Source of the DNA: Coprinopsis marcescibilis
Lineage: Eukaryota > Basidiomycota > Agaricomycetes > Agaricales > Psathyrellaceae
Length of the DNA stretch: 64,000 nt
Reading direction: 5' to 3'
Assembly (NCBI GenBank): GCA_004369085.1
Contig: ML210221.1
Span: 62,001 to 126,000, forward strand
In this document: piece by piece, positions 1-64,000 of the stretch
How positions within the stretch are numbered: position 1 is the first letter of the stretch
How the letters are laid out: each line of letters starts with the position of its first letter
Position numbers and translations under genes: made by a program
Notes under the pieces: generated by a model
Told to the model about the DNA's origin: nothing
The model's input: the letters and a program-made list of their open reading frames with translations, nothing else
Database searches by the model: none

Positions 1-3000
1 TATACTGCTGGTTCAAATCAACCACACTATTCGGATGCGCATCCGAAAGGCGGCGGAAAAGCGACACATCCAGCCCGCCCGACCGTGCGTCAGGATTCTT
101 AACCTACACAACCAGTCAGTTCTTCCCAATAACAACACCACACCACCAAAAAAAAAACGCACCAGAGGCGGCAACTGGAAATGATCCCCCACGAGCACAA
201 ACTTGTCCGCATACCTCAACGGGCCCAAACACGTCGGCAACGTTATCTGCGATGCCTCATCCACAATGCAATAATCAAACCTCCTCTTACTGAACAGCAG
301 ACTAAAAGAAACCCCATCAGCCAAGTACACCGAAATTGAAAGGGCAAGACTCACTGATCAACACCCAGACACGTAGCAGCCACCACACTCGGAGCCATCC
401 ACTGCTTCTCCAGCTCTTCCACACTCTTCGCCTCAGGCCTCGCACCAAGCAAGTACTTTTTCGCATCCTCATGCACCTTGTCCGCATTACCCAACCTCAA
501 CACCTTGTTCTTCCACTCATCTTCACCCCCCTCCCCAAGCTTCCTCAAAATACTATCCACAGCCGAATGCGTATAGCTCGCCAACAACACACTCTTCCCC
601 CTCGCCACCAAAACCCTAATCAAAGCAGCCACAACCGTAGTCTTGCCCGTCCCAGGCATACCAAGCACAAGCGCATAATCCTCCGCACCCAGCACCTTTT
701 CAATCGCCCCTTTCTGCGAATCATTCAGGTGCGTCGTAGCTTCCATGCCCAACGCAGAACTACGATTCTCGAGGTTGAATCGCGGTTCACGAAGATCAAC
801 AACAAGCTCCCTCCGCCTGAAATCCCCATCAACATAAAACAACTGCGCCAAATTGTTCCTCATCCTCCCCATACCCCCAAACAGCTCGTCCTTGTCGATC
901 CTAAACACCACCTCCTCTTCGCACACACCCACCCTCCGCCTAAGAATCTCCACCCTCTCCCTAATGGCTTGCATATCCACTTGATGGTCCACACCAACCC
1001 TCACCTCCTCCCCCCCAATATCCAAAATATACCCCTGGACAAACGCCAGCAAATACGGCTCAACGCTAACCGTAATGGCATCCCCAACCGACAAATGGCC
1101 ATTCAATAGACTCGCCCCATCCGACCTCGCAAACGTATACACAAACTTGTGCATCTTCCCCCCACTCTTCACCTGCACCTGGTCCCGATCCCCATCGTCC
1201 TTCATGACCATCCCCGCCAAACACCGTCCCCTCTTCTCCCTCTCGGCAGCCCCAAGCCTCCACAGCTCGCTCTTGAACTTGACAAGGTCCCGCTCTTCCA
1301 GCGACAGCAGCCTCTCCCACTTTCTAAAAAACTCGGCATGCTCCTTGGTCAGATGCCCCGTCTTGGACTCGTAGGTCTCTGCCAATTTCGGGTCTGTGGG
1401 TGGTGCCTCGATGGGATTCAGCGCGAATCTATACAGCATACAGCTGTCGACGACATAGCACCTCTTGCACGCATGCTCCCTGTCAATCGGGGGCGGGAGG
1501 AACGCTTCCTCAATATCCGGATTGTCCACCTCCATTCGCGTATCCACCTTTTTCCGCATCCTCTTCATCATCCAAGCAGCGAGCTCATTCCTCATTATAA
1601 TAAGACCACGAATCTCGTTTCTGCCTCTCGGTACCTATACACCAATTAATAAACCTGCATTAAATATAAATGTTCCACTTGCCTGCACAACGTCCCCGCT
1701 CTCGCTAGAGCTGTAGAACAGCAGCCCCTTCTCAACCTCTACCCCATACCGCTCGCTAGCAAGAAGGGTATACAGCATAGTCTGCGCACGATGCTCCATG
1801 CCCCCAATCATCTTCCCCGTCTTGATTTCAAACGGTCTAGGACCAGTCGTCGTCGGAGACGGGAACAACGCCGGCGCACCCCCCTCCCTAACCACAGCTT
1901 CAACCGTAACATCCAACTTGCCCTTCAACCCATACTTGGGCGACCAAATATCCTCCTCCACCTCATGCACGCGCGTGATCGCCAACAGCTCAGTCCGAGC
2001 GTTCCTCGACGACCGCGTATCCGACAAAACCGCGTCCGGTTTGGGCGCGTCCGAGATATACCGCGCCCTGAATTTGGGAAAGCTCTGCGCCTTGTCGCGC
2101 ATGGTTGCGCGTGCGGTGGTCTCGCCGATGCCCAGCACCAGCAAGCTGTCAAGACCGTCCAAAAGGACATCGTCGATCTGTTCGTGGATCCACGGTTCCT
2201 CCCACCGGTCCTGCAGGAGACACCGCTGCATGACTTCGTGTAGCATGTTCCCCCAGACCATGGCAGGCGAGATATCGTTGCTCGCACGCACGAGGGAGGA
2301 GAGCATGGGTTTCCGGCGGCATTGAGGCGCGTTGGAGAGTGCTGTTGCTGTGAGCAGGATATCCGGGTGGAGAACGAGCATGTTGCTCTGGGATGAGATG
2401 CAGATTTGCGGGGTTGACGACGATGTCGAGACAAAGTGGCCCAAGGCGTTGACCACGTCGCCTAGAGAGAGAATTAGCCTAGGGTAGTAGCTGCGGTCAA
2501 GGGTATACATACCAGTCTGAACGTCAGTGTCGTACCAGTCGTCTTGAAGGTATATCGTCCGTTTGTCCCCCTGGGTTTTGTAGACATGGACATGCAGAAC
2601 CTAAACGACGTTAGAACGTCGAATAGACTTTTGAGAGTGCTATACCTTTGCCCAACGTCCATTATGCTCTGCTTCTTCCATGGAATTGACCTTGCATCGT
2701 GTTACAGGGTCAGAGATAGGTGGCTAAAAAGGTCGGGTTGTCAGCGAATTGCGAGACAATTTGATTCGTTGTGCGCACCTGTAGCCTAGAAGTCAGCTTG
2801 GGCCTTATAGGCGTAAATGTAGCATCTAGATCCCAGTCTTCTGCGCCAGCGAGGAACTCTGCCATGTCGATGTCGCCGCCATTGTTGGCGGTGGTGGTTG
2901 GCTTGAGAGGAGTGCGAGGGGGTTGAGGGGTGCGAGGGGCTGAGGGTTTTATAGGTGAGGGAAGGGCATTCCAGAAGGATTCATCGAGGCCTTCCACTAG

Positions 3001-3018
3001 AGCGTCGAGGTCATTCAT
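1..3018 (-). CDS. DNA2: DNA replication ATP-dependent helicase/nuclease Dna2 (C-terminus cut by window edge)
   Basis: Dna2 cleaves and unwinds 5' flaps during Okazaki fragment maturation and resects DNA ends in the nucleus. Exons read as 2779-3018, 2646-2723, 2513-2600, 1683-2461, 355-1634, 163-301 and 1-103, with phases agreeing at every junction; about 900 residues are present. The RecB-like nuclease part shows the HEVMQR region and the FEIKTGK core. The four iron-sulphur cysteines are one in APQCRRK plus a C-x2-C-x5-C group in [12 protein letters not shown]. The helicase part shows Walker [10 protein letters not shown] and Walker B VDEASQ followed by GDHFQLPP. Helicase motifs after DLNQQY lie outside the window. 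The start ATG at 3018 is followed by a short acidic/Pro-rich N-terminus. The intron at 1635-1682 has a GC donor. Family identity is clear. Confidence 0.95.
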
Positions 3019-4704
3019 TTTGCTTCGACGACTACAGTGTTCACCAGCACAAATCTCTCGGCACCACTGCTCTTACAAACGAAAATCGCGTAAACAAGTC
3101 AAAACAACGCGTGCCACCGCGACGCGTCTAGTCTACTAACCCACGATCTTAAGTTGATACTAGAAAAGCAGTAAAACATATATAACAGGCTAATCAGCGA
3201 GAGTCACAGAGTATAGCTCAGAGTGGGACATATGGATATCAGCGATGTGTTTCATTGGCTAGGTAAAGAAATCCTTTCGTCGTTTTGGATTCGATGGGTC
3301 TAGGCTCCCTAGAGCCTCGACATTGGTGATGGAATTTGGAAAGACAAGAGATGCCTACAAGTGGAGTGATGATGATCGTGATCAGGATGGTATTGGCTGG
3401 AATATGGAATACGGGAAGCCATTACTGGAATATGTGAGAACTCACTTCAAGTGAGAGTAATGCCTTACGGGTAGTACTTCCTTGGAACCGTGTCTAGAAA
3501 GGAGATGTAGCTTTGCCGCACTATGAATTCCCCGGTAACTAAGCGACCTGTAGCTTAGCGCCCGTTGACCCAGGTCGTTCAAAGTAGGGATAGAAGATGG
3601 CTAAGATTGAAACCCGTAGCTCTACTGGATATGTCGCAAGCCAAGCAAGTGGCGTCAAACTCGACGTTTGGCCCGATACGTGTCTCTTGCATGTAGGAGG
3701 GACTAAAACTGGGGAATTCTGACTACTAGAGTGATGTTTGGGCCTAAACGGAAGGGTTGTGTGTCTTTCGCACGGCCCTGCATCCGATTCGGCTTTACCA
3801 CCAGGGTCTAGTGGAACTAGCCCTAGGAATCTTTTTTCTTCCCAGTGCGCCAAGGTCACCTCTCAGTTCAACAACGAAACAATACAAGGTCTGTAATTAA
3901 AGTCACATTCAGTAGCGCTGTGACTACTTCAAGTGACCGTGGCGTTGTGGCGACTGCAGTAAAACACAACCTGGGAAGTGATGCTGCTCAAAAGACCTGT
4001 ATGGGAGCCCGTTTAATTTCAACAAAAGTCAAGTAGACATGAAGAACCCTGAGGCCTGAGGGACCACTGCGCATCTCGCCAGGACTTGCAGAAGAAGATG
4101 GATTTCAAACTCCGAGCAGTGGGACCAAATGGTGCAAACACGCGCTTACGCTTTCTCTTCACGACAGTCATCATGCAAACGGTCAGGGTTGGGCTTCATC
4201 CCAATTTTCTCTACTTCATTATGTCAAAGCGATACCAAAGAGCTCACAATCGGTCTGCAACTCGGCCTCATGGATAATTCCAACTCGTGGTTGGTTGCGG
4301 ATCTAAAGAATCGGCATATCCAGAGATTTTTATCATCGCTGGGGTATCAACCGCAAGGTACACAACTTCCTCAGTACATGTCCCTTGGTGAGTGTACACC
4401 CCTTATTCCCGTCCAAGGGTCGCCTCGCCACTTGATCTGACTGAACGGACATAATAGGCTCGCGACCAAAATGAATAATTACTCACATGCTTCTTTTAGT
4501 ATGAAGTGATGCATGCATTGCTTCACGATCCGGGCTTTCCAATTGGAATTTAACAGAGATTTCTCCTGCCTTATCCAGTTTCGCGTTTCTGAAGTTGAAA
4601 ATCTGTAACCCCGACCTTTGGAAACTCTAGCTCGTGGGACAGATCGAGTAAAACACGCCACCTACTCCCTCTTCGCCTCCATCCCACACAACTAACCCCA
4701 CAGC
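3019..4704. other. Intergenic, no gene recognised
   Basis: About 1.7 kb between the divergent starts of DNA2 and the desaturase gene. The longest open frame (106 codons, minus strand, 3539-3859) matches no family I recognise and has no supporting splice or start context. I see no repeat or RNA gene here. It should hold the upstream control regions of both flanking genes. Confidence 0.5.
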
Positions 4705-4711
4705 TATAAAA
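4705..4711 (+). promoter_or_regulatory. TATA box of the desaturase gene
   Basis: TATAAAA lies 48 bp upstream of the ATG at 4753, inside a pyrimidine/CA-rich leader. Position and strand fit the core promoter of the following gene. Confidence 0.55.
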
Positions 4712-4752
4712 CGCTCAACCGAAGCGCAAACACAGAGCACCAGACGAACACC

Positions 4753-6612
4753 ATGAGCCCGTCTGCTGCTCTTGTATCCAGCCAGTTTCCACCAACGGCG
4801 GGCATCCGCTGGTTCAACGTTGGCGTCCTTACAATGACCTCAATCTTATCCATCTACGGCTTGTACACTGTTCACTACAACCGACAGACAACACTCTTCT
4901 CAGTGGCCTACTACATTTTCACAATGCTTGGTACGTGTCTTCCTCCATCTACATCCACAGAACGCACTCGAGCTTCCATTTCCTCAGGCATAACCGCAGG
5001 CAAGTGCACCTAGCCTCAGAATCCAGCCGTCACTCACTCAATCATCATCTGCAGGCTATCACAGACTCTGGTCACATCGCTCCTACAACGCTTCTCTCCC
5101 TCTCCAGCTCTTCCTCCTCGCAGGGGGGAGCAGTGCCGTGCAAGGGTCCTGCTTCTGGTGGGCCCGCACCCACCGCTCCCACCACCGCTACACAGACACC
5201 GACCTTGACCCATACGACTCCAAACGCGGTCTTCTATGGACACACATCGGATGGATGGTCTTCAAGTCCAGCCTCCGATCTGGCCCAGCCGACACGTCCG
5301 ATCTCCAGAAGGACACCCTAATCCAGCAACAACACCGGCACTACTTCCTCTTCGCCGCTATTTTTGGCTTCATCTCTCCGGCTATTATACCAGGCCTCCT
5401 CTGGGGTGATTGGGCCGGCGGATTATACTTCTCCGCAATGCTTCGATTAGCAGTCGCACATCACGTCAGTCCATCTGCTACCTTTCCTACTTGTGCATCC
5501 GGTTGCTTATTACCGCTGATTTAACTACCTGCTTCACTGACTTCTTAAACGCCGCTTCGCGTACGTACTATGCCGTGCGCTTGGCATCCCTTGGACCACC
5601 TACCACCAACGCGAAATGGGTCAACGATCATCACCAACAGAGCACATTCTGCATCAACTCCATCGCACACTGGCTCGGTTCCTCGCCCTACGACGACAAA
5701 CTCAGCCCACGCGACCACCTCCTCTCCGCCATCCTCACAATGGGCGAAGGCTACCACAACTTCCACCACCAATTCCCAATGGACTACCGCAACGCCTTTC
5801 ACTGGTACCAATACGACCCCACCAAATGGTTCATCGCCTCCTGCGCATCGCTCCACCTGGCAAGCCACCTCCGCGTCTTCCCAGAGAACGAAGTCCGGAA
5901 GGGCGTCCTGACCATGAAGCTGAAAGAGCTTAAGAAGAGACAGGACGGGATACGATGGCCGGTGGCCAGCGCGGAATTGCCAATCTTGAACTGGGAAGAA
6001 TGTGCGTCAGGTTCTTAAACTTGCCTTTTTACCTTTTTACCTTTTTGACTTTTTTTTCTGCGTTTGCTTTCTCGCTTCTTCTACCCTTTGTGCTCTTTTC
6101 CTCTTTTCCTCGATCCCATCTTACTCCACCACCGAACACCCCCACTAACCGATCTCCCTCCTACACAGTCCAATCCGAATCACACAAAGACAACCAAGTA
6201 CTGATCCTAGTATCCGGGTTCATCCACAACCTAACCTCCTTCCTCGACGCCCACCCCGGCGGACCCCGCCTCCTCACAGCCAACACCGGAAAAGACATGT
6301 CCGCCGCCTTCTTCGGCGGGGTCTACAGGCACTCCAACGCAGCCCACAACGTGAGTTCCCATCCCATGACTATCATTCTCCCTTATTCCACGACGCTAAC
6401 TTGCACTTGCCTTAATTCGGGATACGGATATTGTTGTACAGCTGCTGGCGATGTACCGCGTGGCGATCCTGGAAGGAGGGATGGAGACCGTGCACGAGAA
6501 CGACACCGGCAGCGTTCCACCATCCGAACGCCTCCGCATTGTACACCACGACCAACTGCCCCGCTCCCAGTTTTCCAAACCCCTAGAGCCCCAGGACCAG
6601 TCACAGTCATAG
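4753..6612 (+). CDS. OLE1: Delta-9 fatty acid (stearoyl-CoA) desaturase with C-terminal cytochrome b5 domain
   Basis: Introduces the Delta-9 double bond into saturated acyl-CoA in the ER membrane; the fused cytochrome b5 domain supplies electrons. Exons: 4753-4930, 4988-4999, 5055-5464, 5641-6001, 6169-6350 and 6442-6612, all in phase, giving 437 aa. The three diiron histidine boxes are present: HRLWSH (about residue 66), HRSHH, and HNFHH in GEGYHNFHH. The b5 haem motif HPGG follows near residue 345. Hydrophobic segments flank the boxes as usual for the family. Two oddities: exon 2 is only 12 nt (codes for Ile-Thr-Ala plus split Gly codons), and it is followed by a GC-AG intron with donor CAG|GCAAGT. 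Skipping exon 2 would keep frame but lose residues just before the first His box. The 176-nt third intron is long for this genome. The symbol follows the yeast orthologue. Confidence 0.95.
4988..4999 (+). other. 12-nt microexon of the desaturase gene
   Basis: Flanked by a GT-AG intron (4931-4987) and a GC-AG intron (5000-5054). It supplies the residues joining transmembrane segment 2 to the first histidine box (G-ITA-GYHRLWSH), a spacing seen in Delta-9 desaturases. Confidence 0.85.
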
Positions 6613-6827
6613 TAGACACTAGATAGATCTGGAGGTGCAAAAGAGGCAGAGACCGATAAACACTTCAACCCATCGAATAGAGGGTACGTATACACGAATC
6701 ATAGCCCACAAAGTTGAGGACGAACAAGGATCGCATTTAAATCTTGAAGCAATTAAAAAGGGCGGTACCGGCGCCATACATAGCCCACATCAGTTTTTCA
6801 AATCAAGTAGAATTTCTCGATATCGAT

Positions 6828-9800
6828 CTAAACGTATGCGAACCGGCGCTTGTTCGAAATCAAATATCGTACATAGGCAAAGATTCCCGCACAGGCGAAC
6901 AAAAGGAACTGTGCACCATTCATTCAATCAATCAGCAATCCATCCCACCACAGGAAGAAAGAGATGAACAACTCACAGCAAAGAATCCGACAGGCGCAGC
7001 CCAGTTCCACTTGCTGGAGAGGATCGCGGCTTGGGCGGATCCAGTGAGGAAGGCACCAAGGCTGCCGCAGGTCAAGGCAAACCCAACACGATGTCTAATC
7101 CCAGCGTCAACCCCATACGTATGCACACAAAACCACGCAAGGCTTACCCCATCTCTGATTGACGAACGGCGAGTGACGAGAGCGCGGTGATGAGCAAAGA
7201 CAGCCCTACAAACAAACAAAAAAGGTATGTAACGCTCAGCGGCCGAATAAACCGAGGATGGGCGGATGCAGCACATACATGAAGCGGACATGAACCCATA
7301 GATCAACCCGACGATACCAAGTGCAGCTGCAGTCTTCCTATAAGCGAATCAGCACCCGTTCCATCGAACGACCACGACCAACTGCCACTCACAAAGTCAT
7401 GACCAAGCAAACTGTCAACCCGACCATGAACGTAACCGGAACGAGGAGGTTCCATGGACCGAGCTTGTCTGCTGCAAACCCCATGACGACACGCCCCATC
7501 ATACCACCCAGTGCGATCAACGCGAGCGAGTAAAAGGCAAAGTTGGGGTTGACACCGTGGCGGACAGCGAATTCTTCCATGTAATATTCTATAGCGAGGT
7601 GTTGAGATGAGTGTGCATTACGCAGGTAAGGGAGAGACAAAGGACATACGAGGGAACCACATGGTCAGGAACACAAGGAAGATCCTAAACATGCACGACT
7701 CAGCCATCAAGAACGACACCAAGATGCTCAGTTGGACTTACGCTCCGATAGCAGCAGCATAGTGCACCTCCCGCAGATATTCTACAAGACTGGGCCTCGA
7801 GAACCTGGTGTTCCATCGCTTGGTGGGGACGGCCATAAGGCAGTTGGCGATGACGAGGAGGGCAACTACGATATAAGACGTGATTCGCACTGTTCCGCCG
7901 AACCCTTTCGGTGGGAGGAGTTTGCTAGTGGAGAGATTAGATGAATGGAATGACCAGGTTGAGCTGATAGCAGACTTACTCGACGACTGCAATGCCGATG
8001 GGAGCACGTAAGAGGGGAGGATAAAGATGTCAGCGACGGGGCATTGGGTACGGGATAGATACTACGTACGAATGGGGAAGAGCATGGCACCAAAAGACGA
8101 ACCGCTCATGACAACACCAGTCATAAGACCCTTGCGCTGGGGGAAGTGCAGTTGGACGACAAGGATGGTGGGCAGGAAAACCAGGCCGAGACCGCATCCC
8201 ATGAAGATGCCTTGCACTAGGAAGAGCTGGAAGAACTTGGCAGGGTCGACGAAGGAGAGGGTGAATAGACTAGCGGAGATAATTTCAATGGAGGTTAGGA
8301 TTGATAGAAAGAGCAGAAACACACCCCATGCCAAATAGAGCAGACCCGAACATGGCGGAGAAATGGAACCAGCCGGCGTCGAACAACTTGCCAGAGAGGA
8401 GGCCGAATGCGAAGGTAAGCATGAGTTGGAGACTGCCGATCCATCTGTAACACGCTATATTCAGCGAATAATTCGGTTATTCGGTAAGGCTACTTACGAG
8501 AGACGGGAGGCGGAGGTATGCACATCGGGGTAGTTGATCATGTAGTAATCTATGGTTGTGTCAGCATCATGAACCTGAGCTTGCGATGAAGGAAAGAAAT
8601 TACCTTGGAACACTCCCCAAGACCAAATGTAACTGCGTGTCGTTAGAAGGGAAACAGATGCGAGATACTATGATGCTTACCCAAAGGTTACAAATTGCAC
8701 GAGCCACGCTCCGGCGACGGTGGTCCAGGAAAGAACAAACGCTTCACGGAGTTCTCGCTCGACTTGCTCCAAAGTCTGAGATTCCAGGTCAGGTGGGCAA
8801 GATGGAATCCTTGACTTGGGTCGTTGAATGCGAGCGGCCAACCAGAGCTTGAAGCGCAAGAGAAGCCTAAATAAGTGATTAGTAACATACCACTGCAGAA
8901 CGTTCTAGGAACCTACTCGTGGAAGCGTTCCTTGAGCGTCATCTTCCTAGGGGGCTCGTCTGCGAGTTCCTCGTCGTACTTGGACTCATCGTCGGGGATG
9001 TCGATGACATAGTCCCCTTCTGCGTTGCGGTATGGCGACTTGAGATCGCTATCACCATCCTTGCGGTCGAACGACGGGTAGCTTGGGGTCTGGTACTCGT
9101 AGAACCCGTGGTTGCGGTTATCGGTGTATTGAGGCAGAGGCTCGCGGTAGTCCTGGTCTGGGGACGGGGTGCGCGGTGGTGGAGGCGGGATGGGAGTATA
9201 GACTTGAGGAGAAGGAAATGCGCCCTCCGGGTGGTCTGGTCGGGCGGGGCTGGGAAGAGGAGCATGCTTGACTTTGGTAAAAGAGTCAAGGAAATTGCAC
9301 TGGTATCCTCCTGACGCCGCATTCTCCCTGGTCTCACCCGCAGTGGCCGGATTGGGCGCTTCGCGAGGGGATGAGCGATGGAAGCTGCCTCCTGGGTGCG
9401 CGGTATGGGGAACTGGGGGCTGGTCACGGTAGTAGTGGGGTCTCCTTGGTGAGCCGTGGGGATCATGGTGGTGACGAGGACGATAGGGACTTGTGGGGGT
9501 CTTTTCACTGGGCCAATGAGGTGCAGATGGAGAGGTGGGTGTCCTGGAATACCCGTGACCAGGGTAGCCGTGAGGAAGGGCAGTTCTGGGGCCCTCGTAG
9601 CGGGGCGGCGGTGCGTCGTACATCGCACCAGACCGCTTCTCCCTGCGAGAGCTCCTGTGGTACACCCTTGGGTCAGGCAGCCTGTACTCGTAGCCAGCTG
9701 CTCTGGGATCGGCACTCCTTGGGGCCTGCTGCTGACGGTATTGATCCATTTGACGGGGCGGTGGTGGCATGGCGTGCCGGTGTACTCGAATATGCCTTGA

Positions 9801-10022
9801 GAGCGATGGCGACGAGGAATCAATGGCTTCCTGCTTTGGAGGGTCTATGAATGGATTCTTGGGGCTAGCAGTTGCCTTTGCTTTGTTGAACCGGGATTCG
9901 ATAGCTGAACGGACATTCTGAATTTCAGCAGAGATTGAACCAGCAATACCAGATGAACCAGCATCTTCGGTTTTGCTGTTGGCGAAGAACTTGGGGGAAG
10001 CGGCCGACCAGGGCATATTCAT
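6828..10022 (-). CDS. MFS transporter of the monocarboxylate-transporter (SLC16-like) type with long disordered N-terminus
   Basis: Probable plasma-membrane carrier; substrate unknown. Exon 1 (8917-10022) encodes about 370 residues rich in Pro, His, Arg, Tyr and Ser with no membrane segment. It splices in phase to 8681-8866 (HE|LLLRFKLW), which reaches TM1 (WLVQFVTFG|YIWSWGVFQ). Further exons continue to the stop at 6828. Membrane regions include RLSWIGSLQLMLTFAFGLL, QGIFMGCGLGLVFLPT, the loop FPQRKGLMTGVVMSG typical of the MCT family, and GGMMGRVVMGFAADKLGP. The last exon ends in a hydrophobic helix then a basic tail (YLISNKRRFAYV). The ATG at 10022 is the first Met in frame. An alternative upstream ATG near 10075, joined through a 65-nt intron, cannot be excluded. 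The N-terminal extension is much longer than usual for fungal MCT-like carriers. Confidence 0.85.
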
Positions 10023-10161
10023 CGTTGTGGTATTGGACCAACCAGGGCTACCTGACCACACTGCCCGCGCCCATCCATTTCAAGTCTCCAGCACCGCCCG
10101 GTATCCGTGCTGTCAGGAGAGATACTTCCAGGTGATGCTGTGATCGAAACCACTCAGTATC

Positions 10162-10233
10162 ACACCGATGGTGAAGTGGTTATCATGCTTGCCTTCCAAG
10201 CAAGCGGCACGGGTTCGATTCCCGTTCGGTGTA
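10162..10233 (+). tRNA. tRNA-Gly (anticodon TCC)
   Basis: 72 nt, no intron. The acceptor stem pairs ACACCGA with TCGGTGT. Anticodon arm is CTTGC-CTTCCAA-GCAAG, placing TCC at the anticodon. The T arm is ACGGG-TTCGATT-CCCGT, which also forms the B box. A T-run for RNA polymerase III termination starts about 6 nt downstream. It lies between the 5' ends of the MFS gene and the NACHT gene. Confidence 0.95.
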
Positions 10234-10516
10234 ATCATCTTTTTAAAGTCTTCTTGTCTGTGTTATTCAGACATACCAGCCCTGTACAACCTTAACGTTT
10301 AACCTTACATCTGCACTTTCAAGTTTTGCGTATTCCCTGCGCTAAGTCTTACAGCCAGATCGTCGACGGCGACACTGCCACGACACAAACCTATGCAACT
10401 TCAACGAGCGTTAACGAGACCTCGTGCACTTCCCACTGTTATCATCACCTTCATTCTTTCCTATTCCATGAATCCAGATCTTCTTCTTTGCGAGGCACAT
10501 ATTACATAGTCCTGAT

Positions 10517-12580
10517 ATGCCTATTTTGAACAAATCTCAGCATACAAACATAGTCGGCAAGAAAAATGTCTTCACCGATGTTGCGGGAAACCTCAACCAA
10601 ACAAGCAGTTATACCACGAATAACATACAACAGCAACACATTTCTGTAGCGTACCGCCAACATATCGATGGTATGTGCCAACTCACTGTGCTTCATGGAT
10701 CAGGCTCACGTTTTTTCAACCAGGCAAGCAAATCTTGTATCGCCATATGGCCCGAGGCGCCCTACACAATGCCAGGGAACGCTTTGACGCCCCGCGCTGC
10801 CATGAAGACACCAGGCACGCAATACAGACCGACCTGACAAGCTGGATATGTCGTTCAGAGCCCCTGGACAATATAAACTGCCTGCTGTGGTTAAAAGGCC
10901 CAGCAGGAGCCGGGAAATCTGCCATTCAACAAACCGTTGCAATCCGGTGCCACGCAGACGGATTTCTAGCCGCCAGCTTCTTCTTCTCCCACCAATCTCC
11001 CGAACGAAATCATGACGGGCGGTTTGTAGCGACACTTGCTTATCAGCTCGCTCAGAAGGTGGAATCCGCATGCGATCATATCAAAGCGGCAGCGTTGGAG
11101 GATTTGACCATCTTTGATCAAGACACCCCCTCCCAGCTTCGCGTCCTCGTTCTCGAACCATTGGAGAAGGCTGCCTTGGAGAATCCAGGTGCGGTCAGCT
11201 CGTGGCCAAAGGTCGTCATCATAGATGGCCTGGACGAATGCAAGGACGAACAACAGCAAGTTGGGATCCTGGAAGCACTGCAACTGGCAGCCTTGTCCCC
11301 CCACTTCCCCTTCTCCATCATCCTCGCCAGTCGCCCAGAGACCGCAATCCGGGAGTTCTTTGAGGCACTTGGCGAACTTCACACCCAAAAGATCGCGCTC
11401 GATCAGTCGTACGACGCGACTGCCGACATAGAAATACTCCTCCGTTCTCATTTCCGTACCATGTGCCGCAAGTACCGTATCCCGGAGGGGACTTGGCCAG
11501 CTGAGGAGGATATTCTTGCACTTGTTGAGAACTCCTCCGGGCAGTTCATTTATGCCTCAACAGCACTCAAATTTATCGGCGGCCCCAATCGTCGTCCACG
11601 CGAAAATCTTCAACAAGTGCTCGAGGTCAAGGTACGACCGGGGGCCACCGGTAACCCATTTGCTCAGCTCGACGCACTCTACACCTCTATACTGGACCGT
11701 ATCCCAGGCGACGACCGCATCGAGGCACTTGTAGCTATTCTAGCCATCAACAAGTACAGCTGGTTTACAGCCGCCGATATCAACACCTTCTTTCAGTACG
11801 ACGGAAGCGAGTGCATCAGAATCTTTGGGCGACTCCACTCACTGCTGGATGTTCCAGACAGGGACGACGAGCGGTCACGCTATAGATTCTACCACAAAAC
11901 TCTTGTGGATTTCCTCGGAGATCCCGCACGTTGTGGCGATCTATACATCGACCTTGCAACGTTCTCCACGAAGATGTGTTCAGTTTACATGAAGTTCTGC
12001 AGCGGTGAGGATCAGTCCTGTATACCCTTTATTGCTATCAAAGTTCTCATTTAAGCTCCAGAGAGATCACCTTCTTGGACTCGGTTGTCCAAGTCCCTCA
12101 CTACCCAAACCAAAGAAACATTCATCGACGTCATCGTTGCATTCCTCAGGTCCTCGAACCTTCGTGACCCCGCTTTTCGTACTGAGATCCTCAGCTACAA
12201 CATTGAATGGTGGGTTACAGAACGGATACGCTGTCCGCCATCAAACTGTCCCACAACCAACAAAACCCGCTCAGAAGCTGGACTCACGCCGAAGGAAACA
12301 CTGTCCGCGTTGTACAGGACGGTGCACGCAGTCGAGCTTGGGGTAAGCACATCTGGTATTAATTCGCTGAGCAGCACTGATAGCGTAACTGCAGTGCAGC
12401 CTAGTCAAGTGCAGCGATACCTGTAAGCGATGGCGCAAGGCCATTGTCAAGCAGTGCAGGAAAGCCAATTGGAGCGTCCCTTCGCCTTTCAGCCGATTTG
12501 GCCATAACATAGTCCCACCCGTTCACCAAACGGATCTCATGTCCAATTTCACGTTCAAGGTCATCCTTTCTCATCCCTAG
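10517..12580 (+). CDS. Compact NACHT-domain NLR-like protein
   Basis: Putative signal-transducing NTPase of the fungal NLR class. Exons 10517-10670, 10724-12004, 12056-12342 and 12395-12580 are all in phase, giving 635 aa. The N-terminus carries the short motif frequent at the start of agaricomycete NLRs (NVFTDVAGNLNQ). Then come the pre-NACHT helix ending CHEDTR, the P-loop GPAGAGKSA (about residue 125), Walker B VVIIDGLDE and the sensor-like ILASRPE. A winged-helix-like region follows, with HKTLVDFLGDP. The C-terminus (about 150 residues) has no TPR, WD40 or ankyrin repeats that I can see and ends in a Cys/Lys-rich tail. Either a complete minimal NLR or one that has lost its repeat domain. 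The terminal exon is inferred from splice phase only. Confidence 0.85.
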
Positions 12581-12735
12581 TACTCTTTCGACAATTTATT
12601 GTCCCAGTAGCACTAAAGCCACTGGCACCTGCTGTAGTTACAAGTTTTGAAGTTACACGCATTGTTTGTAAATATTGGTTTTCCGACACTACTTACTATG
12701 TATACTGGCACCAGACCTATGGTGATCTAGACTAT

Positions 12736-14908
12736 TTAATAGTAAACATGTCGCTCCAAAAAGAAATCCAAGACGGATGCATCCGGAAAAGTACGCAAAA
12801 AGGTAAAATAAGCAATGAGTGTGCACAGACAAACCGTAACTGCTGTGAAAGGGAGAAGGGTGGCAAGTAACACAAGAAGGGAGCCCGAGGCCTCAGAGTT
12901 GAAATACTCTATGTTTGCTTTCAAAACGAGCTGTTTGAGAGTACTGCGGATGAGAATAGCACCCAAAATGAAAACGCATGACAGCCTCCATACGTACAGC
13001 GACTAGATTCAAAGGGAGAATTATCGTTACGATGGTCGTTACTTGCGAGATATCTGGCAAAGTAGGAATAAATGCAATAGCCATGGAAGTGCAATAAGAG
13101 CTACTTACAGCCACTGGTCATTACTGCAGTGCCTGCAGAGAAGGATAGCTGTTTAGATTTTTCCAAAGCTATACCTTGTTCCATTTGGAGTGAGAGGATG
13201 TCCAGCCTTTCGTCTATAGTTTCCATTTGGGACTGAAGTCCTTTAACTGCTTGTCGCAAGTCGCGGCACTCCTCCTGCGCAAAATCCTGGCCTTTTCTTG
13301 CAGAGCGTTGCAAGCCCTCCAAGAAGCTTATGGCCTTACTGAAGGAGGAGAGCAGATCCATATAATAAACGTGGTGCTCCCCAACGACGTGAATTTCTCT
13401 AAGCAGTGACATTTTCATCTCGGTCTCGTGTGGCTGACGCCCTTCCTTATCGAAGGTCAATTGGGAATAAAAGAGATGGGAGAGCTGCACCCCTACAAGG
13501 TTTAGGAGATGTTCGTCCAACGATTGCGCCGCCTCATCCCAGCTGTAAACGGCATACCAAAAAAAGAGCAATAGTGGTACCACTGGGCTTGCATCAGAGG
13601 ATAGATGTAGGTTGCGCTTCCAATAGTTATTGCACACTGAAGCGGAGGTATAGTAAAACGGGATTAGCGAAATATGGGGGCCTAGCCACAATAGGTAGTA
13701 TATTACTCTCACCAGCTAAATTGAACCTTGCGTTCATTTCCTTCGCCGTTGTTGTCGGAAACTTGACACTTGGGTGGTAGGAAATGACTGTGTTGGTACC
13801 ATGGGATTGATCCAAATGCACAGATACAAGGTCAGGAAGGAGTAAGTGATTGTCTGGAAGGTGTGAGTGTCTCGGATACCTAAGATAGGCACAAGCTACG
13901 CGCACTTGACGTTAAAATAAGAGGGTGATCCACAGACATCGACTGGGGAAGGAACTGGTCGGTATTCAAGGTCGGCACCAACGAAGCTGTGGAACTTGGA
14001 GGACCAAGTATACGACCCAGTAGCTCCATAGCGTCTGGCCTGGCACGTAAAAAGGGAATGATAATTGAAACATCTTGGAGAACCGAGGTCAATATCAGGC
14101 TTGTTTCCTCAGAGCCTCGGGCTTACGTTTGGTGGTATTCGATCCAGACTGGTCCGAGTCCTTTTGCGAAAGCACGGGAATCAAGTTCAACGATGACGCA
14201 AAGAAAGAAGGCTCGATGTTGTATCTGTAAGATAGCGATAACCCTAAATTGACGGCAGGAGAGTGGAAAACACAATTTTACCTTGTACCAAGCATTTGCA
14301 AGACGGGGCCTGACATGTTCTCAACGAAATAAACTCGAAATCCGCCGCTTGAGATGGAGTCCGACGTATCATTCTATAGGATAAACTTGCGCTCAGTTAC
14401 CCGATGCAACGGGCAATGGTAATCTGTCCCTTACCTCTGTGTCTATTAACTCTCTCCAGAGAAGATGTTCTTCTCCTTCATAGACCTCAATCGGGTCACG
14501 CTGGTTAAGGTTGTTTGTGTCGTATATGTACAGCTTGCAGTCCATAGTACGGTCATACTCGTGAATGGCCCCTTCCAATCCACTTCTTTTCTGCTGCATG
14601 GCGGTCCAGTTCGGGAAGGTCGATCGAGGATACTTACTCCAGCATTGACATGAGTCTGCTAGATGATCACACTGTCCCTCAAACTTATCATCTTCGACCG
14701 CTTGACTATCGAGATTGTCGGCGGCGTCCGTGACGTGATTTAAATAGTCGACATCGACCTCTAAACACGTCCGATTCAGTATGTTTGGCTTGTACGTATG
14801 GTAACTTATCATAATTACCGTCGCCGATGTCACTCCAGGGCCATGGAGCTGAAGGAAGTCCATGTCGGTGCTGTGGGCGAGGGAACCGCAAAAGACCCTG
14901 TCCATCAT
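12736..14908 (-). CDS. Probable multi-exon membrane protein, CorA-like architecture (model incomplete)
   Basis: Several open segments on the minus strand join into one plausible gene. An N-terminal region (about 14393-14700) has SKYPRSTFPNW and KRSGLEGAIHEYD. A central segment (13101-13712) has amphipathic helical sequence from FYSQLTFDKEG to LRQAVKGLQSQMETIDERL, which reads as coiled coil. Near 13080-13090 SMAIAFIP resembles the first membrane segment of CorA-type proteins. A C-terminal hydrophobic helix lies in GSLLVLLATLLPF (12736-12966). A long helical stalk followed by C-terminal membrane helices is the layout of CorA Mg2+ transporters and of the CorA-like proteins common in agaricomycetes. 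The GMN signature is not visible. Exact start and splice sites are unresolved, and it could be degraded. Confidence 0.4.
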
Positions 14909-14998
14909 CCGATTGCAGGGAAGATACGCTGGTTAGAGGGCTGACATGTGCAGGGTGGCGAACGGTGGAGAGAGTGACCTTCATTGGTGGAGACAGGT

Positions 14999-15211
14999 AG
15001 CCACTGGAAAGAGATGTGGCCCCGTCCGAGACCTTTCAAGGTCACTGGATCAAAATTGATGCAAGTCAGAACATATGTACAACGCGTGATCCACGTGTAG
15101 AATATTCAATATTATCAGCGTCTAGCAAGACTGGTAGACTGCAGCTGCCTCCATCTCGCCCAGGGCCACCGTTGCAAGGTTCCTGAACCCATCCATGGCT
15201 TCAGGTAGTGC
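14999..15211. other. Intergenic, nothing recognised
   Basis: Short spacer between the CorA-like candidate and the left edge of the duplicated permease segment. No coding signal seen. Confidence 0.4.
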
Positions 15212-16278
15212 CATTCAAGTACCATGAGGCCAATATTAAGCGCCTGTCTGACTTAGTTATTTTGCAGCGAATTAATCGTCTGTGTAGCGACTTAATCAGT
15301 CACTTTGTCAGGCTTACAGAGATATGGAAGTCTCTCGACGTTCTCTCCTGGTCGTGTCCGGTCGAGGTAAAGTCTTTGCGGTCCCCGAAGCAACTATCCA
15401 GGCGCCGAGCCGCCGCCCGCTTATTAGACATCACACCAAGAACGTTCAACTCGCCAATGCATTTTGGCCTGGATTTCATGCCCATTATGGACCGAAACGA
15501 AAACAAGTGAGGTGCATGAAGCGCTCAAGAATAATACATGCTGAACTAAAATACAATGAATCGAAGAGCAAACAGCGGAGAAGAAACAACAGCAACGGGA
15601 AATAGCACACGCAGCAGACATTATGACTACCAAAAAGATTATAAAATGAACACACGAGATACCCTCGATGACCCCTCAGAAGTTCTTGAGCAGCCTCTTC
15701 CACAATGGCGGCCTCACGCCCGTTCCATCATCCTTGACATAAACCAGCTCTTCTTTTATATTGTCCAAATCCTTCCTCCTGCCCACATCCAGTTTCTGCC
15801 ACTTCGTCTTATTCACAAACTTGAACACAAACATGATGATAGGGAAAAGCGGAAGAAGAATGTATACATCCACGAAAGCTCCGACATCGAAGGGTTGAAA
15901 GGTTGTCCATCCTTGAATAAACGACAAAAATACATTGGCACCAAGACCAAAGTAAGCGTTGTAGGGGTAGAAGAAGGATTGGAATGGGAGTTGCTCTGGT
16001 GTGCGGCCTTGCTACGCCCATGCCTTACGGAATCGGATGTGGGTGCACGAAATGGGGCCCCAAACTAAAAACGTCGACACGCCGCTGAGGTTGACGACGT
16101 AGCTATATGCCACGGATGCACCAGTCGGGATGTTCATCAACGCCAGAGCTCCGAAGAGGTTGGTAAAGATGATAGCGTTGACCGAGGACGGCAGCCCAAA
16201 TGATGAAGTAGTTCCAACCAAACGCGACACCAAATGCCTGGTCCACAAACCGGTCAGAGAGATGGGTAAACGCGCCTC
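15212..16278. repeat. Segmental duplication, copy 1 (partner at 27819-29600)
   Basis: The sequence from the CAAGTACCAT point near 15212 through the permease 3' region matches 27819 onward with frequent substitutions and small indels. Homology includes the 3' flank (GCGCCTGTCTGAC, GCCGAGCCGCCGCCCGC) and the permease coding strand. It stops at about 16278, just after the codons for GGAFTHL. An internal stretch corresponding to about 28802-29496 is missing here. Confidence 0.9.
15676..16278 (-). pseudogene. Truncated, internally deleted amino-acid permease copy
   Basis: A relic of the intact permease at 28279-29898. The C-terminus is readable (VYVKDDGTGVRPPLWKRLL, stop at 15676), as is the segment NAIIFTNLFGALALMN. 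Between GWNYFIIWAAV and NAIIFTNL about 230 codons are deleted. Reading frames shift between segments, and the N-terminal third is absent. At its 5' side it abuts the 3' end of a NACHT relic. It cannot encode a working 12-helix carrier. Confidence 0.9.
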
Positions 16279-16388
16279 CGGACGGTGTCGTATGTTCGTG
16301 CCACCTCCTTTGATCGAGCTTCACCGAGAAACGCTGCAAGTAACCTCAATGATCAGAAAATTCATTGATGAAAGGACAGACGAAACTC

Positions 16389-17911
16389 TTACCACAACCG
16401 CTTTGTGAAGCTTACGATATCGGGCGTCATTCCTGTCCAAGCAGTCATCTCGAGAAAGGTTCTCGGATCCAACAGCAGGATCTCGCGCAAGAGTTGCATG
16501 TGGGATCTTTCAACCAACGAGACCCAATGCGCAATCACCCTGCTTGCATCCAAGTGCCGGACCATTCGTGGGTTCCGGATTTTGTTTGATGGCCCACAGA
16601 GCGAGGTGCGAGAGCTTCGGGTGATGTTCATCGCAGACCGATCGAGATGGCGAGGGTGCATGAGTGGTGACAAAATCTCTCGCGGAGAGACGGAGAAGGC
16701 GGATTGGTTGTCCATAGAGTAGTGCTGGAGGAGAGGCCGTATGCAGATGAAAACCCTGTCCACGTCGTCTATGATGATCCCGTCCCGGCCATAGATAGAT
16801 GCTAAACCGCTGATCGATAAAGGCTGCATCCGTGTAACGATGGGCGGATGACGTTGCATTTGACTCCGAATCGAAGGTCTTGTCCGCATGAGTTTGGAAA
16901 GGATTTGCGGGTAGAGGTCTTGTAGCTTCTTGGTGGCATCTTGTCCCGCTTGCCAATGTGCATTCTTGGTGCACACAATGTCGCGAAGTTCTGCGGGTGC
17001 ATCAAAGGAGTTGTCGAGGTAGTTGAAACTTGAGGACCGTTGCCGCCCAGATGAACGTGCCCTCCGTTCTGACATGAATCCTGTGCAGTTCTTGATGAAC
17101 CGACTTTCCGTACGGCGACATTGCCAATCGGGAGTTGATGTACACCTTGACGTCGCCGTGATCGTTTTCTCCAGTGAGGGAACGGGAGAAACGCGTGGTG
17201 AGTTCGGTCCTCCAGGTACTGCATTATCCGTGTTTCTGGTCGAGCGGTAATGTTGATGCGAAAGCAGGATGGGAGTTGTGTGATGGGGTCACGAAAAAGC
17301 TCCTGAATGACAGTGTTTGGTTCACAACGATGAACAGGCGATTGGTGGACGACGCGTTCGAATTGCAGTATGACCGGTGCTGACGCCAGGGTACCGTGTT
17401 CAAGGATTGAATATCGAATGGCCAGTTCGTCGCGTAACATTCTCCCTGCACAGACCGCGAATGAGCAAAGCCATAAAATTGTTGGGAGTGGATTGCTGGT
17501 CCATTTGGTTGAAGAAAGATGAAGTGACCATGTTTGTCCGCTTCCTGGCGAAACGTATGCACCAGTGCCGACTTTCCACTCCCCGCTGCATCCTCGGTGA
17601 CCAAGGCATTTGCCATTGTATCTTCTGCCTCGGTCCATGACGAGATTTCCGCGAGACGGGTCGACCATGTTCCGGCAAAACATGTGCGGGAAGGATCCCA
17701 AGAGCAGCCTCTGAGATCGGACAACCGCCGTAAGGATGCCTGCATCCCTAGATAAGAACCTGCGCGATTTGAGATCAGCGAGGACACGAAAAAAGAGGAT
17801 AATCGGCGTACTCAATGGATGTTGGTGGACGTGAGTGACGTTCGCATCGTGCATTTGACGTTGCTGGCTGCCCGAGAGTCTTTCTAAACCACCCAAGTAA
17901 GTTGATTTCAT
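16389..17911 (-). pseudogene. NACHT NLR relic (frameshifted)
   Basis: Sequence related to the NACHT exon of the 22.7-24.5 kb gene, but split over several frames. One frame carries the P-loop region as DAAGSGKSALVHTF. Another carries ELRDIVCTKNAHW, ILSKLMRTRPS and LSISGLASIYGRDG, matching winged-helix positions of the intact gene. The end of homology coincides with the exon-1 donor of the intact gene (GTAAGA still present at about 16390), after which permease relic sequence follows instead of the TPR exon. Multiple frameshifts rule out a single product. Confidence 0.8.
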
Positions 17912-18110
17912 ATATTTAATCGACTGATTCGCGTTTACTGACCATTGTGTGTGTGTCTTCCTTTCCGTCTGCCTTCCAGGTCAAGCTAGCCCTTTGAATA
18001 TCTAACCAGAATTACCCAGTCAGTTCAGCGCAAGACAGATCCTTACTTACTGATTGTGTTTGGTGCTCATAGTCAAATCATAGTTTGCTGGACGAAAGGA
18101 AGGGACGAGT
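17890..18110. repeat. Duplicated NLR 5' flank, copy 1 (partner 26770-27000)
   Basis: The two segments share CTTCCTTTCCGTCTGCC, CTAACCAGAA..ACCCAGTCAG and TTACTGATTG with similar spacing. Both lie directly upstream of NACHT relics. They look like copies of one ancestral 5' region. Confidence 0.75.
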
Positions 18111-19960
18111 CACGACGGTGGCATTGCGCCGAAGAAGGCAAGACGGCGACGCTCTGAGAATTCAGGGATTCGGCATTTTCCGACCGTGGTCTTGGACTGT
18201 CCGTCATCCCACTGCCAGGCTCCAGCCCTTCTTATTTCTGAGGCTTCGCCAGTCGAATGCCATTGAACAATCTAATTCGTTACATTCTATCAAATCCTCA
18301 ATTATATACACGACTTTTTTCACGACCTCACCTTCCAGACGGTCCCTCAAATCTATCCAGGAAGATGTTCGAATAATGTGGGCAGTAGCGAGCTAGCGAA
18401 CCACTGTAGGTTGACATATATACCAGGGATAGGTTGCCCACCCGGACCCAGCGTAGTTGATCGATAACCTGCACAGAAAGCGGATTTCAACCCTCACAAT
18501 CCTCTCCGCACGCTCCCGGAAATGATTCTGTCCTCAGAGGGAATATACTTACCAGTAAGCATCCATGACCACCACGCCTCGATATCCACAGCGTCCCGTG
18601 CAACCTCCAGGACAGCCACCTGTGTGATGCAGAACCCGACGTGTTCGAACTCGAAGATGAATCAAAGGTCCTAGAGGGGCATAATACCGCAAGGCGACAG
18701 GGGGTCAATATCACATCTGGTGCTTCCAATGCGTCGATACGTCAAATTCCCGTTCGAGTGGATATAGAGTCATTCTAGAAGGGGGACAAGAGGCGTCTAT
18801 ATCACCGGTTTCCCCGACTACAACAAGCTTACAGGAATTTACGACCGATCCTGGCTCAACACCTCTACCTCAATCCCGAGTCACCACAAGCACATCTATA
18901 TTTATTCTATAAAGCCTTTCCCGAAGGCAACTAATACGGGTGGGCCATTGGACAGCTAACCTTTTCCGTGGGTACCACTTGGACGAAAAGGCCCTCCTCT
19001 CGGCTACGACGCTCGAGTTGGATTCTACAACGAGGCATGTCTCGATGGGTAGAAGATGTCCAGCACCGGTGGCAGTTGATGATTGAGAAGAGCAACGACG
19101 TGGGTCATGCTCAGAGGCTGGGGCGTATACGATCGACAAAGGATTCGGCGGGACGGGAAGGGCGCTCATTCGAGCGTACCTTCCTAGGCATGAAGATTTC
19201 TGCAAGAAGCGCTCCCCTTGGAAAGAGATCCAACCTTTTCAGTGGAAATTTTAGAATCAGCCAGTCATTTGGAAGTACAATAAAGTATATGAGGTTTGGA
19301 TTCGTTCTTCTAGGGAGGTGTTATCATTCTCACCGACAGTATTATGAACAGGACCCCCTTCCGGGTCGATCTAATCATCCAGACGTGATGTACCCCCGAC
19401 TGATGACTCTAGGTCTGGATGCCTACGACCAGATGGGATTAGTGAACATTCTTTCCCGCTGTTCCTCACACTAACAAGGCTGCATATTAGCACTCCACTG
19501 GTGACTGTTTGCACATCATGTCGGGAGCGGGAGTGCTCAAGGGGTATTACACAGTCATACTACATTTGGCACCTCATTACCCGAGAGATTTAGTAGGACG
19601 CTTGTTTTAGTTCTTGCCTAGGAGGGGTCGGACTGCATTCCATTCTGTAAGCCATGAATATTGTTGTTCCGTGTGGTGATCCCGTTAGTCTGAGGATAGC
19701 ATCACGATTCATCTAGATGTTCATCTCGTTACTAAATATGACTATGCGTTCAAATAACTGAAGAAATTTGTATATTCTTCTTAGTCTTCTTTCACAATAG
19801 TCAGAAAGGACCTTTGTCTGAAGGCTGAGAACATGGCCGATTTAACAGTGCAAAATACAAAGCAAATGGTATAATCGTACACTCTACATTCTTGGTACAT
19901 TTGGTTTCACGGCTGGTATACAAAATTGAAAAGGTAGGTACGTACAACAGTCCAAATCAT
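18111..19960. other. Gene-free stretch, nothing recognised
   Basis: About 1.85 kb with only short unsupported open frames on both strands. No homologous protein, RNA gene or clear repeat seen. The right part is the 3' flank of the NACHT-TPR gene. Confidence 0.45.
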
Positions 19961-22900
19961 TTAAATTTCCGTCGAGCAAACACCCGCAAGTCTCTCCAAC
20001 AGCTGGTGACATTCCTGCAACTCCCGGCTGTACGATGCGTCCTCAGGCTCCAATGACAATAGCCGCCGGTATATGATGATCGCGCTCTTGAGAGTGACGG
20101 TAGCTTCATTTCCGCGGCCGAGGCCAACAAGTGATTCGGCGTAGGTTTTGTGCAGGATACTAGAGGTGGAGTCAGATATCTTGTAGGCCTCCCCTTCGAT
20201 ACCTTGGTGGCAAATTTCTAGACCCTCCAAAACAGGCGGGAGGGCATCCTCGTAACGCCCGCAATTGTTCAAGGAGTACGCCATGGTGTCCAGCGATGTT
20301 GCCAGGTTATTTAAAAATGTTTTTGGGTCCTCCAGGGCCAGTCGGCGATATATATTGACCGACTCTTCTGCTGGCTTAAGAGCTTCGGGTTCTCGACCGG
20401 GAATGTGAGCAAGGTACCATGCATGGCTATTTAATGCAGATGCCAAAAGAGGTTCATAAGTGGCACGATTGCGGACTGCCAGCCTACGGCGGACATCCAC
20501 GCATTCCTTTACAACCGGGACAGCTTCGCTGTAGCGGCCACAGCTGTTAAGTCGTAGGGCCAGCTTATGGAGCGACTCCGCCAGACCTGCGTCAAAGCTC
20601 TGTGGGTCCTCGCATGCCAAACGACGTCGAATCTTGACAGCCTCTTGAACAGGCTCGATGGATTCTGTCAACGTGGTGGATGACTTGGAGAGGTAGAAGG
20701 CATAGTCCTGGAGGGAGCTGGCTAGAGACACGCTGTATGTTGCTGGATCTGTTTCTGCCAGTTTACGGTGGGTGTCAACGGATTCCTTCATAGTCAGGGC
20801 AGCATCGCTGTGACGGCCACATCTGCCTAGACACCAGGCCAGGTTATGTATCGACTGGACCAGATGTGCGTCAAAGCCCTGTGGGTCCTCGCGTGCCAAC
20901 CGACGTCGAATCTCCACAGCTTCTTGAGCAGGCTCGACCGATTCCGCCAGCGTGGTGGGTGACCTGGAAAGATATATGGCATAGTTGTGGAGGGAGTCGG
21001 CGAGAGATGCTTCGTATGTCGCTGGATCGCTTTCTGCCAACCTGCGGCGGATGTCCACAGATTCCTTTACAATCAGAACAGCGTTACTGTTGCAGTTGCA
21101 ATTGGCAAGGCCAGCGGACAGGCTGTAGAGCGAATCCGCCAGACCTGCGTCAAATCTCTGTGGGTCCTCGCGTGCCAATCGGCGTCGAATCTCCACAGCC
21201 TCTTGACCAGGCTCGATGGATTCCTCCAACGTGGTGGGTGACTTGGAAAGGCAGAAGGCGTAGGCATGGAGGGATTCTGCGAGAGAAACTTCGTATTTTG
21301 CTGGATTCTCTTCTGACAACCTGCGGCGGATGTCCACAGATTCCTTTACAACCACGACTGCGCTGCTGTGGCGGTTGCAGTTGACTAGGCAAGCAGCCAG
21401 GTTGTGGAGCGAATCCGCCAGATCGTCAAAGCTCTGTGGGTCCTCGCGTACCAACCGGCGTCGGATCTCCACAGCCTCTTGACCAGGCTCGACCGATTCC
21501 GCCAGCCTGGTGGGTGACCTGGAAAGATATATGGCATAGTTGTGGAGGGAGTCGGCGAGAGATGCTTCGTATGTCGCTGGATCTCTCTCTGCCAGGCTGC
21601 GGTAGATATCCACGCATTCCTTTGCGAGTTTGACAGCTTCGCTGTAGCGGCTGCAATCGGCCAGGTCATTGGACAGGTTGTGGAGTGAATCCGCCAAATC
21701 TGCGTTATTGCTTTGTGGGTCCTCGTTTGCCAAACGGCGGCGAATCTCCATAGCCTCCTGACCATGCGCGACCGATTCCGCCAACGTGGTGGGTGACTTG
21801 GAAAGATAAATGGCATGGGCATGGAGGGAACTGGACAACGCTGATTCATATGCTGTGGGATCTGTTTCTGCGAGCTTGCGACGAATTTCCAGCGATTCCT
21901 TTGAGGGTGGGACTGCATCGCTGTCGCGGCCGCACTGGGAGAGATGCCAAGCAAGCCGGTGAAGTGAGTGTGCAAGATCAGGACTGCAGTAAGAGGCGTG
22001 CTTCTCTACAAGCCGACCCTGAATCATCACGGCTTCCTCCCCTAACGCTACCGCTTCCGTTGCTTTCCCAACCTCAACAAGACAGACCCCATACTCCAGG
22101 AGAACACTGGCCAGAGGACCCTCAAACCTGTCTGGATTACTGCTTGCCAACCAGCGGCGGAGTTTGGTGCTTTCCTGAATGTAGGTAATTGCTTCACTGT
22201 GACGTTGGCGACGCGTCAGATTTGACCCTGCCCGGTGTAGTGTCGTAGCCAGGTGAACACGAAAAATGTCAGGCTGAACAGCTTCCAGCTCACGAAAGGT
22301 ATCGATGGCCTTCAGGTCCACTTCGTGGGATTCCGCGGAGCGGCGTAGTTTGTGCAGGATTCGGCTTTGTAATAACAGGGCCGACCCTAATACTGGATTC
22401 GCCATATTATGACTGGTTGAGGTCAATCGACGGGTAATGGCGAGTGCTTCTTCTGCAACCACGAGTCCTTCCTTTGAACGAAGGCGGGCGGAGTGCAACC
22501 ATGAAAGTCTGAGTAGGCCCGCAGCGTACTCGAGCTCCATAGGCGGCTCTGCTCGGCTCGGAGCACATTGTCGATAAAGTCGGATCGCCTCCTCCATCAG
22601 GACCAAGGACTTGTCTTGTGGGTATAAACAGGCCGCCATTGCGAAGTACGTTTTCATCGTCTCCCTTATGCCTTCCAAGGTAAAGACCGCACTGCGGAGT
22701 GTCTATTAAGAGGATTTGGTCAACAAGTCAAATGCCGCGTAGGGATTGAAGACTTACCAACGCTTTCTTTCTCAAGGAGACTATATCAACGATTGCGCCC
22801 ATGGAAGCGCTGGCCTCGAGTAGGCAGCAAGGGTTTTCAACGACGGTTTCATACAAAAGCGCGCCGTGGGGTTCATTCGCGATTTCCTTTGGCACTGAAA

Positions 22901-24521
22901 GTTCATGTTCGCCCACGTGGCGACATGCGTACCACAGGTGTTCAAGGGCTACCTCCATTGAGAGTCTTGGGATCCTCGGTGCTGCCTCTGTAAAATCCCA
23001 GACCCAGTCACCTTCAGTGAACCCGAGGGTCGGGACATGTGTAGGGGCGAGCTCTTTCTTGATGGTCAGCAGTGAGAGTCGCGAGAGGAACAAGTGGTGA
23101 ACGTCGAGATCTATATAACAGGGTGGCGGGGCGTTTCGCGTCAGGAACTCCTGAACAGAAAGATGGAGAAGCCGAACGGGCCTTCGAGGAGTGTCTCGGG
23201 AGTAATCCTGCAGCAAAGGTCGGATGAAAGTGCAGATCCTGTGGATGTCTTCCTCTGCGATCCCATCCGGCGCGTAGAGGGCAGCCAAGCCGCGGACAGA
23301 CAGCGGCTCCATCAGGGTGACGAGGGCTCCCATCACAACATTGTACTTCTCCACAAATCTACGATCCGTCCACTGCAGCTTGGATAAGATGTGCGCATAA
23401 AGTGACTCCAGCTTCTTCGTGGACGTTTCTGACTCCATCCAATGGCTGCTTGCCCCTTTCACGATGTCGGCGAGCTCTGCGGGAGGATTGTAAGACCCAT
23501 CGATATGGTTGAGGACCGTTTCGGCCCACAGGAACAACCCCTCGCACTTGGAAACGAATTCATCAAGCAACTCTGGGGATATCCTTGCGCAGTAGTTTGT
23601 TTTCGATAATCGCAGTTGGGTGTATGTTCGGACATCTTGAGAGCTCGAGCCCCCCGCCAGCAAACGGGAGAACATATGGATATGGGGCTGGCCCTCGAGG
23701 TGCTGCATTACTTGTGGAACGGGGCGAGTAGTAAGGACGAATTTGAAGGTGACGGGGAGGCGGGGGACGTAGTCTCGAAGAAATCCCAGCAACACTTTAT
23801 CGGATTGTTCATCGAGAGAATCAATGCCCACAACGAATGTGCGATCGGTGGAGAGTAAGGGAATGATGGGAATGACCAGGCCTTCAAATTGTACAATGGC
23901 CGACGAGGAGGCCAACGCAGGCTTTTCAACGATTAATCGTCCGATACGTTGCTCGATCTGCGGGTTGAGGCTGCACAGGCCACGGATGAACACGGCCATG
24001 AAGTCCTCAGATGTCAACTGTTGGCCCATTTGGCTGAAGAAGAACGATGCCACAAGGAGACCGCTGTCGTCCATCCTTTTGCAAATCGTATGTGCCAATG
24101 CAGACTTTCCACTCCCAGCCGGCCCCCCAACCACCAGCACCCGCTCGGCTTGTTCGGATGGGACATTGTTGTCGACGGATCTAGTTGCCCACGACGATAT
24201 CTCCTCAAGGTGCGCGATCCGCGTCCCTTCTGAACAAACGCGCATTATATCCCAGTGGCAACGTTTTGGGTCTGGTAAGCGTCTTAACGCTTCTTGGAGT
24301 TTGATGCCAGCTGCAGAGTCTGCACCTAAATCGATCCCTTCAGCCCAAGTAGTCAAATCGATCGAACACAGCTCACTGTGATAATGTATCTCCTGTCTTT
24401 CTACAGCCTGCGCATTGATAACAACGTCGTTCAGCATGACATGGGACGATTTAGAGAAGATCTCTATGCCTAGTTTATCTAAATGATTAGCTACAAGGGA
24501 GCTATTCCATTCTGAAATCAC
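19961..24521 (-). CDS. NACHT-TPR NLR-like protein (5' end not fully resolved)
   Basis: Putative cytosolic receptor/NTPase of the agaricomycete NLR class. Exon 22758-24521 carries pre-NACHT sequence (LQEALRRLPD, HLEEISSWA), P-loop GGPAGSGKSAL, Walker B VVGIDSLDEQS, sensor VLTTRPVPQ and a winged-helix-like end (LLHLSVQEFLTR). A 55-nt intron (22703-22757) joins in phase (KKAL|TLRS) to exon 19961-22702. That exon holds 914 codons, almost entirely tetratricopeptide repeats of the kinesin-light-chain type (recurring AVEIRRRLA, DSLHNLA, ESVDIRRRLAE), ending at LLERLAGVCSTEI. Upstream, an exon around 24540-24620 (YYPRLIDYEVEQRSLEVF) probably belongs to it, but the joining intron would be only about 30 nt, so the start is uncertain. 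The combined length of about 1,500 residues is normal for this class. Confidence 0.88.
20600..21900. repeat. Internal DNA repeat encoding paired TPRs
   Basis: Tandem units of about 282 bp (two TPRs, 94 codons). The stretch at about 20932-21030 is nearly identical to 21492-21592, two units (about 560 bp) away. Other units are more diverged. This indicates recent unequal exchange or gene conversion within the TPR array. Confidence 0.85.
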
Positions 24522-24759
24522 TATCGCTTACCCGCTTTTGCTGAGCCTTGGCCGCGCAGACCACCTTTCAAAGACCTCCAGAGACCTCTGCTCAACTTCG
24601 TAGTCGATGAGCCGGGGGTAGTATCTGGGTACAACAATCAGTGATTTTCGTCCACAATTTCTTGGAGGCCCATACCGGCGTTCTTGGTATCTGCAGTGTG
24701 GGCGCTCAATACTCCTCACAAAGATGAGTCAAAACACCAACGAAACACGTACCTCCTAT

Positions 24760-25250
24760 TCAAATCTGCGTACGAGCACTGGCTTTTCCATCGTCTCGCG
24801 GGCTTGCTCGTGTTGTCTTCAACATCATGATCTCTCACGCTGGGCCTCTCGTAGTAAGCCCACAGAGAGAGTAAATAGCGCTGTTGAGCTCTAATCTAGT
24901 GTGCAGTAAGGGTGGATGCGGCCGGATGGACAAAATATTCAAGGGAGCTCAATGCGTAAGGCTAAGGAGGTTTCTTGTCCTGCTTCACAGCCTCCCTGAT
25001 TCGGATTGCAATTTACATATATCAATTTCAAATGAGTTCATGACCTCAAAGCTCAAGTAAATAGCTATTATTTCATGACCATGCAGAAAATTGTGCAAGC
25101 AACAGCAAATCTCTGGTGGCAGACACGGCAAAGGCAAAGTAAAACCCATAGAAGGACAGCAACCAAGCTCCCAAGCTATTTTCAAGGTTTTATCTGACTT
25201 TCGTTGATTTGTATATACTAATTCAATGCCATCACCGCACCCTTGGGTTT
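24760..25250. other. Probable 5' region of NACHT-TPR gene, otherwise empty
   Basis: Contains candidate upstream start codons on the minus strand near 24830, none joining convincingly to the NACHT exon. No other coding signal recognised. Confidence 0.35.
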
Positions 25251-25597
25251 AATTCACCGCAACGCCATTCTTCCATACAAATCCAGATTCTCCAGCAGCA
25301 TACGCACCACAACCAACCACTTCCTCCGCGATTCCGCAGTAACGCAGGCTTGGCCGCGCCTGGATGCTTGTTGGAAAACCCTCGAGATCACAAGCCCGGT
25401 TGTAGAGCCTGCTGGCTAGCGATAATACGCATGATTGTGCAACGAGTTCTCTAGGACGGGGATCAAACACCACATCATGGACCCTAGCCGTCGACGAACT
25501 TGTGTCCGCCAAATCCGAATCCGAATGATCGTAACACTCACATGCGTAGAGGGAGCGAGCCATGCTGCACAGCGTCGACACCTCCCTCTGTCAATCC

Positions 25598-26930
25598 TCA
25601 TGAGAGACGGACCGCCTCCTCCAACACCGGTATGGCTTCCTCGATGCGCTGGGACAAGGCCAGATGGAAGGCTAGGGATGAGAGCAATAGAGCCAGCTCA
25701 GGCTCGTGCTTGGCTAGATCCAGCTTCGCCATATCGCGACGAATACCTACGGCATCCATGCTAGGCCTCAGAGCGACGTCGAACTTGTTCAGACTGGCGT
25801 CTTCTGCAAGGCTGCATGAATTGAGATGGGAAGCCAGTGCATTGAGGGAGTGAGAAAGGGGAGGTTCGTATTTGGTTAGCTTTTCTGTGGCGAGACGTTG
25901 ATGTATGTAAATGGCTTCTTGGCTAGCCACCGGAGCGTCGTGCTGACGGCCTTGATTGGAGAGATCTGCGAAGAGAGCTGGCCAATAGATATTCGAATGT
26001 AACCGGATCCTTGGCTGCTAGCCTGCGACAAATGTCGATTGTCGAATTACGATGACCATACAAAGAGTGAGGGAACGGGAGAAACGCATGAAGTGAGGTT
26101 TATTCTCCAGGTAATGTATTACCCATGGTTCTGAGAGAGCGGCGATGATGACGCGAAAGCAGGAATCCATCGATTGGTAGGAACGACTGGACATGTGGGT
26201 AGACGAGGCGTTCGAATTGCTGTAAGGCCGGTGCTGATGCCAGGATACCGTCTTCAAGTATCAACTGGCCAATTCGTCGCTTAACATGCTCGCTGACGCC
26301 GCACAGACTGCGAACGAGCGCAACCATAAAAGTTGGGGGTGGATCGTTGGACCATGCAGTTGAAGAAGAATTCTGCGATGAGGTGACCTTGCCTGTCTGC
26401 TTCCTGGAAAATAGTATGTGCCAGTGCTAACTTTCCACTGCCCACTGCATCGGCAACGACCAAGAGCTTTGCCATTATATCCTCTGCCTCGATCCACGAC
26501 GAGATTTCCGCGTGATGGGTCGACTGCGTTCCGGTAAAACATGTGCGGGAGGGATCCCAAAAGCAGCCTCTGGGATCAGATAACCGCCGCAAGGACGTTT
26601 GCACCTCTAGCTCAGTACCTACGCAGCGTATTGAGATCGGCGGGGACACCAAAAAATGTGGGATAGTGGGCGTACTCGATGGATGTTAGTGGACGTGTGT
26701 GACGTTCAAATAACTCCCTGTAACATGACTCGGAACCTTGTGCGGATATACGTTGCTGGCGCCCGAGAGCGTTTCTACACCACCTAAGGAGTTTGATTTC
26801 ATATATATCATCAGCTTTTTCGCGTTATCTACTGATCACTTTGAAGTTTATCTTCCTTTCCGTCTGCCCTCTAGGCATCGAGCTAGCGCTCTGAACATCT
26901 AACCAGAAGTACCCAGTCAGCTCAACGCAA
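25598..26930 (-). pseudogene. NACHT-TPR relic
   Basis: The 5' part (26281-26652) resembles the NACHT start (LEVQTSLRRLSDPRGCFWD) with a decayed P-loop, ADAVGSGKLALAHTI, where the usual Ser/Thr after GK is Leu. Frames then shift repeatedly (26018-26327). The 3' part (25598-25930) reads as two TPR-like units (EAIYIHQRLATEKL, EEAIPVLEEAVRLS). No continuous reading frame joins the parts. Order and strand match the intact NACHT-TPR gene. Confidence 0.75.
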
Positions 26931-27000
26931 CACAGATTGATAATCGACTTACTGATTGCATTCCCTACTCAAAGTCATTTCATGACTTGCTGGGTGCAAA
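26770..27000. repeat. Duplicated NLR 5' flank, copy 2 (partner 17890-18110)
   Basis: Shares a series of identical blocks with 17890-18110, including CTTCCTTTCCGTCTGCC and TTACTGATTG, in the same order and upstream of a NACHT relic. Confidence 0.75.
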
Positions 27001-27162
27001 GAATGAGACGACATGGCGCTGATGAGGGGCAAGACGAGGCAAGACCCACATCGCCCGAGGGAATTTGGTTAGGGATTCGGCATTTTCCGAGAATACCTCT
27101 CATAACGCAAAAAGCATTCTTAATTCTCAAATTAACTAAGTCTATGGTTTCCGGTCTCTACC

Positions 27163-27800
27163 CTATTTGTTCTTGCTAGATATCCTCTCTACCAGCCCCA
27201 TACACTCCCGGAGGTTGTTCTTGTAGACCTTCGAATAGGGATGCTCCTGAATCAGAGAACGATAGTAGTACGAAACGGCTTCTTCAGCGGCTGTAAGAGC
27301 CTCACTCTCTCGACCCAACCTGAACATCGCCATCGCCATCGCTTATGTCCAGTGCATTACCCCAGAAACGAAATCAAGCAAAGGGGCTCCAAGAGTCCTG
27401 TCCACGTTGCGCCGTCGATAAACTTGGAGGGCCTCTTGAATCACAGTGACCACCTCTTCGTGCCTCTCGCACACGGCAAGAGACACCGCCAAGGCTATCA
27501 AAGGGATTGCTGAGTAGCTTCGATGGAATCCTCCACCCTCCCGGATTTCCACAAAAACACAGAGTGGTTGTTAGCGACGAATATTAATGGCCTCCACAAC
27601 GATTGGAATGGCATCTTCGCAGCGGTTGCTCCTGCTAAGAATGTACGCCAAGTTGTCGAGTGCATTTATGAGATGCCAGGTTGGCGTCCGGCTGAGATTC
27701 GGTTGAACCCTCGACCCCCAGGCTCTTTCCCGCCAATCGACGAGGGACTTCCACCAACGCTTCACAAGTGGAGGCAGCGTCGTTGAAGTTGTCGCAGCTG
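27163..27800 (-). pseudogene. C-terminal TPR fragment of an NLR-like gene
   Basis: Minus-strand pieces read NALDNLAYILSRSNRCEDA, then ALAVSLAVCERHEEVVTV, and finally GRESEALTAAEEAVS with the terminal segment RECMGLVERISSKNK and a stop at 27163. The last piece matches the C-terminus of the intact NACHT-TPR protein (ECHQLLERLAG). Frame changes between pieces, and there is no NACHT domain attached. It directly abuts the duplicated permease segment at about 27819. Confidence 0.7.
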
Positions 27801-27818
27801 TCATTGAACCTTCAAGCT

Positions 27819-29600
27819 TCAAGTACCATAATGCCAACATTAAGCGCCTGTCTGACTTTGTTATTTTGCGGCGAATTAATTGACTATATAGCGATTTAAT
27901 CGGACAATGTTCAGGCTTACAGAGATATGGAAGTCTCTTGTCGTTCTCTCCTGGTCGCGTCCGGTCGAGATAAGGTCTTTGCGGTCCCCGAAACAACTAT
28001 CCAGCCGCCGAGCCGCCGCCCGCTTATTAGACTCACCAAGAACGTTTAACTCGCCAATGCATTTTGGCCTGGATTTCGTGCCCATTATGAACTGAAACGA
28101 AAACAAGTGAGGTGCATGAAGCGCCCAAGAATAATACATGCTGAACTAAAATACAACAGAGTCGAAGAGCAAACAGCGGAGGAGATGCAACAACAGCAAC
28201 GGAAATAGCACACGCAGCAGACATTGTGACTACCAAAAAGGTTATAAAATTAACACACGAGATCCCCGCAATGACCCCTCAGAAGTTCCTGAGCAGCCTC
28301 TTCCACAACGGCGGCCTCACGCCCGTTCCATCATCCTTGACATAAACCAGCTCTTCCTCCACATTATCCAAATCCCTCCTCCTGCCCGCATCCAAATCGA
28401 CCTCATCCAGTTTCTGCCACTTTGTCTTGTTCATGAACTTAAACACGAACATGATGATAGGGAAAAGCGGAAGAAGGATATACGCATCCACGAAGGCTCC
28501 AGCATCGAAGGGTGCAAAGGTTGTCCATCCTTGGATAAGCGACAAAAACACATTGGCACCAAGACCAAAGTAGGCGTTGTAGGGGTAGAAGAAGGATTGG
28601 AATGGGAGTTGCTCTGGTGTGCGGCCTTGCAACGCCCATGCCTTGCGGAATCGGATGTGGGTGTACGAAATGGCGCCCCAAACTAAAAACGTCGACACGC
28701 CGCTGAGGTTGACGATGTAGCCATATGCCACGGATGCACCGGTCGAGATGTTCATCAACGCCAGAGCTCCGAAGAGGTTGGTAAAGATGATAGCGTTGAT
28801 TGGGACACCACGCTTGTCGGTCTTGCCTAGGAATCGCGGGGCCTTGCCATCCTGTGCCATGAAGAGGATGGTGCGCGAGCCGATGTAGATGGAGCTGTTA
28901 ATGGCGGAGAGACAGGTGATGAAGATAAAGGCGTTGATGAGGTGGACGCCGCCATACCAGCCTGCGCTTTGGATGGCGATAGACATGGGTGACTTGAGAG
29001 CGCGTGCTGCTTCCTTGAATTGCGGAGAGTTGGCGGGGCAGGTGAGGCCGAAGAAGAATGCGCTTCCCATGTAGATGAAGATGATTCGCCAGAAGACTTG
29101 ACGGATGGCGAGGGGGACTGCGACGGAGGGATTCTTGGTTTCGGTGGCGGCGACGGCAATACTCTCTACACCGGCGTAGAAGGTGCTACAGAAAACAAAG
29201 ACAGAGGCAACACCCCTAAATCCGTTTGTGAACGCGCCAGGGTCGCGCCAGTAGAGAAAACCGAGTGGTTCGGTTTGGCCCTTCAGACCTCCAGCAGCGT
29301 AGATCAAACTGAAAAAGAAGAACGCTACCAGCCCACCAAGCTTGACGAGGGCGAGCCAGAACTCGGCCTCTCCGAACGCTTCAACGCCCAGAAGCTGGAA
29401 CCCGAGGAAAAAGAACCAAAAGAGGAGGAAGTACCCCCAGATTGGCACTTTGTCGCTCCAGAAGGAAAAGATCGACGTGACGGCATTGTATTCATTGGCG
29501 AGGACAGCAGCCCAAATGATGAAGTAGTTCCAACCAACCGCAACACCAAATGCCTGGTCCACAAACCGGTCAGAGAGATGGGTAAACGCGCCTCCGGACG
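27819..29600. repeat. Segmental duplication, copy 2 (partner at 15212-16278)
   Basis: Intact copy of the block including permease 3' flank and coding region. See copy 1 for the matching limits. Copy 2 keeps the 0.7 kb that copy 1 has lost. Confidence 0.9.
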
Positions 29601-29898
29601 GATAGAGGGTTGTCATCTCGCCGAGGGATTGCATGATGCTGAAGGCGAGGATACCAATGACGCCGAATCCAATGATGAGGGCTGCTGGTCCACCATTGAC
29701 AAGTGCTCCTCCGGAGCCAACGAGCAGGCCAGGGCCGATGATTCCAGCCAAAGCCAACATGCTCAGATGGCGGGTCTTAAGGGCCCGTTTCACACCACTC
29801 TCCGGGTCAATGACATCGCGGTTTTCGGTGTCGACATTGGCGACCTTGGAGACAGATTCGGCCGAGGCAGAAGGTGCCTTCTTGTCGTAGTCTGACAT
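28279..29898 (-). CDS. Amino-acid permease (APC superfamily, fungal YAT/AAT type), intronless
   Basis: Plasma-membrane amino-acid/proton symporter. A single open frame of 539 codons from ATG 29898, normal length for the family. The N-terminal cytosolic segment (about 45 residues) leads into RHLSMLALAGIIGPGLLVGSG, the conserved TM1 region. Then come PSGGAFTHLSDRFVD and GWNYFIIWAAVLANEYNA, both highly conserved in yeast-type permeases, and later SRTILFMAQDGKAPRFL. About twelve hydrophobic segments can be counted. The C-terminus is charged (EEELVYVKDDGTG). Substrate specificity cannot be read from sequence. Lack of introns is unusual beside its intron-rich neighbours. A broken copy lies at 15.7-16.3 kb. 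Confidence 0.95.
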   Translation of the reverse strand: MSDYDKKAPSASAESVSKVANVDTENRDVIDPESGVKRALKTRHLSMLALAGIIGPGLLVGSGGALVNGGPAALIIGFGVIGILAFSIMQSLGEMTTLYPSGGAFTHLSDRFVDQAFGVAVGWNYFIIWAAVLANEYNAVTSIFSFWSDKVPIWGYFLLFWFFFLGFQLLGVEAFGEAEFWLALVKLGGLVAFFFFSLIYAAGGLKGQTEPLGFLYWRDPGAFTNGFRGVASVFVFCSTFYAGVESIAVAATETKNPSVAVPLAIRQVFWRIIFIYMGSAFFFGLTCPANSPQFKEAARALKSPMSIAIQSAGWYGGVHLINAFIFITCLSAINSSIYIGSRTILFMAQDGKAPRFLGKTDKRGVPINAIIFTNLFGALALMNISTGASVAYGYIVNLSGVSTFLVWGAISYTHIRFRKAWALQGRTPEQLPFQSFFYPYNAYFGLGANVFLSLIQGWTTFAPFDAGAFVDAYILLPLFPIIMFVFKFMNKTKWQKLDEVDLDAGRRRDLDNVEEELVYVKDDGTGVRPPLWKRLLRNF

Positions 29899-31560
29899 TC
29901 TCGATAAGCCTTGCTACTCTGGGTACCGAGTTGAAGTTGAGAAGGGCAGGTGAAACGCGAAAGGTTGGGCCGGCGTCGAGAGGCTTGCTAGACACGAACC
30001 AAGGTAGAACCAAGCGATGAGTTGGGCTGAGACGGAGTGTCGGGGATGATATACAGCTCCAGAGGCTGAATTTAGGCTCAGGAACAGTTTTCTTTGTCCT
30101 CCATCGCGATATTCTGTTTGGGAGAATATGACGCAGAAAAAACCAGGATTGCGCCAGCGCAGGACGTAATAAGGCGTGACAGGAAGGTGATGCCCCTGAA
30201 TGTCGATGTGCCTCGAATGGTCCCATCTCACCAATTTTTGTGGTCGATGTCCGAGTTCCGACGAGGTTGCGAGCCTATATCGAGGTCCATTGGGCAGTCA
30301 TGGTTGTAGTAGTGGTTGAGGTCAAAGGTTGTGGATTGATTGATGACGGCGCCCTCCATCGATCATCAAGTGGCGCCGCTCTTTTGCCCTGAGCCAAGTT
30401 ACAACACATACAAACCGGACCAAAACCGGACTAGGCTTGCAGCTCTCATTAATTGCTCAGGCTCATCACAAAAAACGCAATTTCCTGTATGAAATATCAG
30501 AACGGAAAATTCAATCGTCTCGGAAAGCGTAAAACAGCTCCGTTAAATCACAGTGACAGATGAACTTACAATTGCAACTTGCTCGAGTCGCGAGGATTTC
30601 AAGAGCGTATTGTTGGAGGGTTCTCGGCTCCTGACTCCTGAGGCCCTTGCTTTGCTCACCGATGTGGGGACGTTGAAGCCAGGTGAGCCCATTTCAAGTG
30701 GCCGTTGGTTAGCTCCGTTTTTCAATGAAAATTTCCAAGTGGCGGGGCGTCGCTCAAATCGACGACGTGCTGCTACAACCTCAATAGCATCTCACTCCAC
30801 AACCCACACAGACTCATTAAACGCCTTTAATGCAAAGAACGCAGCGTATGTTCTCCTTCTCATGCCCCGTAGCGCGTTTTTTATCCCCCTCCTGAATAAG
30901 AAAGCCACCTCGATTGCCAGGACTACGCCCTGCCTCGCCCTGGTACTGCCTGGGGTACGAACGCTCGGTGTCGCGCAGGCCGATGATCACTCACTCAAAT
31001 TTCAAAGCTGGTGCCAGTGCCGAATTGTGTGCACCTCACACCGTTCATCGGATTCCTCTTGTCGCTTCTTTTTCCAACTGATGTCCTTCCGCGGCCCGCC
31101 ACTACAACCATGTAAGTATGTTACCCGTCATCGAACAAAGATCAGCATACGTACACCCGAATTTTCAAGATGTCATGACTCTACCCGCCCAATCCTGACT
31201 GCGCTACCGCATCATATCGTCCAGGTTGTGCCCCGCTACTAATCGCGATCGCCCTCGCGGTTTCGAAACTTGCGCTATGGGCTAGGAACGTTTGCCTCTA
31301 TGACCTACTGCCATTTTGTGTCATGTTTTGGGATACCCATGACAGTGCAAAAGGGCAGCAAGGGTAGAATCTGCCCTTGCTGAAGAAGGCGAAGCTAAAA
31401 ATTTATGGCTGGCAGCGTGGGGCGAAGCAGGAGGTATAGGTCCTTCAAGTTCCGGACAGAGGGTCAAGCAACAATGCACGGCTGGTGGGGCGTGGGCTGA
31501 GCGCAGGCCCGGGCCTTGTGGCAGGTCACGCTCGCCCACGTATGTATCGCTGGTTGACTC
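29899..31560. other. Gene-free stretch upstream of the permease
   Basis: Contains the permease promoter region. A 229-codon plus-strand frame (30553-31242) has no recognisable domain, low-complexity Ser/Arg content and no splice support, so I do not call it a gene. Confidence 0.4.
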
Positions 31561-32000
31561 CTGCCACCACCATTCCGGGGTGGTGTTCCATCGCCGAAGT
31601 TACTCAAGTTACCGATACTCTGGCAGCTTGGATGGGTGTCATCAAGAAGGAATGGTGTGGCTGAGCCAATCCATACTTGCTCAGGGTGGCGGGAGCGCGA
31701 GGTACTGCAGTGCGGCACTCATACAATCTCTAATACGGGCTCTATTAGAACCTCTGATATTGTTAGAACCTATAATAGGGGTCCTACGGCCCGCAGTTCC
31801 TATCGCCTGCAGGTGTCCTCGGGTTTTGAGCACGGGCGAACACAGGATTATTACGCCTGGCAACCTGGGGGAGCCAATTAATCGGTCAGACTGAGCTTGG
31901 ATGGGTGTTATCAAGAAGGAACGGTGTGGCTGAGCCAATACATACTTGCTCAGGGTGGCGGGGAGCGTGAGTGTACTGCAGTGCGGCACTCATAGAATCT

Positions 32001-32019
32001 CTAATAGGGGCCCTATTAG
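32001..32019. repeat. Perfect 9-bp inverted repeat (palindrome)
   Basis: CTAATAGGG and CCCTATTAG are separated by one base. The second arm runs into the minisatellite, and a related AATAGGGGCCCTA core recurs at its far end (about 32143-32155). In the other copy of the block (about 31740) the palindrome is imperfect. Confidence 0.9.
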
Positions 32020-32147
32020 AAGCTCTGATACTCTGATACTATTAGAACCTCTGGTACTATTAGAACCTCTGATACTATTAGAACCTCTGATACTATTAGA
32101 ACCTCTGATATGATTAGAACCTCTGATATTATTAGAACCTATAATAG
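32014..32147. repeat. 18-bp minisatellite
   Basis: About six units of ATTAGAACCTCTGATACT, with one 10-bp partial duplication at the left end and 1-2 base variants in outer units. The corresponding place in the first copy of the block (31744-31775) has only one to two units, so the array has expanded or contracted since duplication. Confidence 0.95.
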
Positions 32148-32167
32148 GGGCCCTACGGCCCGCAGTT

Positions 32168-32786
32168 ATCCTTGATATGATTGCCTGGCCACTTGCGTCA
32201 ACAATTTTGGTCAGATTGCAAGTCAAAGGCAGGGCAGAAGCAAGGACCAAGGCGTCGGCAAGACCGTGCCCCCTAGTTTTTAGTTCATATTAACTTGAAG
32301 GTTCGAGCTGAGCTCGAAATGCTTCCCTAAAGAGGCTATAGCTTGGTCTTGTGCCAAAATATTTGGTTGAAGACAAGCGGGTCTCCGGGTAAAGTGAGCG
32401 CTTGCTTGCCCATCGAAATCTGACATGGTCACAGGTCCCAAACCCCTTTGTCAAAACTTGGTCGAAACCAAGATTTCGACGACTTGGTCACACTGTCGAA
32501 ATGGCTAAAATGGACTTACAGCACTCCGGGTAAGTACCTTGTGAAAACGTGCTGTCAACAGTCCCGACTGGCGAAGCGCTCAAGCTGCTGTGAACGGTTC
32601 TTCAACATTTTGGCTCCATCGTTGACTGTAAATGGCAGTCAGCTGTGGTTCCAACCGCCATATCACGATGAAATTGATAAACAATAGGAATTGCACAGAA
32701 GTTGTTGTGCAAGGCCCTCCAAAAGTGGTAAAGCTTTGTGGATGTTGTGATCGTTATAAATTGCTCAGAGTTGAGTAAGAATAAGT
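32168..32786. other. Upstream region of the zinc-cluster NLR gene, no gene seen
   Basis: About 600 bp between the minisatellite block and the ATG at 32787. No convincing TATA box or coding frame recognised. Confidence 0.35.
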
Positions 32787-35700
32787 ATGCCAGCCCCGCA
32801 CTCTTTCCTCCCTACGGTCGTTGGCCCAAGCTCCGTAATGGATGGGAATGTCGTACCCTCACTTTTTACGGCTGCTAGTGGGCAAGCCATCAAAGATTCT
32901 CATTTCATGGCCATCGGAGGCGACCACATAGTCCTGAATGTATCGATAGAAACCCCTGCTCGGCCTCACATCCACCCTTCCCAGCACCTTACAGCTTCGC
33001 CTCACGAGGATGACAAGGAACCAGCGCGAGGCGAGCTCCAGGACACTCAGATTGCAGAACAAGCTCCCCTCGACAGGCACACACCCGCGCCTTCCATCGA
33101 GGGTACAATGTTCAGCAGCACAAGCAACATTCGAGTGGTAAGAATCAGCACTTGCTCATTGTGCGAGATCTCACGATGATGCCACTCAGGAATGCCTCCA
33201 GGGCCTTGACTTCTCCAAGCTGACTCGCAATTCCTCGTCTAGACTTCACTCGGAGGTGTATCGAAACTTCATGTACTCAGCAGGACAAGGATATCCTTGC
33301 TTCAATCCTCGATATGGAGGCCAAATTAACATCGGAGACGTGGGCACAATCGACAGCGATGGGTTTCGGGCCATCTTCAATCTCAAGCACGATGAATTCG
33401 AAAGCGATCCCCGACCATTCCCACAGCCAGAGGCTTTATTCGACATAATAAAGGAAGAGGAAATACTATCCGAAGGAGATACATTTACACCAGAAGTGGA
33501 GGACACTATTGTTAACTATACTCCTGATCATTCGTCAGTTTCACTGCACATTGCACGCTCTAGCCTCGACTACTTGATTAACATACCTTTCGCCCCAGAT
33601 CTATCGATAACTTTGAATTTCACTGTCGGTCTCCGTCTGGCGCGGTACTAGCCATCACCTCGTCTGCCAACCTAGAATCGATCGGCGACAACAATTGCAT
33701 GCGCGACTATTTGTGCGAGAATGCGGAAGCAATATTCAAGCACGCGAAAAGCATACGGCGGTTGGATCATAGGGAATCACTATACATCGTCACAGGGTGC
33801 ATAAAGACAGACAGTTGGGCTCTTGCTTCCCATACCTCGCCCATGAGGGAGCCCAACAACGTCCTGGTCCTCAAGAACCGCATGGTTGACTCCAGTGGTT
33901 CGGTTTACTCCTGGGTTCGTAAAGGAAACGCACAAACGCGAGCGGGCACCACTAGTAACACCAACGCGGGACTGAGGGCAAAAGAACACTCCCTTTTCCT
34001 TCGCGGCTTCCTCCTGACCCCAAATAGTGGCGATTCGTCTGGTAGCCCCCCCGCAGCCAGCGCAGGTGATACTGGGCCGTCCTCCAGTGGGTCGAACTCC
34101 GACAAGGACGCCCCCAGTACAGACCGTTCTGGAAAAGGGTCAGGCATCGGCAAACCAGGGGAGGCATCATCAGCACGCCATGGCGGCCCGTCAGCGGGCC
34201 CAACATCGTCAGCATCGTTCTCCGATTCGTTATCCAGTGGGCCTGGCATCACTAAGTCAACGAGACCGGTTGTACAAAAATTCCCATTCCAGCAAGCAAG
34301 CGTACGTCCCGTCTTTTCATCATATGTACCGCTTCATCCACTGACTGGAAAATACACCAGATTGGAACACCATCCGAGTTCGTGAACGCCTATCTACTAC
34401 AAACTCAGGTAGGCTGCACATCTTGTTCGGCAAAAGCATCACGATAACCCAGTTTGCATCTCAGGATAGAGCCCAGTTTGCTATTACCCATGATGATGAC
34501 TGGAGAGGTACGCTCAAAGGCAGAACATGGGATGGTGCGTAAACATCAGAACCAGACGATGGAGTCCGCACTTATATCCTGCACTACAGAGGGTGAGATT
34601 GTTGGTCTCTTGGACAGGCTGAGTCTCTCCAGGCGCGTTAAGATTAAAAACGGTACAGGATGGCTCCGTGATGAATCTTTTGTGCAAACTCGTCTCTGAC
34701 GGCAACATTAGGAGTCGCGTTTACGAAAGAAACCGACGAGCAAGACTTGGTGGTTCCAGACCCACAAGACGTGGCCGACACCTGGACGAGCAGCCTTGGT
34801 CACAACTCCGAGTCTGATGCTCGAGCTGTTAGCCATCCAAGTAACTCATACTCACATTTTTGCGTGAAAACCGCCGTTCAAAGCGTTACAAACGAGGTAG
34901 ACGTCCAGGAGAGCCATCCATCCTCTCCCGCAGGCACTCTAGCCTTGGCACAAGGCGCTAAGCTCAAGTGCAGTGTGACGGTATTGCCAATCCTACTGTT
35001 ATATGTTGTCCAAATACTTATGTAAATACTTTCTGCATCGTTTCTTCAAGTCCTGTAACGTCTGTAAAACCGATCCGGCGGACTGTAGACGTGTGGAGAA
35101 TGGGGAAAGCAGCAGCCATGCCAGCAGCTCGAGCAGGGTATCCGAGCCAATAAAAACGCGCCCAATGGTATGTGATTCTATCGGTCGGTTCACCCATTGC
35201 GTTGAAATACTGACAAGTGTGCAGCATCTCAAAGCTTGTGTATCTTGCAGACGTAGAAAAATCAAATGCGATGGTCAAGGTGCGTATCACCGTTACGCCA
35301 ATTTGTTAAATTCCATCATCTCTGACTCTTTTCTCAGCGCCATGCAGGAATTGGTAAGTCTATAGCGCCTGTGATATAGTTCATTTGCTTCATATTGATT
35401 CGATTGCAGCCAGAACGCGTCAATAAGTCTGTCGTGCACATATGAGAAAGGTCCGCCATACGGATCATCTCGGAGGAGCAGAAGCCAGGGTCCAACTGCT
35501 AACCGCAGAAGCAAGGTAAATGTCATTCGAATTTAATGTTTTGACTGAATCAATTCTATTCAGGAATGCGATCATTGCTGCTCCGCGAAAGTTAAGTGTG
35601 ATTGTGCAGGTCTGTCGTCGCTTCCTTCTCTCACCCGAGCTCTTCTGACTCCAGTTCTACTCGGTGGTTACAGATCATTGCGACACGTGGTAAGACTCGT

Positions 35701-38675
35701 CAAAACGCTAATTATGTATTTGTTCTTATCATTCACGACAGTCAGCAACAAGCCACATTTTGTACGTGGGACGAGCCATATCCCCGACTAAGACCTCGTT
35801 CTCCAGTCCCTTCTCCATCGTCAAGCGTAATACCAATTTCAGACGATGGAGTAGCGGGGGATCAGGGTCGTCAGATGTTCCAGCAAGATCAGAATTTCAG
35901 CATACGATCTGGCACGTTCATTGAGGTCCAAGGGAATGTCGATACAACGTACATGGGCAGTATTAGCCTGCCCCCCGCTCATCCAAATGCTGCGCGCCAA
36001 CCGGAATCGGCTTCGAATAGCGGTAGGTACATTCCTTGTTGGATTCAGTGTCTGGGTTCTCACAATCGTACGCAGGTGCTGTCAGTGAGGCACTTGATGT
36101 CTCTAGCTCCTGGACAGATATCTTCCAGAGAGCCACAATACTTGGGGTCAATCTTGAGATCCCCGCACGAGGTGAAGAGACTGTTGCGCTGTTAATGTGC
36201 ACGTATTCTAACGATGATCCCATAGGTGTCACAGAGGTTGCTAGAGCCCTAAGTGGCTTGAGTTACCGGAGTTTCCTGGCCTACTACCTTCGCAAGAGGG
36301 TAGCGAAGACAGGACGGTGGGTTCTCGCAGAGCCGAAGTTTCGTAAATGGAAGAAGGGACCTTCCCGGATCCTATGGGGGACTGGTATGCGTGCGTACCT
36401 GTGACTCCCTGTGATTTGAAAATAACATGGCTAACTCACCGCATTCGCATAGCTGGTTCCGGGAAAACATTCTTAGCGTAGGTCTTCTTTCTAGAGGCAA
36501 TTAATTCGTGATGTGTCTAAACTTGGGTGCAGGTCAACAATAATCGAACATCTCATGACGCTTGCGCAGGGAAATAAGCGAATATGTGTTGCATTTGCTT
36601 TCTCTCGCTACATCGACCCTGGAACTGTCGAAGACATTCTCGCGGGTCTTCTCCGCCAGATTCTTGAAGACTATCCACAGACCATCATATACATCCAGCC
36701 CATGTACGATTACCATTCGCTGCGAAAGACTCGACCATCGAAGCAAGAGTTAATCGGCGTCCTCGAGGCTATATTTACCTCAAATCTCTTTGATGAGAAG
36801 TTTTGCTCCTTGGACGGCTTGGACGAGGCCAAACTAATCACCCAATTCGAGCTTCTCGACCACCTTTCCCAGCTGCCGATTAACCTCCTCATTACCTCGC
36901 GCCCGCTACATCTCCTAGAAGGCAAACTTCCGATGGCAGACCATTTCAGCATCACTATTCAGAATTCGGACATCGAGAGTCTCATCGAAGAGAGGGTTCT
37001 CCATAGGCCAGCTCTCCAATACCTACTTGCACAAGACGAAATCCGGAAAATGGTTGTGGAAACCATGATGAAAAAAGCTTCGGGCATGTAAGTGTGTTAA
37101 AATTCTCGCGCTTCTGTTTCCAACGGCCTCAATAGGTTTCTCTATGCAACTCTTCAGCTGGACATGCTCGTAGAGTGTGCTAATACGCAAGAACTGCGTC
37201 GAGCACTAGAGACGTCCCCCATGGGCCTACACGCCATGTACCAGATGACCATGTTGCGGGTGGAGGGGGGAGAGTATGTTGCCACGGCCAAACGCGTTCT
37301 CACCTGGCTGGTGCATGTACTCAACTCTATGTCAACGAACGACCTACAATACGCCATTGCGGTAGATCCCGAGACTTTCGAGTTCAACCCTGATCGTCTC
37401 ATTGATGAATCCACTCTTCTCTCCGTATGCTGCGGCCTGGTCACTGTTGAGCCTCAAAGTAAACTGGTTAGGCTCGCTCGTGAGTGTTGTTTGTATTCTT
37501 TGAAATTTGATCCAAGCTAACCACTTTATGTAGACTATACAGCCAAGGACTTTCTCGAGCCCTACCTGAAAAGAGAAGACCCCGATCCCCATACAATGAT
37601 CGCCTCCACGTGCATTGCACGTCTGATACAATCCAATCTACACGTGGTCAACGGGGAACGCGACTTGCATGCCGCCTTCAATGAAAATCCCCCTTTTCTG
37701 CGTTACTCGTTCAATCGATGGGCACAACATTCACATCTCTCTGTTTCACTGCCAGCTCCAACCCGTGACTTCGTACTTCGGTGCTCCAGTTTTCCGATAC
37801 ATGACGAGGATGAAGACATTATTTGCCTAGGGTCCTCGGTACACGTAGCCGCCGCCTTCAACCTTCACACAATATTTGAAGAATGGTCCGATCCCCGCTT
37901 CCACGCTCCTGATGGCCTTCAATTACAACTCCCGCCCCCCTCCCCCATAGACTTTGGTATCAATGCCCTGTCGCCGGCCGGGATGTCAGCTCTAGCACTC
38001 GCATCATTTGCCGGCCACGTTGAGACAGTTCGGGTCCTACTCAGTGTTGAGGGGATCGATGTGGGCTGTGTCGACGTCCGTGGGTGGACACCTCTAATGC
38101 GTGCAGCTTGCGTAGGAGATGAGGAAATTGTGCGGATGCTGGTTGAAGTTGGCGACACGAACCAGGCAGGTACTAGAAATGAATCAGGTTGTACGGCTCT
38201 GATGTTGGCCTCGGCTGAGGGCCATGTCGAAGTCGCTAGAGCCCTTCTCCTGGTCCGGAGTGCTAGCGTCGAGAACCTACGCCGACGAGACTCTACCGAA
38301 GAGGTAAGCTTCATTAGTGAATGTGGGGAGGCGCTGGGTGAAGCAGCATGGTATGGACACCTGGACGTCGTGAAAATGCTCCTTTCCGTGGAAGGCATCG
38401 ACGTCAACTATACAAAACCAGAGACAGAAAGGAGGACGGCCTTGATCGTTGCGTCAGGGTGGGGCCACAAAACCATTGTCGAAATTCTCCTCCAACAAGA
38501 AAAGATTGACATCAACTATGCGTCTCCAGGTGGGATAACGGCCTTGGCCTGCGCGTTGAAGTGTGCCAATCACGATATTGCAGAGTTGCTCCGTGCAAAT
38601 GGTGCACAAGAGCCTTCTGCAGATATTCTCAGGGACTATATACACAACGATTCGATTCCCTGGTATGATGTGTAA
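32787..38675 (+). CDS. Zn2Cys6-NACHT-ankyrin fusion protein (NLR with integrated zinc-cluster modules)
   Basis: Exons: 32787-33137, 33202-33533, 33599-34301, 34361-34408, 34465-34507, 34590-34652, 34712-34980, 35051-35167, 35225-35279, 35338-35353, 35410-35515, 35564-35609, 35674-35689, 35742-36022, 36076-36384, 36453-36477, 36533-37087, 37136-37479 and 37534-38675. All phases agree, giving 1,606 aa (1,588 if 36172-36225 is also spliced out). In order: N-terminal motif HFMAIGGDHIVLNV; unknown module with GDVGTIDSDGFRAIFNL, LYIVTGCIKTDSW and THDDDW; Ser/Gly linker; degenerate half cluster CNVCKTDPADC (about 605-615); zinc cluster C-x2-C-x6-C-x5-C-x2-C-x8-C (647-675); zinc cluster C-x2-C-x6-C-x6-C-x2-C-x6-C (703-730); NLR motif NFSIRSGTFIEVQGNV (774-789); NACHT with GSGKT (about 921) and Walker B SLDGLDE; six ankyrin repeats (about 1375-1600). 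The alternative is two genes, the NLR starting at ATG 35875. Function is unknown. The domains suggest a receptor carrying a transcription-factor-like bait. Confidence 0.82.
35225..35449 (+). other. Zinc-cluster module 1 of the fusion gene
   Basis: Split over three exons: C1-C3 with the basic RRRKIK stretch in 35225-35279, C4-C5 in the 16-nt exon 35338-35353, C6 at the start of 35410-35515. The pattern is that of fungal Zn(II)2Cys6 DNA-binding domains. Confidence 0.85.
35564..35770 (+). other. Zinc-cluster module 2 of the fusion gene
   Basis: C1-C3 in 35564-35609, C4-C5 in the 16-nt exon 35674-35689, C6 in the exon starting 35742. Spacing is canonical C-x2-C-x6-C-x6-C-x2-C-x6-C. Intron positions and phases within the module equal those in module 1. 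Confidence 0.87.
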
Positions 38676-39099
38676 CATCAAAGCAATATTCTACACTTTC
38701 GTCAATCTTCGCTCTGCTTGTGTTCAGTGTATCGCTGACAATAACAGCTAAAACAATACGCAAATCGGTATCTCACCAATGACTGGCACCTTCGTATGAT
38801 GGATACTTGGCAGAGAACACGTCGGGAAAGGTTCGAAAGTTGTTGGAACAGCGAGAGTGTCAGTGGAGCAGTGGGCTACTGATACTCTAGAGGCAGCCGC
38901 GGACTCGGAGATGTGCCACTGCACCAAACTCGACGTAGTAATACTAACATTGTTGACCATCACCAAGCGCCCAATGATGGTCTTGGAGCTGTGAAGGAGG
39001 CTATGCCGCTGCCTGGTCACGAGAGCTTCTGGATGACCTTTCACTCAAAATGCCGTGAAGTAACGGCGTTCTTGGTCTCCCAACATCTCCCGATTTCAA
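38676..39099. other. Spacer between tandem paralogues
   Basis: About 420 bp. No gene recognised. It should include the 3' end of the fusion gene and the promoter of its shorter paralogue. Confidence 0.4.
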
Positions 39100-42000
39100 A
39101 TGGAAGGAAATGTCGCGCCTTCCCTTTTCACGGCTGCTAGTGGCCAAGCCATCAGGGATTCTCATTTCCTGGCCATTGGACGCGATCATATTGTCCTAAA
39201 TGTCTCAATCGAAACCCCTGCTCGGCCTCACCACTTGACAGCTTCGCCTCCTGAGGATGGCAGGTCGCCGGAAACCATCCAACCGCGAGGCACACACATG
39301 GGCCTAACATCGCCAGCGGTGATGGAACCAGCGGTACAGGAGTTTTGGGGCGCTCAGATTGCAGACCAAGCTGCCCTCGACCGTATGCCTGCCGTCGAGG
39401 GTACAGTGCTCAGCTGTGGAACCAGTATGCTTGTGGTAAGAATCAGCACTTGCTCGTTGGGCGAGATCTGACGAAGATACCAGGAACCACTCCAGAGCCT
39501 TGACTTCTCCAAGCTGACTCGGGATTCATCGGCTAGGCTTCACTCGGAGGTCTATCGAAACTTCATGTATTCAGCAGGACAAGGATATCCTTGCTTCAAC
39601 CCTCGATTTGGATGTCCGATTAACATTGGAGACGTGGGCACAATTGACGGCGATGGGTTTCGAGCTATTTTCAACCTCAAGCACGATGGAAGCGAACCCC
39701 AACCATTCCCATCGACACAGGCTCTATTCGACATAATGAGAGAGGATGAAATACTATCGGAAGGAGATACCTTCACACCAGAAGTGGAGGACACCATTGT
39801 CAACTACACTTCTGATCATTCGTTAGTAAAACTGCACATTGCACGTTCTGACCTCCACTAATACACCTTGTATTCAGCTTTATCAATAACTTTGAATTTC
39901 ACTGTCGGTCAGCGTCTGGTGCTATATTGGCCATCACCTCGTCTGCCGACCTAGAATCGATTTGTGACAACAATTGCATGCGTGACTACTTATGCGAGAA
40001 TGCGGAGGCAATTTTCAAGCACGCGAAGAGCATACGGGGGTTGGATCATGGGGAATCGCTCTACATCGTGACAGGGTGCATAAAGACCGACAGCTGGGCT
40101 CTTGCCTCCCATACCTCGCCCATGAAGGGGCCCAACAATGTCTTGGTCCTCAAGAACCGTAGGTTTGGTTCCAGTAGATCGTTTTACGCCTGGGTTCGTA
40201 AAGGGAACGCACAAACACGATCGGGTACCACCGGTAACAACTTCACCAACGCGGGACCCAGGCGCAAAGAACACTGTCTTTTCCTTCGCGGCTTCCTCCT
40301 GACCCCCACTGGCGAGGACAAAGCTGGTAATTCGGCTAGCGCAGGCAATACTGGCCCGTCTTCAAGAGAGCTGAACTATGATAAGGACGCCCCAAGTGCA
40401 GACCGTTCTGGAAAAGGGTCAGGCATCAGCAAACCAGGGGACGGCTCATCATCTGCGAGCCATGGTAGCCCATCATCGGGTCCGACTTCGTCAGCATCAT
40501 TCTCGTCGTTATCCAGTGGACCTGTTATCACAAAGCCAACGAAACCAACTGTACAACAATTCCCTTCCCAGCAAGCAAGCGTACGTTCCATTGCCCCGTA
40601 ATGTGTCCCCTTCACTCACTGGCTGTATCATACACTAGCTCGACACACCTTCAGAATTCGTGAACGCCTACCTGCTACAGACTCAAGTAGGTTGCCATTT
40701 TGTTCTGCAAAAACATCACAATAACCCATTATTGAATCGCAGGATAGAGCCCAGTTTGCTGTTACCCATGATGATGACTGGAGAGGTACACTAAAAGGCA
40801 GAACATGGGACGGTGCGTAAGGGTCAAAACAAGGCGATAGAATCCGCGCTTATGACCTATATTGCAGAGGGTGAGATTGTTGATCTGTTGAACAGGTTGA
40901 GTCTCTCCAGGCGTGTCCATATCAAGAACGGTACGAGACGGCATAGTGACGGATCTTTTGTGCAAACGCATCTCTGACGGCAGCAATAGGTGTTGCGTTC
41001 ACAAAAGAAACTGACAGTCAAGACTCGGTGGTTCCTGACCCACACGATGTGGCCAATGCCTGGACCGGCAGCCTTGGTCGCAAATCCGAATCCGATGATC
41101 GGACTGTTGACCATGCAAGTAGCTCATACTCGGGAACAGCCTTTCAAAGTTTTCCAAACAATGCGTACAACCAGGAGAGCCATGTATCATCTCCCGCGGA
41201 CACTCTGGCAGCCATGGCACGTGTCGCCAAGCGCAAGCGCAGTGCAACGGTATTGCCAATCTTACTCCTATATATCACACAACCGCTAAGGGAAATACGT
41301 TGTGTCGTTTCCCACAGCCCTGTAGTGTTTGTCAAACCGATCCGGCAGATTGCAGCTGTATAAAAGGAGAAAGCAGCAGCAGCCATGCAAGCGGCTCGAA
41401 CAAGGCCACGATTTCCAAGTCAATAAAGACGCGCTCAATGGTATGCGATTCTACGTTGGTTCACCCATTGCGTTGAATGCTGACAAGCGTACAGCGTCCC
41501 AAATCTTGCGTCCCGTGCCGTGTTAGAAAAATCAGATGCGATGGCCAGTGTGCGTATCATCCAATTTTCAGTCCAACAAAATCTCGCTCATCCTTGTGAC
41601 TCCTTTCTCAGTGCCATGCATAAATTGGTGGGTTTTACAGTATGGAATCCAGCTCACCTGCTTGTCACTGACTCGATTGCAGCGAGAACGCGGCGGCGTA
41701 CAGAAACATATCGTGCACGTATGAGAAGGGTTCAACTATATACCGAAGAAAGGCAATTCTCTTTCCTCCACTGTTTGACTGAACCAATTCTGACCTGTTT
41801 TCTCCAGGCATGCGATCATTGCCGCTCTGGGAAATACAAGTGTGATGGTGCAGGTCTGTCACTACTTCATTCTTTCCCTTAAGCTCTTCTAATCCTAATT
41901 GTATCGTGGCTAAACAGATCCCTGTAACACATGGTAAGAATTCCCAAAATGCTTATTCTAAACGCGCATTCTTATCGTTCAATACAGTCAGCGCCGGGGC

Positions 42001-42168
42001 AAAATTTGCACATGGAGCGAGCCGTATCCCCGACGCAGGCCTCCTTCTCCGGTCCCTGCTCCATTGGCAAACTTCCTTTCGCGTTCAGAAGACCAGGGTG
42101 GTAGTGTTTCAGAAACACCACCACCACGTCCGACCCCTAGCCCCCCACCTTCTTCATTCTTGTACTGA
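39100..42168 (+). CDS. Zinc-cluster protein paralogous to the N-terminal half of the NLR fusion
   Basis: Exons: 39100-39435, 39496-39821, 39878-40580, 40639-40686, 40743-40785, 40868-40930, 40990-41249, 41318-41440, 41495-41549, 41612-41627, 41683-41752, 41808-41853, 41918-41933 and 41988-42168. All are in phase, 761 aa. Many exons match the upstream gene in exact length (703, 48, 43, 63, 55, 16, 46, 16 nt). Same order of parts: HFLAIGRDHIVLNV, GDVGTIDGDGFRAIFNL, YIVTGCIKTDSW, Ser-rich linker, THDDDW, half cluster CSVCQTDPADC, cluster C-x2-C-x6-C-x5-C-x2-C-x10-C, canonical cluster starting ACDHCRSGKYKC. After the last Cys it continues as a Pro-rich tail (PPPRPTPSPPPSS) and stops. No NACHT or ankyrin follows. 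The intron at 41753-41807 has a GC donor. Role unknown; nuclear DNA binding is possible but not shown. Confidence 0.83.
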
Positions 42169-42777
42169 GCGCTCAAGATTTACGTATGGTAGTTGGGGGT
42201 TGCGCGCTGCAACCATATACCCCTCTGAGACCTTCAGCCAACTTCCAAACTTGCGTCAACTTATAAGTATGACTTTCCGGTCTAGTCGGTACAGACCCAA
42301 ATGTTTCAAGTACACTTCGGCGACCGGTTGAAATGAAAGGACATGGCATGAGGTAGGCAGTTTACGTGCACAAGGCGAAAGAAAGCAGGTTTCGTACACA
42401 ACGATCGTAAGCATATAGTACGAGGCGGCGGACTTCATGTCACACTTGATTACAGTGCACACCTAGTGGGAGATAATACTTGTGACCCTCACGAACAACA
42501 CGGAAGTAACTCAGGGCTGGGTACACATAGATCCGTTTCTTTCTCCGTCGAGATACCTATGTAGCCGTTGGCGGTGAAAAAAAGTAATGCGTAGTGCGAT
42601 CCGGAGACCCCGACTTACATCACAGCGCTCATTTGTCGAGTTGAGCTACTGCATCTCGTAACAGTTTTTTAAAAGTGCCACGCCACGTTCATTTAAAACA
42701 TATCCAGTCAGCTGTCATTGCCGCAACCAAGTGCCCTAAAACAAGTTCCTCAATAACCTCTTCGCTTTCTGAATCCC
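42169..42777. other. Intergenic, no NACHT remnant seen
   Basis: I looked here for remains of a NACHT/ankyrin region equivalent to the upstream paralogue and found none. Only short chance frames. Confidence 0.45.
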
Positions 42778-44345
42778 ATGAGCGTCCCACAGCTTCCAGA
42801 GCCCTTTTCATTGTACCCTCTCACTCCATTCGACTACTTGTTCGAATCAAGCAACTTTGTGACCGGATGGTTAGTCGAGGGTGATATCGACCGCGCTGAA
42901 TTAGAAGCCGCCCTGCAAAGGTTGACAGAGAAATGGCGGATGTTGGCGGGGAGGATCCAGTTAGCGGTCAACGACAAGGTTTTCTTCGTGCCAATTGTCC
43001 CGGTGGTCAAGCGCTCACGCACTCGTCTTTAGCAAAGGAAACAGTGGTGCATCCGCATCCCGCTTGGCCCACTACCACCCGATTACCGAACCTTCGCCCT
43101 GACCAGTTCCACTTCCCAAGTTCCTCTTTCAACATATGTAAAGGTTCCAATCCCAAGCGTCTCGACATCGCTTCCTCTCTCTTTTTTCATGGACCCATCT
43201 TCACCTCGAGGGTACCATGCATTCGAGGCATCGTCGCACCCGATAACATCGTGGCACCTCACCTACTTTCCAGCATCTTCAAATGGGGGAACATCATACA
43301 CAGCCATAGGGTTCATGCGTTCCCATGGAGTCTTTGACGGAACAGGGGCTTCAAAAGTCACGAAGGCGCTGGTCTCGGAGATGAAGGGAGAGACATGGAT
43401 CCCACCTGCCCTCCCTTCAGAAGGCACGGTTTCGAACCCCATCGCACACGAGTTATCCCAGCACCTTTCCCGCAACCCAAGCTTGGGAGACACGACGGAA
43501 TATAAAGGATATGCGCCTTTGGGCGTTGTCGGGTTATTGAAGACGGTGTTGTGGCACTTGAAAGAAACGTATTGGGCTGGAGCGGATAGACGGATCGTCC
43601 TCCTCCCAAAGGCTGCCTTGACCTACATCGTAGCCGAGGTTAGGAGATCCCTCGTCGACGAGGGCAAAGAGGGACACGGTGTCACGTCAGGAGACGTAAT
43701 AGTTGCGTGGATCTACAAAGTACGTGAGCAATATGAATGGGCTGCGGTTGGTGACTAACCGTGGCCACTCTGCAGACAATCTATTCTTCAGGAACGTCAC
43801 CGACAACTGTGACCCACTGCACCAACCTCGCCTCAATTCGTGGTATTCTAGGAAATGAGAGTTCCGCGTCGGAAATGTTCCCGGGATATGTTCACAACGC
43901 CTTCGTTCCTTTGCCTTATCCCACATTCTCTGTCTCCCAGGTCCAGGAAACGCCTCTCCATGCCCTTGCCGAAGCCTTCGCTTCATATCGCCTCGCCCTT
44001 TCGAAAGATCAGGTAGCTTTAGCCTACGACCTCATCAAAACCCTGCGCCGACAAAATCCATTCACTATCCACCCTGATGCCAACGACGACCTCCTGATAT
44101 CCAACGTGTCCTCATCACGGATCTTGGAAACGGACTGGAGCTTGATAGGCGCGAAAAGGACTTTATGTGGGTATCGTTATCAGGTGTCGGTGGCGAACAT
44201 GTTGTTCACGAATGCGGTGTATATTGCGGGACGGCTGGCTGACGAGAGCGTGGTGCTGGACACATCTTTAAATAGCGCGAGGATGGAGCTATTCTTAAAC
44301 GAGGTTAATAGGGTTACTCTTGCCGCTGGAAAGGGGGAGCAATAG
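42778..44345 (+). CDS. BAHD-type acyltransferase (transferase family), copy 1
   Basis: Likely transfers an acyl group from CoA to a hydroxyl or amine of a small metabolite. Exons 42778-42978, 43033-43719 and 43776-44345 are in phase, 485 aa. The catalytic HxxxD motif is seen in RSHGVFDGTGAS. The N-terminal condensation-like fold is suggested by LYPLTPFDYLF and TEKWRMLAGRI, and a second conserved region is SSRILETDWSLIGAKRTLCG. The plant-type DFGWG motif is not evident, as often in fungal members. It shares both intron positions and long identical stretches with the gene at 48889-50525, so the two are duplicates with an MFS exporter between them. Substrate unknown. Confidence 0.85.
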
Positions 44346-45345
44346 GTCAGACTAGAGTTCTGTATAGATACTGGTAGTTGTGCGAAACAGCCCATAATCG
44401 CAATGTCTTGGGTACCACCATGGTACCATCCCGCACCTTCAGACAAGCCACTGTACATCGGAGATGCGGCGGAAGGGCAAGAGCCGAGAATGTCCTCGAG
44501 AGTCGAGTCTCGGAGCAAAATCCAAACCACCTCGTCCCCGGGGCCCTCCCCGCACCGCAAGCTGTGTGTGACTGAAATGTAACATGGTCAGCCTCATTGG
44601 GGCCACGCTAGAAACACTGGGTACTTTACCTTGTTACGGAGCTCCTGAGTAGACGTTCGAACAAACGTTGCTAACCATGATAAAGCCGCATGATCGTAAT
44701 GACGCCCTAATATTTCGATGGCTCGACGCTAGGTAGAAGTTGACAGACTAGCTCTCCGAGAATCGGAGTAATCGAAATGAGCAAGCAATACTGGTGGATG
44801 GTATTGGTTGGACGTCGGATCGTGTTCAAACCGTGTTGTGAGGTAGTACCGATGAGCTCTGAGTAAGAAAGCGCTTTAAATGAAGGTCGAGGTATAAGGC
44901 AAAAGCTTGGCTTGCCATGGCAAGCCAAGGGCAAGCGTCAAGCTGCTCAAGCAGGAAGGTTGAACGTTGAACGCTGGTGTCCGGTTAACGGAATTGCCGG
45001 ACCCGGGTCGGTCACCCAACCATGCCCACCGATCAATGAGACGCGACAGTCTTGCTTTCCAACAACACTGTACCTCGCCAACTAACCCACTTAGATTCCG
45101 ACATTCCGTTGTTGTCCATCAGCGCGATGGTAGTCACCTCGGCCAGTGGACGTCCATTCAACCTCACCGCAAAGGATCATCGAAGTTAGCATTCGGCCAA
45201 CTGTCAGTGTCAGAGAGCGGATTCTCCGAGTAGGCCTCCCTGGGTCCACCACAAGGCAGACGATAAAAGCAAGGATGACCAGCCAGGTCCTCCTCGCTGT
45301 TCTCCCAGTGCTTTTTGACTTGGAGTTTCTCGTCCTAGGCCAGCA
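44346..45345. other. Intergenic, nothing recognised
   Basis: 1 kb between the acyltransferase stop and the MFS start. Only short frames; should contain the MFS promoter. Confidence 0.45.
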
Positions 45346-47437
45346 ATGTCGCAACAACCAAAGTCGGTCCTGACACCGCAATCTTCGTTCACCTTTGCTG
45401 GTTCCAGCGGAGAAAAGTCCAATGCCCAGTCACACAGGACGTCACTCTCCTCAGCCGACAATGCCAGTCATATTGTAGAAGAACCGAAGCCTGCACCTGC
45501 ACCGGCTCCAGCACCTCCGATGAACCCAATCCTGGCAGCTATGCAAAAACCCAAAGATCCAAACCAAGTTTCCTGGGATGGGCCTGACGATCCTGAAAAT
45601 CCTCAGAACTGGAGCCAAGGTTATAAATGGTGGCTTACCGTTGCCACGATGATTATGTGTATCAATGTGTAAGTGTTCCATCCGTGTGTTCAGGCAACGT
45701 CGCGTCTCAATGCTGCATCCTCTAGCACATTCGCCTCTTCAGCACCGACATCCGCAGTTCTACTACTCAAGCAACAATTCCATACATCGAGAGAGGTGGC
45801 CGATCTGATAACTTCAGTCTTCTTGCTTGGTTATTGCATTGGGGTATGATCTATTCAAACTTATTTGACCGACCAACAGACTCACAAAGATTCGACAGCC
45901 ACTATTCTGGGGTCCTGGTAGTGAGCTTATGGGACGGAGACCAGTCTTCCTTATCGCCATGTTCTCCTATACCGTCCTCATCTTGGGTCAATCTCTCGCC
46001 CCGAATGTCGAAACCCTCTTGGTCACCCGATTCTTGTCAGGCTTCTTTGCCTGTGCACCCGTGAACAACTCTGGAGGTTCGTGGCAACTTGACTTCTTTT
46101 AAACCATTGGCTAATGAGTTTACCATTGCCTGATCAGGTGTCATTGCCGATATTTGGGGGGCGGAAACTAGAGGGTTGGCCGTCAGCTTGATTGCCGCGA
46201 GCGTCTTCCTTGGTCCCGTTCTCGGCCCCATCATTTCTGGATTGTAAGCCCAAACTTGCCTTTCAAATATTACCACAACTTATCGCCTATAAACAGCATT
46301 GTCGATAGCCACTTGAGCTGGCGATGGGTCTTCTGGGTCATGATGATCTTTGCTGGCGTTTGCAGTTTGATCACAACACCTTTCTTCCCAGAAACCTATG
46401 GCCCAATCCTTCTTCACCGAAAGGCTGAACGTTTGCGCAGGGAAGAGCCGGAGAAGCACACAAAGCTGTTCTCTGAACACGAAAAGCAAGATTGGACTTT
46501 CGGGGGTGTTATTCGTCGCACGATCCTCCGCCCCTTCATCATGCTCATGCTCGAGCCTATCCTTTCTCTCATCACCATCTACCTTTCCATGGTATATGGT
46601 GTTCTCTACGCTCGTTAGTCGCTGTTTTCTGCTACTCATGAAGGACAATTACCTAACCTTTCGCCTTCTAGTCTTCTCTGCATTCCCAATCATCTTCGTC
46701 GGTGTACGGGGTTTCTCTATCTCGCAGAACGGATTGATCTTCATCGGTGTGGGCATCGGAACAATCGTCGGCTCTTTGATCAACGTCTGGACCTCAAGAG
46801 GATACAATGAGCTCATCAAGAAATGGAAAGGCTTCCCTCCTCCTGAAGAGCGTCTCTACAGCGCCATGATCGGTGCTCCGGCTCTTGTCGTTGGCGCCTT
46901 CTGGTTGGGCTGGACAGGCCACTACGCCAGTGTCCCCTGGTATGTTCCTGCCATCAGCACAATTCTCATCGGTGCTGGAATCAATTTGGTCTTCATGTCC
47001 TTCTTGGTACGTCGAAGATTTTCCAATGCTAAGTCCCTGTCTGATTCAGCAACGCGTCTTCTAGACATACTTGGTCGATACCTACCTGATTTTCAGCGCC
47101 TCTGCTATGGCTGCCAATACCGTTATCAGATCAGCAGTTGCCGCAGGTTTTCCCTTGTTCACCATCCACATGTTCACAAGGGTAAGCAGGACTGTCTTCG
47201 CAGCCCATTTCAATGGATCCTTACATATTCTCCTTTTTTCAGCTCGGCATCAACTGGGCCTGCACGCTCATTGCCCTCCTCGCGCTTTTCTTCGTCCCAG
47301 CTCCATTCCTCTTCTACAAGTACGGCCCTCTCATCAGGACCAAGAGCAAATTCGCTCCATGTGTCGATTTGGCCATCGCAGCGAAGATGAAGGAGGCTGC
47401 AGAGGCCGCGAAGAAGCAGGGTGGTCTCAACGTTTAA
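45346..47437 (+). CDS. MFS exporter, DHA1 (drug:proton antiporter-1) type
   Basis: Plasma-membrane proton-coupled exporter. The N-terminal cytosolic region (about 95 residues) has an Ala-Pro repeat (PAPAPAPAPP) and the NPQNWS motif that precedes TM1 in this family. Later exons give GPGSELMGRRPVF (motif after TM2), VTRFLSGFFACAPVNNSGG, WGAETRGLAVSL and the second-half family signature SAMAANTVIRSAVAAGFPLF. At least seven introns; exon 1 is 45346-45668 and the last exon ends at the TAA at 47437. Twelve membrane helices are expected and the hydrophobic segments fit. Related fungal proteins export drugs, polyamines or secondary metabolites. The position between two acyltransferase duplicates suggests export or tolerance of the acylated product. 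Confidence 0.9.
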
Positions 47438-48888
47438 AGAGCAAACCAATTTTTTGCGGTCACGCGTGGATCATGATCTCAGCCATTTTTAGACCTCAAG
47501 GCTTCAGGGCTTCGTTCCACTCATCTACATCCCAGTTCATTCTGATCTACTAACCTTGTTCGCGAACGCACGACACGGACTAACATAATATGGAAAATCA
47601 TTTAATCCTGCAAAGTCATGCCAGTGATACCGATATATATCATGTCCTTGATGTATTGACGAATTTTTTTGTATACGATATTTAACGATTGACGCAATTA
47701 AGAGACATAATTCACTTCATATCTCTGCATGCAAGGGAACTGCTGAAGCAACAGTATAAACTTGATCGAATGGCCCCTCAGCCTTCAGGCCTTAGACCAG
47801 AGCTATTGTTGATCACGAAGCAATGTAGTTTTTATCAGCCCAAGTGGATGACGCATGGTATGGCTTATGGCTCAAAGTTGAACGTTGAATATTGTTAGAA
47901 GCTCATAGTACATACGCGCCGATTTGCATAACCATTGTGCAGCTCCGAGATTAAGATTAAGGCACAAAGTTTTACTTACGCATGGGAAGACAATGCATCA
48001 ATGGCTGTGATTATCATAGCAATAGGATACCCGTCTGCTTATGCTCTTCTGAGTAACGCATCTTTCCAGATTACGGGAGCTCGCGCGTTCAAAATGACGC
48101 AACGAGGAAAGGCAATTAACATTAGCCATCAATCCACACCTAACCCGACCGAAGACCCGGGGTAAATACCATCTTCACCCCAAGTACTTGAACTTACAAG
48201 AGTAAGATGTCACAAATACTCCGGTACGGACTCTACCACATCTATCGTGTCATCTCCACTAGATGGCCATTCCGGACAGAGGCCTCTAGACCAAAACGAA
48301 CTAATGACATGAGCTCACCACTTGGGCTCGGAAATTGACAGAAATCAAGATGCTTCGGGCATGGTATACGCGGTTTTACCCTTAAACGGTCTCTACAGGC
48401 TCCTCAATGCACATTTGAAAGGCTACATACACATATCTGCGTGGCGCAGCCTTCATATTTCCGGGCTGGGCGCTCGGACGCGACCAGCGCTTGATAGTAA
48501 TCTTGGCCCCCTGAGTGGTGCGTCATAAATAGCACAACACTCAGGGCCTATTTTCGCGGCGATACGGCATGGGTATGGACTCAGGCGTGGCCGATGTCAA
48601 TGTCATCTAGCTTTCTATCACCTAACCGACGCGACGACTGAGCCTAGAATGAGACCCCAGAGTAAGCCCGAAGTCGAGTTATGAGATTGGCAACGGAATT
48701 AACAACAACAGTTGCTGCACGGCTCATCCAGCTCGGTCTCAAGCAGTGTCACCGTACTCATTGGCTACCTCACTCCAACAACCAACCCAGGTAGACGGGC
48801 GATACTAGATAGTTATGAAGTGTTAACTAAAGGTTTTTTTTGCCTCAACCCCCTCTCGTTTGCTCTTTTTCTTCAGCTGCATCGGGAA
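47438..48888. other. Intergenic, nothing recognised
   Basis: About 1.45 kb. Short open frames on the plus strand (47689-48528) lack domains, splice support or start context. A pyrimidine-rich tract just upstream of 48889 fits a fungal core promoter. Confidence 0.45.
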
Positions 48889-50525
48889 ATGTCTGAGCCC
48901 ACAGTTACCCCACTACTTGATGTACCTCATGCGCTCTACCCTCTAACGCACTTCGACTACCTGTTCGAAACAACCACCTTCGTGACAGGCTGGCTGGTCG
49001 AAGGAGACATCGACCGTGCAGCACTCGAGGTCGCGTTACGCGCCGTAACAGAGAAATGGCGCATGCTTTCAGGACGTATCCACTCAATTCAGCCTTCAGA
49101 AAATGTAAGAGTCCTTCACCTCTTGATATAAATATCACTCACCGACCCGTCATCTCGCTCACAGGAAAGAAAGAAATGGTTCATTCGCATACCTCTCGGA
49201 ACCCTCCCGCCCGACTATGAGACTTTCTCCCTCACATCATCCACCTCCGAGGTTCCCCTCTCAACCTACGTATTCACCCCTCTATCCACCGTCTCACCCT
49301 CCCTTCCCTTACCGCTCTTCGTCTCCCCCTCGACGCCGCGCGGCTACAACACTTGGGAGAAAGGCTCGCACCCACTCACATTTTGGCACCTCACCTACTT
49401 CCCCGCCTCCAGCAACAACGGCACAAGCTACACTACAATCGGCTTCGCGCGCTCTCATGGCGTCTTCGACGGAACGGGCGCGTCCCAAGTTACCAAAGCC
49501 CTCGTGGCGGAGCTCAAGGGAGAAGTCTGGACCCCGCCTCCCCTTCCCGTGGAAGGCTTCAACACGAACCTCATCGCAGACGAACTTACAGCGCACCTCG
49601 CGGAGAACCCAGAGCTGCCCTCATTAACCCAGTATAAAGGGTATAAGCTCTTTGGGAACCTACGCGGGTTCGTCAGGTTTGCCTTGTGGCAGCTGAAAGA
49701 AAAGTGGTGGGGTGGGGCGGAGAGACGCATCTTGCTTCTGCCCAAAGACGCGCTGGATTACATTGTGCAGGATGTGCGGCGGGCTTTAGCAGAAGGAGGC
49801 CAGAAGGGCAGTCAGGTATCATCGGGAGACGTCCTAGTCGCGTGGCTCTACAAAGTGCGTCAGGGATACAAGCGTCCCTATTCCACTCGAGCTCGCTCGT
49901 AATTAGCGATGTTGACGTTATTTCACAGACTATCTACGCATCTGGCGTCTCTGGCACAACAAGCACGCACATTACCAACTATGCCTCAATCCGCGGCATC
50001 CTCAGTAACGAACTCAAGGAGACTTCCCCAAAGCGCGCAGCATCAATCAGCACCTACCCACACAACGGCTTCATCCCCTTGCCCTACCCCACCTTCCCCG
50101 CCTCCCACATCCAGTCCACACCCCTGCACACCCTCACACACACCCTCTCGCAGTCCCGCCAGAGCCTCAACAAGTCCCACATCACCTCCGCCTACCACAC
50201 ACTCACAACACACATCCGCGAACAGCCCTATACCGCACACCCGGACGCATACGACGAACTGCTCATCTCCAACGTTTCTTCTTCGCGCATCCTCGAGACC
50301 GACTGGAGCTTGGTCGGCGCCAAGAAGACTCTGTGTGGGTACAGGTACAACATCTCGATCTGGAACTTGCTGGTGACGAATGCGGTATACATCGCGGGAC
50401 GCCTGAAGGATGGGAGTGTGGTGTTGGACCTATCGTTGAATAGCCATCGGATGAAGTTGTTGGTTGACGAGGTGGAGAGGGTGAATAAGATGGCTACTGT
50501 GGGAGACTCTGGAAAGAGCAAGTGA
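48889..50525 (+). CDS. BAHD-type acyltransferase (transferase family), copy 2
   Basis: Exons 48889-49104, 49165-49854 and 49929-50525 are in phase, 500 aa. HxxxD is present in RSHGVFDGTGAS, as in the 42.8 kb paralogue. Other shared stretches are FVTGWLVEGDIDRA, TEKWRML, NVSSSRILETDWSLVGAK and TNAVYIAGRL. Introns fall at the same codons in both genes, so duplication came after intron gain. Copy 2 has a slightly longer N-terminus and C-terminal Lys-rich tail. Both copies have intact frames and catalytic residues, so both may be active, perhaps on different acceptors. Confidence 0.87.
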
Positions 50526-50919
50526 AGGTAACTGCAAAGGAGATATGTGCATTGATAATTTTTGAGCTTAAATAATGATATGTAACTGTACCTACAATGA
50601 TCTAATACGTCGTTGATTGTCTGTATCCGGATCCTAATCCTTCCCAACCACAAGGCCCACGTTCACCCAACCATATTATCATCCGATTAGCTATTGGAAC
50701 CGTCTGTGATAATCCCTGGCTCAATCGTTCAAGCTCGGATATCTGTCTTTGCGACTTTCAGACTCATGGCCTGGAGCCCGTTCAATGGGCGCTTGATAAG
50801 TTTCGGGCTGCGAATCACTACTGACAACTTGCTCGCTTTACTTAAGGGATACTTTTCTTTCAGAATTGAGGGATTATTTATATACAGAATGGCAATGGGC
50901 ATATAACCTCGTGGACGCC
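50526..50919. other. Convergent 3' region
   Basis: 394 bp between the 3' ends of the acyltransferase (plus) and CHAT-TPR (minus) genes. AT-rich; expected to hold both poly(A) regions. No gene seen. Confidence 0.5.
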
Positions 50920-53900
50920 TCAGATACCAAAGTGCACAAAAGGCACCCAATGTAGAAACGATTTCTCTGTCTTCTTCAGATCCTGCACAGCAAGATGTAG
51001 CGCACGTGCGGCATCAGTAACATCTGGCTTCTTGCTTGAACGTCCAGATGCGCTTCCAAGAAAGTGCCCATAAAACGAGTCCGCCAGGACTGGCGCGTCC
51101 TTGTCATAAATTGACCTGGAGATCCACAGGTCAGACACCCAAGGAGCTGAACTTCGTGCTGCTCATTCTACTCACCACATTGTCGCCACTACGCCTTTGA
51201 ATCCTGCAAACAACATCGTTGCAGCCAAACTCAGAGACTCGTCTGGCCTTACTTCATCCACACTCGCAGTCTCACAGGCGCTTAAATATGCCAGTGCGCC
51301 ACCCAGGCTTTTCCCAACCTTTCTCCGCTCCTTGATAATCTTTCCCATTGTCAACCGGCCTCCACTCAACAAAAGTGGGCTTTCGAGAGGGCTTGTAGTG
51401 TTTAGCATCCCGTGACACCCAAAATGTACTAGCCCAAGCTGGGGGTCTCCCAAGTCCCGTAGAACGCGCTCGACAGAGGTAGGCGATGATTTCGTTCCAA
51501 TACGCTGGGTGAAATGGACATTAGGTAGTTTGGGAAGGTGATTGAGGATGCGCTGCAACTCGGTTTGGGTGTAAGGCAGCGAGTTGGCATTAGGGACTTC
51601 GGGCTGGATGATGGCGAGTAGCTTGAACTCGCTGTCATCTTCTTCACTAGTAGGTGGATTTTGAGACTCGAAAAGAAGGTCTTGGGGCGTGGTGCAATAT
51701 GATGAGATAGCGTAGCTAGATAAACAATCAATATCTTCATTGCTTCCTTCGGAGTATACGCCTGCCGCATGGATGGGGAGAAAGGTCAAAGGACCTGTGG
51801 GGCACCACCAGATTCGTTGAATAGGTTGCCCAGCCTGAGTAAAGCTATAAGTGTGTCCAAGTTTGCTAAATCAACGCACTCACAGTCTTTTTTAGACCCA
51901 GCCGCAATATCACGGGTTGCACAACGGTCTTCCAGATAATCTCAAGCGTGACACGGAAGAGATCATCAGGGCCGCGACCTGGAGTAGCAACACGTCTGCC
52001 CTTTAGGCGCACTGTCACATCTTCTCCATCGCCGTCAGCAATATCCCGCATTTCACGGAGGGCCTCGAGCGTCTGCTCATCAACAGAACGTCCTGAGGTC
52101 AGCTGTCGGACCACCTTTTTCAGATTATCCAACTTTTCGACGCTCATCTCCTTCAATGGTACCCACTCAATCGAATCCGACGTCATAATCAGAGCATCAC
52201 ACCCCCGTTGGGCACTCGCGTTGAGTAGGACCACGGGACCCTGTCCAGCGGCCTTTTGGATCGAAGCAAAGCTTCGGGGCTGCATAAAGCCCTCGAACCC
52301 CTTGGTCTGCCGAATTCGGCCCACCAGTTTATACCATTCGTCTGAGAGATTTTGGTAGTAAAGTGGCTCTTCATTTCTTATGGCTCCTGTAAGACCCCAT
52401 GTCTCAGCGGAAGAAGCAGCGGGCATCGCAGAGCTATGTGACGCTTGTTCCAGCTCGTTCGAGATTTCGAGAAGACGTTGGTAAAGGGGATGTCCGGTGG
52501 CTGAGAACCGGTTGTCGTGGATGTGTGAACTGAGTTGCATCGCTTGCGACCAAAACACGGATCGCGCGTTTGTGAGGAACGTGACCGCTTTCTCAAATTC
52601 GCGGTTCTCGATAGCGCATTTGGTTGCATTGCATGCAAGGTCCTTGTGATGGATTAAAACGTCCTGACGTTCCTTGAGCGTCATATCAAAGGATACAAGC
52701 AACGGCAACAGACTGATGCTGTACTCGTATGCCTCAAGGGAAGAAGCTGGCCGGAAAACCCATGCGCTTAACGCCCACCATTGGGCTATCTCCAGTCGGT
52801 CTCGGATGGACCCGACGGGGGATTTTGCCGCGGCTTTCAGAAGCGAAATTGACTCTTTGAGGAGTTGACTGGATGGGTTCTTGGGTTCCAGGCGTTGAAA
52901 CTTGTAGAGGAGAGCTCGCCCGAGCCTGCTGCAAATTAAAGGATACTGGCCATGTGAGGGGGGTGTGGCTGAAAGTGCGTCTCGGTGAGCGGAGATGGCT
53001 TGTTCGAGGGAGTGTATGCTGCCTGTTTCCATAAAGTGATGTTCATGGCTGAGGGCGAGATTAAGGAAAGGGGTCATGCGCTCTGCCTGCGTGGGTTGCA
53101 CCGAGTTGCACACCTCTTGTAGATAATATGTCGATTCCTCCAAGTGTGAGAGATTCTTGGTCTCTGAATATAGTTCTCGAAGCTGGCATCCGAGGCTGTG
53201 GACTTGGGATAAGTAGTTGGGGTTAGATCTTGGGATGGTCTTGACAGCTTCACGTAGGACTGATACGGTCTTCTGTTTGTACTCGTGTACAGGCCTATGG
53301 CTGGATAATAAGGACATGGCCCGTGCAAAACTTGTCCATGCGTCGGCTCTCTCCAGATCTGTAGCAGGCCCGAGGCTGATAACTCGCTCATACAGTTTTG
53401 CGGCTTCGTCAAAGTCATCTACAGTTCCCTTTTGCTTTCCGCGGACAATGAGTGCATCGGCGAGGGTTTTGAGCCATCCGGCATGTCCCGGGTCCGCCGT
53501 TGGATGATCTCGAAGTGCAGCTTGGGATAGAAGGACGGCTCGATCCAAATCGAGTAGGGAACCATTGCGAGAGAAACGCGTGAGGAGAGATTTGCAGAGG
53601 TTGTAGACAGTTGGAGGGCGCTCGGGATGAGGGTGAGGCCGAAGCGATAATGCTTCATTGTGGTAGATAATGCCCTCCTCGAGATCAGTTGACGATCCTT
53701 CTAAGTCGAACCGGCTGTAAAGAGCGGAAGCCAGGTTGTTGAGGGAAAGGGACCGTTGGGGATGAGGAAAAGGCCGCAAACGGAGGGAGGCAGATAATGA
53801 AGAGATCGAACGCTCAATGCAGGCGCTGTCCTTCCCAGTCTGGATTCTTCTGAGCAGATCCACCCCTTCTGTCATGGCCTGGCTTGCCTCGTGATCCACG

Positions 53901-54702
53901 CCTATTGCTTTCTGGTAAAACTCGACGATTTGAAGGCCAGCCCATTGTGCATGGAGCTCGATGGATGCGATAGATGCAACGTGACAGACTGCCATCAAGC
54001 GTTCGTATCTGTTGCAGTCCTGTGGCGGGGTAAGTTGTGCAACCTCTTTAAAATAAGAAAGGGCTGAGAAACAATCGGCCGGGTTTCGTCGATGTAGGTA
54101 CCTCATGACCAGGGATTCAGAGGTGTATCGAAGTAAATCGGCACGTTGGGGGTTGTCCTGGGTACAGAATGGTAGCATGTCAATGCAATACTCGATGGCG
54201 CAGTCGACGAGCTCGATATTGAATGATTTTCTACATATGTCCAAGGGGATTGCCCCGTTTCTGACGATTTCTGGATGTTTAGAAGCTGGCTTCTGGTTCG
54301 CCTATCAAACGGAATGGCGTAAGGTCGACTGGTTTGTTTAAGAGGAAGGACCCGCACCGCTGATAGTGAACCAATCTTGGCCATAAGCTTCAGGGTCGTC
54401 TCGAAGACGCATATCCATCCGTAACGAAAATATTTGGTCAACCCGGCCGAGGCGAGACAGACCAGTCGCTGGAATTCTGCGGAACCGTAAAACTGACCGG
54501 ACATGTTTTCAAGGGAGGTGATCGCCTTGTCTAGGTTATCCATATCCATCTCGTTTTTGCATTTTTGGACCGCAGTTTTGATGAAGTCGCAAATTTCAGC
54601 AAAGTCGAGCTGCTCATCCTGTGAATAAGACAACATGATATCCATGAGAACATTGCGCATTTGTGAGCTCGCCGCAGGGGCTTGTTCCGTTACCTGAATC
54701 AT
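50920..54702 (-). CDS. CHAT-domain (caspase/separase-like) protease with N-terminal TPR-like region
   Basis: Cysteine protease of the clan that includes separases and caspases. Exons 54358-54702, 51884-54301, 51176-51834 and 50920-51115 are in phase, 1,205 aa. The long middle has TPR-type repeats starting near RSLSLNNLASALYSRF, with recurrent A-L-x-x-R-P-H-P spacing. The CHAT domain begins at RIWWCPTGPLTFLPIHAAG. The catalytic His is in VHFGCHG (about residue 1062) and the catalytic Cys in YLSACET (about 1108). It ends FLHWVPFVHFGI. Both catalytic residues are intact. Such CHAT-TPR proteins are numerous in agaricomycetes. Their substrates there are largely unknown; bacterial CHAT proteases act in cell-death and phage-defence systems. 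No gasdermin-like neighbour was recognised. Confidence 0.93.
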
Positions 54703-55074
54703 GGCGACAGAGCCAAGGTACAGAGGCGACGAAAGCTACGTTCAAAGGTTGTCTGAATCAGTATATCAGCTATCGATGAAATATCAGTTGCCCCATTGAA
54801 TCAAAAATAGAACAGGACCATGGGCAAACTTTGTCAAAATTCACTGAATTCAATCCAGTACCTACTATGCGTATTTCAGTATTTCAGTATTCTATATCTT
54901 GTCATCTGCATCGAAGTTGGTGCTTATCTTCGCGCCTGAAAAGACTGATCATGATTCAAACTTCAAAGAACCCCACAACGTCGGACACAGCGAACCTTGG
55001 AACCAGATTCCTCAAGTCCTGCGGCCAAATAAGGGCTGGCCTGACAGATCTACCCACGCGTGATTGATACACAA
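54703..55074. other. Upstream region of CHAT-TPR gene
   Basis: About 370 bp between the CHAT-TPR start (minus) and the tRNA-Thr. No further gene seen. Confidence 0.45.
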
Positions 55075-55171
55075 GCCCTCTTAGCTCAGTGGTAGAGCGC
55101 ATCACTCGTACTGATTCCTCTAGGATTCAGCGGAAATGATGAGGTCGGTTGTTCAATCCAGCCAGGGGGCA
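55075..55171 (+). tRNA. tRNA-Thr (anticodon CGT) with 25-nt intron
   Basis: The acceptor stem pairs GCCCTCT with AGGGGGC (one G-T pair). D arm GCTCAGTGGTAGAGC. Anticodon stem CATCA/TGATG encloses loop CTCGTA-A with CGT as anticodon. The intron at 55111-55135 follows the base 3' of the anticodon, the canonical place. The T arm has TTCAATC in the loop and also serves as B box. A run of T about 8 nt downstream ends transcription. Confidence 0.92.
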
Positions 55172-55732
55172 AGGTTTCTTTTTGTCTTGCCTGATATTCA
55201 TCTCGTAAAGGAAAGTTTCCCAAGCTTGGCGTTTCGCGGGTATTTATAATGTCTCCGTCTGCACAAATTTAAACTGAATGTATGTAGTCTCTAAGGTGTT
55301 ATTTTACATGCACCTTGCAGCCTAAGATATTCATCTCGGTCTGCCTATCAGCACACCAGGCATTCATAAAGATAGCGCTCTCAACAGCTTTTTAGATAAC
55401 GGGGTTTGGGAAACGCCTAAGAAGGACCATGAGCTGATGAGCATCACGACTGTGACCATGCCCAAGCGCAACTAGAAGCACATGTACTCTTCGTGAATCA
55501 CCATGAATCACGACATGACATCCTCGTTATGCGCCGCATCTGAGTCTAGCTGTCCTTGGTTATTACCGATCTATGAAAGATGATAAGATAGAGAATTGAG
55601 TTTGTATCATCCATTCATTACTGATAATCTGGCGTATCGATGAGTTATTGGCACTACTACTTAAATCGTTCGTTGGTTTCGGTATGTACGTGTTGCGTAG
55701 GTATTAAGAATATGGAGCGGCGAGTGGAGTGT
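55172..55732. other. Intergenic / calmodulin 3' region
   Basis: 560 bp after the tRNA, including the expected 3' UTR of calmodulin (minus strand). No other gene seen. Confidence 0.5.
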
Positions 55733-56663
<931 letters not shown>

Positions 56664-56937
56664 AGTATTCTGTGTAAAGGACTTGGATGATTGAGATGGT
56701 CGGGAGGAAAGCAGTTAAGATGCAGAGAACAAATCAGGTCAAAGGGTTAAGCGAGCGCGATCTCGGCAATCGCCGACAATGTCTGGATAGGGGGTGGCTG
56801 TACGATAAATTGGGCGCGATCACGTGGCGTTCAACGCGGTTCGTTGACTGCGGTTTCCTTGGCCTCGTTGCTACCTTCATTGTTCCACCATCTCGAACCC
56901 CATCTTACCTGCTTACGGACTGACGACGTCGGCGACA
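56664..56937. promoter_or_regulatory. Divergent promoter region, calmodulin / Ase1
   Basis: Only 274 bp separate the two start codons, on opposite strands, so the two genes must share a compact bidirectional control region. No clear TATA box on either side. Confidence 0.6.
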
Positions 56938-59603
56938 ATGTCGACGACGACACCAGCAACAACGACGGGGACACCCACAGCGGTTTCGCCCCTCAAATCT
57001 CTTCTGGACTCACTACATGCACATTTACAAACCCAAACACAACTGCTGCCTGACCTCCATGCACAACTCGGTCTTCCGCCATCTGCGATTCAGGACGAGC
57101 TTAAATCGCTCCAGGACCAACTCATTCAAGGCGTCAAACGCCAAATCGACACCAGACGAAAGCAGGTGGAAGAATGGAAAGGAAAGATTGTAGATGTTGA
57201 AAGCGTGTGCGCAACGTACACTCAGGCTCTAGGACGAAAGCCAGGTGAATGTGCAGTTGCAACCTGCAAGGAGGAATCACTACCGAAGAGATATGATATC
57301 TTGGTGGACTTTCAGGAGAAGCTGAAGCAGGCGTACCACACGAAACTCGAGCAACTGACTACACTCACGAACCGGATTCACGTCCTCGAGAAGACACTAG
57401 GCGACGAGTTCTTCGATATAGAAATCATAGAACCTATCATGGAAGATCCTGAAGCTCCTCGAGACGTCTCGCAGGACCGCTTCCTCAAGCTTGAGAAAGA
57501 GCTTGTTCGGGGTAAAGCAGAAGTTGTACGTCCCTTTTATTGACCAGCGATGCCACATCTCGATTTACAAGCTTTCCTACAGACAAAGCGTCTCCAACAA
57601 CTATCGACGTCCTTCCTACAAATTGAATGGCTGCATTCAGAGCTAGGAATTACACAAGAAGACTTTCTGGCTTCATCATCACCAACCTACTCCTCATTTG
57701 CACTAGGCGCATCGAGCAATGACCCTTTTTCAATCAGCACGCCCACACCCGCTTCTCGCTCCAATTCACAAATACATCCCATGTTTCTACAACACCAAGA
57801 ACCCGCCGCAGTATCTCCACCAGCGACCGAAGCAGACTTTTACAAGGTCTACCAGACATTTGTTGAGCGTATCGAAGCCGCATCGTCCTCCACGTCGGCA
57901 AACAGCAACGCCTCCCGCCCGCCAAGCAACCCGAATCCCAATATCCCGCTAGGCCTCGAAAATGTCGAACCCACACTGCAACTTCTCGCATGGGCAACAC
58001 AGCTTGTCAACTCTCTCACGGATCTCAAGCGTACAAGGGAGAGGCATATTCAGGCCATGTACGACCAGCTCGAGGTGTTGTGGACGCGGCTTGGCGTGTC
58101 GGAGCAGGATATCGATGCGTTTGTCGATGTGAATAGAGGAAGCACAAGATCTTGTGTGAAGGAGTACGAAGAGGAGTTGGAGAGGATGATGGAGCTGAAG
58201 AGGGAGAGGATGGGCTTGTTCGTGAGCAATGCGAGGGAGGAGATTGAGAAGTTGTGGGACGATGTTATGGTTGGTGAGCAAGAGAGGGCGGATTTCGCCC
58301 CGTTCTTCGACGATGAATTCACGGAGGATCTTCTGACGCTGCACGAACACGAGATCAAGCGGCTGAAAGAGGAACGAAGGGCGAAACTGCCAATCTTGAG
58401 TGCGATCAAGAAATATCTCAAGATTTGTGAGGAGGAGAAGGAGTTGGCTGAAAGCGCGAGTGATGGGAGTCGCTTGTTGGGAAGGGGGCCTGCCAAGGGT
58501 ACTGGTGGCAAGGGCCCTGCAACCAAGGCGCCGAAACCCGCGAGGGACCCTGGCAGGCTGTTACGTGAGGAGAAGATGAGAAAGAGAGTCGCGAAGGAGA
58601 AGCCAAGGGTGCGTTAATCTGCTTATTTGCATTTCTTGAGGCTGACAATGTTATTTCACAGCTCGAACAAGACCTACTTTCTCTTCTTCCCCAGTGGGAA
58701 CAGGAGAGCGGCGAGCCGTTCCTCGTCTATGGCGAAAACATGCTCAATTGTCTTATGGAAACGGTTGAACAAGAGAACCACACCAATGGTGGCGGCAGGA
58801 GAGGGACGAGTAGTGGATATGGCCCGCAAGCCAATAGACCTGGATCTGTGCCGCCACCCAATACCAGCACCAATGGCAGGGCAGGCAGCGAAAGGCCTGG
58901 GAGCGTACCGCCGAGTGTCGGCAGAGCCGGAGGGGGGTCTACAACGCCAAGTAACGGGCTTTCGACTTCGTCAAATGGGAGCAACGGGGGCAGGACCGGT
59001 ATGGTTACGCCTGCTGTGAGACCACGCTCGGCCATGGCATCGTCGTCGAACTCGATGTCGACTGGCTCCCTTCCCCCAAGTAAACGACAACGAATGGGAG
59101 ACGGGAGTGCGGCTCCTACGCCTGCTGCCAGTGTGAGTAAGAGGGGGACTAGGCAAGTGTTGGCGTCGCATAAGGGTGTGAATGGGAGCGGGTCGAAGAG
59201 TGGGAGAACTAGGTCGACGTCGTCGCCCTCAAAGATCCCGATGAAGACCCCGGGAGGTGCCGGTGACCATCGGCAAGGGGGAGTACAGCCGTTGCCGCAC
59301 CCGCGTATGCAGCAGATGCCGATACCGAAACCTGGAACTGCCCATCATGGATTGGGGCACGGGAGGATGCCGACTGCTATGGCCGCCCTTGGTGGGAAGA
59401 GATTCCCGAGTGCGTCGTTAAGCTCATCGACATCTTCGGCGGTGGCTGCGGTAGTTGGCGGCAAAATGGAGAGGGAGAGGACGAGCTTCAAGCCCAGACC
59501 AAGTTTGGATCGGATTGAGGCTGTGACGCTTGGTGGGGGTGCTACAAGGGGGGTTAATGTGGGCGTTGTGACCGAGGAGGATGAGGAGTTGGACGAGGAG
59601 TAA
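56938..59603 (+). CDS. ASE1: Microtubule bundling protein of the MAP65/Ase1/PRC1 family
   Basis: Crosslinks antiparallel microtubules in the spindle midzone. Exons 56938-57525, 57583-58608 and 58662-59603 are in phase, 851 aa, close to yeast Ase1. The N-terminal half is coiled coil (LEQLTTLTNRIHVLEKTL, LQIEWLHSELGI). The spectrin-like microtubule-binding core carries the family block RERHIQAMYDQLEVLWTRLG, then HEIKRLKEERRAKLPILS and KMRKRVAKEKPRLEQDLLS. The C-terminal 280 residues are basic, Ser/Gly-rich and disordered, with candidate cyclin-dependent kinase sites, as expected for a mitotically phosphorylated tail. Divergently arranged with calmodulin. Confidence 0.93.
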
Positions 59604-60211
59604 TGCAGGGGGTTCGTTCCTTCTCATTCCTTTTGGTGTTCTGTTCCATTTCTGATTTATGTGTATGATATTATGACCTCCTTTTTTTCGATGAATCTCT
59701 TCACAGTCTAATCTGGGATTCAGATGATCACGACCATTTGTATTAGATGCAAGCGACTATTACATATCATTATTTAAGCTCAAGAATCATCAATGTACTT
59801 GTATTCTTACTACACAATCATCTTTAATTACCTGTCCTCTCTGTTCTTTTTCGAGTCTCCCATTCCTAATGATTGCCAGGTGCAATTCACGAACGTCGAT
59901 GGCTGGGAGCTTACCTCAAAGATAGCTTCGTTCTCCCTCGTTCACGCAAGCTGTGACATGGTGGTTGGCAAGTAACACGCCAATTATCTGGCCATGTGTG
60001 AATACGTGACGAACAGCGGAGTTTGATTATCTGGAGTATAGAGCAAATATGCTAAGTACTCCCGGTCAGATCGAGAGTATTTAGGACGGAGACAGTGAGA
60101 ACAAAGTATTTGAGATAGCCAAATCAGAGTCGAATCTCGATATGACAAAGAGATGTCGGAAGCGTGAGAGGAGGCTGGGGGATCGTTTGCAACTTAAAAG
60201 TACTTGTTGCT
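59604..60211. other. Convergent 3' region
   Basis: AT-rich sequence between the 3' ends of the Ase1 gene (plus) and the secreted-protein gene (minus). No gene seen. Confidence 0.5.
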
Positions 60212-60912
60212 TCAAGGGCTCCAGTTCTTGTTCATGAAATGCCAAGAGATTCTAACCACTCCTTGGCTAAGAGGAGCAAATTTGGTGAAAAGAGAGGGAG
60301 AAAGATTTGTGGTAGATTGCCGAATATTAAAGGCGTGTCAGTCAATATGTCCGGGTCAAAGCTGAGAGTACAGCATAACTGTCGCAGAGCTCAATGCCAT
60401 TCCTCACCTAAGTCGTTATCGCTACAGCCAGGGCAGCTGTCCCACATCTGACCATATACCTTCCTGCCGGTGGCCGTGTCGACTATCTCAATCCACTGGC
60501 AAATGATGTAGATGAGTGAGTTTTCGAGTTTTCAGACGGAGGAGAAGCTAACCTGTCCGCAGTTTCCTCCCTTGTTGCGATCATAGAACGCCTTTCCCAT
60601 TGCAACGACAGGGTCTGAGCTCTTATGAACCCTTCCGCAATTTCCAAGACCTAGAACACACAAGTGGTCAGCTCAGGATATGAAGCACCATAACAGAAAC
60701 AGTGCAAACGTACCCGGGGTAAAGTGAGTACCCTGTCCAAAGCCCGTTAATTATCATAGCATGTAGTAACAGAAGATGAAGGACATACCCTGCCAACTCG
60801 AGTGACGCGTTTCTCCAGCTCCTTGCCTGGAACTGGAGTAGCAAGCGACGAGCCTGCCAGCATTAGAACTGCCAGGGCAATGGCAAAGATGTAGGACAGA
60901 ATACGAGACATA
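60212..60912 (-). CDS. Small secreted double-psi beta-barrel (RlpA/barwin-like) protein
   Basis: Starts at ATG 60912 with a clear signal peptide (ILSYIFAIALAVLMLAGSSLA), then a short propeptide ending ELEKR, a Kex2-type Lys-Arg site. Following exons read GTHFTPG, LGNCGRVHKSSDPVVAMG, FYDRNKGGNCGQWIEIVD and QMWDSCPGCSDNDL. These are the hallmarks of single-domain DPBB proteins: paired Cys, early GxATxFxPG-like motif, CxGC-SxNDL. The last splice is ambiguous. One frame ends with RISWHFMNKNWSP (stop 60212), typical for the fold; another, by a simple 136-nt intron, ends sooner (60232). Such fungal proteins are secreted and linked to cell-wall or host interaction; no enzyme activity can be inferred. 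Confidence 0.7.
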
Positions 60913-61003
60913 ATAGCGATAGTAGAACTTGAAAGAAAATGAAGATCTCTGGAAATCGATGCTCGAGGGCGACGATGGGGTTTTAACGACTTGTTCTGTA
61001 TCC

Positions 61004-61010
61004 TTTTATA
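61004..61010 (-). promoter_or_regulatory. TATA box of the secreted DPBB gene
   Basis: TATAAAA on the minus strand about 92 bp upstream of the ATG at 60912. Confidence 0.5.
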
Positions 61011-63835
61011 CTATTGTAGTGTCAGAAACCTCCGTTTTCTCCAGAGTGGGCGTCACTGAAGTCAGTCGCAAAACTGGGTGACATGTGCTCTAACTGTGAA
61101 ACTGCGGTCGCCGAGAGCCGTATATGCAAGTACCTCCTCGTAAATGTACCTCATGATGTACTGCATCGTACGTACACTTGTCCCGATAAAAAAAAGCCGC
61201 CTACACTCCGTGCCAGAGATTCTAGGGCTCGTGCATCGCAGTTTGAGGTTGACCCCTCGCACTGAGCCTCTTCCTCGCACAGGATTGAGGCAGGTTTGAA
61301 ACTCGCCATCACAGAGAAGGACTGAAGCGACTGAGTGCGCAGATGCTCTCGTTGCTCTCAGGCGAGCTTAACGCCCTGTATGCTCTCAGCAGCAGATGCA
61401 ATCTCCGATTGCAGTCTGCATAGGATTCGATGATTAAACATACCGTTTATAGCCGAATTGCCCTTTACGAGTGCAGAGTACTTGTGAAATTCTCAAAATA
61501 GCACACATAGCATTAGCTGGCCGTCTTCTAGGGGGCGAGACCTGCCGTATAAAGAAGTAAAGATTTTCCATACCAATCTCTCTGCACACGCCTATCACAC
61601 TCCGATTGCATTGCGATCATCGGTCGACCGCTCACGTTGATGAAGTTGTGGTAAGTCTTGTGATATGAGTGCTATTGACTCCTTGCTCACATTTGCCGCT
61701 TTTTGGGAGCAAGAAGATGTTCCACAGCTAAACACATAGATAAATGTGGCCAGACTCCATGATGCAGTTTTTGAATAGCTAGAGGCCTTCAACAGTCCCC
61801 ACGCACGTTTGTCATGGTTTTCACTTAAGCTATTGCTCTCAGGTAAGGCCCTGCTGCGCCGAGAGAGATTGGTACCCAGAGTGCGAGCGCCCCGAGTAAG
61901 CCAGTGCATACACAACTGGGTTTCTAGTTAGCGCCCAACAGGCGCCGCGCTGTGCCGCATCATCATCAATCAAATTCGATACAATTTGTAATCCATATGC
62001 ATCTATAAGTTAAAACACTAGGAAGGTATGCTGGTCTGTGGCTGTCTTGCGTGCGTTTGAAGCACCTATCCTAGCCGATGTATCAATGTTGATTCGGAAG
62101 GTAACGAAGAAAGCAGGTCAATGATGAGCGCATAGGGGGCAAGTTGATGCCTGTACTAAACAGAGACTGTGCATTCCGTGTGAGATCTTGGGAAACTATA
62201 ACGCTTGCTTATACATAGGGCCCACTTAACGCCTCTTGTAGATTACGTATCGTATCGACTCAACCAGCTCGCCAGGACGGCCCAGGCCAACTTTGACTCA
62301 ACATCCTACAGCACAGACCCTGTCGCCGAGGCTCCAGCCGTTACTACACTAGCTTATCAGTTCAAGTAACACCGCCAAGCTATTCAATTCGCTAAGCTGC
62401 CGGTCTAGGTGAACTATAGACTGGTCTCTGATGAAACCTTTGACAAAATCCAAGTCTTGATGCTTTCGCTGGGATGTGAGAGCTCCAGAAAGCAGCGAGA
62501 GTCGACCTCTAGATCCAGCCCGTAGCCTAAGCCCACCTGATAACGTGGATAATGCAAGTTTGCCTGCACACCGAGGCACATTCTCTCGCGTCTACCTCAC
62601 TAATCCAACTCGTTAACTTGTTAAGTTTGATGGTGTCATAAGTTTTGTCAGGGAACTGCATTAAATTTTGTGTCGTAGCAGCCCACACTACGGCTTACCG
62701 CTCTGTTGGTGTCCGTCCGCGGATATTCTGGAATACTATGGAGTTGCGTTTGCGATTTTCATGACCCAGAGACTCTATCGACATCAGGAACTTGATACAC
62801 GCGCTGCCTCTTACTATAAGTGGCCACACAGTGCAAAAAGCGGCGAGGCTTGCAGCATGTTATGCTCTGAACAGTTACTCGTACAGTTATTCTGTCCCCT
62901 TATTCTGTCCCCAACGATCGGCCGAACAAACGCAGAGGAGGAACTTCCCGTTCAAAATAATTAGTACATTTATCCTTGTATCAGATCTCTCCCAGTCGTC
63001 TCGAAAGTATCAGAACCGGAAAGAAGCAGGTTAGTGCCGCTATGTCATGCTGATCATGATCATAAAATTCTCGTGGTTCGAATCGCGTGGCCTTGACTTG
63101 GTCCGGGCTCTCCTGTACTTTCACATACTTTCACCACGGATTTGCCGGTCGCTTCTCATGGTGAGCTGCCCAAATTCCGACAATTCTAATCCGGAAACCA
63201 TGTAAACCAAGCACAAACATGTTGATCAGTTGGTCTGCCAGTGGCCGTTCCGGCGCGGGCTTGCCCAGTTTGGACATGACTGACTTGACGGATACCCACT
63301 TCCGGGAAACCTTCTTCATGTTCGTTTTGATTGAAGTGGGTATTCTCTAACACCTAGGGTATGGTAGGAACTACAATACGTGCTTCGCAATGACAATACA
63401 TAACAACGGAGTGTATGTTATGTACTTCCCAACAGGAGCAACAAACAAACTTCCTCGGTGGAAGTACCCAGGATGGATATCAAACTTCGGATTGAATCCT
63501 TGGGACGTCGATTCTCGGGATTTGGAGCAACGGACGTACCCACACTTCTCATTCTGACTCTTGCGCCTTTCTTTGCCAACTCCATCGCTCATGGCCTTTC
63601 CTTTCCGACTCTGAAACCCACCCTTTGCGAGAGCAAGAGTCCACAGCAGCGAAAGCGACATCGACGTCCCACACACGCGGGAAGTACAACTCCGTAACGT
63701 CAAGGCCCGGCGTGTCGCGTGGTGCTCTCCGCATTTTCTTTATCCATCGACCATTTTGCCAACCGAATGAGACCTTCAGACGCATCGGGTAGCGAGTACC
63801 CTCCCTCTAACTTGGATTCAGAATTCATTTCGAGA
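61011..63835. other. Gene-free stretch, nothing recognised
   Basis: About 2.8 kb with only short frames on both strands, none with a domain, conserved motif or consistent splicing. No RNA gene or strong repeat noticed. Confidence 0.45.
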
Positions 63836-63841
63836 TATATA
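63836..63841 (+). promoter_or_regulatory. Possible TATA box
   Basis: TATATA 46 bp upstream of an ATG whose frame stays open to the window end. Confidence 0.35.
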
Positions 63842-63886
63842 GGGCCATTTGCTCATACAGCCCCAATCAGCCAGGCGACCTCGAAC

Positions 63887-64000
63887 ATGAACACTGGCGT
63901 CCTACAGCATTCGACTCAGTTGGCCAACTCTGCTGGAAAATTTCTTCCCCAGGACACCTTCGGGATGAGTTCATACCGCCACACGATGCTGCAAGCATTA
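63887..64000 (+). CDS. Possible N-terminus of a gene running out of the window
   Basis: ATG at 63887 opens 38 codons without stop to the last base (MNTGVLQHSTQLANSAGKF and onward). The only support is the upstream TATA-like sequence and CA-rich leader. No domain recognised in so short a piece. Confidence 0.3.
   Translation, partial: MNTGVLQHSTQLANSAGKFLPQDTFGMSSYRHTMLQAL

Follow-up and report, generated by a model that had tools for sequence, protein, structure and literature searches.

Gene models at the locus

The window (the whole 64,000-nt stretch of DNA analysed) belongs to a 36.3-Mb assembly of Coprinopsis marcescibilis comprising 448 contigs. Its plus strand carries a proposed fused gene at 32838–38675 (20 exons, 1586 aa), followed by a stand-alone tandem duplicate of its first half, copy 2 (39100–42168, plus strand; 14 exons, 774 aa), which encodes a gasdermin-like protein with two Zn2Cys6 clusters and equals FA15DRAFT_469069 (P0063). 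The predicted product of the fused gene consists, from N- to C-terminus, of an NLR-type motif, a gasdermin-like pore domain, two Zn2Cys6 clusters, a second NLR-type motif, a NACHT-type NTPase and ankyrin repeats.

The preliminary description had joined 19 exons from the ATG at 32787 to the TAA at 38675. When rebuilt, this join gave 1615 aa with a single terminal stop, and its 18 introns (48–70 nt) were all of the GT..AG type. The open frame was retained, but paralogue comparison replaced the exon structure by one of 20 exons and 1586 aa, with splice sites adjusted against four public C. marcescibilis proteins, P0063, P0001, P0002 and P0093. Exons 1–10 of the corrected model lie on the plus strand at 32838–33137, 33190–33533, 33599–34301, 34361–34408, 34465–34534, 34590–34652, 34712–34980, 35051–35167, 35225–35279 and 35338–35353, and exons 11–20 at 35410–35515, 35564–35609, 35674–35689, 35742–36022, 36076–36171, 36226–36390, 36453–36477, 36533–37087, 37136–37479 and 37534–38675. 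Copy 2 begins with MEGNV, the counterpart of which, MDGNV, is found at 32838. Since the two copies are homologous from 32837 onwards and no noteworthy similarity to the tandem copy was seen upstream, the 17 extra residues encoded from 32787 are unsupported, and judged by this homology 32838 is probably the true start. Exon 2 probably begins at 33190, the upstream acceptor as used by P0063. A 54-nt intron (36172–36225) was placed inside the former exon 15; the public models P0001 and P0002 splice out the corresponding stretch, and the paralogue model P0095 retains it. Shifting the donor site of the former exon 15 by 6 nt downstream restored the P-loop GTGMPGSGKT, as in P0093.

Comparison of the window with itself showed that 32837–35824 is duplicated at 39099–42070 with 75% DNA identity. 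The duplicated unit thus covers the first half only, and copy 2 ends at its own stop at 42168. Our model of copy 2, with its two 16-nt exons and one intron of the GC-AG type, is letter-identical to P0063, which suggests, without proving it, that the public model has transcript support. The public proteins found on the window's contig were P0063 and P0093, the latter a separate NLR of 753 aa. No public fusion protein was found in the full-length protein search, where an identical one would have ranked first, and no public protein equal to the first half was found among proteins of 417–1328 aa.

Several further features surround the two genes. The segments 15214–16181 and 27818–28799, each of about 1 kb, are 90% identical; the former looks like a detached fragment, and the latter extends into the end of an amino-acid permease gene (28279–29913, minus strand). 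A short tandem array of TATTAGAACCTCTGATAC-like units, recognized by eye, occupies 31700–32160, about 0.6 kb upstream of the fused gene. Downstream of copy 2, the stretches 42814–44314 and 48937–50482 are related (64–72% DNA identity) and flank a frame that by eye resembles an MFS transporter; the exon 49132–49902 of the second stretch gave no Pfam match at E ≤ 0.001.

The gasdermin-like half and its zinc clusters

The first half of the fused protein opens with an NLR-type N-terminal motif, SLFTAASGQAIKDSHFMAIGGDHIVLNVSIETPA (32859–32960, plus strand). The main part of the gasdermin-like pore domain follows in exons 2–3 (33202–34025, plus strand), assigned by homology to copy 2 and P0073, and a Ser-rich linker separates it from a conserved THDDDW segment in exons 4–7 (34361–34731, plus strand), which was partly aligned with gasdermins in the fold comparison. 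This comparison used AF2 models of copy 2 and P0073, and the fused copy was assigned through homology (67% identity to copy 2). The modelled structures of both family members matched the gasdermin pore-domain fold; the best Foldseek E-value of the second model was 2.4e-3, and most of the alignment was common to both models. The "unknown module" of the preliminary description therefore looks, as far as these models can tell, like a gasdermin pore domain. Sequence searches did not recover this identity, as Pfam, PDB sequences and the family consensus all remained without a match: the Pfam Gasdermin model matched neither the genome, scanned exon by exon in six frames, nor any of the 30 aligned family members, and no gasdermin profile matched the family consensus. 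Bacterial gasdermin profiles touched one of the 30 (bGSDM, E 0.013; prok_gasdermin, E 0.027, the latter with 14.3 bits against a cut-off of 100). These 30 aligned gasdermin-like proteins comprised 29 of the 30 hits of the search among proteins of 417–1328 aa and P0017; P0092 was left out (9% match). None of them carried an NTPase or ankyrin domain at E ≤ 0.01. In various species the gasdermin-like module was seen joined to a homeodomain, caspase, RNase III or Zn2Cys6 part (P0075, P0088, P0090, P0063), and some of these combinations may be gene-model artefacts.

The zinc-binding part begins with a half-cluster, CNVCKTDPADC (C-x2-C-x6-C; 35051–35086, plus strand), which is kept in copy 2. Zn2Cys6 cluster 1 (35237–35437, plus strand) is spread over exons 9, 10 (16 nt) and 11, has the spacing C-x2-C-x6-C-x5-C-x2-C-x8-C and matches Pfam Zn_clus with 36.4 bits (cut-off 21). 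Cluster 2 (35567–35763, plus strand; exons 12, 13 of 16 nt, and 14) was recognized by its spacing only, C-x2-C-x6-C-x5-C-x2-C-x6-C, and gave no separate Pfam match in the fused copy; copy 2 has two Zn_clus stretches scoring 51.2 bits. All 12 zinc-ligand Cys residues are kept between the copies. Among the 30 aligned relatives, Zn_clus was found at E ≤ 0.01 in copy 2 only and at E ≤ 10 in two, and the half-cluster pattern was absent from the eight other family loci found in the genome (9.9 kb each, the pattern being run on these loci alone). The clusters thus appear, by this distribution, to have been acquired in this lineage, before the duplication that gave rise to the two copies. None of the 17 six-frame Zn_clus matches of the genome lay within 20 kb of NPHP3_N among the NPHP3_N matches listed (checked by eye), a search that is insensitive because it missed the window's own intron-split clusters.

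The preliminary description had also proposed that zinc clusters were built into an NLR, possibly as an effector bait or for DNA-binding signalling. Their location in one frame with the NLR was confirmed, but they are the tail of a gasdermin-like gene that stands alone next door as P0063 rather than an insertion into the NLR. This makes a role in the executioner more likely than that of a decoy or a DNA-binding output. The canonical ligand spacing and the conserved Cys residues would suit either of the latter roles, and C2H2 and treble-clef zinc fingers are discussed as sensors in 57 Sordariales NLRs, 52 of them with C-terminal fingers (PMC12258605). Against this, the clusters arrived within a gasdermin-like gene that also exists alone, and no fungal transcription-factor regulatory domain was present among 15 Pfam families with E up to 1. 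Integrated bait or DNA-binding output of the NLR is accordingly regarded as very unlikely as the main explanation, while a bait role may exist alongside the executioner function. Zn2Cys6 transcription factors resemble the fused protein in having two clusters with canonical spacing, but here the clusters sit behind a pore-like domain and no regulatory region was found.

The junction and the NLR half

The sixth ligand Cys of cluster 2 (codon 35761–35763) and the NLR N-terminal motif MFQQDQNFSIRSGTFIEVQGNVDTTY (35875–35952, plus strand), which opens with the ATG at 35875, share the open exon 35742–36022, as had been claimed. The motif is followed by an NTPase region of the NPHP3_N/NACHT type with a P-loop and FCSLDGLDEA (36309–36902, plus strand), a winged-helix-like region (37248–37556, plus strand; GPIID_WHD 24.8 bits, below the cut-off of 27) and ankyrin repeats (37992–38513, plus strand; Ank_2 111.5 bits and further Ank models). 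Of the three Pfam domains expected earlier, Zn_clus and several Ank models were found, but the NACHT model stayed below its cut-off (18.7 vs. 26.7 bits), so that NPHP3_N, with 84.2 bits against a cut-off of 24.8, is the better label. The half thus contains both the P-loop NTPase and the C-terminal repeats of a fungal NLR. At least 160 NPHP3_N matches were counted in the 36.3 Mb of this very NLR-rich mushroom. Two further NPHP3_N frames are present in the window (10624–12054, plus strand; 22728–24527, minus strand), one beside a long TPR array (19961–22702, minus strand), indicating that the window itself is an NLR-dense region.

The two halves meet within a short interval. Homology to copy 2 ends at 35824 and homology to the NLR paralogues begins at 35844, which places the fusion point at 35825–35843 (plus strand). 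Paralogue DNA aligned from 35844 (C349), 35845 (C208), 35846 (C178), 35848 (C390, E 0.11) and 35872 (C105), that is, at five of the six paralogous loci compared; a second C390 locus had no match there. The corresponding place in P0001 is the end of its second intron, followed by an exon that begins VAGTQATQMFQ, where the window reads VAGDQGRQMFQ. The bases 35844–35851 (plus strand) match the tail and acceptor AG of this ancestral NLR intron, the acceptor being that of P0001 (the AG used by P0002 lies 3 nt downstream). Considering the paralogue alignments and the intron end of P0001, the join falls at 35825–35843, and about 8 former intron bases now serve as codons. By homology on both sides, the junction is a chimera mapped to fewer than 20 bases. 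It would have originated by joining a tandem copy of the gasdermin-like/zinc-cluster gene to an NLR missing its first two exons. In a tblastn comparison, the start exons of P0001 and P0002 (MNLDH... and MNPDH...) indeed matched nothing in the window at E ≤ 1, and a search with P0001 found no other relatives of the fused NLR on the contig.

A single transcript would span both halves. Alternatively, the locus could still act as two genes, with alternative polyadenylation or a retained intron ending the gasdermin/zinc-cluster transcript and an internal promoter driving an NLR that starts at the ATG at 35875. A motif at the very N-terminus is a common arrangement in agaric NLRs, and here the NLR motif opens with its own ATG, which could be a new NLR start; the duplicated unit ends at 35824, before the NLR, and the public annotation keeps the NLR separate as P0093. 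However, P0093 starts at about 36196, within the stretch that P0001 and P0002 splice out, so its public 5′-end is probably wrong in the light of these paralogues, and that of P0094, which has the same start position, may be wrong too. Furthermore, the frame of the gasdermin half runs into the NLR without a stop, and the ancestral start exons of the NLR were not found. A first half without its own stop and an NLR without its ancestral start favour a true chimeric gene over two ordinary neighbours, and the two-gene alternative is therefore considered doubtful. We estimate that about one in four such events would yield an open in-frame junction by chance. If the exon 13 donor were spliced to the ancestral NLR acceptor, the frame would, as determined by hand, be shifted.

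Selection on the chimeric gene was estimated as Ka/Ks by the Nei-Gojobori method using our own script. The gasdermin half compared with copy 2 over 726 codons gave Ka 0.151, Ks 0.491 and a ratio of 0.31. The ratio was 0.19 in the core and 0.086 in the THDDDW segment, 0.37 and 0.46 in zinc clusters 1 and 2, and 0.57 in the least constrained piece, a linker. Against P0001 and P0002, respectively, the NTPase region gave 0.30 and 0.30 and the ankyrin part 0.71 and 0.68, as expected of a fast-evolving sensor. Ka/Ks is well below 1 in both halves, a result that leaves the fusion undated, as the constraint may be older than the fusion. When locus C306 served as outgroup, three private changes fell to copy 1 (the fused copy) and two to copy 2 among 124 comparable sites, so there is no visible sign of faster decay in copy 1.

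These data also bear on the possibility that a rearrangement recently joined two genes by chance and left a functionless chimera, neither half of which works properly. The fusion is known from a single locus of one genome within a large and much-duplicated NLR family, and several paralogues are annotated as partial, points that speak for such an accident. On the other hand, no disabling change was found across the 1586 codons of the corrected model, both halves show the constraint described above, and copy 1 shows no acceleration, which makes this explanation unlikely. The preliminary description had named absence of this domain order from all related genomes as a sign of a local artefact. No second fusion was found, within limited searches covering, among the matches listed, proteins of 0.55–1.75 times the query length. 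In the full-length search, ankyrin proteins filled the candidates (best 7989), so little more can be concluded from it than that an identical public protein is missing; PF00172 was absent from all 101 rows of the NLR search (about 462–1470 aa, inspected by eye).

Motif resemblance, proposed mechanism and known systems

The NLR motif MFQQDQNFSIRSGTFIEVQGNV resembles the N-termini of gasdermin-like relatives, namely MFSNATGFGIRESHFTSVQGDM (P0078), MFQNATSFGVHGSQFMSVQGNV (P0080) and LFTAASGQAIRDSHFLAIGRDH (P0063). According to section 30 of PMC9815663, the core of agaricomycete NLR motifs spans 25 residues, has three hydrophobic residues and ends in a G[DN] pair; the meta-family compared here was NLR05/08/22/29/44, located at NLR N-termini. 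A first search pattern was rejected: it was present in 5 of the 30 family members (per-protein shuffle rate 0.02) and in 8 of the 73 NLRs (0.10), where several of the hits fell into NTPase sequence. The second pattern, our own regular expression prompted by that section and by the sequences, is looser at the last residue than G[DN] and was shaped after viewing the family N-termini, so it is partly fitted. It matched both motifs of the window, P0001 and P0002. It was found within the first 200 residues of 11 of the 30 gasdermin-like relatives, a partly fitted count for which shuffles expect 0.09, and not at all in the 17021 residues beyond the first 200. Five of the 73 NLR proteins contained it, against an expectation of 0.44, with the hits in two of the five (P0140 and P0148) lying in NTPase sequence; over 62 loci it yielded 12 distinct strings, some plainly non-motif, compared with two in shuffled DNA. 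Part of the gasdermin-like family thus seems to share an N-terminal motif with these NLRs, resembling the agaricomycete amyloid-type motifs.

For this motif group, Table 1 of PMC9815663 (section 20), in which C-termini were examined, gives zero neighbours and zero effectors. A few MLKL-like C-termini with such patterns are mentioned from two species (section 29), and the survey itself suggested partners carrying motifs elsewhere in the chain (section 46). We regard the gasdermin-like family as a candidate partner of this kind for amyloid-motif NLRs. We tentatively raise the possibility, itself somewhat doubtful, that an unrecognised agaricomycete gasdermin-like family with the NLR amyloid-type N-terminal motif represents the missing effectors of the largest motif group, one member with zinc clusters having been fused to its NLR and seeding pores with the adjacent free copy. 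The resemblance bears on the signalling partners of amyloid-motif NLRs, of which an agaricomycete strain has dozens.

A CHAT protease gene with a TPR part (51157–54735, minus strand; 72.9 bits) lies 9.0 kb beyond copy 2 and 12.5 kb from the fusion, and HFGCHG and LSACETA in its product suggest, by eye, an intact His/Cys pair. In Podospora, a TPR-bearing CHAT protease activates a gasdermin (PMC12881547, section 21). Among the matches listed, none of the eight other family loci found in the genome had a CHAT, S8 or C14 protease within 10 kb. The chance of a CHAT gene lying within 10 kb of a given gene is about 3% (47 match rows, roughly 45 loci, 36.3 Mb), and as this expectation was estimated after the CHAT gene had been seen, the neighbour is weak evidence.

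Considering these results, we give about an even chance to the reading that the chimeric gene encodes an all-in-one pyroptosis-like receptor with the order motif, gasdermin, zinc clusters, motif, NTPase and ankyrin repeats. In such a receptor the ankyrin repeats would sense a non-self or damage cue, upon which the NTPase would oligomerise and bring the gasdermin domains together. These domains would then be released from the zinc-cluster tail, which is seated where microbial gasdermins have their inhibitory end, and would open pores, probably jointly with free copy 2, the fused copy acting as the seed. A short C-terminal part is described as inhibitory in fungal and bacterial gasdermins (PMC12881547); as the zinc clusters occupy this place, they may be a lock or a trigger. 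RCD-1 pores are reported to form from two divergent variants (PMC12881547), therefore the fused copy and the free copy encoded next to it could co-assemble. A single transcript for both halves, oligomerisation, pore activity, an inhibitory action of the zinc-cluster tail and co-assembly with copy 2 are all putative.

If the fusion is expressed, it would represent an NLR with a built-in gasdermin-type executioner, whereas in the fungal cases cited the gasdermins are separate from the protease receptors (PMC10197012, section 15; PMC12881547, section 21). If true, this would place gasdermin-type cell death in mushrooms; the fungal gasdermins known so far are reported to be distinctly commoner in Ascomycota (PMC10197012, section 15). 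The titles and opening parts of abstracts among the literature matches listed described neither such a fusion nor an agaricomycete gasdermin family.

Compared with RCD-1, HET-Q1 and the bacterial gasdermins, the fused gene has no clear sequence match, contains a long Ser-rich linker, and adds an NLR-type motif at the N-terminus and zinc clusters and an NLR at the C-terminus. Two-gene clusters of a protease-NLR and a gasdermin have been termed "contracted pyroptotic-like pathways" (PMC10197012, section 15). The present locus is similar in that an NLR and a gasdermin are encoded together, with a CHAT-TPR gene nearby, but here it would be the gasdermin and not the protease that is built into the receptor. 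All-in-one fungal NLRs with N-terminal pore-forming HeLo or Goodbye-like domains are described in PMC9815663 and PMC12881547. The fused gene likewise would combine, in a single chain, a pore-forming effector with an NTPase on its C-terminal side. The HeLo/Goodbye-like effector fold is a helical bundle, whereas the effector of the fused gene is predicted to be a gasdermin-like beta structure. In the NWD2/HET-S type of amyloid-signalling pairs, the receptor carries a copy of the sequence of the neighbouring effector gene. The present receptor would also bear sequence copied from an adjacent effector gene, but the fusion involves an entire effector copy, and members of the effector family have the common motif at the N-terminus, not at the C-terminus.
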